A DNA stretch of 64,000 nucleotides from Ailanthus altissimus (taxonomy: Eukaryota > Streptophyta > Magnoliopsida > Sapindales > Simaroubaceae). The stretch covers positions 16,713,501-16,777,500 of the forward strand of contig OX327711.1 of assembly GCA_946807835.1 (NCBI GenBank), given 5' to 3'. Shown piece by piece: positions 1 to 64,000 of this stretch. The translations under genes were made by a program, and so were the position numbers. The notes beneath the pieces were generated by a model that worked only from the letters and a program-made list of their open reading frames with translations, was not told the origin of the DNA and made no database searches. How positions within the stretch are numbered: the first letter of the stretch is position 1; each line of letters starts with the position of its first letter.

Positions 1-100
1 GTGAGTTATGGTTTTTTGCTGCGCAAAAGGTATCAAGGTTATGGCTTAATTGATGCCATAGTGGTGTCAAATTGAAGTGCATAGTTTGATATCCTCAACA

Positions 101-220
101 AACTGATATCAGAGCTAGGGCGAAGCTACAAACTACTATCGGAGCGTATGTTGAAGTACAAACTGATGACAGAGCTTGAGTTAAAGTCCAAACTGATATT
201 AGAGCCATGGGTTGAAGTCC
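101..220 (+). repeat. 30-bp tandem array of primer-binding-site-like units
   Basis: Four consecutive 30-bp units start at 101, 131, 161 and 191. Each begins AACTGATATCAGAGC or a variant, followed by a GAAGTACA-like spacer, and degenerate units (CAGATTGCAGAGC) continue to about 265. The first unit sits exactly where the tRNA primer binding site is expected, one base after the LTR. Confidence 0.8.
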
Positions 221-1280
221 AGATTGCAGAGCATAGACGGCAGAGTCAGATTGCAGAGCAAAGGTTGTCAACCATGGAAACTCACAAATATAAGAGAAGA
301 ACAATAAGAAAGATGATTATCTGAAAGAGGAAAAGATGATGGCCTTACTAGAGAGTTTTGAAGTAGAGATCACTCTTGAAGAAGTCTTCCAAAAAGATGG
401 TGTCATCTAGGTCCTAGTTAGAAGAATTATTCCGATTGGAAACAAAATAAAGATAGTAAAAGAAGAACAATCAAGATTGAAGGGCAGATCCAAAAGGTGT
501 CTAGAGCACTCAAGGGGATAGTCCTAAGAAGAAGACAAAGATAGAAGGAATGTGGATTTACAAGTCTATTGGATGACTAAGCAAAGACCTTGATCGCATG
601 AGAGCTTTTGGAGGAATCAGTGTCTGATGAACGAACTATTTTTTGGATCTAGGGTAGTGTTTTCATATGAGTCGTGGAGAATCGTTATTTACCAATTGGA
701 GTAATATGGCTTATAGTAAGTCATAGGGGATTGGTAGAATAAGATTGGGATTACATAGTGAAAAAGACAAGGGAGGGACTAGGTATGAGATTTATTCCTC
801 ATCTCATGAAGACCTAGAGGACTCGGGACTGCTAGATCGAAATAGGGAGATTCATGGAAGGCATACAGAAGGAACACTAAATGGGGAAGCAAAAGGATCA
901 GGGGAGTGATAAAGCACAGAGGGAGGCTATGTACTTGTAGGAAAGTGCTTAGAATGGAATCAATATAGGGGTTGATTTGAAACAGACCATAAAAGCAGCT
1001 TTCGATATATCACTTTGTGGCAGGGGTCGAAAGAGAATGTGTAGGAAGAGTAGTAATGGTGAAAATGAGATTTTCCCCATTAGGGGTTATGGTCATGGTG
1101 TCTTCGGGACATGGAAGATCATAACATTGAACTACTCTAGACATCAGCGTTCAGGAATCTTTGGAGACTGTAGTCGTAAGAGCCTTAGTTAAGTCGGGGA
1201 CTTAACTTATAGATTATGCTAGTGAGCATTGGTCAAGGAGGGGTGACGGTGATTAGCTTCATGGGAAGAGATTTTGAATC

Positions 1281-1292
1281 AAGGAGGGGATT
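1281..1292 (+). promoter_or_regulatory. Polypurine tract
   Basis: AAGGAGGGGA lies immediately upstream of the TGTTGG start of the 3' LTR. This is the expected plus-strand priming site. Confidence 0.7.
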
Positions 1293-2230
1293 TGTTGGAA
1301 AATTAGTGATTCAACAATCTTGGTTGGACAAGAATTGAGATGAATACCAAAGTGGAGAGTCACAAGAAGTCTAAAACGTATGAGACATGTATGGAGAAGT
1401 CTAGGATGTGTGGGACACGAAAGGGGAAGTGATACGGGACTCAAAGACGCAAAGGAAAAGAAGAAAATCGCAAGAAGGGCCAGCGCTGAGGCGCCTAGGG
1501 ACGAGCGCCGAGGTGCCAGAATGCGTGGAAAAGTCCGTTTTGGCTCGGGATTTCAAGTTTTGGGAAGTTTTGGACTTCCAAAATAAGTGGACTCTTACTC
1601 CAACAAGGAATAGGGTTTGTAGGCACGAAATACACCATATATAAACACTTGTAAACCTTTGTTTACGATTAAGCATTTAAGGTTTCAAGATGTAACCATA
1701 AGAAAGAATAGATGAGCTAGGTAGGCACTAAGTACGTGGTGCACTAGGGTGTAACCTTGGGGGTGTTTTCTTCTTTAGGTTCTTTGAGTGAATAAAAGAG
1801 AAACACCAGAGATCCTTTTGGCTTAGATGCTCGGGCTATTCTTGTGTTTCTTGTAAAAATCTCTTATGAGGAGATACGAAGAGGTTCTAGGGAGTCATAA
1901 TGATCAAGGGTAGATGCTTAGAGGTCTCTATGAGAGATACTAAGGGGTCTTGTGGGATCATTGATGATGTAAGAAGATACTTTGTGATCTATTTCAATAG
2001 AAAGAAGCTGGATCATGGATCCTCCGTAGACGTAGGCAATTTGGGCCGAATCACGTATATTTTATGTCTTGTGATTGGTTTGTTTTCTTTATCTTTTATT
2101 GGTGTGTTAATCTTATGTGTTCTTACTTATGATGTGAGTTATGATTTTTCGCTGCGCAAACGGTATCAAAGTTGTGACTTAATTGATGCCATAGGGATAT
2201 CAAATTAAAGTGCATAGCTTATCCTCAACA
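1293..2230 (+). repeat. 3' LTR (938 bp) of the first element
   Basis: It begins TGTTGG directly after the polypurine tract and ends CTCAACA at 2230. Its last ~95 bp match 1-100 with scattered substitutions and a small deletion, so the two LTRs have diverged and the insertion is not recent. Short reading frames inside it are shadows. Confidence 0.75.
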
Positions 2231-3206
2231 ATGCATTTTATCATATTTTAATTATTTTAAGTAAGTAATAAGTGAATTGAATTAAAGAAAAATTCATATA
2301 ACTTAAGTTGATAGATTTGAAGTAAAAGTTACTTAAAATATAAATTTTTGAGAAATTAAACTATTATTTTTATTTGAGATTTATTTTTAATTAAATTTAT
2401 TTAAAATATATTTTAAGAGTGAACTCTCTTTTAAGTGATTAATGTAATGAGATGTATTTTACATTTTATTGCGTATAATTTTATATATATGACATATAAA
2501 AATTAAATTAAATATGCATACTTTACTAATATACAATACACTTTTAATTTACCTTTAAATCTGTTGAAATTAACGATAATACTAATATTCAGAAGTCTAT
2601 CAAAATATTTTCAAAATCACGGGTATATAAGGCCAAACCTTGACAACCTTGGCGTGTAGCACTCCTTTACCCAAAGTAAATATATTTGTCTTTGAAGGTA
2701 AAGAATGTTATGTTGTTGAAAAAAAAAAAGTTAAATCTTTTTCCTCCCTGGTTCTTTTTCCTTCTTATTAATAAAAAGATTTATAACTAAATTTAGTCTA
2801 ATAAAATGATGCGTGTCTTGAATCGTTATGCCAAAACCAAAATTTGGTTTCACAGCTGAGAGTCTGCATCGAACACTCTTTTGGTACTACTACTGTTAAA
2901 GCCTATGACAAGGTTCAAGTTCGAGACAATGATTTTGATGCCACGTGAATTCCTGCTCTCATCAAGCTGGAACCAAGGAGCATTTAATGAATGAACATAA
3001 TTGCTTTCAGTTCCTTGAGTACTGAGTATGATTAAAGAACAGGAATTATTACAACTATTTCGCCTTCCCAGGGCATAATAACTTTGCGCCCATCAGTTTA
3101 TGGGACTGGAATGGGAATCAGATTCTGGCACACTCAATACACTGCATCAAATGAGCATAAGTGCTATGGTCAGAATCATTCACATCAATGATCAATGGCC
3201 TTCTCA
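2231..3206. other. AT-rich intergenic DNA
   Basis: Bases 2231-2600 are extremely AT-rich with no gene seen. 2640-3206 is the 3' flank of the minus-strand riboflavin gene and probably holds its 3' UTR. No repeat unit or RNA gene was recognised. Confidence 0.6.
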
Positions 3207-6200
3207 TTAAGTGGTTTTCAAATATGGATCATCCCTGCATTTTGAGTACAAAGGAAGATCGAGGGCTCTTTCTGCGACTTTTCTGTCGTCATGAATCTTC
3301 GCTATCAAGCTCTCAAGGGAATGGAAATTAGCCTGTTAGATTCCGTGCAAAGTCTTAGTAAAAATATAACGGCAGGAAAAGGATGATGAGCAAGGGGCAA
3401 ACAGGTAGTAAAACGTATGATGTTCATTGTCAATGATACCTCAGGACGGATATAGCCAACTATTACAAGATGCAATTCCTCACCATAGAAATCCTCATCA
3501 AATTCATGAAGCAACCATGGCTCCTGCATTATAAAACAAATTTAAAAAAAAAAAAAGGAAAAGGGGCTTGCAAATGCTACTATCCAAGTTGATGTTATAC
3601 TTACTATAGTCTTTTCAGTGTTGTTGAAATATGGATTCCAGCCAATGCTCATGACCATCTTATAAACACCTCGTGTTGATAATCCAGCCCAACCAAAATA
3701 AACCCCTGACGGATGTTATGAAAGGACATCTGCATAGCCTTCTGTAGACAAATTAGCTGGAAATACATAATGAACTTATTAGAAGATGAAATGGAGTAAA
3801 AGTACTGAGCAAAAAAAGGGAGGAAAAGAGTGAAACAAAAACGAAATCATAGTGGAATTGCAAGGTCAAGTCAGGAGCAACTGTGTAACTGATGTACATG
3901 AGTTAGAACTGACAAACCTATTTCCGTGCCTTACCCACGGTAATAGAAATGAGATTTCATTCCAAAAGGTATTCAAAGGTCAAGGCAGAGAGAAAAAAGA
4001 AAGGACAGAATCTAGCAGAATAAGCCAAAGAAGTTACAGATTCTTACACACCTGTAGGGATCCCAAGTACCTTTGAGCCGCGACCAAATCCCTTAATTAC
4101 AGGACCACCAATATACCATCGTTCCAATGGTAGGGTACCTTCTATCCCTGCCATTGGCCATCAATATTAATTTACAATTCACAGTGTAAAATTACTGAAT
4201 AAGATTAGACATTATTCAGGGCCAGGGTTTACAATCTTGAAATGGAGGTAAGCGCCACTTTTCAGGTTGCAAATCAAGCAGAGAGTTGATTAATTCGTCT
4301 GCTGATGTGTAAAGATGAGTTTGCTTCGGGATGGATGGTACAGCAACCACTTCCATTCCAGCAGCTTTACCGGCTGTAACACCTGCCCTGACATGGCCAA
4401 AGCTTTTGCAATATCAGTGATTGAAACTCTGTTTATCCATGGGTGAATCTTGATCAAAAACAAAGTTTCTGCTATTTTATAAATTTTATTTGCTTAGTTT
4501 TTGCAAGAACAAATGACTGGCATAAAATCTAGTGAGATTTACACAGCATTATCTTACATAAGTCACCATATGGAAATATATATTGGAAAATACATCAATT
4601 AGGAAAACAGAAAAGGGCAAGTCTCACAGATCTTGTAAAAACTCGAGGCTAAATTGTGATTTTGGACAGTCACCATTTCTAAGAATTGGCTTCTAGTTAT
4701 ATCAATGCAACTAATATGAGGATACATGTTTCAAAAGGTGAGCATATCAAAAATCCAAAACATAGCTGCTCATCATCTCATGTTGTGATCTTCAACTTTT
4801 AGTTAGTTTTCCAATTCTCATGTTTCTAAGAATCCCCATAACTCTGGAACAGTTAGCATGCCAAAGCAATAGAAGAAAATCACATTTCAAGGTTTTCAGG
4901 ACATAGGTATTCAAGAGCCAACATATATATATATATATATATTTTTGCAAGTTACGGGTAAGTGGTATTTTCATATTCCTAGAAAAACGTACAAATTAAG
5001 CATGCTCAACTAGTGCACTATCAAAATTGAAGCTGTAGTCCTTGAAAAGCATTCGACAGGATGCTGGGATGCTTGAAGAAGAGAACAAATCAGCAGTGAG
5101 GACATAAAGACTCACTTACACAGAATCTTCGATAACCAGACAGCTGGAAGGTTCCACATTAAGCCTTTTAGCAGCTTCCAAAAATCTTAAAAAGGAAAAC
5201 TCAAAAAGTTAGAATTTGAGAAGCACATAGGCTTTTCATATCTAAATGAAGATAATCAGAAAAAAGAAGACAAGATTGAATTATATGTTGATGGATCTCA
5301 CATTTCAGGAGATGGCTTTCCCATTTTCACTTCATTGCCACCGATGATGACAGAGAAGGATTCTTTCCAGCCTTAGAGAAGGAATACCATTAGCAAACAA
5401 ACTCACATAACCGAAAAAAAGAAAAAGTGAAAATAACTTATCATTTTGCCCCACACAAGCTGATTTCCAGAGACTCAAAAAACAAATATTAATTAAAATC
5501 ACCAAGAAACCTACCTTGGTGATAAGAAATTTTGGATTCAATGCTTGCCCGAGGAGAGTTTGAAGCCAATGCTATAGGAAAACCATGACCTCTCAAATGT
5601 TTAATTAATCTATTGGCACCTGGAAGAGCTTTAATGTTGCACCACCTACAATGATCATTGCCAAAATGACATTTAAAAATATTTTACCACTTTAACAAAA
5701 CAAAAGTACTATTCCAAATTTTAAAAATAATTAGAGAACAAATTTATGAACAGGAAAAAAAATATGATTTCTGACATCCGCAAAGAAGTTTCTAAAACAT
5801 CTCAATTAAATATTTAGATTACACATCATACTAAATAAAAGGAAGAGGGCGGGCTAGTTAATTACTGATCATTGAACATCGGGGTAATTTCGGCAATAAA
5901 TTCATCAGTTCCACAAGGAAGTACATAATCTTTCACAATAATATCTGCTTCTTCTGAGGGTGTTTTTCCCACTATTTTATGAGTTTCTCTTCCATCCCAT
6001 TTTTTCCCATACTTAACCAAATATACCTTCAAAACCTCACTTATTATGCCATCTGCCATAAAATTGAAAACAGATTAAGACTAAAGCGCGCGGGGGGTGG
6101 GTGGTTGGTAATCAAATTGAAGTCATGGAAAAGAAACTGACCTGTGTTGAGAAGTGTACCGTCCAAATCAAGAATTACGCATGACACTAACTTCTTTAAC

Positions 6201-6217
6201 GGTTGCGCCATTAGCAT
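3207..6217 (-). pseudogene. FHY: Bifunctional FMN hydrolase/riboflavin kinase, 10 exons, in-frame stop at codon 274
   Basis: Exons on the minus strand with GT/AG borders: 6217-6142, 6052-5866, 5645-5515, 5371-5302, 5185-5120, 4387-4233, 4147-4052, 3756-3605, 3523-3440, 3332-3207. Together they give 1143 bp (380 codons), matching the usual plant FMN/FHY length. The N-terminal HAD phosphatase has motif I as DLDGT (Asp17, Asp19) and the later SNSPRAS, GKPSPE and VIEDSVAG segments. The C-terminal riboflavin kinase has KGFGRGSKVLGIPTANL, then WAG..., SIGWNP, EPWLLHEF and GYIRPEANF. The family dephosphorylates FMN and phosphorylates riboflavin in flavin turnover. The break is TAA at 3718-3716, where relatives carry a codon in the stretch before HPSGVYFGW; it would remove most of the kinase domain and leave the phosphatase. 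All other exons stay in frame and phases agree, so this is either a young nonsense allele, a single-base error, or a phosphatase-only gene. The start could also be the ATG at 6211. Confidence 0.88.
4918..4942. repeat. (AT)n microsatellite in an intron
   Basis: An AT dinucleotide run of about ten units lies within the intron between exons 5 and 6 of the FMN/riboflavin kinase gene. Confidence 0.8.
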
Positions 6218-8559
6218 TTTGGAGCTAATTTACAAATTCTGCCAGAGATAATATATATATATATTTTTATTTAAGCTACCATTCGTGAAATATTTATGAA
6301 ATTCAAGACTATATCGGTCAAGAAATGGATGTGAATAACGAGAAGAAAAATATATGGAAATTGCATGCGACTTAGAAATGCAAACAACTACAGGAGACGC
6401 AAAAGCAGAAGAAAAATTTACGGCGAAAAGAGACTGTACGAACAGCAATGGAGGCTGAAGCTGGTGTCTCCGCTAGACAAAGCTGGTTTTGCATCCTGCT
6501 TTATACTTCAAAACGGATTTCTGCTGTGCGTTCTGTGCAGTTAGTGCAGTTTTGTGCTTTGTCCAGTAAGAGTGGGCCATGCCACTAACTCACAAGTGCC
6601 GTGGTCACTTGGTTCGGTTGGGTTTCTCTGTGAACCGAACCGCCCGATTTAATTTTTTCTGTAATAAACAAAACTTACATTGATATTTATATTCTATCGT
6701 GTTACACCAAAGAGTCGAAGGGACGGCAAAATTCAAATCGAACCGGATCGGGGTTACATTTACCCGGATCCGAATAAAACACGGGTCCTCTCATGCCAGG
6801 TCCGGGAGGGACTAGCTTCTCACTTTCATCCAAGCAGGTACAGGATACCCAGAATTCGGATTACAACCTTTTTTTTTTTAATAATTATTACAACCCGGAT
6901 TTTATCCGCTTAACTTATTTAATCAGCTCGCTAACAAGCATCTTTAAATTTCAGGTTTTGAATTCTAAATTTTTCGTTTTATAGAATCATTTAAGTACAC
7001 TGATAAAATCATACAATCCATATTGATCTAACTTAATATATAAATATAATAATCGAGAATTTAGGAAAGCAAGTGAGAGAAATAAGATTATGAAACTGAC
7101 AATTGGTGGTGGTGGGTCTTAAATCGGCAACACCATATTGACTCTCGGCGGCTTTTGGCTGTGTCCGACTTTAACTCGTGGTAATTTTGTGGCTCCTGCT
7201 CGTCGGCTCGAGTTCATGACTTGTGTGGATTTTGAGTAGTAAAGGTGCATTTACAATTTTCATTTTATAACGAGGTGTTTACATAATTAATGTTTCATGA
7301 ATAGACTTGGAAACTGCCATTTGAGAGACGGCGAGCGTCGAGTTAATATTCGGCGAGTGGCAGCAGGTTGGCGTATAACTTTTGATGGGCCGACTCGTGG
7401 CATGGGTGAAACAAGGGAGAGGTTATTAGGGCGTTTTAATGTAGTCTATGTTTTCATTTTAAAATTTTAGTTTTAAGTTCAAAAATTTTTAAAACTAAAA
7501 TAAAATTAGAAGGTGCGGGTTTTAGAAAGCTTAACTTGCACCTGCAATTTTTTTTTTTCTGCAGTTGAGCTGGGTAAACCCGGACTGGATAATTCGGGTT
7601 TTGGGTCTAAGCCGGAATCTAGTTTTTCTGCTAACTCTTGGTAGGGTCTCCATTTTTTTTGTCCTTTTAAAAGGAAAAGATGTCTAGCCATGAACAAATT
7701 GTATGGATGCCATGGCAATTGCCAAGAATTGTATTCCAAGAATTGGATGCGAAGAATTGTATGCTAAGAACTTGTTGGTATATTCCTAATTCCATTTGTT
7801 ATGCTTCAATACAGTTGTGACTCGTGCCAAAGGATTAACCTTTCATCCAGCTCCAAGTGAACAATAATTCAGCTGAAAAAACACTTTTTTTTTTTTAATT
7901 TTATTTTTCCCTCAAACAAAGGTAGCCGGCAGGTTGCGTCATCCTTTGTGAGGAAATTGGTCAAAGAATTAAGATCCCTTTTGTGAAGAAAATTGGTCAA
8001 AGAATCAGAATCCCTTTGTTTTTTAAGAAGCGACAGCAAAAGTCAGATAAACGAAAGTATAAAACTACAATCAACAGCCTGTTTTTGGAACTTGGCTTGG
8101 AGGCTTAATGATTGATAATATATCAATCATCGCAACTTTTTGTTAATTTGTAAAATCCCTCTCCAGACGTCCAAGATATCTCTCCATCGAAGATTAATTA
8201 GCTAGCTAGTTAAATAAATTTTACATAATCAAGATTGATCTAGTTTATAAGTTATAATTGATACATTGAAGAAAAAAAATGGCATGTTCATACATAATAA
8301 CACTAAAGCCTATATGTTAATAAATGGCATGTTTATGTGAATATGGCATGTTCATACATAATAACACTAAAGGAAATTAAACGAGTGACCAAAGATATCA
8401 GGAAGAAGCTTAGGCTTATATAACACTAAAAAAAACGTATTACATTCTGCAGCTCATAAGCTTGCAAAGATAGCCTTACAAAAGCATTGTACACACATAT
8501 GGAGGGATAATTTTCAATTTTTTTTTAGTAATGAAATTGTGAAAAATTAATTAAAAATT
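6218..8559. other. 5' flank of the riboflavin gene and intergenic DNA
   Basis: 6218-6650 is the likely 5' UTR and promoter of the minus-strand FMN/riboflavin gene. 6690-6800 is GC-richer with several CCGGATC/GGGTCC words but no gene I recognise. 7500-7800 has unrecognised low-complexity text with AAGAATTGTAT repeats. 8280-8370 holds a short direct duplication of a CATGTTCATACATAATAACACTAAAG segment. No coding gene is supported. Confidence 0.55.
7915..8215. repeat. Diverged copy of the F-box gene 3' flank
   Basis: About 300 bp here align in the same order with 37240-37530: GGTTGCGTCA, GAAATTGGTCAAAGAATCA, TTTAAGAAGC, CAACAGCC, TTGGAGGCTT, TTTGTTAATTTGTAAAAT and CTCTCCATCGAAGATT. The other copy lies just downstream of the F-box/FBD gene. 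It is probably a relic of a duplicated F-box locus or a dispersed repeat; the coding part is absent here. Confidence 0.65.
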
Positions 8560-9256
8560 ATCTCTAATTTGTATATTAAGTGAAATAGGATTTCATAAAT
8601 TAGTATTCTAAAAAAAATAAAATTTCTCAAGCAAAATTCAACTCGGTTTAGGAATAACCTATGAAATCCAAAATCTATATAAAGAGTTTCTATTGACTTG
8701 AAAATACAATTCAAGGGATTGAATTACAAAATACTAAAGAGAAAATTCATAGGCTACAAGAGAGATTAGTTGTGTTCTTTTTGAATCCAATTAAGAGAGT
8801 TCTTTGTGAACTTTGAGTTCTTTTTTATGAAAGATATATTTTGTGAGTATTTTGTGATTCATTAACAAAAGAAGTGAGATCTTATCTACCATGGACGTAG
8901 GCAAGTTATCGAGTCATATAAATTCCTGTGTACTTTCTTATACTTTTCTTCTCTAATTTATTTCTTAATTACTTGTTGCTACATTATATTACTTGAGTTT
9001 ATTACTTCCGCTTCAACAAACTGGTATTAAAGTTTAGTTCAAAGCAAAACATGACCGCACTCAAGTATGATGTAGAGAAATTTAACAGGATGAATGACAA
9101 ATCAACAGTTAGGCTTAGCGCTAGAGGAAACTACAGTTCTATTTAGTGAGGAAGAAAAGACACCAGAGTCTTCTAAGACTAAAGTAGAAAAAAAAGACAT
9201 TCAAAAAAAGGTTTATAGTTTAATCATTTTGTCATTGAACGATGAAGTATTGAGGG

Positions 9257-10100
9257 TGTAAATTCAATAGATAGGGTAGGCAACCTAAGAGGGAATATAA
9301 ATTGAGTATTTAAAAATAATGCACTTACTAATAATATAAATAAATTAAAGCACAAGTAAATATAGTAAATAAGAGAGTAGGAAAAAAGAAAATTAACACC
9401 GAATGTTTACATGATTCGACCTTTATCTCAGCTTACGTTTATGCTTTGAAGTTAACCGTGCTTGAGGATTCCACTAATTCGGTCTATCTTCTAAGACTCT
9501 TTAATTAACTTCCTAAGTGTTAATCAAACATTTACAAATTGACTTTTTTAGGTCCAATCACACCTTAATTAGTTTCCCAGGTACTAATCAAACCCTGATC
9601 AGTTTCTCAGGTATTAATCAAACTCTCACAGTATGTTGGCTTTACCGGATATCAACTAGACCTTTACAAAGATTAATTTTGGGTTTAATTAAACTCTTAC
9701 AATTTAAACTCTCTTAAAGAGTAGATACATCAATTTTAACATAAATATAGATATTTCTTTCATTTTCAAATGATATAAAGATTATAGAGTTCTTTCTTGT
9801 TTTAGTTAAGCTTGAATGAGGCTTATATTTATAGAAATGATGAAACTAGCAATTTTTAGTCGTTGTTACAATAATGATTTGACTGTTACAACCGTTAACA
9901 TAGTAACTAACAATTGTATAGTGATTTACTGTTAAGGACAATGCCATTGCTATAGACCCTGCTACATTGACAAAAGGTTTTGAACTTTTGTATTTTCGTC
10001 CATTTCCTCTAGCTTTCAAAACTTTGTGTTTTAGTCCATAAACACTATTTTTCTCTATTATTTAGAATCATCAAAATCTTTAAAAATGTCTAGTCTAACA
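9257..10100 (-). repeat. LTR of Copia B (3' LTR on minus strand)
   Basis: 844 bp, about as long as the other LTR after removing its insertion. It preserves the uninterrupted sequence (TTTTTTAGGTCCAATCA, about 9542-9558) into which the solo LTR jumped in the other copy. Confidence 0.75.
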
Positions 10101-10749
10101 ATCTCCTCATTTTTTATGATGACAAACAATATAGGCAATATTTTATATTTGAAAAGTATATCTCTACCTCAATTTGTGCTCATCCTACATTTATATTTTT
10201 ATCAAGCCTTTTTGCTAAAATGCAAGTGCACATGTTAAGCAGTTTTAAAATAAATCATAAACTAAGTTGTATGCACATATTTCTCCTCCTTTGGTATCAT
10301 AAAAAAGTAATGATATAAACATAGCCATATAAAGAATAAATCATCAAAATTCAAAAAATAAATTCTCATGTTGTAAAATGTAATTTCTATAATGCCCCCC
10401 CTTAAGTGTATCACACAAATGTTTTTTTTCATTTTTAATACATGCATCAAGGTATGATATGATTAAGACTAATACAGAATTGAATACATGCATCACAATA
10501 TTTCATAAAGATTAAGAATAAATTTGTTTATGCTAAATATGTCTTACATATTTTGATGTTGATACCTACAAAATAAATTCAAGTTATGTATTTTGGTATC
10601 TAATATTTCTTAGGTATTCCAATGTTAGCAATTGTTCCTTTTGGAACCCAAATTTGTTTTCCTTTAAATTTTTTAATAGGATAATTAAATTTTTTTGGTC
10701 TATTTTTATTACAATAGTAACAAAGTGAATAATGATTATATTTAAAATA

Positions 10750-12150
10750 TTTTATTTTAGAATTAACTTATATCTCAAATTACCTTTGTCACATGTTTTA
10801 GCATAAATCATCTTATCAAAATTCTTTTGCCTATTCATAAATTTTAAAACAATTTTATTCAAGTTATAAGCCTCTTTCACAAAATTTTCTTTTTCATCTT
10901 TTAAAATTTTATTGGCATTTTGTAACTCACAAATTTTTAATTTTAGACCTTCAATTTCTTCTTCTAACATATTCTTTTTTTAATTCAATTTCTCTTTCAA
11001 AATTTGATTGTCTTTTTTCTAACTCATCAATTTTAGTTTTAAGCATTTAATTTCTTCTTGTAATAAATTCTTTTTCATAGTTTTGGTTTCTTTAATGAAT
11101 TGTAAATAAAGCTCTTTAATAGAAGGTTCATCATTATTTACCTTAATATCGAATTTTTCATCATTGATAGCCATAAGAGCAAGGTTGGTTATTTCTCCTT
11201 CATCTTCTTCTGATGAATAATCATCCAATATTGAAATTGATGCAATTATTGCTTTCTTCTTAAACTTCTCGTTGTTGTGATTGTTTTTGTTCTTGTAAGG
11301 GCAATCTTTCATGACATGTCCTTACTTCATGCATTGATAGCAAGTCACTTGTCCTTTTTTGATCATCTTTATTTTGATTGCATTTTTCAATTTTCTTGTC
11401 AATAAGGCAACTTCTTCATTGTCACTTTCTTCCTCTTCCACATGAGAATTAAATGCAATAATTTTCTTATTTTTATTTAGATTTTCTCCTTTTAAGTCAA
11501 ACTTAATTTCTTCGAGCTTGCTAGTGAAGGACTCCATATTGATATTCTAAAAATCGATTGTAGCTTTGATAAAGACTTTAACACCGTCCATTATGATGGT
11601 AAAGTTCTTAGCTTGTTCACTTTGAGAGATGATCTTTTAAAGAGCTTACAGCTTGTTGATAAGCATTGTAAATCTTAAAATCATAGACTTAATAGATTCA
11701 TTAGTATTTATAGAAAATGATTCATATTCACTCATGAGTCTATTTATCTTAGACTCTTTAGCATCACTAGTTCCTTCATATTTTGTGGCTAAGGCACTCC
11801 ATAATTCTTGTGCATTTGTACATTTAGGAATATTATCAACTATTCTTCCATTTATGGCATAATATAATTGATTTAAAGCTTTTGCATTTGAACAACATTT
11901 CTCAATATCTTCCTTAACCCATTCATCTTTTAATTTATGTAAGTCTTTATTTGTACTATTTTTCTTAAAGAAGACATAAGGACCTTTTCTAATAATTTTT
12001 CAAGATTCATAATCATTGGCTTGTAAATATATGATAATTCTATCCTTCCAATAATCAAAATTAGTTATATCAAAGTATGAGGGCTTAGTGATAGATTATC
12101 CTTCTACATATGTCATTCTAGGATCTCTCTAAAGATGGTTAAGCCCTTAA
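10750..12150 (-). pseudogene. Copia gag with interrupted CCHC zinc knuckle
   Basis: Reading the minus strand from about 12120: a UBN2 gag with KPSYFDITNFDYWKDR, NAKALNQLYYAI, LWSALATKYEGTSDAKESK, LMSEYESF and ESIKSM. The zinc knuckle follows as CYQCMK, a stop codon, then GHVMKDC: CX2CX4HX4C with a stop between residues (11322/11312). A Glu/Lys-rich coiled-coil tail follows (to 10752). Several other stops break it. This is the RNA-binding capsid precursor of a Sire/Tork-like Copia; no protease, integrase or reverse transcriptase follows. Confidence 0.75.
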
Positions 12151-12177
12151 ATAGAGAATCGACACTGATACCAAATA

Positions 12178-15100
12178 AAAATTTAATAGATAGGATAGGC
12201 AACCCAAGAGGGGATGTGAATTAGGTATTTAAAAATAATACACTTACTAATAATATAAATAAGTTAAAGTACAAGTAAATGCAGTAAATAAGATAGTATG
12301 GAAAGAGAAAGCTAACACTTGATGCTTACGTGGTTCATCTCTTATCTATGCTTACATCCATACTTTGAAGCTAACCGTGCTTGAAGATTCTACTAGTTCG
12401 GTCTATCTTTCAAAACCCTTTGATTAACTTTTCAGGTGTTAATCAAACCTTTACAAATTGGATTTTTTAGGTGTCACGCCCCAGACCCAAAAGATCTGAC
12501 ATACGACATCACTTACATTCATTCAATAAGATTTAAACATTCATTTCAATTTCTTTCAGAATTATAACAATTGAATTATGATTGGGACAATTAGTAAACC
12601 GGAGATACGCAAAGTTTTCTCAGAGATTAACACTCTACTACATCACCAGTAGCAACTTTGTTATCGGAAGCTCAGAATATATTCATTACAAATTTTTACT
12701 TAAAATCAATCCATAACCATACGTGGTGAAACTTAAACTAAATCCAACCACACATAATAAAATAATACATAAGTATTTATTCAATAGGGATGATCAAATA
12801 TCTTATCCCACGTGTCCCCAAATAAAACACTCAGCAACCTAGCAACTTAGGAAACCCAAGGAACAGCAGAAGCCTTGCCAAATCTGCTAAGCACACATGT
12901 ACCTTATTTACCTAAAATCACCATAAACTATAATGAGTATAAAACTCAGTAAGCATACTAATTTTTCATATATTATATATCAAATACAAATACATATATG
13001 TACACAATGCATATGTATAATATGCTGTGATCAATCAAAATCATAATCTTAACAAATCACATGTCATGTAAGCGCTTACACATTCTTTCAAAACATATTA
13101 CAGGAATACTATCACTCAACTACTACTTAGTAGGACTTACACATCACATATCACATAATGAGCCAAATGTCACTCGTAGGTGACATACCGTATGAGAGGA
13201 ATAGTACAAGTGAGGTTTAAATTACATATATATAATGCTCAAGCCCGAAGGTAAGAGCCAAACCCTCACCCTGATCATCGGTGAGTCCTCTCACATGCAC
13301 CAATACGCCACCACACGAATGTGATGACTCAATCTTCCTTTAGGTACTAATAGGATCCTCCCTACATACGAAACATATAACATATACCAATCCCAAAAGA
13401 AAAGCCACACATAAAGGCTCCACAAATCACATAAGATGCTTACTAAGTCAACAGTGAGTTCAAGCATCCTCAAAATACAAAATGTTTCTTATGGACATAT
13501 TACACTTCAAAGCTTTCTTTGTTAAATACATTTTATTTTAAAAGCTCACTTTCAAAAACACATGTATGTCCATGCTCAATGTCAATGCTCACATTCATAA
13601 ACATATGTCTTTCACATTTCATATCAAATACACTTTGATATAACATAAACATATTTCTAAGCACATTTACAAAATCATACATAGACAATTACTATACTTA
13701 TTGTGATTTCAGTAAAAGTCTAGTATACTTACCTCTTAGCACTTACAGCTACAAGGCTTAAATCTCCTTAACCTATCAATGGAGATCAATCCTTTCATAA
13801 GCCTCACAATTCACACAAAATACTTTAAATAGCTTACAAAACTATACACAATGCATTTATCACATCAAATTGGTCTAAATACTTAGTTTCTCAAAACTTG
13901 TCATTCTGACCACTTACACTTAACAAAATTTTCTAATACATCAAATGATGTCCAATTACTCCAAAATCAGAAGATATCATTCTTGACTCATATATCCTTT
14001 CTATATATAAATATTATAACAAAATTCCTACACAATCCATTCCATACACATCATCGAATCCAAACTACTAACCTGACAGGATCAAGATACTTATTGAACA
14101 GTATTCAATCTCCTAATTTTATAAAATCATATACTAACTCAAAAATAATAAAACTATCACAAAAATACTCTTGACACATATCTCAATCCATGATAAATAT
14201 TTTACTTCAAAATAACTGCCAAAAGTATTTTAAAACTATTTTATTCTATAGTTTTAAAAATCTGTTAATCAAATACTGCAATGAGCTGATACACTTTAAA
14301 AAATCATAACACTTCAACCGCATTGATCTAAATTCTTAATTCTGAGTATATTATATTAGACATATAAAATTATCATATTCTACAAATTTATAATTTTTAA
14401 AGATCATTCAGTAGGACAAAAATTATTTGTCACTGTATCATACTGTTTACTCAATAAATTTCTAAAATTTCAGGGTCATTTTGGTAAATTTACAAAAAAT
14501 TCAATTTCTAGAACTTTCAATCGATTTAAAGTCTCAGATGATCCTAAACATGTCTACTTTTATATAATCAAAATTCAAAGTCAGAATCGAATCACAACAA
14601 TTTATAAAATTACTGGATCAAGAGACTATCAAGCAAAAATTTCACAATTCATCATGATTTATCAAACTATCTTATAGATCATCATCAATTCTCATAAGAT
14701 CTTACGAAATACACATCAATTCCTCAATTACACAAATTTTTAGAAATCAAAACTTAAAGGAATTAACTTAATTAATACCAATAAATTGAGAAATAGGTGT
14801 GATATACCTCTTAAAATTTAAAATTCTAATTTCTTCTTCTTTTTCTTCTCTTTCTCTCCTATCTATTTCTCTCTTCTCTCTCTCTAAAGGGATAGCTCGA
14901 CCCAAAAATGAGCAAATTAGGGTTTCAAAAGTGTATTTTTATATTAAGCGGTAAATTTTTGGTATTTACGAATTTGCCCCTAAAACTTTTAAAGTATTAC
15001 AATTTGGTCCCTAAAATAAATTTAAAGTCTTACAAATAAACCCAATGCTAATAGTATGTCCTTAACCTATACAAACACTACTAATAACAATACATAAATC

Positions 15101-15758
15101 AAGTATCACCCACATACAAATAAAATACGTATATTTATATATATATATATAAATACTTATTCTTACCGGTTGTGGATACTGGTTACTATATCAGGTCCAA
15201 TCATATGCTAATTAGTTTTTCAAGTACTAATCAAACCCTCATAGTTTGTTTGCTTTATCGAATACTAACTAGACCCTTACAAAAATTGATTTTGGGTTCA
15301 ATTAAACCCTTATAATTTAAACTCTCTTAAAGAGTAGATACACAAATTTTAAAACAAATATGTATATTTCTTTCCTTTTCAAATGATACGAAGATTATAG
15401 AGTTCTTTTTTTGTCTAGTTGAACTTGAATGAAGCTTGTATTTATAGAGATGATGAAACCAGCCATTTTTAGCTGTTGCTACAGTATTATACCCGTTGTT
15501 ACCATTCTGCTATAATGATTTGATCATTACAATCGTTAATACAGTAACTAGTCATTGCACGATGATTTACTATTAAAGAATAGTGCTGTTGCTATAAGAC
15601 CTTACTATAGTACACAGTACAGTGACTAAAAGTTTTAAACTTTTGCATTTTTTCCCATTTTTTTTATAGTTTTCAAAACTTTGTGTTTTAGTCTATAAAC
15701 ACTGTTTTTATCTATTTTTTTTAAATCATCAAAATCTTCAAAGATAAATAGGCCAATA
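12178..15758 (-). repeat. LTR of Copia B (5' LTR), split by a solo LTR
   Basis: The parts 12178-12471 and 15196-15758 align end to end with 9257-10100. The break falls exactly where the solo LTR lies. Confidence 0.75.
12472..15190 (-). repeat. Solo LTR of the LOG-element family
   Basis: 2719 bp, from TGTCACGCCCCAGACCC to TACTATA, homologous throughout to the LTRs at 23590-26311 and 29732-32453 but clearly diverged. Flanked by TTAGG (12467-12471) and TCAGG (15191-15195), a 5-bp target duplication with one change. The empty site is preserved in the sister LTR near 9545. No internal region remains, so it arose by LTR-LTR recombination. Confidence 0.88.
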
Positions 15759-16230
15759 AAGAGAAATAACAGATAAGAAGACAACGATTGTTCTTTAGAA
15801 CAAGTTTGACTTACTTTATATATAAAAGTTGTTGGCCAATAGATTGTATATAAAAAAGAAGCTATATCAGCTGTCTATGTCTAAAGGGATGCTAATAAAA
15901 GACTACATAGATGCCGTTAATAAGATCATCATTAATCTTAAGGTTATCAATATAAAGATAGAGGATGAAGATAAGGCAATCATCTTGCTGAGTTTACTTC
16001 CTAGAAGTTATGGGCACTTTATTGATACATTACTCTATAGCAAAAAGAGTTTAATAATGAGTGATGTGAAATTATTATTAAACTTAAAGTAATTTAAAAG
16101 ACAGGTAAAGGCTAATGCAGAAGGCTTTTCTATAAGAGAGAGATTTTTACATAAAGATAGAAAGAAGAAGGGCTAGAGATCAAAGTCCAAGGGTGCTCCT
16201 AGGAAGTGTTATTGTTACAAGCAATAACAG
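15759..16230 (+). pseudogene. Copia gag (UBN2) second half
   Basis: The translated stretch with LYQLSMSKGMLIKDYIDAVN and IKIEDEDKAIILLSLLP matches the UBN2 gag fold of plant Copia elements (Y.L.M..G.SI..HI..F and DED.A..LL..LP). A later basic region ends in CYCYKQ, a broken zinc knuckle. An early stop (TAG near 15840) and others interrupt it. It continues the gag begun at 9051 on the far side of the nested element. Confidence 0.75.
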
Positions 16231-17736
16231 AAAACCAATATCGTTTTAAAACTAAATAAAAAAAATAGGCATTGCCGAACGAGAAGAAAAAAAAATAGTC
16301 ACACAGTTCTTGATTGAACTAAATAAATCTTATGCTAGCGTGCGAGGTTCATTTATCATGATGAGTTATCTCTTAGACACACGCAAGGTTTATGCCTTAA
16401 TACACTAATAAGAAAAATAAATTGAAGTAGCCATTCGAAGAAAGAGAGAGCCATTTGTGCTGTATTGCAAGTTTCAAACACTTCAGAAACTAAGGAGCGA
16501 ACATCAAAGAAAAATGGTTGTACTCATTGTGAAAAAGACAACCACACTATTGATCATTGCTACTTTCTCCATGATTTTTTGCCTAGACATAAACTATATG
16601 GTAAGGAAGTAAAGCCAAAAGTAAAGAAGCTTAATGTCAATAACTCGATGACCGAAGAAGAATCCGAGAGACAAAGTTTTACCAACACCACTTTCACTTA
16701 CGAAGAGTACAATCAACTTAAAGTTCTACTTCAAAAGGATAATGGTAACACTTTGCCCTTTGTGAATACTATAGATATTAGCTTACCTTTCTGTTATAAG
16801 ATTAAATCTCCATCACATATTGAGTAGATTATTGATAGTGAGGCTACCGACCATATTTCTAATGTTCAACCAACATTGCATAAGATAATTTCTTCCCATA
16901 ATTCTGTTCAGTTACCAAATGGAGCTAAGCTAAAATTGAGTATGTTGGGTCAACAAAATTTTCTGATAACATCACTCTAAATTATGTTCTCTATGTACCA
17001 AAATTTAGAGTTAATCTGTTATCAGTTGGTAAAATTACTCTAGCATTAGGTTGTAGTACAACATTTTACCTTGATTTTGTGTGGTGCAAGACATGGTTAC
17101 AAAGAAGACGATTGGCCTAGGAAGCAGTTTAATGGTTTATACTATCTCGAAGCCAACCAAACACCACTCATCACACTCCACACTCAAATTTAAAACTTTG
17201 ATGACTATATTGACACACCAACTCTACCCTTATTATTTGACACAACAGAAATTCAAGAGCCACTTCAGAATATCAGTATTGCGGCGCCACCCACTTAAAT
17301 CTGCAAAATCGATATCCAAATTTTTAATACCCCTGTGCCAACCATTCCCCACTACGATGCTATTTCTGTCAGTACCTAGGAGCCAATCCAAAATACCCAA
17401 GTTTTACTCAAATTCAAAATACTCTATAATTCTTATCCATTTTAACTTTCTTCTTACCTCACAAAGCTTTCAACCCATCTTTAAGGTTACGAGGCAAACT
17501 ATTCCAAGCTTCTCACTATAGGTTCTTCTTCTTCTTCTTCAGTTATGTTTGGCACGTGCCACCTAATTTCAAGGTTTGTTTCATACACCCATTTCTCTTA
17601 TTCACGACAGACTTTTATCAATGTTGTTTCTCATATGGTTGAACTAAAAATATATGAATAAGCTTGCCACAATCAATATTAGGTGGCCGTCATGAATGAA
17701 GAAATCTCAGCCCTTGAAGCAAACTATACTTAGAGT

Positions 17737-19140
17737 ATGGTCCCGTTACCTTCTGGTTACCGACCCATCCTTTGCAAATGGGTTTACAAAACTAAGTACA
17801 ACTCTAATGGTTCAATTGAGCATTATAAAACTCTTCTTGTAGCTAAAGGGTTTACTAAACGTGAAGGTATTGACTACACTAAAACATTTGCCCCTGTGGC
17901 TAAGTTAACTACTTTTCGGTATCTTTAGGCCATTGCTTCTATTCGTCATTGGCATCTTCATTAGTTGGATGTTCAAAATGCTTTTCTTTATAGGGATTTG
18001 ACTGAGGAGGTCTATATCACTCCTTATTTGGGTTTTCGTCGACATAGGGAGCAACAATTAGTTTGTCAACTCTATAAATCTCTCTACGGATTAAAACAAG
18101 CTTCATGAAGTTGGTTTCACAAGTTTCTTAATGCCATCCAGAAATTTGGTTTCCATCAATCACAGGCAAACTATTCTTTATTGACTAATGTTAATGGTAA
18201 TTGTTTCGTTATTATCCTTCTTTATGTCGACGACATGATCATCATCGGCAACAATGAGAAAATGATATAAGAGGTAAAGAATTTATTGGCCAATTATTTT
18301 TGGATTAAGGATCTCGATTATTTAAAGAATTTTCTTAGAATAGAGGTTGCTCGATCCAAAGTAGAAATTTCTATCAACCAACAAAAATACACACTTAACA
18401 TATTGGAGGATATTGGACTTCTAGGTGCCAAACTTGCAAAGTTTCTCATGGAACAAAATCTCAAGCTTGCTTTTAATGAGGAGGCTTAATAATCTAAGTC
18501 ACTATTGGAGGTTGTTTAGAAAGTTGATTTATCTTACCATCACTAGACCATACATTACTTACTCAGTCAACACATCAGTTAGTTTATACAATAACCTAGG
18601 AAACCACATCTTGAAGCAGCATATCGGGTATTGCAGTAATTAAAAAATTCTCTAGGACAAGGTCTTTTATTTTCTTCACATAGAAAGCTACAGTTGATAG
18701 GCTTTTGTGATGCAAATTGAACTAGATGTCCAGATACACGACGATCAATTATTGGTTATTGTGTTTTTCTTGATAATTCACTGATTTCATGGAAAAGCAA
18801 GAAACAAGTCACAATATTATGATCCTTAGTAGAATCTGAATATATGTCCATGGCATTGATTACTTACAAATTAACTTGGTTACGGTACTTATTAAAAGAT
18901 TTGCAACTATCTCGCTCAGAATTAACTCAACTCTTTTGTGACAACTAAGCGTCAATTTACATTTTAGCCAACCCTATCTTTCACGAAAGGACAAAACATA
19001 TTGAGATAGATTGTCATATAGTCCATGAAAGAATACAAAAAAGAGAGCTTAAGACTTCTTTTGTGGAAAGCGAAAAATAAGTTGCTGACCTTTTTACTAA
19101 GCCATTGGGTCAAAATGCTTTCTTCTTTCTGCTTGACTAG
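17737..19140 (+). pseudogene. Copia reverse transcriptase/RNase H, broken
   Basis: RVT_2 signatures: CKWVYKTKYNSNGSIEHYK, AKGFTKREGIDYTKTFAPVA, LDVQNAFL, QLYKSLYGLKQAS, the catalytic LLYVDDMIIIG (about 18221), then the RNase H-like [28 protein letters not shown] and LFTKPLGQ. Stops occur at TAG 17926, after HWHLH, after KQAS, and several later. Not functional. Confidence 0.85.
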
Positions 19141-19220
19141 TTGGGAGTCCTTAACATTCCAGTAGAAATTTTTTGGTTGTGAAACGTATCGAAAATTTCA
19201 CTCTTCAACTTGAAGGGAAG

Positions 19221-19530
19221 TGTTAAAAGAGGAAACAAATCAAATAATTTGTTAAAGAGGAAATAAATTGTTTGATTTGTTCTTTAACAAATTATTTGAT
19301 TTGTTAAATAGAAAACAAATCAAATAAATTTCTCCTTAATTGATTTTAGGTCAAATATTCTCAATTACCTTTTAGATGTATTTCCCTTTATATGTAATTA
19401 TCTAGTTTAGTTTTTTTCTTTTTTAACCTAGGAATAGCACTATAAATATAAAGTGTACTCTTTGTATTTTGTGATACAGCAATACACAATTCTTATCCAA
19501 ATTCTTTCTTCTCGTTCTCTCAATTTTTCA
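19221..19530 (+). repeat. 3' LTR of the Ale-like Copia
   Basis: Starts TGTTAAAAGAGG right after the purine tract; probable end CAATTTTTCA. Contains an internal inverted repeat of AACAAATCAAATAATTTGTTAAA (19235-19320). The right boundary is a guess from the TG..CA rule. Confidence 0.5.
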
Positions 19531-19559
19531 GGATTTAAGTCTTGTTTATTGTCATTTTC

Positions 19560-20535
19560 ATAGAAACATTTGGGAAGAAGAGATACATACTTTCCTTTTA
19601 GTCTCTCAAATTAATTTCTTTAGAAAGGGGTAGATTTTCAAATTATGTCAAGGAACTATCCAATAAGATGTTGAAGCAAAGGAAGGTAATGGACCAAATT
19701 GCTAAAGAAAAATTTATAGACCAATTTGTTAGAAGTGGAAAAAATTTGAAATAATTTTCAAAATTGTGTGGAAAAACAAGGGAGTTGGAAGTTATTTTAC
19801 AAGAATATACATTTGAAAGGGACGAAGTTATATATGGTTTTTGAGTTACACATTGAAAACTTAACCCCTATTTATAGTTATTTTCTCCTACTCATGTGTG
19901 TATATAATAATCACATATTTTCACCTAATAATATTTATCATAACTTTTAACTACTCTTTAAATTTCTTTCAATAATTGACCCCAATTATTAAACTACCCA
20001 TTAGATATTTGTTTAGACTTTTCTAAATATTTCTAGGAGCTAGATATTTTATAAAACAAATTATAATTTTTAACACTCCCTCTTAATTTGTAATTTGCAT
20101 ATGATCTTTAAGGATTTTGAATTTTCTCGTTGATGCCACCTTGTTAAAGATGTTTATGAGCTACTTAGTGATTTCACAAAATTTCATTTTCATACTCTTC
20201 TTTTCAACAAACTCTATGATAAAGTGATGTCTAAGTTTAATATATTTTGATCTACTGTGAAAAATTGAATTTTTAGTCATATTGATGGTTGATATGTTGT
20301 CGCAATAGATGATTATAAGAGTTTCTTGCATCTACTGAAAATCTCTTAGTTTCTTCCTCAACTAGACTACTTCACATGTCGTTGTTGTAATTGATATGTA
20401 TACGGCTTTCGCTGGAGACAATGTCACTGTGGTCTACTTTTGTTATGCCTAAGTTATGACATTTAATCCAAGACAAAACATGTATTTATAAGTACTTTTA
20501 ATGTCATCAAGTGATCTTAACCATTCATTATCTAT
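19560..20535 (-). mobile_element. Copia remnant, minus strand: RNase H end and LTR start
   Basis: On the minus strand, 20535 down to about 20090 reads as a Copia RNase H and C-terminus: DDIKSTYKYMFCLG, the LSPAKAVYI segment, YCDNISTINMTKN, RSKYIKLRHHFI. It is followed by purine tract AAGAGGGAG and an LTR start TGTTAAAAATT at about 20074. The remaining LTR runs left to about 19560 with no clear end. It is a fragment with several stops. Confidence 0.7.
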
Positions 20536-20539
20536 ATAG

Positions 20540-20720
20540 GCAATAAGTTTAGAGCATATTTGGTTGAGTTTTTTTACTAGTTAAAAGAGCTTTTTTAACG
20601 CTTAATATTTTTTATTTTCGTTTTTTATGATGTTTAGTTGTAATTAAAAAGGAGATTTTGGATATTAGAAAAACTCTTTTATGTCTACTAGCAAAAGCTC
20701 ATAATTCAATTTTTAAAAAT
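20540..20720. mobile_element. MITE-like AT-rich repeat fragment
   Basis: Words TTTGGTTGAG, GTTAAAAGAGCTTTTTTAA, TGATGTTTAGTTGTAATT and GCAAAAGCTC recur in inverted form at 57900-58065. The composition and paired AAAAGAGCTTTTT words suggest a small non-autonomous DNA transposon family. Boundaries uncertain. Confidence 0.35.
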
Positions 20721-21130
20721 AGAACTTTTTGAGTTTTTTTTATTTTTTATATTTGTGGTATATCACCAAAAGAATAATGAAACCTGACGACTTTTGGCGA
20801 CTTTTTTCCCTTGGTCAAAGAAACTAATGAAACTTGTCGTCATATGGGCGTATGTAATAGGACAAGAAACAAAGCAAGTATCATATTGGCCAGATATAAC
20901 TTTCTATGAGTGTATATTTTGGCATGATATGTCAATATGATAGGATTTCTGCATATGTTGATTTCTCTAAATAACATTATAGACCAATCTCTCAGGCTAT
21001 GTAGCTCACCATATAGTGAGCTCTTAGATACGTCACAGGATTATATAGCATATTATACATTATGCAAAAATTATAAAAAGTTATGAATTTATTAGACAAT
21101 AATATGTGACAGTGTTACTCACCATGTAAA

Positions 21131-22790
21131 GAGTAATGCTATAATTAGATATCTCAAAATTTATCTTAAATAATGATATGTCAAGTAATTACTAAGTAGT
21201 AAAATAGTATAAATTCTAAAATGACCTATTACACTCAATGATTGCTTAACAGGAAAATGACCATTTCCTCATGAGATTTTAGTTAATCTCCACTTACTCT
21301 CATATGGTTTTAAAAAGTATCAAAGCCTCTATGTTGTTACCACTGTTCACTGTTTTGTTATCACTATTCTGTTAATTTTAACTTTTTTGATGAATTGACA
21401 ATTTTATTCTTGATAATATATAGTTCGACAATTTTGCCTTTAAATAAATTAGAGGAAAAAAAAAAGAGTTTAAAGAAAATTGAACGTTTGATCTCAAAGA
21501 TAAAATCACCTATTTTTACCACTAGACCAAACTAAAGGTTACATGATATTTTATAAAGATTAATATATATACCCTATAAATTAATAAGATGAATTGTTAA
21601 TTCTAAATTAAATAAATTTTGGTACTCAAAAATCATAAATAATAATAAGTGTAAAGTATTTTAAATATCATTTAATTAAAATAAGCTTACAAAAATGAAT
21701 TTTTTTTTAAACCCATTATAAACGTCTTCTCATTTTCTAATTATTCTTAAATTAATTGAAAAACAATAAAAAATTATTTAAAATTTTGTTAATTATAAAA
21801 AATAGTTTTCCAACAAAACTCAAAACTTATTTTTCATATATAGCAATCAATTATCATTTAAAAATATTTTCTAATATAATATAAATTTTTTTCTTTATTA
21901 ACAGCTCAATTGAGAGCATAGAAGAATTTGACATTATTTGTAGTAATTTTTTTAATTTTAAAATTTATAAAAATTATTTTTTTATGAGTTGAAATAAATC
22001 TCAATATTTACTGTTTATAATGTTTTTTGAATTCTCGTAAGTTATAATTTAAATTTCAAATTCTTTTTGAAAATATATTTTATTATTTAATATTAAATAA
22101 TAAAAATTCACGTATGAGCTAGAAAATAACTTTATTTTTAGTATGTATTCTATTTCAATATTTTTATTATAATTTTAGATTAATTTTAAGAAATTATAAA
22201 ATAATTTATTTTTTATAATAAGTCCCTAAAACTTAATTTTTAAGTCTTTTGTTATAAACATGTACATATTTAATTAAATTTATTGTTTATTAAAATATTT
22301 TACATTTATTATTATTTATAATTTTTTAGTACAAAAATTTATTTAACTTAGAGTTAACAATTTATTTAATTAATTTATATGTTATATTTACTAGTCTTTA
22401 TAATATATTATGTAAACTTTAGTTTGGCCTAATGGTGAAAATAGATTGTTTATCTTTGAGGTCAAGGGTTTAATTCCCTTCAAATTTTCTTTTTTGTTTA
22501 TTTGCTCTCATTTATTTAGGGGTAAAATTGTCAAACTATATATTATCAATGATAAAATTGTTAATTAATAAAAAAAGTTAAAATTAACATAACAGTAATA
22601 ACGAAACAATAAATAGTGGTAAGGATAGAGGGGTTTTTGTACTTTTTGAAACTATAAGAGAGTAAGTGGAGATTAACTAAACTTTAGAGAGGAAAAGGGT
22701 CGTTTTTTATTACTTAATACATTATTACTTGAAATACAACTTAAAATACAAACTTAGAATGTGTAATATTATTAATATATAAAATAATTT
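21131..22790. mobile_element. 1.7 kb foldback (long inverted repeat) element
   Basis: The left arm from about 21131 and the right arm ending about 22790 are reverse complements with 70-85% match over most of their length. Matching anchors: TTAGTTAATCTCCACTTACTCTC (21271 against 22680), GATAATATATAGTT.GACAATTTT.CC, CCAAACTAAAG.TTACAT, and AAATAATAATAA.TGTAAA deeper in. The centre is near 21960. There is no open reading frame of note. It resembles a Mutator-type MITE or foldback element; exact ends and target duplication were not resolved. Confidence 0.75.
22430..22493 (+). other. tRNA-like (pol III A/B box) segment in foldback right arm
   Basis: TGGCCTAATGG resembles the A box and GGTTTAATTCC the B box, 42 bp apart, followed by a TTTTCTTTTTTG run. 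The left arm has the corresponding inverted segment (TGGTCTAGTGG...GTTCAATTTTC on the minus strand, 21483-21538). It is too degraded to be a tRNA; a SINE or tRNA-derived origin is possible. Confidence 0.4.
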
Positions 22791-23589
22791 CAAGTGATTG
22801 AAAAATAGCTTTACGAAGTATTTTGCCTTTAAAATGCCAAAATCTAACTACCATCTTCATTTTTGGTTCACTTTTATAAAATTAGATCATCTAATAATTT
22901 TGCATCATCATTAGAATAATGGAAGGCGAATAAATTACTGACTTGAGTGTTTGACATATTTACAAGTCCGATTAATTAGAAAATTGTTGCTAATTAAGCA
23001 CAATATGCTCAAAATAAATTATTCTTATCAATTTTTTTTTTATAAACTTCAAAGTTAATAATGTGTGTATATATATCGTGCTGATTTATCTTAAAATGTG
23101 CTTATTATTTACATGTTTATGTTTATCTTATAATATATTTATTATTTAAATGCACTAACTCAAAAATTTGAGTGACTTGAAAATTTGGGGGACCCTTAAA
23201 TTAATAAGTTGAATTTATTTTTTGTTAAAAAATTATTAATTGAGACTTAACAAAATAAAAATAAGAGAGGAAAAAAGAACATTGGATATACAGTGGTTTA
23301 GCCTAATTCAGGCTTACATTCACTACGCTGAACTTGATGAGCTCATTTATAGATACGATTTAATAATCTTTTTATATAGCAGTAGCACAAGATGCCATGA
23401 CCATTACAATCTAAAATAAAATAAGAGAAAATGAAATAAAGTAGTTTGCGTAATGAGGAGCTCTCTTTTTCTTTCATTGTTGAGCCTCTTTTTTATAGGT
23501 GTTGTGGAGCTTAGTAATAGAGTTTTCTTAGGAAGATATTCATTATTAATTCCTTGATTGAATTAATGGAATAATTTTAAAGATGTAAT
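22791..23589. other. AT-rich DNA with LTR-like text, no gene
   Basis: About 23270-23580 resembles the 3' half of a Copia LTR on the minus strand (compare the GAACATTGG...GGCTTACATTCACTACGC stretch with 9395-9440), but no partner was found. The young LTR element inserted at 23589/32454, and its right-hand continuation resumes at 32459. Confidence 0.4.
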
Positions 23590-26311
23590 TGTCACGCCCC
23601 AGACCCAAAAGATCTGACACACGACATCACTTACATTCATTCAATAATACTTAAACATTCATTTTAATTTCTTTCAGAATTATAGCAATTGAATTATGAC
23701 TGGGACAATTAGTAAACCGGAGATACGCAGAGTTTTCTCAGAGATTAACACTCTACTACGTCACCAGTAGCAACTTTGTTACTGGAAGCCCAGAATATAT
23801 TCATTGTAAATTCTTACTTAAAATCAATCCATTATTATACTTGGTGAAACTTAAACTAAGTCCAACCACACACAATAAAATAATACATAGGTATTTATTC
23901 ACTAGGGACAAATCAAATATCTTATCCCACGTGTCCCCAAATGAAACACTTAGCAACCTAACAACTTAGGGAACCCAAGGAACAGCAGAAGCCTTGCCAA
24001 ATCCGCTAAGCACACATGTACCTTATTTACCTGAAATCACCATAAACTATAATGAGTATAAAACTCAGTAAGCATACTAGTTTTTCATATATCAAATACA
24101 AATACATATATGTACACAATGCATATGTATGATATGCTGTGATCAATCAAAATCATAATCTTATCAAATCACATATCATGTAAGCGCTTACACATTCTTT
24201 CAAAACACATAATAGGAATACCATCACTCAACTATTACTTAGTAGGACTTACATATCACATATCACATAATGAGCCAAATGTCACTCGTAGGTGACATAC
24301 CGTATGAGAGGAATAGTACAAGTGAGGTCTTGAAATTACACACATATAATGCTTATGCCCGAAGGTAAAAGCCAAACCCTCACCCTGATCATCGGTGAGT
24401 CCTCTCACATGCACCAATACGCCACCACACGAATGTGATGACTCACACTTCCTTTAGGTACCAATAGGATCCTCCCTACATACGGAACACATAACATATA
24501 CCAATCCCGAAGGAAAGGCCACACATAAAGGCTCCACAAATCACATAAAATGCCTACTAAGTTAACAGTGAGTTCAAGTACCCTCAAATCACAAAATATT
24601 TCTCATGGACATATTATACTTCAAAAGCTTTCTTTGTTAAACGCATCTTATTTTGGAAAGCTCACTTTCAAAAAACACATGTATGTCCATGCTCAATGTC
24701 AATGCTCACATTCATAAACATATATTCACATTTCATATCAAAATATACTTTGACATATCATAAACATATTCTTAACCCCATTTGCAAAATCATACAAAAC
24801 AATTATTATGTTTATTGTGATTCCAGTAGTAAGTCTAGTATACTTACCTCTTAGCACTTACAGCTACAAGGCTTAAATCTCCTTAACCTATCAATGGAGA
24901 TCAATCCTTTCATAAGCCTCACAATTCACACAAAATACTTTAAATAGCTTACAAAATTATACACAATGCATTTATCACATCAAATTGGTCTAAATATTTG
25001 GTTTCTCAAAACCTGTCATTCTGACCACTTACACTTAACAAAAATTTCTAATACATCAAATGATGTCCAATTACTCCAAAATCAGAATATATCATTCTTG
25101 ACTCATATATCCTTCTTATATATGAATATTATATCAGAATTCCTACACAATCCATTCCATACATACCATCGAATCCAAACTACTAACCTGACAAGATCAA
25201 GATACTTACTGAACAGTATTCAATCTCCCAATTTTATAAAATCATATACTAACTCAAAAATTATAAAACTACCACATAATTACTCTTGACACATATCTCA
25301 GTCCATGATAAATATTTGGCTTCCAAATAACTGCCAAAAGTATTTTAAAACTCTTTTATTTCATAACTTTAAAAATCTGTTAATCAAATACTACAATGAG
25401 CTGATACACTTTAGAAATTCATAACACTTCAACCACATTGATCCAAATTCTCAATTCCGAGTATATCATATTAGACATATAACATTATCATATTTCCACA
25501 AATTCATAATTTTTAAAGATCATTCAGCAGGTCAAAAATTATTTTCCACTGTATCATACTGTTTACACAGGAAATTTCCAGAATTCCAGGGTCATTTTGG
25601 TAAATTCACTACAAATTCAATTTCCGAGATTTTCAGTCGATTCAAAGTCTCAGATGATCCTAAACATGTCTAATTTCATATACTCAAAATTCAAAACCAG
25701 AATCGAATCACAACAATTTATAAAATTCCTAAATCAAGAGGTTATCCAGCAGAAATTCCATAATTCATCATGATTTATCAAACTATCTTATAGATCATCA
25801 TCAATTCTCACAACATCAAACGAAATACACATCAAATCCTTAATTATACATATTTCCAGAAATCAAAACTTAAAGAAATTAACTTAATTAACACCAATAA
25901 ATTGATAATTAGTTGTGATATACCTCTAAAGATCCAAAATTCTCATTTTCTTCTTCATTTTCTTCTTCTTCTTCTCTTTCTCTCTCCTTTATTTCTCTAT
26001 TCTCTCTCTAAAAATGGGTAGCTCGACCAAAATGAGAGAATTAGGGTTTTTAAAAGTGTATTTTTATACTAAGTGGTTAAGTTTTGGTATTTACGAATTC
26101 ACCCCCAAAACTTTCAAAGTATAACAATTTGGTCCCTAAAATAATTCCAAAGTCTTGCAAATAAACCCAATACTAATAGTATATCCTTAACCTATAAAAA
26201 CACTACTAATAACAATATATAAATCAAGGATCACCCACATACAAATAAAATACGTATATTTATATATATAAATATACATATTCTTACCGGTTATGGATAC
26301 TGGTTACTACA
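23590..26311 (-). repeat. LTR (3' LTR of the LOG element)
   Basis: Starts TGTCACGCCCC and ends TGGTTACTACA. The small reading frames inside (24405-24587 minus, 24966-25289 plus) recur unchanged in the other LTR and have no sign of being genes. Confidence 0.95.
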
Positions 26312-26325
26312 ATTCTCCCCTCCTT
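26312..26325 (-). promoter_or_regulatory. Polypurine tract of the LOG element
   Basis: The complement reads AAGGAGGGGAGAAT, directly against the TGTAGTAACC start of the 3' LTR. The preceding GAGGACGAAATTC is the usual tail of chromovirus pol genes. Confidence 0.85.
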
Positions 26326-26678
26326 ATAAGAATTTCGTCCTCGAAATTCATAACTTAAGCACATAGATGTAGAATATCCATACTAATCTCTTAAATAAAA
26401 TTCTTAACTCCTCTGAAAATTTTAATCCATTCAACATATACTCATACGTCATAATATCATTCACTACCTTGATATCATTCAAAAAAAAATGTAGCATTTC
26501 TACGCAACTAAGTTGTCATTCAAATCAGAATATTGAAGGTATTATCTTAAATGATCAATGATTCTTAAACTATAGATCTCAACATTATATCTCTTACTCT
26601 AACTCTTTAAAAAAAAAAATAGTCCACCTTATTGGACATCATTTTCTCATTGAGACTGACATGTCTGCTTTTTTCTAA

Positions 26679-27243
26679 TATGCTCAGTTTCAAACAGAAA
26701 AGATTGCACTAGCACAATTACTGCGATGGCAAATATGGTTTTTTAACTATTCCTTTAACGTCATCCACAGAAAAGGAAAGAACAAAACGATTATTGATTT
26801 TCTTTTACAAAACTCTATAAATAGCCTAAACCTCATAATCACTTTTCTAGCAATAAAGAAAACCAACCCTCATACCATCTTCATAATGAATCCTATTATC
26901 ATAACTCCTCATGTTCCTTTTACTCCACCACAACTTCCAGACCTAATCAGAACCAGAACACTCCATTCCCGTGCCAAAGAATTCATCAGACACTATGCCA
27001 TCTTGGCAGTCCAAGAACACGGCCTCACAGTTCTTGGTGGCCCTTCGTTCAACTTGGAATACCCTTTCTTTCACCTGCACTATTTTTTTTTTTCCATTTT
27101 CCCAATGGTCCAAATCTGTCATTTACTTGTTATGGTACCTGTTGGATCTGTATACAATCGCCATAGATTTTCCATTACTTAGAACTCTCCAAAAATTAGA
27201 AAAATGTGATGAAGATCATCCAGCCCTGATATTTCTCCAATGA
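26679..27243 (+). pseudogene. Pararetrovirus-like RNase H tail and start of C-terminal extension, broken
   Basis: An open frame from 26679 (after TAA 26676-26678) to 27182 begins with the end of a retroid RNase H. The LLRWQIWFFNYSFNVIH segment followed by RKGKN and DFL fits the RW..WF..Y.F.V.H..GK.N..D..L pattern, and is closer to caulimovirids than to Gypsy elements, which usually have RRW.E.L..Y. Near the T-run at about 27083-27092 the coherent text moves to another frame (26971-27243), which ends at a TGA (27241-27243). After that stop the same frame continues into the 27283-28050 reading frame. It is therefore a relic of the 3' part of a polyprotein with one frameshift and one stop. Upstream RT, protease and coat regions are missing. 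It lies antisense to the retrotransposon. Confidence 0.6.
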
Positions 27244-27282
27244 TTTTACCCAAAGACATGGTGGATAACTAAATTTCAATAC

Positions 27283-28050
27283 ATGATTGCAAACAACACA
27301 AATGCTGCAGTCCCCAGACAACATCTTTGGTCAGTCTTACTTCTCCAACGGAAGGGTATGATTATTTCAGATCACGAGATTCATTATTACCCCACTGTTA
27401 AGGATTATTTCACATTTACCCTTTCACTAAAGGGATCAATTAAGCTCTGGCCTGAAGAAGTAATTCAGCGAAAGAGAGAACTTGAAAGAATTCTTGCTCA
27501 GGAAAATCAAATAATTCCTCCGTCTGTTTGGATCTCCCCAGAAGATGCTGCGCCTTGGGAACAGGTTGAAGCTGACTTTGCAGAAGACCTGAATTTTGCC
27601 AATATACTCAAATTCCAACAAAGACAAAAATATCATCTTTCACATCTCAGAAATACAAATTACTCTACCCACCATCACCATATCCCAAACATGACTTATT
27701 ATGCCAGATACAGACAAGCAATGGATAACCTTCACCAATGGCCTCAGCTAGCTGTCCTGACAGAACCTACCCAATCTCAGCCAGTTGTCCCGACAGAACC
27801 TGACCAACGCCAACCCAATCTTGACTTATCCCTCTTTCAAGACTCACAACATTATCTAACCGACACCCAAATCCAAGAGGAAGCCAGCACATCCCTCATC
27901 CAGACCAGCTCACCTGCAGAAGATCAAGATATGGTAGACCCACCTTCCACTCAGCCAGAGCCCTCATTCAATGTATGGGAACAACAACTCCATAAGTTTC
28001 TCTCTCACGGATACGACACAGATGAAAGCGACCAGGGAGACTCATTTTAA
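27283..28050 (+). CDS. Uncharacterised 255-aa ORF, C-terminal part of the pararetroviral polyprotein
   Basis: First ATG 27283, stop TAA 28048-28050. It is in the same frame as the segment ending at TGA 27241, so it is probably the downstream part of one longer protein rather than an independent gene; translation from its own ATG is possible but unproven. The N-terminal 75 residues look globular (WSVLLLQRKG, HYYPTVKDYF). The middle is charged with a His cluster (HHHH, about 130). From about 155 on it is Pro/Gln/Thr/Ser-rich and disordered-looking, with a near-repeat of the VLTEPTQSQP and VPTEPDQRQP kind, and it ends acidic (DTDESDQGD). No membrane segment or signal peptide. I do not recognise a family. 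An intact 768-bp frame in a young element suggests little decay since capture. Confidence 0.5.
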   Translation: MIANNTNAAVPRQHLWSVLLLQRKGMIISDHEIHYYPTVKDYFTFTLSLKGSIKLWPEEVIQRKRELERILAQENQIIPPSVWISPEDAAPWEQVEADFAEDLNFANILKFQQRQKYHLSHLRNTNYSTHHHHIPNMTYYARYRQAMDNLHQWPQLAVLTEPTQSQPVVPTEPDQRQPNLDLSLFQDSQHYLTDTQIQEEASTSLIQTSSPAEDQDMVDPPSTQPEPSFNVWEQQLHKFLSHGYDTDESDQGDSF

Positions 28051-28642
28051 CCTACATTGTTGTTTCTGTTTTTCACAGAAACTAGATCCGTGTTGTTCTA
28101 TCACATCAAAGAGAGACTGACTACTACTTTATCTTTATGTCAAGTGTGCTTTATTTTTCTTTATGTCTGCTTTTAATCTATCGGCCAAAAATCAATGTTA
28201 AGACCACAAAAATTCTTATAATTAATAAAGTTAATTTGGCCTCATGTCCAAAGTCCAGTTGGTAGCTTAAAAAGTCTTCAAGTCATATATGCATTGTCGG
28301 CCATTAGTGCCAAAACGGCAAAGTCCCTACATCCATAAAATAGGCATTTATTAACTTTTCTTAATCATCTTACCTAACTCATCACGCTTCCGACACAATT
28401 TTATTACACTTACATATCAACAAATATTTATTCAAAATTTTGCGGCCTATTGTCCCTTATAGAATAATAAAGTAAAACTCATTCTTTTCTTTTTACCTCA
28501 CAAGAATTGAGAAAAACGTATATACTTGAACATACTTACACATATGCTCCACAGCTATTATCAATTTGTTTCTCTATAAATACATTATTATTCCATCCTT
28601 ATACAAACTCGAAAACATTCAAAGATTAGGGTGGGCATAACA
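28051..28642 (+). promoter_or_regulatory. Intergenic promoter region of the LOG gene
   Basis: 592 bp with no reading frame. A TATA box (TCTATAAATA, 28574-28583) lies about 60 bp before the ATG, a spacing that allows a leader of roughly 30-35 nt; an A-rich start region ACAAACTCGAAAACATTCAAAG follows. The layout (RNase H gene, promoter, next gene) resembles the caulimovirid arrangement in which a second promoter lies between the polymerase gene and the last gene. Confidence 0.55.
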
Positions 28643-29296
28643 ATGGAGGAAACCTCAGCTCGTCGATTCACAAAAATTTGTGTCTTTTGTGGATCTAACC
28701 CTGGGAATACTGAAGAGTTTACAAAAGTTGCAGAAAATCTTGGTAAGGTATTAGCTGAGCGAAATATACATCTAGTATATGGAGGAGGTAACCGTGGGTT
28801 AATGGGGTCTGTAGCAAAAGCAGCACACAATAATGGTAGTCGCGTTTTGGGTATCATTCCAAAACCTCTAGCTATTGAAAATATTGTAGGAAAAACAGTT
28901 GGGGATGAGTTACAAGTCTCATCTATGCACGAACGAATGGCTCAAATGCTTGGGCATGCAAATGCTTTCATAGCTCTACCAGGAGGTTTCGGGACCTTGG
29001 AAGAAATTTTTCAAATTGTCTCATGGGCACAATTACAAATCCATCAAAAACCCATTGGTTTGTTAAATGTTAATGGTTTTTACGACGGGTTGATATCTTT
29101 TCTTGACTATGCAGCGGGAACACAATTCATCCCACTTATAGCACGACGGATTCTTATTTCTGCTCCAACTGTTGATCAACTGATTGATCAATTGCAGTCT
29201 TTTATTCCTCTGTCTAATCCAACATTGCATCAGTTAGATTGGTCTACTCATGACAGTCAGAAGAAGCGCAAAATAGACTTAAATCTCACTCCGTAG
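28643..29296 (+). CDS. LOG-like: Intronless LOG-family cytokinin riboside 5'-monophosphate phosphoribohydrolase with C-terminal EAR motif
   Basis: 217 codons, intact. LOG enzymes release active cytokinin bases and ribose 5-phosphate from cytokinin nucleotides in one step. Diagnostic segments: KICVFCGSNPG (11-21), LVYGGGNRGLMG (44-55), GIIPKPL (70-76), MHERM (95-99), ALPGGFGTLEE (111-121; family consensus PGGxGTxxE), SWAQL (127-131), KPIGLLNVNGFYDGL (136-150). Length matches plant LOGs (about 210-225). The usual Lys of MHxRK is Met99. The C-terminus adds KKRK (207-210) and DLNLTP (212-217), an exact DLNxxP EAR repression motif. The ATG at 28643 is chosen because it gives the normal N-terminus and follows the TATA box; upstream in-frame text from GTG 28631 is not needed. 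Plant LOG genes known to me have several introns, so this is a retrocopy, a viral passenger or an intronless paralogue. It lies antisense inside a young retrotransposon. Confidence 0.9.
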   Translation: MEETSARRFTKICVFCGSNPGNTEEFTKVAENLGKVLAERNIHLVYGGGNRGLMGSVAKAAHNNGSRVLGIIPKPLAIENIVGKTVGDELQVSSMHERMAQMLGHANAFIALPGGFGTLEEIFQIVSWAQLQIHQKPIGLLNVNGFYDGLISFLDYAAGTQFIPLIARRILISAPTVDQLIDQLQSFIPLSNPTLHQLDWSTHDSQKKRKIDLNLTP

Positions 29297-29342
29297 CCTC
29301 TACTGTATTTTTGTTGCTACTATTGTTGTTGTTTTCCTTTTC

Positions 29343-29348
29343 AATAAA
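29343..29348 (+). terminator. Poly(A) signal of the LOG gene
   Basis: AATAAA, 47 bp after the stop codon, followed by GT/T-rich DNA (GTTGTTTCAATTGATGTC). With the TATA box it makes a self-contained transcription unit of about 0.75 kb. Confidence 0.6.
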
Positions 29349-29710
29349 AGTTGTTTCAATTGATGTCTTCAATACTCTATTTCTCTACATTTTGTCATTG
29401 AGAAAATTATCTCAATTTGCTCTACGACATGCAAATTATCATTATAAGATATTCAACATCCTTCTTACTAAGCATATTAGTCATAACTTAAAACAAATCT
29501 AAATGGTAACATTAAAAACCACAAGGTACCATTATCCACAACAACAACAGTCTTAGCAGCTCTTGCATAATGTGTCATCTTCACAAAATCACACAAAATT
29601 TAAGGAATATGTCAAACTTTTACACAACAAAGCTACAAATACAATCCTAAGGATTTGGCATCTGCTCGGTTCCCTTGACTAGACACATAAAGTCTACAGA
29701 ATCATATCTT

Positions 29711-29723
29711 AGCTCTGATACCA
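29711..29723 (-). promoter_or_regulatory. Primer binding site (initiator Met-tRNA)
   Basis: The complement is TGGTATCAGAGCT, eight bases inside the 5' LTR. The leader after it (to about 29510) still looks like a Gypsy 5' leader on the minus strand. Confidence 0.88.
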
Positions 29724-29731
29724 ATAAAAGC

Positions 29732-32453
29732 TGTCACGCCCCAGACCCAAAAGATCTGACACACGACATCACTTACATTCATTCAATAATACTTAAACAT
29801 TCATTTTAATTTCTTTCAGAATTATAGCAATTGAATTATGACTGGGACAATTAGTAAACCGGAGATACGCAGAGTTTTCTCAGAGATTAACACTCTACTA
29901 CGTCACCAGTAGCAACTTTGTTACTGGAAGCCCAGAATATATTCATTGTAAATTCTTACTTAAAATCAATCCATTATTATACTTGGTGAAACTTAAACTA
30001 AGTCCAACCACACACAATAAAATAATACATAGGTATTTATTCACTAGGGACAAATCAAATATCTTATCCCACGTGTCCCCAAATGAAACACTTAGCAACC
30101 TAACAACTTAGGGAACCCAAGGAACAGCAGAAGCCTTGCCAAATCCGCTAAGCACACATGTACCTTATTTACCTGAAATCACCATAAACTATAATGAGTA
30201 TAAAACTCAGTAAGCATACTAGTTTTTCATATATCAAATACAAATACATATATGTACACAATGCATATGTATGATATGCTGTGATCAATCAAAATCATAA
30301 TCTTATCAAATCACATATCATGTAAGCGCTTACACATTCTTTCAAAACACATAATAGGAATACCATCACTCAACTATTACTTAGTAGGACTTACATATCA
30401 CATATCACATAATGAGCCAAATGTCACTCGTAGGTGACATACCGTATGAGAGGAATAGTACAAGTGAGGTCTTGAAATTACACACATATAATGCTTATGC
30501 CCGAAGGTAAAAGCCAAACCCTCACCCTGATCATCGGTGAGTCCTCTCACATGCACCAATACGCCACCACACGAATGTGATGACTCACACTTCCTTTAGG
30601 TACCAATAGGATCCTCCCTACATACGGAACACATAACATATACCAATCCCGAAGGAAAGGCCACACATAAAGGCTCCACAAATCACATAAAATGCCTACT
30701 AAGTTAACAGTGAGTTCAAGTACCCTCAAATCACAAAATATTTCTCATGGACATATTACACTTCAAAAGCTTTCTTTGTTAAACGCATCTTATTTTGGAA
30801 AGCTCACTTTCAAAAAACACATGTATGTCCATGCTCAATGTCAATGCTCACATTCATAAACATATATTCACATTTCATATCAAAATATACTTTGACATAT
30901 CATAAACATATTCTTAACCCCATTTGCAAAATCATACAAAACAATTATTATGTTTATTGTGATTCCAGTAGTAAGTCTAGTATACTTACCTCTTAGCACT
31001 TACAGCTACAAGGCTTAAATCTCCTTAACCTATCAATGGAGATCAATCCTTTCATAAGCCTCACAATTCACACAAAATACTTTAAATAGCTTACAAAATT
31101 ATACACAATGCATTTATCACATCAAATTGGTCTAAATATTTGGTTTCTCAAAACCTGTCATTCTGACCACTTACACTTAACAAAAATTTCTAATACATCA
31201 AATGATGTCCAATTACTCCAAAATCAGAATATATCATTCTTGACTCATATATCCTTCTTATATATGAATATTATATCAGAATTCCTACACAATCCATTCC
31301 ATACATACCATCGAATCCAAACTACTAACCTGACAAGATCAAGATACTTACTGAACAGTATTCAATCTCCCAATTTTATAAAATCATATACTAACTCAAA
31401 AATTATAAAACTACCACATAATTACTCTTGACACATATCTCAGTCCATGATAAATATTTGGCTTCCAAATAACTGCCAAAAGTATTTTAAAACTCTTTTA
31501 TTTCATAACTTTAAAAATCTGTTAATCAAATACTACAATGAGCTGATACACTTTAGAAATTCATAACACTTCAACCACATTGATCCAAATTCTCAATTCC
31601 GAGTATATCATATTAGACATATAACATTATCATATTTCCACAAATTCATAATTTTTAAAGATCATTCAGCAGGTCAAAAATTATTTTCCACTGTATCATA
31701 CTGTTTACACAGGAAATTTCCAGAATTCCAGGGTCATTTTGGTAAATTCACTACAAATTCAATTTCCGAGATTTTCAGTCGATTCAAAGTCTCAGATGAT
31801 CCTAAACATGTCTAATTTCATATACTCAAAATTCAAAACCAGAATCGAATCACAACAATTTATAAAATTCCTAAATCAAGAGGTTATCCAGCAGAAATTC
31901 CATAATTCATCATGATTTATCAAACTATCTTATAGATCATCATCAATTCTCACAACATCAAACGAAATACACATCAAATCCTTAATTATACATATTTCCA
32001 GAAATCAAAACTTAAAGAAATTAACTTAATTAACACCAATAAATTGATAATTAGTTGTGATATACCTCTAAAGATCCAAAATTCTCATTTTCTTCTTCAT
32101 TTTCTTCTTCTTCTTCTCTTTCTCTCTCCTTTATTTCTCTATTCTCTCTCTAAAAATGGGTAGCTCGACCAAAATGAGAGAATTAGGGTTTTTAAAAGTG
32201 TATTTTTATACTAAGTGGTTAAGTTTTGGTATTTACGAATTCACCCCCAAAACTTTCAAAGTATAACAATTTGGTCCCTAAAATAATTCCAAAGTCTTGC
32301 AAATAAACCCAATACTAATAGTATATCCTTAACCTATAAAAACACTACTAATAACAATATATAAATCAAGGATCACCCACATACAAATAAAATACGTATA
32401 TTTATATATATAAATATACATATTCTTACCGGTTATGGATACTGGTTACTACA
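29732..32453 (-). repeat. LTR (5' LTR of the LOG element)
   Basis: Same length and one mismatch with the partner LTR. On the minus strand it would drive transcription into the interior, antisense to the LOG gene. Confidence 0.95.
32203..32210 (-). promoter_or_regulatory. Probable LTR TATA box
   Basis: The complement reads AGTATAAAAATACAC, followed downstream by CCCTAATTCTCTC and a GA-rich leader. The same motif is in the other LTR (26061-26068) and, slightly changed, in the solo LTR. It would direct the element's minus-strand transcript. Confidence 0.45.
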
Positions 32454-32586
32454 GTAATTATCCTTTAATTAGGGTTAGGGTTGATTTCAAATCTAAGGAA
32501 GCATATATTATTCTATATCTTTGTCTAAAATGGAAACTATTGTGAATGAAAAAAAAAAACGGATTAGAATGATATCATTGAAAGTG

Positions 32587-35250
32587 TGCAAATTTTCTAG
32601 AGTACATGTATGTGGTATGTGTTTATTACAATAAAATTTACGCATCTTCATATATAAATTAACGCATTGGAACTGGAAATCTAATTTCTAAGTACAACAA
32701 ACACATTTAAAATTTAAGTTTCATTACTATAATAAAAATAAATATTAAGAATCACCTATCAAGCATTTGAAAATTTACTGAACCGGAGTCCACCACGAAG
32801 CGCACTCACTGACAATTCTAAGATACAATTGGGGTGAGCTTGGATTGCTAGAATAACTGCTTCAAATTTTAGCAATGATGTTTAACTCTTAAACACCAAA
32901 TGGCTAACTCTTTAACCATTTCTTAAACTCTTTAAACTTAGGATTATTAGTTATACTTTTTAACTAATTACATTAGTTTCTAAGCAATTAAATTTGTTCT
33001 TGTTAATTTAACTCTTGAATCAATAAAAAACAAATGCTTAATTACTCACTCATGACCGACTATGAGCTTGGATGAGGAAGAAGATGAACAATGTTAATAG
33101 AGAGCAACATTTGCTCAAAAACACTAATCTCTCTCTTCCTCTCTTAGTTGGCCGAACCATTCATCCATAGGAAAGATGAACAATTCTCTAACAATTGAAA
33201 AAATTACTCTCTCCCCCACACTTATAAAAAAATGGCCGAATCCTACACCCTTAAAAATAAAATCAATTCATTTTTATATTAATAAATTTATTTTCCTTCA
33301 AATAATGGCCCAACATGTACAAGAGCCATGCCTTAAGCCATTCACATGTTTCCCCTTTGTTTTCACAAAAAAAAATAAACATGTGTTAATTTAAATATTA
33401 TAGCATTTGTTGACTAAGCAAAACACTAAAACAAATGGGAAACATGTGTTAATTTAAATATTATAGCATTGGTTTACTAAGCAAAATACTTTTGCTTTCA
33501 TTCCTTTTGATGTTTGGTCGGCCACCTCTTGAGCAAAAATAAAACATTTTCATTTTTTGTTGATTTGTTTATTTTCCTTCTTTATTAGTCAAAAACATCA
33601 TGCCCTTATTAATCATGCATGTGTTTTTCTTTTATTTATTTAATAACAAATAAACATGTACCATTCATTAATATAATGTTTGTTTAAACTTAATAAAAAA
33701 TCAAATAAAGCAAAAATATTTTTTGTTTATTTAATATATATTGCTTGTTCAACAATCAATGGTATTTTGATAATTGCAAAGTCAAACAATGAATGACCTA
33801 CAATATTTCACATGTTATTATCTCATTGGTCAACAACTATTGTTAATCAATTAATGTATTTAACTCTTAAGTCTTGACACGTGTACATCCTGAGGAAACT
33901 AGAAATAAATATCCCGGTTTGTTAAAATTTACTAGATTGAACTGTTTAATCTGGTACGCTGCCTCAATGCATAACTAGTACACTTCATATTATGTGACTC
34001 CCTAGGTCCACACCCGATTTGTCAAATGAAATTGTTCAATGAGTCCGTACCCCATGTATATGTCACAGATATTACAAATCAACGCGTTAGGCCATACAAG
34101 CTGAGGTTATAATATATTCGTATAATTCTTCAATCACTTATATTCTGAATGAACGGAGACATAGATCATTACCGTCAAATCTTTACATGTTCATCCGTGA
34201 ACTTATCTCTAAATTTGTATTTCGATAAATAATATACGTAAAGACTTTTGCGATATTGTTTAACCCTACGGTAAACTCTTTTTCAAGTTTATACTTATGG
34301 CCACAAGACTTTCTCAAATACAATCTTGGAGCATCAGGATATACAACTTACCTATGTAAGCTGACGGATCCCATATCTATGCACACTGAACTCCATGAGC
34401 ATTGAACCATACTCAGCGATAAGTAGTGGTCAGATCATAAAATGTCTCTGACATACATTGAACCAAAAATGGTGGATCACTCACAAGTCCATCATAGCGC
34501 TCCGGTCAAAGGACCACAAATACTACTCAAACTCGAGAAAACCTACCATTTATGGCTTTATGGGATGTTTATTAGAGGTCCTCAGAGTCTGTTCGGTACT
34601 TAATCCTCAATGAATACTCGTATGCATATATGAGTTTCTAGTAAGCTCATGGTCAGTTAAGAACAACCATCTATATCATACAGATATAGCATACACTAAT
34701 CTATATATAAAAGGAATTCACCTATAGACCCGCATCAACGAAAATAGATTAGGAACATAGTGTTTGAGAACATACTTACATAATGACATTTTCTAGTATA
34801 TATTACAACTCTTTGCAACTGTATCATTACTAGTATACTATTAAGTCTTTTTTCTACTATAGACGAGGCTCTAACTCTTGAGATATTACTGACTCTTATA
34901 ACTTGCTAACTCTTAGCAGTACTAACTCTTAACATTTATAACTCTTAGCATTAGTCTAAACTCCTTTAGATCAGATCCGAACTCCATCAAATCATACAAT
35001 GTCTGTAGCGTTACAAGCATGATATCATTTATTATAGAATTAATGATTTAATATGAAATTTTATTGTATAAATATTAAATAATTAATATTTATATAATAT
35101 TGAAATGACGCGTAAGCACCAATTTTAATAAACTCCCACTTGTTCTAGTACTATTTGTATTGATATCTCATACCAATACCATTTAAAAATTTAATCTTGT
35201 CCCCTTGTGGTAAATTACTTCCCTCATGGCAAATTACTTCATGGACATTA
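32587..35250 (-). mobile_element. Copia LTR (about 2.54 kb) with a short internal stub
   Basis: 32587-35130 matches 50882-53451 throughout (CCGGAGTCCACCACGAAGCGCACTCA; CTCCCTAGGTCCACACCCGATTTGTC; AAGCTGACGGATCCCATATCTATGC; GACGCGTAAGCACCAA). On the minus strand it starts just after purine tract AAGTGGGAGTT (35131-35141), and about 120 bp of the adjoining pol end remains before unrelated DNA. It is thus a 3' LTR of a truncated element, not a clean solo LTR. It contains clusters of TAACTCTTA words (32880-33010, 34870-34950). Confidence 0.7.
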
Positions 35251-36206
35251 TGTAATAAAAGGTTTCATAAAAGGGGGGTATGTAGAACATTTTGGTGGAT
35301 TTCAAATAATGTCACTAATTTTTATGATAAATTGATTTTTTTTAATTATTTAAGAGACCTATTTAACAAGTTTTGTTTAAGCCACAAATTTCATATTTTC
35401 TTAGGGCCCAAAATTTTCTTGAGCTACCTCTATGCTACCCTTGATGCTTGTCAAGATTTGTATCCCTAAAACATTGGTTGGGAATAGACTAAATGGTCAC
35501 TTGAAGAAGAATGGGTGAAAAAAATCTTATATCTAAGTTTGTTGTTATGTGGATAGAAATTATAAGAAAAAGTAATTAAAAAATAAGTGGAACTCTCTAA
35601 AAATATAATGAATTTGACAAATCTAGTGAGAGATAAAATTAGCAGAGGATGAGATTTTGTGAAGCAAATAATTATTAGCAATGAGTGGTAGAACAAAAAA
35701 TTGAAGGTATAATTTTAAACATTTACTTTGTAGTTTAAAAATTATTACATTATTAATTTAGATAATATTTCTATATATAACATTTTTTTATCGTCGAGAA
35801 TCTAGATGCATGTAAAATTTGTTCAAAAGACTTAAAAAATATTAAGCAACTAGATATGCTATTTAAAATGTTACAACTGTAGAGAAATGATCATAGGCAT
35901 CATCACCAAAAATGAGGAGAGTAGATCATTTAGTGCTTATTGAAAAGAGTGGCTGTAAGTATTCAATTGCATCTTAGAATTAAATTGAATTGTTACTATT
36001 TATATGATTAGAGGATTATTTGAATTAGAATAGTACTAACTAATATGTCTATACATTACTTGAGGCAAATTTTTCTTATTCTATTTTAAGTTTATAGTTT
36101 TCTTGTTAGTGATTTATGTGTTATATGTATTTGTTTCTAAAGACACTAAAAGTAAATGTACCCAACATCTTCTCTTTATTAACAAATATTTGGCTGGGTG
36201 ATAGTT

Positions 36207-36236
36207 TATATATATATATAGAGAGAGAGAGAGAGG
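36207..36236. repeat. Compound (TA)n(GA)n microsatellite
   Basis: TA repeats run directly into eight GA units. Confidence 0.9.
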
Positions 36237-37239
36237 TAATATTACTAATATGGTGTATGACTTAAAAAAAATTAACGTTTGACTAAAGTTAAGCGTTGAC
36301 TTCTTTTAAAGTTATCCTTATTATGTTAGAATCATAATATATATATATATATATTACATAAAAATATAATTAACTTTAATTTATAATAATATTATACTTC
36401 TTAAGTAATATTTTAATATTTTTCATCTTAAATATTATATAATATTTTAAGTAAGGAAAGGATAATAAAATAGTGCAAGAGGTAATTTTGGAGGCCCAAA
36501 GTCCTTTCTTTATCTAAGCTTTCACTTTGTCAAAATACTAATACGCATTCACTAATTGTTAAAAAGTAAAATCATTAGAGAATTACTTTTTGACCACGCA
36601 TAATTAATACAATGTATGTGTCAAAAGACCTTGCAAAGATTAGGTAAGTTTAGATGAGAAGAGGATTCTAATTAAAAAAATTAACTATATAGTAAATACT
36701 TGGTACAAATAAAAAATATTGAAATACTACTTAAATATTATTGTTATATTAATGTTCTCATTAAATAAACAAGGAAAACAAATAGAAAGGATTCTAATAG
36801 AAACTCAACTTGCTCTTGCTGCGGGACATTTACATTTAAGTCCATAATCTTAAGAAGGTACAAGACAATTAAACCACCAATCTGAAGATCCTTATAAGAG
36901 GGAGAGTGAGGGTTATCAAGGCATTTAATGACAAAAATGGAACGACTTTGTCTCTAACCAAAAATGGGTCCAACCAGAAACTATATGAAAAATCAATTTA
37001 ATTTTCATCACTTATACAATGACAAGCTCAATCTGATACTTTGATCCAGTTAAATACTTTATAAACATAAACTATTGAATACATTAAGTTATGACTTGCA
37101 TATAAATTATTCCATAGATGTATTACTATAGAGATTGATCCAACTATATATTGTTCTTAATTATGAGAATCGTACAAGAGTTAGCTAATAAAACACTTCT
37201 TCTTTGCCTTTTTTCTCGTTATTTTTTTCTCGTCAAATA

Positions 37240-37530
37240 AAGCAGCCTGCAGGTTGCGTCAGTATATGTGTGAAGAAATTGGTCAAAGAATCAAGATCCC
37301 TTGTTCTTTAAGAAGCCAATTGATTCAGAAGTTGTCACTAGAATAGGGACATGCTACTTGAATTGGCAGCTTAAAACAAAAATCAGATAAATGGAACTTC
37401 ATTCAACAGCCGGCTTTGAAACTTGGTTTGGAGGCTTCTCGATTGATAAATTATCATAACATTTGTTAATTTGTAAAATTCCTGTCCAGACAGAGATTTC
37501 TCTCCATCGAAGATTGACAAGCTAGTTAAC
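37240..37530. repeat. Duplicated F-box 3'-flank block
   Basis: Partner of 7915-8215. Lies about 0.4 kb downstream of the F-box stop codon. Confidence 0.65.
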
Positions 37531-37938
37531 AATTTTTTATTAAGTTAATCAAAGCTTATCTACGTATGACACATTGAAGACGACATGCCATTTTAGATCT
37601 ATCTTAAGATCAACACTAAAATTAAGGAAAAGAAAAAAGAAAATGATGGCATTTTGAAAATCCATGCATGTTAATGATATCTAGTTCATTAACCTTTCTT
37701 CGAATCCAAGAAAAATCAAAACAATATGCAAAATAGGTATAAGACACAAGAACCAGCGGCAGCATACAGTCCAAAGATTACATGTAAATGCATAGGTTCA
37801 TAAGACCATAAAGTGTAAATAAAAGAAGATATGGAAAAGTTAATAAAAATAGATACATACAAAGAAGAGTCATTAAAAAGTCAACATATATTATTAAATT
37901 AATAAATTGCTAAACGACATGAAATTAGAAATGTGAAA

Positions 37939-40244
37939 CTATTTGAAAGGATTTTCTAGTAGAACAACAGCATTGGGAGATGCTCTTGGAAAACTTAAAA
38001 GCAATTGGTTCACTTCAAGAAAATCCTGTACTTTCTGCTTAATCCTCATTACATCCCAGGATCCTGCTAAATGTTCACCTTTTGCATGAATAATCATCTT
38101 CTCTAGCACTTTCGCATTCTCGAGTAGAAACTCCATTAGTGAGCAAAAGGTTTTTCCTGCAGGGCTTGGAGGAAATCCAGTGACCTCTACAATCTTAAGG
38201 TGAAGAGGTAAACATCTGTAAATTCTCTCTGTTGATGCACAGGGCTTCTCTCCACCGAATATGTCATGTATGGTGCGCTGAACCTGCAAATACAGATTCA
38301 ATCAATCAAACTGACTTTTACATATCAATTCATTTGATATTGATATTACTCATGGAACACTTTATATATTATACAAAAACGTAATCAGTTTAAGTTCAAT
38401 GTATACTCACTGAACAACGAGGAAAACAAATATAAAGGATTCTAATATGCACCCACCTCGCTGTTGCTGGAGGACATCAGGTTCACAGTTAATTTCTCCA
38501 GCTCCGGTGAACTTTCCAGCAGACTTGCAATCATGGGCAGGTATTTCTCGTGAATGCTTGAGTCAATTGTTAAACTCTTAAGTTTGCACAATATCGGAGA
38601 TTTCTCCTCCCATTTTGATAGAATCTAATTAGCACGTTAAGAAAGACAAAAAAAAAGAGAGAAAATAATATTATTAATAATAAAATACATTAGCAGGAAA
38701 CTCCAAATAGTAAAGAAGCTTTGGTGGTTGTGTTGCGATTTGAAAATGCTAATTTTAATTGATTTAAAGTTCATGAGCATCTTTTTTTCTTAAAAACCAA
38801 TTTTTAAGAGCGACTTCTACCCATAAATTTAGCAAGAACTACCTTATTATCCTTCAAACCAGTATACTTATTTTGGCCTTACCAAGTGCGCAATTGAATT
38901 GCCACAAAATTTAATCAATTGGATTAATTTCTAACTCCTGTGATTTTAAAATGCAATCTTATAAAGTTTAACAATGGATTTTTTTTTTGTAAGAAATTAC
39001 TTTTAAACAAAATCTAACTGTTGACCTTATAACGTTAACATATTTACCATTAAAGATGATATTAGGTTAACTTCTTAAATATTTCTCCAACATTTTTTTT
39101 TTCTTTTTGTTCAACATTCCATGACTTAATAGTAAAAGTAAACAAAGTCATAAATTCAGGACTTGAAATAAGGAAAACGTACCTGAAGGCACCAATTCCC
39201 AATAGTAAGTTTCTGAACATGGCGAAGTTTATCAAGCAATTCCTTCAACATGTAGCAATGCTTTTGATCGAAACTTATCCCATATTTCTGAAGGAGCGTA
39301 TAACTGATATTAGCTTCCACTACAGATGACATATCAATCACCTTGTATTTTCTTCTGTACATATTCCCGAGTAAGCTAAAAGAACTAATAGTAGGAGCCG
39401 ATATCTCTACAATCACGGGCTTATAATTTCTTCCAAGGAAAGACGCATAACGATCAGAAGCATTATCTATCACTAGTTCTTTCAAATTCGGAGAGCTAAT
39501 AATAAGTTGGTTTATCCCATGGCAGCATTGCAATCTCAAGTATTCAAGCATGGGACTACCCGATAAAATTTTTGCAATCGTTTCATTAGTCGAAGTCGCG
39601 TAGGCAATGGATAAAACCTTGAGTTTGCTCCAAGAAACAACCCCAATTTGCTGATAACTACAGAATACTGTATTTAATGTCCTTAATGTCGAACTGGAGA
39701 ATATATGTGGAGGCAAACGATAGGGTCGAATTGATGCTTTTTCAGTATCTCCAAAATCAAGACTGAGTTCCTCCACATGGCGTCTCGTGGCGAAATGGAT
39801 CCACTCGTCTATCTGCGAACTTAAACAATTATCATATCTGAAACCAACGGCGAACTTTTCAAGTTTAGAACCAGTGTAAAGTCTCAGGGTTTTGTCGATA
39901 TTAGAGGCCCATTCACGGTGGTGCTTGTAGTAGAGGGGGTACCGGGGGAAGCAGAATTTTAGGCTCGGAACCGCAGCCCAAACGTTTCGCCATCTCTTCG
40001 ACAAGACGCTGGTTTTTAGGATATTTTCAGCGTCTAAAAAAGACAGGATGTATTGGATGATCGGATCAGGTAATGCGCTAATACGATCTTGGTCTCCACA
40101 GTCGGTTTTACTCTTCTTCGACGATGGTGAGTACCATTCCAGAGGCCCTTCGTCGAGAATCTCGGAAAAATCGTGACCTATCGGATAACCTGAGATCGTT
40201 GCCAATACCGAATCGTCACTGGCACTGCTCTCCTGCTCCTCCAT
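37939..40244 (-). CDS. F-box/LRR/FBD protein, three exons
   Basis: Exons 40244-39183, 38624-38457 and 38283-37939, all phase 0, give 1575 bp (524 residues). The F-box is at residues 53-95 (DRISALPDPIIQYILSFL, SKRWRNVW). Leucine-rich repeat text follows (HVEELSLDFG, LPPHIFSSSTLRTLN, LSGSPMLEYLRL, SPNLKELVID), then PELEKLTVNL (exon 2) and an FBD domain (exon 3: TERIYRCLPLHLKIVEV, FLLENAKVLEKMIIHAKG) ending in VVLLENPFK. The family acts as substrate adaptors in SCF ubiquitin ligases; the substrate is unknown. N-terminal residues 1-50 are disordered with an SKKSK basic patch. No break seen. The same exon layout (exon 2 near 168 bp) recurs in the gene at 62789-64000. Confidence 0.9.
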
Positions 40245-41674
40245 AATCTCTCAATACGGAAATTGCGTTTGGTGAAGGTCTTTTCGTTTGTGAGAATTCC
40301 TGAAGTTAATTTAAATTGTTTCCTCTGTTTTCGGTTCCTGGATATATGGATTTACGGCTTCCTGTTAGTATTAGATTTCTTATGACCGATGGAGTAGATG
40401 CAAACAAAATTAAAAAAAAAAAACAATTTGAATTTTTTTTAATTCTTTCTTTCTTTTAATGCCCGACCAATACAACCTTTCCATAGTTAGAGACCTTATT
40501 TACCTTATTTATAGACTTAAATTACCTTATTTAATTAATTTAAAGAATTTTTAAATTAATAATTTTTATATAAAATTTCCTTATTTGAATTGATTTAAGA
40601 GATTTTTATATTAATAATTTTTATGTAAGATTTATCTTATTAAAAATAGAGAAAAAATTGTACAAAGATTAGGAATACAAAATTAATAAAGGTGCAAAGC
40701 AAACTATATAAATGATATAAAATATTAAAATTAGGTTGTAAAAATTTTCTTTATAAAATCATGGAACTGACAAGAATCCTTTCAGGGGGTTTTTGTTACG
40801 TTTATTAATATTTTCCCCTGACATTTAATTATAGCATAGATTATGAATTCTCAAGTTAAATAGATTTAATTAAAGTAACGTGCATAGTATGAGAATTCCT
40901 ATTTATTTATTTCGCTTTAAGAGTTTGAGGTACATGCATTGAATTTTAATTCATAATTATTGTGAAATATAACTACAATCTATCAAATAATAGTGTGAGG
41001 GTAAGGTTAAAATAGTTTTGTTTAAAATTAGATTAATTTTAAAGTGTCAACTTATACTTTTGTTATTGGTTTCCATAAAAGGGAACTACACAGAAAAGGG
41101 AACTTATGAACTCCCTCTTCATTCATCTTTCCTTTACGTTTTTAGATATATTTTTTTTCTATTGTAAGGATAAATTCACAAAAATTTTAATCTATTGTGG
41201 TTTTCTCTCATTTGAATCTTATTGATATTATGGTTTTCTCTCATCTCAATCTTGTTGATTTGGGATGTTTTTGTGTCTTCTGTTCCATATTTTAAAAAAG
41301 ATTCTTGTCCCTTTTATGCAATGACCTCTGTAAAATTTTTATCTCTACCATGGACTGACATCTGTAAAATATTTGTTACCATATCACTCAAGTGGATACC
41401 AGCCAAGAATGGAGGTGGAGGCTAAATTGTAAAAAATAATGAGTTACAAAGGAACTTGAGTTGTTTATGTGTACATCCTCTTGTTAGAAGCTTTCATTCT
41501 CTTTATTCATCAATAAATATATTTCTCCAGCCAACAATGGATGGAGATGGAGATTAAATTAAAAAAGTAAGGAGTTTTTACAAAGGAACTTGAGTTGTTT
41601 ATGTACACATCCTCTTGTTAGAAGCTTTCATCTTAACCTCATGTAAACAAATTTCTCCTTATTCATCAATAGTT
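40245..41674. other. 5' flank of the F-box gene and AT-rich intergenic DNA
   Basis: 40245-40400 is the likely promoter and leader of the minus-strand F-box gene. The rest is AT-rich without a recognisable gene. A 130-bp direct duplication lies at 41398-41650. Confidence 0.6.
41398..41650. repeat. Tandem duplication, about 130-bp unit
   Basis: Both copies contain CCAGCCAA.AATGG, GGAG.TGGAG.TTAAATT, TACAAAGGAACTTGAGTTG and CATCCTCTTGTTAGAAGCTT. The second starts near 41527. Confidence 0.8.
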
Positions 41675-42247
41675 TGTTTTCCTAGATTTAAAAAAATAAT
41701 AATATCTTAAAAGCAATTCTATACTTAAAAGAGAATTCTATACTTAAAATTTTTAATTAAATTATAATAAAAAATAATGATAAATTATATTCCTATAAGG
41801 ATTCTACAAGACACTTTTCAATTTTACAAAGATTCGATAAAAAATATTCTAAATTTAAAATAGACTTTACAACCAAGTACACCAATACCTATAAAAGAAA
41901 GGCTAAAGAATAAAGAAATGTGTATTTTGACAATTAGAAAGATCTCCCTCTATCTCTCTTGATTTTAGGGGGAAAAAAATCCAAGTATCCATTACAAGAG
42001 TTGTATTTATAGGGGCTCCAACTCTTGTATTTTTGTAGTAACAAGATTCTTTATTACTGGACTTAAGTGAACCTTTCAAGTTCAGTGAAGTGAATGTAGG
42101 TTCACCTTGAACTGAATCACTATAATTTCTTTTCTTCTTTTTTGATTGCTTGCTTTGATTGATTCTAGTTTGACATCTACTCTCCGTTATCATAGCCAAA
42201 TATATCTAACTTGTGGCTCTAAATTAACCAAAATTTAAAGTTAATAG
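41675..42247 (+). repeat. 5' LTR of the Tat element
   Basis: TGTTTTCC start; ends at GTTAATAG just before the primer binding site. Confidence 0.65.
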
Positions 42248-42263
42248 TTTGGTATCATCTGTG
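42248..42263 (+). promoter_or_regulatory. Mutated Asp-tRNA-type primer binding site
   Basis: TTTGGTATCATCTGTG, with every difference from TTTGGCGCCGTCTGTG a C/G transition, as expected from methylated-cytosine deamination. Confidence 0.6.
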
Positions 42264-42987
42264 AAAAACATAATAAAAGCCATAAGAGGAATCAATAAAG
42301 GGTCATTGGACTCATGATCATTCCTAACAATAGATAAAACCAGCAGATAATTGAACATCCAATTAGGTCGACTAGAACCCGTTGTTAGGATTAAGGGACA
42401 ATGATTTGACACGCCAGAAAAAGGCAGTACCTTTCTAGCAAGCTTATTTAGAAAAAGAACTAAGGATAGCTTGACAATGAAGGAGGAGTTGAGAGAGCTA
42501 TTGGCAAACATGTTGAATGAGTAGGACAAGTTATAGGATCAACGAGAGCCTCAAGGAGGGTTTGACTGATGAGGTGGTCCATCCAACTGAGAAGGCCTCT
42601 CTCGTTGAATGAAAATAGTAAACCTCCAGCTCGACTCACTTAGGTGAAAGAAAAAAAAAAGAAGTACAAAAGTCATTCGAAGATGAGAGCTTGTAGTCGA
42701 GCTAGTTGCACCAGGGTCATAACGCTCGAGCACCTACATATTTAAAATTAAAAGACTCAAATAAGTTAAGAATTAGAATGCAGAGAAGAATAACAATGAT
42801 TTGGGCATGACGCTCATAGACCAGTGAATAGGAGAAACAATTAGAGAGGCAACGAACAGAGAAGTGTAACATCTAAAGTACCCTTGGAGGCAAAGGTCTA
42901 AGGATAGATGAGTGGATATATAAGCTATTAGAGGAAAAAGAGAAATGTGACCTCCCTCCATTGAGGGCAATTGAGAGGGAAACAAAG

Positions 42988-43520
42988 TCTCCCTTTACCT
43001 ATAAGCTCAAAAACATTAAAATACCTGAAGCCTTTAAATTACCTAGTCTCCCTACCTACAATAGTGTGACCAACCTAAACCACTACAAAGATTAAGTAAC
43101 TAAATTGTTATCCATAAAGTTAAGAAAAAAATCAGATGTGACAATTATTCCACTTGAACTTGGAAGGACAAGTCCTTCTATAGTAATAAAGTTTAAAGCA
43201 AATCAGTATTTCTTATTATAATAAGTTGACCAACAAATTTGTTCAATATTTTTGTGGAGCCTAAGGGAAAACTCAAGCAAGGTAGAACAAAAAGCTTGAG
43301 AAAATTCATGGGGCGATTTCAATAACAAATATTTTAGCTCGAGGCCTTAGACCTGCCCATCGTGTTGAAAGCTCTAAAGGTAGGGCTAAGGTTAAACTTA
43401 TTCTAGTACTATCTATTTGAAAACTTTACTGCAATCTATATGAACGCTTACTATTGAGCACTTAAATACATAGCGATCGAATATGAGAGGATGACAAAGA
43501 AGACGACAATAATAGATGAT
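42988..43520 (+). pseudogene. Decayed Tat-type gag
   Basis: Plus-strand text reads PFTYKLKNIKIPEAFKLPSL and PTYNSVTNLNHY, the start of Tat gag domains (PFT..I....P..FK.P.L..Y.G..DP..H). Further on, across stops and frameshifts, come a WGDFNNKYFSSR-like segment (consensus F..RFN.E) and a weak YERMTK-like segment. Stops are frequent. Confidence 0.55.
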
Positions 43521-45799
43521 ACTCGTGGAAGAATACAGGGTAGAGAAGTGAGATCTTCTGAAAATATACTATTTGAAGAAATAGGAGATCGAACACCACC
43601 CACGACGGTAAAGTTGTTGCCGGGGATATAAGACATATGGGGGTATACATGTGCAAGTGTGTCTTTTGCCTATATAAGTATCATATACGAATTTTTACGC
43701 AGCAAAAGCGTATAAACATGCAATAAACACATTAAATAAATATATTAATCACATTAATATATTAAAAAGCTTGAGAACTCACCTCAACGTGTAACGTTAT
43801 ACACGTATATCTCTGGAGTCCGTATGGAGACCAACTCTAGGGCAGTTCTAGTCACCAACACAATGGGCTTGGTGAGCTAGAACAACAGCCCCATATCCAG
43901 CACGAGATTAACTCTCAATACCCAAAATAGACGGTGTGTGTTTTTATCATTTTCTCCAAAAAGATAAGAAATAGAGAATTTAAAGTAATCCACCATTGCT
44001 TCAATTGCAACCATAAAGAAAAATGAAACAATTTCATTTTTTCGTTTTTTCTTTTTTTTCTTCTTTCTTCTTCCTCGGTTCCATTTCTCTATTTCTTTCT
44101 TTTCCTCCATTTCATTTTTGCTTCTCATTCTCTCGACAAAACTCACAACATATACTCATTCACCAATTTTCTCATCTCTCTCTTTATATATATCTAATAT
44201 ATATATATATATTAAAATATTAATATAATATATATTATAATAATAATAAAATAATACTAATGGGTGTCAACTATTTGGCACCCAAAATATAATGTTATTA
44301 TATATATAATATAATATAATAATATATTATATAATAAAATAAGAGAGATATTTTGATTATTTAACCATTAAAAAATCAAAGTATGAAATGACTATTTTGC
44401 CTCTCATGAATAGTTATCAAGTTTACCCCTTAGTGGGTCTCACCAAACGCGCACTTGGATAAACTCAACCAAAGGTCCATAATGTGTCACGTGTCATTAT
44501 ACAATTAATAAATAACAATAATTGACTAATTATTGTATTTAATATTTAAATACATATACGCACGCATTCCTGTAGTAGTGCTGAATATTGCTAGATTAAA
44601 AACTTTAATCTGGCACGCTGCCCCAGTGCACAACGAGTACACTCCATATCGCGGGACTCCCTAGGTCCTATGCCCGATTTGTTAAATGGAACTATTTCAT
44701 GAGTTCGTGAGCAATGCCTCACGCAAATATCACGGATATACAAATCAGCGCGTTGAACTATACAAGCTAAGATTACAACGCATACGTATAGTCCTTCTGT
44801 CATGATATCCTGGATGTCCGAGGATATAGATTATCACCGTCAAATCCCCTTATGCTCATCCATATCTTATCTTCAGACTTGTATCTCATAGAACAATATG
44901 TGCAAAAAAATTTGCCATATTGTTCTACCCTGGCAGAACTCTTTTTCGGGATAATTGTTTGTGGCCACAAGATTTTTCGTGATACAGTCTCGAAACATCT
45001 AGATATCTAACTCCCTATGCGAGCTGACGGATCCCATATATGTATGCACTAGACTCCATAAGTATTGAACCATACCCAGCGGTCACACCATGAAAGGTTT
45101 GTGACATGCGTGGAACCAAAGTATGGTTGATCACTTACAAGCCCACCGTGGCACTCAGGTCAAATGATCACGTATACTACTCAACTGGAGAGGACCTTCC
45201 ATTGATGGCTTACATAGGGTGTCTATCGAAGGCCCTCGTGAGTCTGTCCCATATCCAGTCTTAATTGGATACCCATATGTCAATACGAGCTCCAAACTCA
45301 CAGTTGGTTAGGAACGACCATCTATACCTTATAGGTACGACATATGTTGATCCATGTAAAAAGGTATCCACCGACAGACCCGCATTAGTAGAAATATATC
45401 AGGGATAATTATTCGAGAACATACTTGCGCAATTTGTATTTTCTGGCACCCGATTGCAACTCTTGTAACTATGCAGTTACTAGTATATTCTCAGGTTTAT
45501 ATCTCATTATAGACAATACTCCAACTCTTGAATCTACTGAGTATTATAAATAGCTAACCCTTAACTGTGCTAATATTTAACAATTATATGTCTCAGCATG
45601 GCTAACTATGAGCCATTATCTAAACTCCTTTAGATCTGATCTGAACTCCTTCAGATCATACAATGTCTATAACGTTACATGCATAGTACCATATAAATGA
45701 GTATTAGCTATTTAATGGGAATGTACACTTCTATAAATACACAAATATATGTACATTCAGGGATGACACGTAAGCACCGACCCTAACAACCTCCTACTT

Positions 45800-48500
45800 G
45801 CTCTAGTGCAATTCCTGATGGCATCTCATACATATCGACTCTACGTGTTTCATAAACACTATTAGAGTCATGGCATTAGAAAGTGGGTTCGCTAAATTAT
45901 TTATAGTTTACTTCTACAAATAATCATATCTCCCTAAGCCAAGATCCTTCTAGTCATATGAGACTCCTCTCAACATGAATAGAGTACTAGTGTCCTCTTG
46001 GCACCTCAGCCTATTCAACAGCCTAGTTTTGTCACCAAATTATGGGATAAGATCTATATGTTTTGAAACTCTTCCAAGGCCAACGATAAACCTACGAATC
46101 CTCACTGCCGCTTCTGCTACGCTAGTATAAATAAGCAGTGAATCCCAGTTTTGTGCATTTTCACACTTGTAAGTTGCTTTCTCCATATTTGAGAAACTTA
46201 TCCTTCGTACCCTCAAAGTACCTTAGGATATGTTTGACTACTATCTAATGGCAGTCACCTGAATCAGACTGAAATTAGCTTATAACTCTTACAGCCAAAC
46301 TGATATCAGGTCTCAAACACATCATAGCATGCATCAAGTTCTGAAGAGCTGATGTATCTGGTATGTTAGACATTCTAACTCTCTCATCTTTCATCTGAAG
46401 GGGCACTCTCCTTGAAAGATTAACACCAGATCCAAAGGATACGTTAACTATCTCATAGTTAACAAACCGTACATATTCAAGACGCTATTGATGTGAAATG
46501 ATTTAAGAGAGTCCTATCAGCTTCCTAACTCTATCTCTATAAAACTTTATAGCTAGTATAAAGGAAGCCTCTCCTAAATCCTTCATGGAGAAATTCTTAC
46601 AAGTTACTTCTGATCAATCATAACATATTGACATCATTCCCAATGACCAGTATGTTATCAATAAAGAGCATCAAGAAGACTAATATACTCTCATTAACCA
46701 TTCATGCACACTAGACCAGAAGTCTGGTTGGACATAAAGTCTTTAGGTTATTCCATGAATATCTCTTACTTGAGATCTCCATTCCAGATTGCTGTACTTA
46801 CATCCATCTGCCAAACTTAAAAGTTAAAATTTGCTATAAGAGCCAATATCATTCTAATCGACTTTTGGCATTATTATTGGTCCAAAGTTTTTCTCTTAAT
46901 TGATCCCAGATCACTGAGGATTACTTTTCTAGAACCAATATAGGGTGTAAAAGGTTTCTACCTTCTATCTGACTCTCACTACCCATTTGTAAACTATTTA
47001 TAACCAATGAGAACAATTCTCACGGGTAGTTTATCCAAGTCCCAAACTTGATTCTGCTGCTTATGGTCAATATTTATTTTTATGGCTTCTTGCTGCTTCT
47101 CAAATCAATGTCTAACATCGACTCGCTATAGGTCAATGATGATTTTCTTCTACCAAGAAAACTCTAAGTTCATCTTCAGGCATCTACCATACTTAATAGA
47201 TGACCTAGACATCTTTTCTGACCTATTGGGGTGTGCTAAAAGGTCACTGCTTAACTAAGCCTTAGTTTCTATCATTGGTTCATTGATTTCTTAGATTGAC
47301 TTCACCAAGTTCAATCTTTCTATGATTACCATAATCCACGAGAAACTCTTTCTCTAGAATAGTGGTATATCGAGAAATGAACACACTTCGCTTCTCTGAA
47401 TCATAGAACTAGTATCTTATTGAATTCACAGGACACTCAATAAACCTAGGTATACACCTCTTGGTTTGTCTATCCTACTAAGTAACTCTTACAAAATAAG
47501 ATATCCTGTTGTGTAACTCTTACGTAAGCAGGACAAGCCCAAGTCTTAACTTACTTAAGATGTTGCTTCCTTCGTTTCTGTATCTCATATGGAATGAAAG
47601 GAATAACTTCTGATGGAACTCTACTTAATAAGCAAATATATTTAGAGCATATACTCACAGATATAGATCGGTAACACTCATTATCAATTAGACCATATTT
47701 AATAAAGTTCAATTCCTCATCACCAAAATATCATTATGTTGTGGAGTACCCAGAGGACTATAGTGAGTAAGAATCTCATTCTTTCTTAAACAAATGAAAA
47801 CTTGTTGTTGATGTATTCATTTCCTCGATCTAATCGAAAGATTGTGATATACATTTTGGTATATTTGATTATCTCCATGAATACATTATTCATAAACTGG
47901 TTAAGTCTTTACGGTCAGATAAGAAATCCAACCATCCTTAACCAGACATATAAATGTCTCACGCCTATATAACCTAAACTCATATACCACAACTCCGTAT
48001 GATTTAAGGATTTCGATCTATAGACATTTCTAATTATATATAATGTCTATTTATTAACTAACAATCAGTTAATAAAATATCATACTTATTATGTAATACA
48101 ACTATTATATTGCATATAAGAAGTAAGTCAAGTTGCTCAACAACTTGGACCTGCAAGAAATTATTATTTCCTACTCTTAACTTTACTTCTTCAAGCTGTT
48201 GCATTCTAGTTCTCTCAATCCCTATAACATATTGCAGATATAAGAGGGACATGCGGTATCTCATGCCTAGCTTGAACTGGCATCATATGCACTAGAAATG
48301 TCTATGTTTTGTTAAACACAAACATGTGAGAGTCTTCCTGATAACTATAAGACTTCTAGGGTAGAGGGATTTCCAATACCCAACTTCATTGTATTAGAAA
48401 CACTTTTCATCTACACGCCCTCCTGTTGAACTTTGGATAAATGTTGTCTCTGAGGATTTATCCTGGGTATCTGCCTCATCTTCTTCTCTTTACACATTTG
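45800..48500 (-). pseudogene. Broken Copia pol (integrase, RT, RNase H)
   Basis: On the minus strand: an integrase end with FLSDRKDLTS-like text (about 47900), RT with LFIDNILVIGNDV (about 46690-46640, the YVDD site altered to FIDN), SMKDLGEASFI-like text, and the RNase H region with MSNIPDTSALQNLMHAMM, CLRPDIS and LRYFEGTK (about 46380-46180). Stops and frameshifts are too many to define a reading frame. Confidence 0.65.
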
Positions 48501-48959
48501 GTCTCACCAGATATACTTGGAGTAAAAGATAAAGTATCATTTACAAAGAGGGTTACACTCTCTCTATACTATCCTCTAGAGATGTGTTATTAGAGATACC
48601 TGACGGTAAACTCTGATCAACAATAAATCCAAGAATTTTCTAAATCCAGAACATTTTTTAGATTCATCCACCGGTTAGAGTAATTTCTAGTACCCTAAAG
48701 TTGGACTGCATCAACTATACACACCAACTAGTTCGTAGTGGCCATTATTCTTGACAGGCCAAACTTACGGGAGATGTAAGCGGAATATTCATTAAATCTC
48801 TAATGGAATATTTTAAATTATGGGTATACTAATTATACATTTTCGATTTTAAACGCCCTCTCATTGCTTTACATAATCTCGGTAATCTCTCAAACGAAAA
48901 GACGATAGTTTAAACTATTTTTAACTATACAGTAGGAAGTAGATCCAATTAAAATTTAC

Positions 48960-49265
48960 TCAGGCCTCACGTTGTAGCAATATTGGCCTTTGTAAACCCA
49001 ATAGGTAGACAAAATTTGTCAATTGCATCTTATGCAACTCATACCCCTTGATCCTGAATACACCTTATCCTCACGCTGCAGCAATATTGGGTAAGTGTAT
49101 TCCAGATTAACTTGTTAATAATCAAATATATGCTACTGATACTACCCTCATGCTGTAGAAATATTAGGCAATACTTTCACATATATTTGCCTCATCTCAT
49201 GTTTAACCGGTATAGTCCAAGCTCAATTGACCAAGTCCCTCACGCTGTAGCAATATTAGGAAAAG
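48960..49265 (-). repeat. Four spaced copies of a 22-bp motif
   Basis: CTCACGCTGTAGCAATATT and variants start at 48966, 49069, 49146 and 49239 (spacings 103, 77, 93). They lie in the 5' part (minus orientation) of Copia C. The spacer sequences are unlike each other. Confidence 0.65.
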
Positions 49266-50476
49266 GCCGACGTGACTCGTCTAACACCATATTGACAAGA
49301 CGGATCAGAATAATATATTATCTCATAATGTAATATTCTTCAATCTGATTAAGAGAGATTTTTGTATCTAGGTCTCTACTTTCTTAGGAATAGTGATTCT
49401 CAACTAATTAATTTTCTATATAAGCACAATTAACCCCCACCAATAAGGCTCCTATTGTGGTTACCAACACAGGAAAATTAATCCTGGTTTATAATGCAGA
49501 CCGATAACTCTTTATCATTGCATCTCATAAACTCCGATTTATAATGTAGACTGATAACTTTTATCATTACATCTAATAAATCTATACATGCAAAATTAAT
49601 TTTGAAACACTGTTCAAAATCATTGTAGCTATTAACAATAAAAATACCGTTCATTTTGAAACATAAAACTTTTTGAGATACAGTTTTGAAGTATCTAGAT
49701 ATTTAACTCCCTATGCGAGCTGACGGATCCCATATCTGTATGCATTGAACTTTATAAGCATCGAACCATACCCAGTGGTCACACCATGAAAGGTCTATGA
49801 CATGCATGGAACTAAAGTATGGTGGATCACTTATAAAGCCCACAGTGGCACTCAGGTCAAAGGACCACATATGTTACTTAACTCGAGAGGACCCTTCATT
49901 GACGGCTTACATAGGGTGTCTATCGAAAACCCTCGTGAATCTGTCTTATATCCAGTCCTAACTGGATACCCATATGTCAATACGAGCTCCAAGCTCACAG
50001 TCGGTTAGGAACGACCAGCTATACCCTATAGGTACGACATATGCTGATCTATGTAAAACGGTATCCACTGATAGACCCGCATCGATAGAAATATATCAGG
50101 GACAATTATTCGAGAACATACTTGCGCAACTTACATTTCCTAGCACCCAATTATAAGTATGCAGTTACTAGTATATTCCCAGGTTTATGTCCTATTACAG
50201 ACAAGGCTCCAACTCTTAGATCTACTGAGTATTATAAACAGCTAACACTTAATTGTGCTAACATTTAGCAATTATATGTCTCAGTGTGGCTAACTATGAG
50301 CCCTTATCTAAACTCCTTTAGATCTGATCTGAACTCCTTCAGATCATACAATGTCTATAACGTTACATGCATAGTACCATATAAATGAGTATTAGTGATT
50401 TAATGAGAATATACACTTATATAAATACACAAGTATATGTACATTCAAGGATGGCACATAAGTACCGACCCTAACA

Positions 50477-50881
50477 AAAGTATCCTTGGACAAACTACCT
50501 ATATGAGAAAAGTTAAAGAGAAATAACTAAAGGACCTTCCCATTAGATGACGAGAATCTAAAGGGATAATTTCATCCCCCTTACTATCTCTTTGAAGATT
50601 ATATTTGAAGCTATAAAAAATAGAAATATGCTTAAAGAGTTGAATATCGCCATAAGAACATTCTTAAAATAACGTGACAAGACTACATAATCAATGAGTG
50701 TCACCATCTGCTAGAGCAAGTAGACCAGGTGATTAGAAATGGTTATCTAAATGAGTTCAGAGCTGATCAAGAAGGTAACAAACCATGACTTTAGATCATG
50801 AGCTCTAGAAAATAGAGCATCCATGAATAATATACCTTTACTTTATTTTTAAAAGTTTTTATAAGACTGTCAAAGTAAAAG
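50477..50881 (+). other. Tat internal remnant between nested Copias
   Basis: About 400 bp with no open frame, between Copia C and the next LTR. Probably Tat interior (plus-strand), by position only. Confidence 0.4.
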
Positions 50882-53451
50882 TGCACTAATATGCTAGGGC
50901 GCGTGTTTGCTACACTAACATTTACGCATCTTATACATAAATTAGCGCAACAAAAATAAAAATCTCTATTTTCTAGTGCAACAAACACATTTAAAATTTA
51001 AATTTCATTACTGTAAAGAAATTAAAGATCGAGAATCACCTGTTAAGCCTTTGAAAATTATCGAACCGGAGTCTACCACAAAGCGCACTCATTGGCAATT
51101 CTAGAATTAAATTAGGGTGGGCTTGGATCGCTAGAATAGGAGCATCAATTTTCAGCAATGATGTTTAACTCTTAAACACCATAGTGGTTAACTCTTAATC
51201 ACCTTAGTTAACTCTTAACTATAGCTCAAACTCTTTAAGCTTTGGATTATGGTTAAACTCTTTAGCCATTTTGAGCAAGGCAATGAAATGGTTTTATTTG
51301 TATTTAACTCTTAAAATAAATAGTGATTAACTCTTAACCATTTACTTAACTCTTTAAATATTTTGATCAAAATAATGAAATGGTTTTGTTTATTCAACTC
51401 TTAAATTACAAAACATAAGATTCAAGCTTGGTCATCCACGGCTACCATTTCTTATGATGAAAATGATAAATAGTACTTCAACAATGGAAAACACAAAAGC
51501 TCTCATCTCTCTTTCTCTCTCTCATTGTCGAATCATCTTGCTATCTCTTATTCTTAAAATGAACTTTTTTTTTTTTATTATATAAGAAAATTCATTTGCC
51601 TTCAAATAATGGCCAACAAAGAATGACCCATGTATGGCAATAATTGCCTTAAGCCATGCATCCACCATTTACCCATTTTTGCTTTACTTTAATCAAATAT
51701 AAAATTAAGACAAAACAACTTTTGTTTATCTTTGGAAGCAATGGTTGGCCACACTTTAAAATTGAAGCAATTTTGCTTCAATTCACTTTATAATAATTTC
51801 CCGCAATTTGGTAAGTCAAAGTCACCATGCCCCACCACGCATAGATTTGTGTCTTTCTTTTATTTGTTTAACAACAAATAAACATGAGCCATTTACTATA
51901 TATTTTATTTTATATTAATCATATCAATAAAATAAAATATGTAATTAATTTATTACAATAATAATTGTTTGACTCAAAATATAATATTAGTAATAATTAT
52001 TAATACTTTTATTTACTCAAAACATTTTTGAATAAATAAATGACTTTACATGTCTTACAAGTAGGGTCATTTTGGTAATTGCAAAGTCAAACAATAAATG
52101 GCCTACAATGTGCCATGTCTCATCATCCCAATGGTCAACAACTATTGTTAACCAATTAATGTACTTAACTCTTATATCTTAACACATGCACATTCTGAGA
52201 GAAACTGAAACAAATATCTCAGTTTACTAAAATTTACTAAATTGAAATATTCAACCCAGTACGCTGTTCCAGTGTTCAACGAGTACACTTCATATTGTGG
52301 GACTCCTTAGGTCCATGCCCGATTTGTCAAATGAAACTATTCCATGAGTCCGTGATCGATGCCTCACGCAAACGTCATAGATATTACAAATTAGTGCATT
52401 AGACCATACAAGCTGAGGTCATAACATATTCGTATAATCCTTTTGTCATCTATATTCTGGATGAGCGGAGATATAGATCACTACCGTTAAATCTCCAAGT
52501 ACTCACCCATGAACCCATCTCTAAATTTGTATCTCGATGAGCAATATATATAAACACCTTTGTGATATTGTTCAACCCTACAGAAAACTCTTTTTCTGGG
52601 TTTATGTATGTGGCCACAAGACTTTCTGAAATACAATTTTGGAGCATCATGATATACAACTCACCTATATGAGCTGACGGATCCTATGTCTATGCACACC
52701 GGACTCCATGAGCATCGAACCATACCTAGTGACACGTAGCGGTCAGACCATGAAAGGTCTCTAACATACATAGCACCAAAGTATGATGGATTACTCACAA
52801 GTCTACCACGGCGCTCAGGTAAAAGGATCATGAATACTACTCGACTCGAGAAGATTCACCATTGATGGCTTCATAGGATGTCTATTGAGGTCCTCGTGAG
52901 TCTGTTCAGTACTCAGTCCTTATTGAATGTCTATATGCTTAGATAAGCTTCTGGTAAGCACATAGTCAGCTAAAAATAATCATTTATACTATACATATAT
53001 AGCATACATTGATCTATAAAAATAGAATTCATCGATAGACCCGCACCGATGAAAATAGGTCAAGAACATAGTGTTTGAAAACATACTTGCATAATGATAT
53101 TTCCTAACACCTATTGCAATTCTTTGCAACTATGTCATTACTGGTATTTTCTCAGGTCTTTATCTCGTTACAGACAAGGTTTTAACTTCTTAGATGATTA
53201 TTATAATCTGCTAACTCTTAGCAATGCTAACTTTTAGCATTTATAACTCTCAGCGTTGCTAACATTTAGCCATGGTCTAATCTCTTTTAGGCCAGATATA
53301 AACTCCTTCAGAAAATATAATATTTGTAGCGTAACAAGCATTATACCATTTATTATAATATTAACAATTATAATTAAAATGTATATTGTATAAATATTAA
53401 CAATTAATATTCATACAATATTAGAATGACACGTAAGCATCAACTCCAACA
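50882..53451 (-). repeat. Solo Copia LTR (about 2.57 kb)
   Basis: Homologous over its whole length to 32587-35130. Starts TGCACTAATATG, ends CTCCAACA. Flanked by AAAAG (50877-50881) and CAAAG (53452-53456), a probable 5-bp target duplication with one change. No internal DNA remains. Contains at least eight TTAACTCTT words between 51165 and 51360. Confidence 0.7.
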
Positions 53452-54645
53452 CAAAGAATGTTAAATAATCATTAATAAATCTTCATTTTCTATATCTCAT
53501 TTTATAACTCAGTAGCTCAAGAACTTTACATTGATCTGAGATCTTATAAGTCACTCAAAGATCAAATAGCCTAGAAGGTCGAGGCCTGTCTTCCTAGATG
53601 ACTCATCCCAAAAGGATGAAGATCTAGAGTATCTTTTCAAATGACTCATCCTAAAGGGATGAAGATTTAGAACATCTTCCCAAATGACTCATATATAAAG
53701 ATGAAGGTTTAGAGCATTTTTCCAGATGACTCATTTAAAAGGAATTGAGGTCTGGTGCATCTTCCCAGATGACTCATCCTGAAGGGATGGAGGTTTGGCA
53801 CGTCTTTTAAAATGACTCATCTCAAAATAATAAAGGTCTAAAGTAGGTCTAAAACACCTTCCTAATTAAAAAATCATAGCGATACAATGTATGGCCCCAA
53901 TGATCCCCTCAATTGAATGTCAGAAGGCTAAGGAAACACAAGATGAGCCTCAACAACCTCCTCAATTAACTATCAGAAATAACTTGAAGGGTAAGAGCCA
54001 CGGCTACTTAGGACCTCTCAGCCAAATTCCTGAGTATGTCCTAGTTGTGCATTGAAGAACTAAAGCCATGACAATTTGAGACCTTCTCAGTGAAGCCTCA
54101 AAGCAGGCCTTTGAGAGATGCTAATAATAAAAGGATAGAAGCTAAAACCATTGTTTCATTAAAATATTTGAGCACCCTTTAAACAGTTACAGATAGCAAC
54201 ATGTCGACTGAGCAACCGTCCTAAGAAGACCTAAGGTTCCATGAGAACTATGGCCAAGAAGCCGTAAATCTAAGACTTAAAAAATTGAAAACCGATACTC
54301 AAGGTCGTGTAAGCCCTCTCTGAGATTAATTATGTAGACACTAAAGACCTCCTCGGTTAACTACCTAAAAAGTCCATACAATCCTCCTAACTAAGTTCGC
54401 CTCAGTCAATTGCCCATGTAAGCCCTTATTGAAGCTGATCACTACTAAAACTCCACAAAGACTATAGTGAAAGTCAACACATAAAATAAATAGTGTTTAT
54501 TCAAGCAAGCACAAGATTTGAACAAGCTGATGACTTAAACTACCCGAGCACTTCGAGATAGATTGGTCCGAGAATAGATCTTTTAACCCAAACTACTATA
54601 AAGTTTTTAGCATCGACAAGTCAATACTAAAAACTGAAGAACCTA
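53452..54645 (+). other. Tat 3' untranslated region
   Basis: No reading frame. Starts with about 150 bp of unremarkable DNA, then the 43-bp array, then about 800 bp of diverged text with scattered CCTCCTCAATTAACT words, ending at the 3' LTR. Confidence 0.5.
53600..53856 (+). repeat. 43-bp tandem repeat, six units, each with TGACTCA
   Basis: Units start at 53600, 53643, 53686, 53728, 53771 and 53814. The consensus is GACTCATCC.AAAGGGATGAAG followed by TTTAGA.CATCTTCCCA.AT. Every unit boundary spells ATGACTCAT. Placement just before the 3' LTR is typical of the variable 3' region of Tat/Ogre elements. Confidence 0.9.
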
Positions 54646-55716
54646 TGTTCCCTATATTTAGGAAAGCAATAATATCCTAAAAGCAATCCTAATGTTAAAA
54701 AGTAATCATATCCTTAAATATTTCAAGATAAATCCTAATTAAGAAAAGTAATGATAAATTCTATTCCTATAAGGATTTTTCAAGACACTTTTCAATTTTA
54801 CAAGGATTCTATCCAGAATATTCCAAATCCAAAAAGGACTTTACAATTAAGCACATCAATGCCTACAAAGTGTCACAGGTCAGACAATTGCTATTGACCC
54901 AAAAAATTAGCCTGTTAGGTAATGTTGCATACCCACCTTTATATACCCAATTTCTATTCAATGTGGGATGTGACATTCTTCCACACCCAATTATGTAACG
55001 TCATCATCACGCTGTGGCCTAAACTCAAGGACCAACTTGACCCGTATTGTCCATCCTCCCGAAAACTAGAGGACCCACTACCCACATGGTAATCTTTATT
55101 GAGACTCAAGACACAGAATGTTTTAGGGCCCACTTGGCCTGTATTACCCATCCCCTTGGCTACATGGGGGACTCCCATCCCACGTGGCATCTCCATTTAG
55201 GCAATTTTAGGGGCTCACATACGAATAAGTATTCGGATCTGCTCTGATACCACTTGTCACGGGTCAGACACTTGCTATTGACCCAAAAGACTAACCTGTT
55301 AAGTAATGCTGCATACCCACCCTTATATACTCAAAATCCACCCAATTTTTATTTAATGTGGGATGTGACAAAAGGGAGGCAAAAGAATAAAAGAAGGCAT
55401 TCTAACAATTGGGAAGATCTCTCTATTTTGATTTTAAGGGAAAAACCTTAAGGCTCCTTTATAAGAGCTGCATCTGTATAGACTCTCATCTTCTATTTTT
55501 TGTTGTAATAAGATTTTTTATTAGTGGATTTAAGTGAGCCTTTCAAATTCGGTAAAGTGGATGTAGGTTCACCTTAAATCAAACCACTATAATTTTTCCT
55601 CTTCTTTTTTAATTGCTTACTTTGATTGATTTTTGTTAGAGAGATCTAGTCACCATTCTCATAACCAATAAATCTAATTCGCTAGCTCCAAATTGATCAA
55701 ATTTTGGGATCAATAG
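54646..55716 (+). repeat. 3' LTR of the Tat element, with nested TRIM
   Basis: TGTTCCC start, ends GGATCAATAG. Aligned to the 5' LTR apart from the insertion 54871-55374. Confidence 0.7.
54871..55370 (-). mobile_element. TRIM (500 bp terminal-repeat retrotransposon in miniature)
   Basis: Terminal direct repeats 54871-54973 and 55257-55370 both start TGTCAC.GGTCAGACA and end GGGATGTGACA. A Met-type primer binding site (complement of GCTCTGATACCA, 55241-55252) next to the right repeat puts it on the minus strand. The complement of the bases after the left repeat is GGGTGTGGAAGAA, the polypurine tract. Host AAAG is duplicated on both sides (54867-54870, 55371-55374), and the other LTR of the Tat element shows the uninterrupted site. 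Confidence 0.88.
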
Positions 55717-56389
55717 AGTTTAATTTAATTATTATTCTGTTTGTTTTATTGTTATAAACTCATGTAAATAAATGTCCCTTATTCATCAATAAAGTTTAAT
55801 GGTTATTCGGTTTGTTTATTGTAATATATGGACTCTAAATGGGTTTGTTTATTGTTATAAACTCATGTAAGTAAATTTCTCCTTATTTATTAATGAATTT
55901 TTAATGGTTATTATGTTTGTTTATTGTAATAGATTGACTCTAAATGGATACAAATGAAACCTAGTTGTTTACGGAGTGCTTGATGTACATGCAAACAAGG
56001 TACATAAATCGAACAATTGAAGAGGTAAATTATTATTAAAAAAATTAAATTAAAATCTGTCATGTGTCTTTCAAATTAAAAAAAAAATCGTCTCGAGAAC
56101 ATTCAAGATGAAGTGATACAATGAAAAAATAATAATAACAAAAAATTTAATGTTCATACGATATTCTAACCATTTTTATTAAATCTTTTTTATACATCCT
56201 TTCTGGATCCACACAAAAATGTAATTTTTTTTTTAAAAAAAAAAAAGCAAAGTGCCAAAGAGATAAGATCAGATTCACGGTAAAGTGTAAAGATTAAATA
56301 TAGGTATAATATAAAAGAAAGTTGGTATCGTCAAATTAATGGAAGTGATGATCTAACAGTACCACAGCAGAAGTGATGTTTTCTGTATG
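55717..56389. other. AT-rich intergenic DNA with a 104-bp tandem duplication
   Basis: Units near 55738 and 55842 share GTTTGTTT.ATTGTTATAAACTCATGTAA, CTTATT.AT.AAT and TTTAATGGTTATT; a partial third starts near 55916. The same text flanks the left side of the Tat element. The remainder has no gene. Confidence 0.7.
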
Positions 56390-56535
56390 TTCTAACAAAT
56401 TAAAACGACCACAGCATTCAGAGAGAGTGCTCTTGGATAGCTTAAAAGATTAATAGACAAACAACTCAACCATTTTTTCAAGTGCCTCAACATTCTTGAG
56501 TAGAGACTCCACCAACGAAAAAAGAATTTGTATAT
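56390..56535 (-). pseudogene. Decayed F-box gene last exon (FBD part)
   Basis: On the minus strand LVESLLKNVEALEKMVE parallels LMEFLLENAKVLEKMII of the intact F-box gene, and after a stop and a loss of about 30 residues LLSYPRALSLNAVVVL parallels LLSFPRASPNAVVLL. It is in the right order and orientation to be exon 3 of the F-box gene at 62789-64000, now separated from exon 2 by about 6.2 kb of insertions. Confidence 0.7.
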
Positions 56536-56797
56536 AGCTCTTTTTTACTTAGTCATTTTCATAGAAAATATTGATAATGAATTAAAATGCTTTGGGCACA
56601 TAGTTTCAACCACATACGTACCTTTCTTTTGATTACTCTCAAATTATTTTCTCCAATAGGTCCAAAAATAAATTAATTCCTTCAAAAAGCGCGCTATATT
56701 TCTTTTATTTTAAGTCAAAAAACGATTCACTAAAACACAATATGATGCTTCTATCATCAAATGAGACCAAAGCTCAACATAAGTAACTCATCATTAT
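56536..56797. other. F-box intron 2 remnant
   Basis: Non-coding. 56752-56790 (ATCATCAAATGAGACC..AAGTAACTC) is repeated at 62299-62350 on the other side of the Copia insertion. Confidence 0.5.
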
Positions 56798-56960
56798 TGA
56801 TGAAGTGTGTATAAACTGAAGCGTGCTTAAGTGTTTGCTATTGTTATTGAAAGTTTTCAGCTAACAAAGTGCAGAGTTTAAGTGCAGGATGTGAGATGCT
56901 GACTTGAAGAGTTTTGAATTGAAGGAATTAAAGGCATTGCTAAGTTAGTTAGTTTTACAC

Positions 56961-58089
56961 ATCATTTGATCGAGCTTTTCAAATAAAGGTTTTGAAAGTA
57001 TAACTTTTAAGAAAAAACTATGACGGTTCAGTCACCTTTCTGGGTCTTCCCCGACCCCACCAACGTGATGTGATCCCTTTGCCAATTCGAGCCCCTTTGA
57101 TCAATTTTTCTTGTCTTCTTCTTTGACAGTTCTTCTCCGTTCGATTGCTCACTGTGGTACCACCGAAAAGTTATGCCGTTTGCTGGGTTACCGTTGCCAA
57201 TTTTATATAATAATTGGGTATTTTGGTTGAGTCTATTTGTTTTTAGAATAAATCGATATAATAATTTCTCCTTTTTATAGGGATTTGATTCAGGTGATCT
57301 TAAAATGTACTCTTCTTGTATGTCCTGTAATCCTTTGATCTTATGTATTAAAGGTCTTTATTGTAATGTCTTGATTATGTGCAATAACATGATATCATTT
57401 TCTCAAAAAAAAATATTATTGATCGTTTGGTTATCAATTAAAAAAATTCTTTTAAAGTATTAAATCTTTTGGTTATATATTATTAAATGTGTTTATCTGT
57501 TATTAAATTACTAAAAATAACACTTAATAAAACTTATATTCAAACTTGAACAATCTAATATTTTTTTATATAAGTTTAAATTTATTATGTATTTTCTCAA
57601 ATTAAATTTCTTAAACAAAAAAATCAAGTAAAATTAATACATATTAATCAACGAATCAATATAAATTATTATGTTAGGTACAAAAATTTAAAATAAAATA
57701 ATACTTCTTTTTATTTAAAAAAATAAAATAATCAATAAAAAATTCTGATATATTCTTATAAAAATATGATGGTTGTAGAGATATAGAGAATTTGAAATAT
57801 GATGACTTTTAAGAAACTATTAAAAATAGGTTAGTTGAATATGGTTTATTTTTATTAAGGGTATACTATAGAAATAAGAAAATATTATTAGGGTATATGT
57901 GACATTACACAAATATTAAAAAAGCTCAAAATTTAAACTTTTGCAAGTAAATATAAAATAGCTTTTTTAATCACCAAAAGCTCTTCTCAAATTACAACCA
58001 AACATCATCAAAAAAAATTGAAAAGAGTTTTTGGCATTAAAAAGCTCTTTTAACCAATAGAGAAGTCCAATTAAATGGGCACTCATTGT
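56961..58089. mobile_element. Insertion in the 5' LTR: poly(A)-ended segment and MITE-like segment
   Basis: 56970-57417 ends TCTCAAAAAAAAAT after a T-rich 3' UTR-like stretch, suggesting a LINE/SINE-like or processed insert. 57420-58070 is very AT-rich with TTGGTTA near the left end and GCTCTTTTAACCAA at the right, related in inverted form to 20540-20720. Neither part has a reading frame. Exact borders were not resolved. Confidence 0.35.
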
Positions 58090-58322
58090 TGTATAGCTTG
58101 TTAACGTGGCATGTGAGTCATCAAATCAAATGTAAAATGTTGCTGATGTGGCAAGAAAATTTTAGATTGTATTCTTTCTCTTTCTATTTTGATTAATGAA
58201 TAAAATCGTCAAGTTCAATTTCATGTATTTCTCTTCTGAAAAACTTTCTCTTCAATTGTTTCTCATTCTCTCAATTGCCAAATAGCTTTTATAGAAACTT
58301 TATATGGTATTAGAGTTTGAAT

Positions 58323-58590
58323 ATGGCCAATGCCAACTCAGCTTCAACCAATACAATGAACTTTAATCAAATTACAACCTCAATTAATTACAATTTTCTT
58401 TCTTTAGTAAAGTTGACAGATCAAACTCTGTAATATGGAGATCTCAGGTACTCATTGCAATAATAGAAAATAGACTGGAAGAATTTCTTATTAGAACAAA
58501 AATATATCTCATTTAGCATATAAAATCTGTCAACACAGATTGATCTGTGATTATTACAGAGAATTCATAATTCATTGGATGAGACAAAAT
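58323..58590 (+). pseudogene. Copia gag N-terminus
   Basis: MANANSASTNTMNFNQITTS begins 18 bp after the primer binding site; LSLVKLTDQTL and LIAIIENRLEEFLI fit the opening of Ale-type gags (LKLT..NY..W..Q). A TAA replaces the usual Tyr-Trp region. The frame is lost at the poly-C tract. Confidence 0.6.
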
Positions 58591-58593
58591 CAA

Positions 58594-58614
58594 CCCCCCC
58601 CCCCCCCCCCCCCC
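58594..58614 (+). repeat. C21 homopolymer
   Basis: Twenty-one consecutive C residues at the edge of the insertion in gag. Very unusual in this AT-rich DNA. Confidence 0.9.
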
Positions 58615-60365
58615 AAGCCCACCAAAACCCATTTTTCTTTTATTTTAGCTATCAAAGGGAAAGAAAATACAATTCTTCTTCTTCTCTAAGTGTCCTTGCC
58701 GAGAGAAAACATAGGTAAGTCCTCTTGCCTCTTGCTTTTAATTTCTTATTTTTCTTTGTTAACTTATGAATATTTTTAAGTGATTAGGTTATGGGTAATG
58801 CTTTAAACATGGATTTAGACCTCTTAGTATTAGGAATTTTCTAATTAGAGAGAGATTTAGACAATTAAGATTTTAGAGAGAGAAAGCTAGTGAGAGAGAG
58901 AGTATCCAAACTTTTGAGAGCATGATTATCACTCTAATTTAAGGTTTTTATTGTTAAATTTTATGTTGGAGTGTAGAATTTCATAAAATTGAGGGATTTG
59001 AGTTTTAGGAAAAACTCTAACCCTTGATTTTGGGGGTAATTTTGAAATTCACTAAATTAGTGGCTTAAATTATTATTTTCTTCATTTTAGGACTCGTAGA
59101 AAATTTATGAAACAAGTTGGACATCATACCGAAAAGTTCGCATCGATCAAACAAGTTAGTAAGTGTATTAACTCGTTATGTTATTGTTTTGTGTAATAGA
59201 TTCTGTTTAGAATCATTAATTTAGGTATTAATTTTCTTATCAATCAATAATAGTACACTTTATCTCATTTAGGAGGGTTCCCGAGCGTGACTTATCCCGA
59301 CAACGCGTTTCCGATAAACATCATCACTTTTTGGTGAGTGAGATTTATATTACATATATATATAATTTATTTCTCATATTAAAGATTTCGTTTATTACGT
59401 ATCATTTTTATTAAGTCTATGAAACATAGTAAGTATTTAATTTTTAGTTAAATTATTTATTTTACTTTATTAATTTAAATTCTTGGACATATTTAAATTA
59501 AGTATTTATTGTACGTTATGAAAAATGCATTTATATTATAGTTTGACTCCCCGAACATTTGTAAGTAATGTTATAGATTGTTTATATTAATATAAATATG
59601 TTTAAATGATTTATTGTTTAAGTATAAAGCTTGAGATGAGATTCAATGAGTTTATAATTGTTAAAATAAAAGTAATTTTCAAACCACTAAGTAGTACCCT
59701 CCCCTATTAGCTAGAGATATGAGATTCAGGCCTTTGGGGCCCATCTATACACATACATAGGTTTTGGACTGTGTGTATGAGCGTTTTTGCTCTTTGAGAA
59801 CCAGTTTGCTCTGTGCATGTGTAAGACGATAATTTGAGATGATATATAGATAAGTACGTCCAATGCTCTGCCCAAGGGATATTCTGAATACGACGAGATT
59901 TTCCTCTCTGGATACTAGTTTAGTGTAATGTTTTAAAGACTTAATCATTTATAATATTATATTATATCTTGTAGAACTTTTATTTGTAGCATGATTAAAA
60001 TGAGATTTGATGATTCTTATAATACTTTTAAATTATTTACATTATTTATGTTAAGATTGATATTTATGGTTTAAAGGTTTATTATTATTTTTGTTATTAT
60101 TATCAATTTTATTTTCTCTCATTTTATTTTAAAATTATTTCACTCACTGAGTTTCGTAAAAACTCACCACCCCCACCTTTTTCCTTCACTTTTTCTCATC
60201 TCATGAGACAGTAGGCGTCCTCAGCTTAGCGACTAGTTAGGGTGGGTAATGTGGTTTAATGTATTTTTATGAGCCATATAGGATATATGGACTCTCTTTT
60301 TTTCGTTTGGGCCTATAGGAATTTAGCATGTTTATCTTATAGATTATGAATTTGTATTATGGTAT

Positions 60366-60397
<32 letters not shown>

Positions 60398-60830
60398 TTT
60401 GTGGCTTTTGATACCATGAGCTTGATAACTCTATCTTAGATACTAAGAATATGTTGGTGTATGAGTTATAAGTGTATTAATTTTCATTGATGTTGATGTG
60501 GTGAATTATGAATGAGATATGAGAAGTTTGAAAGTTTGGTTGATAGTATTGTGTTTATAAAAGTATTATTCTTTAAATTGCAAGTTTGGGAATGTCCATA
60601 AAACAAGAGAAATTCTATCAAAATTTCGGTAAAATTTTTAGTGTAGTAAGCATTCTTGAATTGTCCATAGGATAGCAGTCAAGATCCGTCCTAAAGTTTA
60701 TAAAAAATTGCAGGGCGAGTCGTTTCAAAAACAGTTTGACTCTCAGTTTAAAGCAAAATCGATTTAAGTCAAAAGGCAGTTGTCTTCAAACAAAATGGTT
60801 CTCTTTCAATGTATGTGTATTTCTTAGTTA
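58615..60830 (+). mobile_element. Insertion in Copia gag, LTR-like, no ORF
   Basis: About 2.2 kb. Contains GGACTCGTAGAAAATTTATGAAACAAG, CACTCACTGAGTTTCGTAAAAACTCAC and GGTGGGTAATG, words reminiscent of Gypsy LTRs, plus a (TA)n/T run at 60364-60400. Termini were not identified, so it may be a solo LTR or a mixture. No coding potential. Confidence 0.35.
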
Positions 60831-61019
60831 TTGATGAATTAGTTAGTTATTGAATGTCAGATTGATGATATTATTCAACACTTAGTTATTGATGAATTAT
60901 CTTCTATTGAATGTCAGATTGATGATATTATTCAACACTTAGTCTCAAGTGTTGGATGATATTATGATCCAACAATAGTTCTTATAATTAGTAGAATAAG
61001 GGACATTTACAATAACTCT

Positions 61020-61860
61020 GGATGAAGCATATGCTATGCTCCTAGCTCAAGAAAATAGGATTCTGCATAATAATAATGGAATCAGTGTGAATAATCTGAT
61101 TGAGGCTCATTGTGCAAGTAGAAATCAGAGGAGATGATTTAATAGCTTTGGCTTTGGAAGTGCTAATAACAACTATCAGAATATATTTACAGGAAATTAG
61201 AGTTATAATAATTCTAGTAGTTTTAGTAGAAATTTTAGAAGAGGAAGAGCTGTATTTGCTGGTAATAACGGTCAAGGCAGATTTGTTAATAATTTTTGCA
61301 GAAACATGTTTCAATTAGGAAGAGAAAGTCATGCTAAAAATAACAAATTAATTTGTCAAATATGTGAAAGTAAGGGCATTCAGCTGCTAAGTATTTTTAT
61401 AGGTTTGACAAATAATATATTTCAAGGCAAGGAAGTTTTTTCAATGGCTTTAATTTTAGTAATGCGCACCTGTTTTAGGGTTAAATAGTGGAAATACTGA
61501 TCCTTCAAATGGTTTAGTGTCCGATAAGGCAGCATTTATAGCAGCTCAAACTACATTAGAAGACTTCTTTGAAGCAGAATGGTATGCACCAGAGAGCTTA
61601 GTGGATTCAAATTAATATATTGAATCAGGTGTTACTCATCACTTGACTCATGATGCTCAGAATATTGGTGTAAAGAGTGCTCAAGTCCTTACTAAGAATC
61701 CTATTTCCCATTTTATAACTAAGCATATTGAGTTTCATATTCACTTTCTAACAGATAAAATTGCTGTCAAAGTAGTGAATATTAGATTTGTACCCAGCAT
61801 AATTAAGTTGTTGATGTCTTAACAAAGCCACTGTCACCTCCTCAATTTGCCTATTTTCGA
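61020..61860 (+). pseudogene. Copia gag zinc knuckle and protease/pol end, internally deleted
   Basis: LDEAYAMLLAQENRI starts at about 61020. The knuckle CQIC..KG then shifts frame (61351-61400) with the last Cys replaced. WYAPESL and GVTHHLTHDAQN (about 61580-61660) mark the protease, where the Asp of the D-S-G triad region is altered. Text after about 61690 (HFITKHIEFHIHFLTDKIAVK) already belongs to the C-terminus of RNase H, so integrase and RT are deleted. Confidence 0.65.
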
Positions 61861-61905
61861 AACAAGCTCATGGTCTTGCCTCGATCTTGAGCTTGAAGGG
61901 TACAT

Positions 61906-62298
61906 TGATGAAGTGTGCTCAAGTGTTGCTGCTGTTATTGAAATTTTAAGCTAACAAAATGTAAAGTACAAAATGTGAGATGCTCACTTGAAGAGTTATG
62001 AATTGAAGGAATCAGAAACATTGTTGAGTTAGTAATTAGTTTTAGAGTTATATAAGCTTGTTGACGTGACATGTGAGTCAGCAAATCAAGTGTAAAATGT
62101 TGCTGATGTGACAAGAAAGTTTTAAATTGTATTCTCTCTTTCCCGTCAAAAGTTTGTTGTAACAAACTTTTGGCCAAGTCTTTTAGTTTTGATTAATGAA
62201 TAAAATCGTCAAGTTCGGTTCATATATTCCTCTACTCATAAACTTTCTCTTCTCCAAAACTTTCTCGGCTGCCAAACAGCTTTTACAGAAACTTTATA
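61906..62298 (+). repeat. 3' LTR of the intron-2 Copia
   Basis: TGATGAAGTGTGCTC to AAACTTTATA. Aligns with the interrupted 5' LTR. Confidence 0.75.
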
Positions 62299-62788
62299 AT
62301 CATCAAGTATTAGAAAAATGAGACGAAAGCTCAATATAAGTAACTCATAATCAGTATAAGAATTTGGGTAGTTCAGTTGACGTAGTGGAAACATTAAAAG
62401 ACGAAGGTCTCTACGAAAAAAAAAAGTATTGATTGACAAGACTAGATCTACGAACTTATTCTTAGTTTTCCCTAAAAGATTAAAGTCATCGAAGTTTCTT
62501 TAAAGACTATGAAAACCACTTTAAACACAAATTTTAGGCCTAAAGTGACAAAATTTGATCGACGTAACAACCGAAGTCTATTAAAGATAAAAATGAAACA
62601 AAATTAAAAAAAAATAATTAAAAATGAATTTGATGCCTGAAATGGCAGAATTTAACCAAAATTAGATGGATGTGCGGCAAAAGGCGACGAGTTTTCCTAT
62701 CTTCATCACAAGCTTCGATGTCAATGCATTCATGAAAACTAGAAGCAGAAAGAAATACAGAAGATTCTTGCAGAAACCGACCTTACTG
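62299..62788. other. F-box intron 2, exon-proximal part
   Basis: Non-coding. Begins with the second copy of the ATCATCAA..AAGTAACTC unit. No gene. Confidence 0.5.
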
Positions 62789-64000
62789 TATCCGAAGGGC
62801 CTGAAGATGCTCGTCTAAAGTATATGTCTCCAGCTCAGGTGTCCTTTCTAACACGCTTGCAATGGCAGGTAGGTTCCATTCTCTTATCCTTGTCCCAAGT
62901 GTTAAATTCTTAAGCTTTGAAGATGGAGAAGTCATATCCTTGCATATTGACGTAATCTAAACATTATCAAGAAAAAAGAACCAAAAGAACCAAAAATGTT
63001 AATCATACATATAATAAGATACAAAAACCTATTTATATGCCCACATTAATAAGTAAAGCTGGACCTGCCCCATTGATCGATGCTTCAAATAAGATAGTCA
63101 TTTTAGGGAATATTAAATACATGTATCAATATAAAATATTGAAGGATATTCGCTCTATTCAAACAAAATTATAGAATAATGATAAATAAAAAATTTAACA
63201 GGCAGTGATTGAAAACCTACTTGAAGGCACCAAGTATCGACGGTAACTTTCTGGACGTGAGGAAGCTCTTCAAGAAACTTCTTTAATCTATGGAAATTCT
63301 TCTCTCCGGGACTGATCAAAAGTTCACCATTGAACTTGTATCTTCTTTTGAAGATACCCCCGAGCAAGCTGATAGAAATAATATTAGGAGCCGAGATTTC
63401 TATCACCAATGTACTTGGCTGCACTTTCCCCCAAGAACCATCTATCACTAATTTTTTCAAATTCGAAGAGCTCACATCGAAAACCTGACTAACCCCATCG
63501 CAGCAGTGCAACCGCAAGGATTCAAGCATGGGACTACCTGATAAAACTTTTCCAATGATTTCATTACTCAACTTCGCATAGCCAATGATTAAAACCTTGA
63601 GTTTAGTCCAAGAAATACTCCCCATTAGCTGAAAATCACAGTATACGATATTCAATATCCTCAATGATGAAGAGGAAAATATATATTGAGGTAAAACATA
63701 GGGTTCAGCGTCGTCCATTAAATGTCTTCTTCCAGCGTAAGTAAAATTCAGACTGAGCTCCTCCACATGGCGTTTTGTGGCGAAAAGGACCCACTCATCT
63801 GCTTGCGAACTGAAAGACTGTTTATATCTAAAACGTCTAACGAGGAACTTTTCAATTTTCGAAGCATTGTATAGCCCTAGGGTTTTGTCGACAATTGAGG
63901 CCCATTTTTGTGAGGAATATTTGTTTGGGCAGTGGCAATAGAAGTTGAGACTAGGAACTGCAGTCCAAACAGTGAGCCATCTCTTCGATAAAACGCAGGT
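62789..64000 (-). pseudogene. F-box/LRR/FBD gene, 5' end beyond window, last exon displaced and decayed
   Basis: Exon 1 enters at 64000 within the F-box (CVLSKRWLTVW, VPSLNFYCHC) and is open to 63221 (donor GTAGGT). It reads the same LRR-like order as the gene at 37939-40244: HVEELSLNF, LPQYIFSSSSLRILN, LSGSPMLESLRLHCCDG, SSNLKKLVIDG, LPHVQKVTVDTWCLQ. Exon 2 (62956 to about 62789) carries SSKLKNLTLGT and ERTPELETYTL and ends near ATACAGTAAGG, so coordinates of its end are uncertain by a few bases. The expected FBD exon is found only as a broken piece at 56390-56535, beyond a 5.5 kb Copia. If spliced past the insertion the protein would still lose the FBD part. Confidence 0.75.

Follow-up and report, generated by a model that had tools for sequence, protein, structure and literature searches.

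The window, a 64,000-nt stretch of Ailanthus altissimus contig OX327711.1 (host genome, 939 Mb), contains a very young member of an LTR retrotransposon family that is non-autonomous and present in high copy number. The family carries an antisense LOG gene; probably, its ends are of chromovirus type, LOG serves it as an accessory gene and it is moved in trans. LOG is under purifying selection inside the element.

Structure of the element and its LOG gene

The element was classified as a non-autonomous LTR retrotransposon according to its paired TG..CA LTRs, 5-bp duplications, primer binding site (PBS), polypurine tract (PPT) and lack of gag-pol (Table 1). ORF and domain searches of its interior yielded no gag-pol ORF of 80 residues or more. 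The single mismatch between the LTRs is T at 24617 and C at 30759. The PBS, TGGTATCAGAGCTAAG, starts 8 nt past the right LTR on the minus strand and is presumably of the initiator-Met type. These data confirmed the original prediction as to 2722-bp LTRs with one mismatch, perfect GTAAT duplications, a minus-strand PBS and PPT, the absence of gag-pol and an intact 217-codon LOG frame.

Table 1. Positions of features of the element in the window.
Feature	Position	Strand	Basis
Left target-site duplication, GTAAT	23585..23589	.	Flank comparison
3' LTR, 2722 bp (element reads on minus strand)	23590..26311	-	LTR alignment
PPT AAGGAGGGGAGAAT	26312..26325	-	Precedes left LTR on minus strand; identical in C22 gag-pol element
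Open stretch, by eye like the RNase H end of a reverse-transcribing virus	26703..26885	+	Eye only, no Pfam support
ORF-A region, interrupted in window copy	26886..28050	+	ORF list, copy comparison
TATA box TATAAATA of LOG unit	28575..28582	+	Conservation among copies
LOG frame, intact, 217 codons, C-terminus KKRKIDLNLTP	28643..29296	+	ORF, Pfam, genome matches
AATAAA poly(A) signal of LOG unit	29343..29348	+	Conservation among copies
PBS TGGTATCAGAGC	29712..29723	-	Common to C22 element
5' LTR, 2722 bp (element reads on minus strand)	29732..32453	-	LTR alignment
Right target-site duplication, GTAAT	32454..32458	.	Flank comparison

LOG lies near the 5' LTR, antisense to the element. The frame matched Pfam PF03641 (E 1.3e-38) and PDB entry 2a33 (E 2e-62), and contains PGGFGTLEE, corresponding to the LOG signature motif PGGxGTxxE. 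By domain and motif, the predicted product is a LOG-type cytokinin riboside monophosphate phosphoribohydrolase. LOG also has a conserved predicted promoter and AATAAA of its own: the 12-bp TATA block diverged by 0.2–1.0% among copies, as against 3.4–8.6% in the remaining non-coding blocks, the core promoter and AATAAA left aside.

The interior includes a second frame, ORF-A, which has 397 codons in other copies and of which the last 255 (27283–28050) are open in the window copy. Stops were absent from 94 of 104 scored genomic matches of P0121, an ORF-A relative. ORF-A contained no Pfam domain, its 98-residue start matched no phage record, and a scan of IMG/VR with P0121 revealed no relative. 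The predicted fold was uninformative (pLDDT 35). The stretch preceding ORF-A had been considered a pararetrovirus piece for its by-eye likeness to RNase H, an idea dropped as no search backed it.

Family copies, a candidate gag-pol partner and a second LOG-bearing type

In a genome search, all 150 scored LOG matches, the window's own included, were full length at 97–100% identity. They were spread over contigs C1–C32 and 147 were free of stops. Copy numbers are lower bounds, giving at least 150 LOG copies. Each of 30 fetched copies was flanked by element interior on one side and an element LTR on the other, which bore out the expectation that the same cargo would occur at other sites. LTRs of the family elsewhere in the genome were 95–100% identical, and LOG was present in 14 of 15 elements that were chosen by their LTRs and had an interior. 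LTR pairs diverged by 0–0.0008 in four of five elements measured and by 0.0073 in the fifth. Perfect 5-bp duplications flanked three elements and all 12 solo LTRs checked. The near-identical copies and the duplications at independent sites support the claim of a mobile LOG gene. Because copies occur at many sites with duplications of their own, an assembly collapse or an old single-copy locus, named at the outset as grounds for refutation, was ruled out. The LOG frame was broken in 4 of 12 fully read LTR-chosen copies, so single copies decay freely.

The fifteenth LTR-chosen element (C22) has the same PBS and PPT as the window family and encodes domains of gag (PF03732), reverse transcriptase (PF00078), RNase H (PF17919) and integrase (PF17921 and PF00665). 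It is known from five pieces that together cover ∼3.05 kb of a 4.97-kb interior, and its lack of LOG and its pol content refer to these pieces. A chromodomain-like stretch follows the clear integrase in a cut piece, scoring 24.1 bits (E 3.5e-5) against a Pfam cutoff of 25.1. By sequence comparison, the window family thus has ends (LTR, PBS and PPT) that match those of C22, which is probably a chromovirus-type Ty3/gypsy element and a plausible mobilising partner. Because these ends are common to C22 and the LOG family, we infer mobilisation in trans, in line with the trans-acting proteins of the original prediction.

The LOG cassette, from promoter to poly(A) signal, also occurs in a second Ty3/gypsy element type, with a protein identity of 74%; the block common to both types spans about 28572–29419 in the window. 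In the one second-type element read in this respect, LOG is in sense, behind an integrase and a viral-NABP-like ORF. The integrase is of the Ty3/gypsy type (PF00665, 1e-17). By its motifs, this second type may belong to the Athila lineage. It also appears to be high-copy, with 134 similar matches, three of which were read. A scan of IMG/VR with the NABP-like ORF found no relative.

Selection on LOG and possible roles

Among LTR-chosen LOG frames, omega was 0.25 for 8 copies (2dlnL 21.0) and 0.31 for 11 (2dlnL 16.4), and omega = 1 was rejected. The LOGs of the window and of the second type differed by a dN of 0.15 and a dS of 0.50–0.56. Many LOGs of other plant families, several of these LOGs multi-copy, shared 57–66% protein identity with the window LOG.

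According to a tree built without a bacterial outgroup and with one LOG8-type sequence in its canonical set, 40 element-type LOGs split from 13 canonical ones (SH-aLRT 100), the element LOGs forming a clade distinct from the LOG3 and LOG8 types usual in plants. The host's own LOGs are exon-broken: 13 of 16 matches ended at query residue 48–51, as at an intron. The separate clade, the separate host exons and the cassette in a second retrotransposon type do not support the suggestion that the element captured a host gene in a rare and fresh event, and a recently captured host gene was rejected. A bacterial or plastid origin was likewise rejected, as the closest named relatives are plant LOGs. 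A LOG scan of IMG/VR found no relative.

An EAR motif is LxLxL or DLNxxP and binds TOPLESS. An LxLxL (EAR-like) tail was present in 98 of 120 listed element-type relatives versus none of 120 LOG3-type LOGs; it was missing by pattern from the other 22 listed relatives, whole early branches among them. The tail of the window LOG resembles an EAR motif with a basic, NLS-like run, although such short motifs also arise by chance.

At slightly less than even odds, a LOG-type enzyme re-tooled by a basic run plus an EAR-like tail has long been an accessory gene of plant LTR retrotransposons, its promoter-to-poly(A) cassette being passed between unlike lineages, and is selected since manipulating cytokinin or host transcription raises element transmission. 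In the main explanation, which is probable, proteins of a C22-type element would copy and insert the LOG element in trans, and LOG would be retained for a benefit to the element, itself a conjecture. The most likely benefit would be raised active cytokinin, or a nuclear action, in cells transcribing the element. The outcome would be more dividing or germ-line-forming cells with new element copies.

A possible but rather unlikely alternative is that LOG persists owing to a function in the nucleus unrelated to hormones: with its basic run and EAR-like tail it would recruit TOPLESS-type co-repressors, or titrate them, and thereby dampen genes for silencing or defence, with catalysis perhaps incidental. 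The distribution of the tail is consistent with such a role, as is the viral-NABP-like ORF adjoining the second-type LOG; viral NABP-type proteins can suppress silencing. In addition, the products of some antisense retrotransposon ORFs are described as nuclear in PMC7264820. However, PGGxGTxEE is retained in 100 of 120 listed relatives, and the EAR and NLS readings are motif resemblances. It is very improbable, and already disfavoured, that LOG is a passenger that is intact since its copies are young and stem from few intact sources: near-identical LTR pairs and broken frames would fit this, but the rejection of omega = 1, the excess of dS over dN between the two types and the many LOGs of other plant families argue against it. 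Very improbably, the antisense transcript rather than the protein is selected, pairing with element genomic RNA to tune silencing, as its orientation, promoter-like block and the mechanism discussed for other antisense ORFs in PMC7264820 would allow, but selection acts on amino acids and LOG is in sense in the second-type element.

A complete hormone-type enzyme is preserved by selection within a family of at least 150 LOG copies, its cassette being found in a second type as well. Therefore, whether retrotransposons spread by manipulating the hormone signalling of plants becomes a testable question. If the long-standing accessory gene reading is true, a mobile element would be steering its host's growth hormone. 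As a caution, LOG genes counted from the gene annotation of a plant can in fact be copies of an element.

Comparison with known elements

Large retrotransposon derivatives (LARDs) have long LTRs, a PBS and a PPT, lack gag-pol and are moved in trans, and their interior is described as non-coding. The window family is similar in its long LTRs, PBS, PPT and lack of gag-pol, but keeps a selected LOG and a second frame and so differs from a LARD. Two Athila-like elements with similarity to LOGL4 were reportedly described by Steinbauerova et al. (2011), a study cited in PMC9289625. In Citrus and Populus, LTR retrotransposons that contain a LOG (YgdH) domain are described (PMC9289625), and there too LOG is additional to the other domains of Ty3/gypsy elements. 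With its integrase followed by a sense LOG, the second type reported here resembles that kind. By contrast, the window family lacks gag-pol, its ends are probably of chromovirus type and its LOG is antisense with its own promoter. Section 12 of PMC9289625 makes no mention of LOG selection, a C-terminal tail or exchange between lineages, and literature searches found no published account of the antisense arrangement, the cassette common to two types, the tail or LOG selection.

Conserved antisense ORFs within LTR elements include gene23 of Grande, which has its own promoter, and those of RIRE2 and Retand (TRP28), as described in PMC7264820 and PMC11963269. As described there, these additional ORFs lie downstream of pol, ahead of the 3' LTR, and the proteins that most of them encode have no known function, whereas the window LOG is near the 5' LTR and belongs to a recognised hormone-enzyme family. 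Bs1 and Rider/SUN are similarly plant LTR elements with a host-type gene, acquired by transduction (PMC13317346; Bs1 also PMC7264820). Genes so transduced are described as occurring in one or few copies (PMC7264820), unlike LOG with its high copy number and relatives across plant families. Large orchid Gypsy elements with an AlkB (RNA demethylase) domain, described in PMC9289625, are another lineage of LTR elements in which an enzyme domain is fixed; by contrast, the enzyme reported here is of a phytohormone type and its element is non-autonomous.

The LOG element and its genomic family

The window element carries its LOG frame antisense to itself, between paired LTRs (see table). The LTRs, GTAAT duplications and minus-strand PBS and PPT of the original prediction were borne out by the coordinates read. 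A frame search likewise upheld its claim of an interior with a 217-codon LOG frame and without gag-pol: no gag-pol ORF was found in the interior of the window element, and the LOG frame matched PF03641 (E 1.3e-38) and PDB 2a33 (At2g37210; E 2e-62).

Coordinates of features in the window
Feature	Position	Strand	Description
LTR pair	23590-26311 and 29732-32453	element reads on minus	2722 bp each, one mismatch
Target duplications	flanking element on both sides		GTAAT
PBS	29712-29723	minus
PPT	26312-26325	minus
LOG frame	28643-29296	plus, antisense to element	217 codons
ORF-A	26886-28050		last 255 codons open
Older solo LTR, same family	12472-15188		91% identical to the element's LTRs
Two related frames	39156-40244 and 63155-63766	minus	~71% DNA identity; presumably F-box/FBD-type
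Dispersed repeats	33764-35122, 44588-45831, 49662-50483, 52069-53459		0.8-1.4 kb, 70-88% identity

Contig C29, one of 37 in a 939-Mb plant genome, contains the window. All 150 scored genomic matches to the LOG protein spanned residues 1-217 at 97-100% identity and 147 lacked an internal stop, giving a copy number of at least 150 (6210 candidates at first look). In the best-scoring 30 of these matches (L021-L050), each copy had LOG flanked by the element's interior on one side and its LTR on the other. A search with the LTR, which provided a sample independent of LOG, yielded 40 scored LTRs among 5270 candidates, comprising 12 pairs and 16 singles. Thirteen singles were solo, with no interior in the flanks read, and three had interior; together with the pairs, these therefore represent 15 interior-bearing elements. 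LOG was present in 14 of the 15. Among the 12 fully read LOGs, eight were intact, one was frameshifted (L009) and three had one stop (L018, L051 and L055); those of L058 and L062, partly read, had no internal stop in the part covered.

Perfect 5-bp target duplications flanked three elements (GTAAT, GCATT and CCAAG) and all 12 solo LTRs checked, which were the 13 of the sample except L054. Duplications were unreadable at two more pairs, L006/L007 and L016/L020 (one divergent LTR edge, one tandem array). Five LTR pairs had internal divergences of 0.0004, 0.0004, 0.0008, 0 and 0.0073, and four of these pairs lay 2-4% away from the window LTR. Low divergence within pairs despite this distance indicates that several diverged lineages of the family have been active recently.

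L006/L007 and other LTRs matched the window LTR only from query base 57; their outer 56 bp differ, so LTR edges of at least two types occur in the family. LOG copies also occurred in pairs ~6.4-6.7 kb apart on C5, C13, C21, C25 and other contigs, as expected for tandem LTR-interior-LTR-interior-LTR arrays.

The LOG tail and constraint on the interior genes

In a codon model, a set of eight LOG frames selected through their LTRs (without the frameshifted L009, and with stops masked in three) yielded an omega of 0.25; fixing omega at 1 with the same kappa was worse by 2dlnL 21.0. A set of 11 frames, enlarged by L059, L060 and L063 but not by the incompletely read L058 and L062, gave 0.31 (2dlnL 16.4). 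The dN/dS ratio was 0.168 for 19 pairs with dS >0.05 and 0.225 for 36 closer pairs. Larger sets of 28 and 22 distinct frames gave omegas of 0.11 and 0.09, which are biased because most frames were picked by protein score.

In a 38-copy alignment, a 12-bp TATA block was diverged by 0.2-1.0% and positions 28501-28570 by about 2%, as compared with 4.9-6.9% farther upstream, 6.4-8.6% in the 5' leader and 3.4-5.6% beyond the end of the frame. Of the 38 copies, 35 retained AATAAA and at least 36 retained TATAAATA. The conservation of the TATA block and AATAAA, together with the low omega, makes LOG look like a transcription unit kept through rounds of transposition.

ORF-A, of 397 codons in many element copies, had no Pfam match. 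Its sole database match at E 0.001 or better, P0121 (397 aa), was 92% identical over 255 residues and had 104 scored genomic matches, all full length and 94 stop-free. An omega of 0.64 (2dlnL 8.6) for 27 distinct copies, mostly picked by LOG score, suggests weak constraint.

Among 7871 database relatives of LOG, the best 120 were mostly 57-66% identical to it. By our count, Reevesia pubescens accounted for 39 of these 120 clusters; other sources included Xanthoceras, Paulownia, Populus and Diplodiscus. The element location of other plants' LOGs is taken from print, for Citrus and Populus only. A quick tree without bacterial outgroup split 40 element-type rows (the window and 39 of the 120) from 13 canonical rows, one of them LOG8-type, with an SH-aLRT of 100. 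A terminal [LI]xLx[LT] tail occurred in 98 of the 120 element-type proteins versus none of 120 LOG3-type proteins selected by likeness to LOG3, and followed a basic run in 93 of the 98. Two early branches, Xanthoceras and P0016 with P0031, lacked the tail. The window tail, IDLNLTP, matches this looser pattern as well as the DLNxxP form, not strict LxLxL. Candidate roles of LOG for the element are hormone activation and nuclear action of the tail.

Related elements in the same genome

The fifteenth interior-bearing element, on C22, has LTRs 96% identical to those of the window over the 2353 bp matched. Five unjoined pieces (L061 and L064-L067) cover about 3.05 of its 4.97-kb interior and encode, in the LTR-sense direction, gag with a CCHC knuckle, RT-RNase H and integrase; a chromodomain-like stretch scored 24.1 bits, below the cutoff of 25.1. 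The coding frame is open throughout L061, L065 and L066, and its region starts and ends in L064 and L067. In the part of the interior read, gag occupies the position corresponding to LOG. By our count, C22 and the window match at 57 of 60 nt in the PBS region and 58 of 58 in the PPT region. The matching ends and the gag and pol domains make trans-mobilisation of the LOG element by a C22-type element plausible.

A genome search with the C-terminal piece of a canonical LOG gave 150 scored rows. Sixteen, at 69-92% identity, are the host's own LOGs: 13 end at residue 48-51, exon-like, and one has two stops. The other 134 were 41-45% identical, and the three of them read (L068-L070), from which the copy number of this second type is extrapolated, were all another element-type LOG. 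Two copies were intact (217 aa, 74% identical to the window LOG) and the third frameshifted. Between the window LOG and the intact copies, dN was 0.15 and dS 0.50-0.56 (ratio 0.27-0.31). DNA similarity of ~80% ran from the TATA box to slightly beyond the stop codon, with an additional short block reaching 29419; the flanks read at L068, the one copy whose surroundings were read, had no match to the window. Upstream of the L068 LOG and in the same direction were two frames, one for an integrase (PF00665, 1e-17) and one matching PF05515 Viral_NABP at E 1.9e-7 (31.7 bits; cutoff 23). Read as L072/L073 on C29, the Viral_NABP ORF sits between integrase and the second-type LOG in a Ty3/gypsy element and is possibly a silencing-suppressor-like accessory gene. 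By its motifs, the L068 integrase looks Athila-like. The abstract of Steinbauerova et al. 2011 reportedly names Athila-like elements. Similarity from TATA to past the stop amid unlike flanks indicates that two unlike element types share one LOG cassette, antisense in one and sense in the other.

Comparison with reported elements

The window element is genuine: a non-autonomous retrotransposon, high in copy number and active in the recent past, whose LOG gene is under selection. According to PMC9289625, two Citrus species have LTR consensuses with a LOG (YgdH) domain and, once the paper's filter is removed, so does Populus, in agreement with Steinbauerova et al. 2011. Passages on antisense ORFs in PMC7264820 and PMC11963269 contain no mention of cytokinin, and those of a 2026 gene-capture review (PMC13317346) mention neither cytokinin nor LONELY GUY. 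In a search mostly outside the subscription literature, we found no published report of an antisense LOG or of one in a chromovirus-type context, nor of the LOG tail or selection on element LOGs. That LTR elements can contain LOG was already known in broad terms; the variant described here and its evolutionary behaviour look new.
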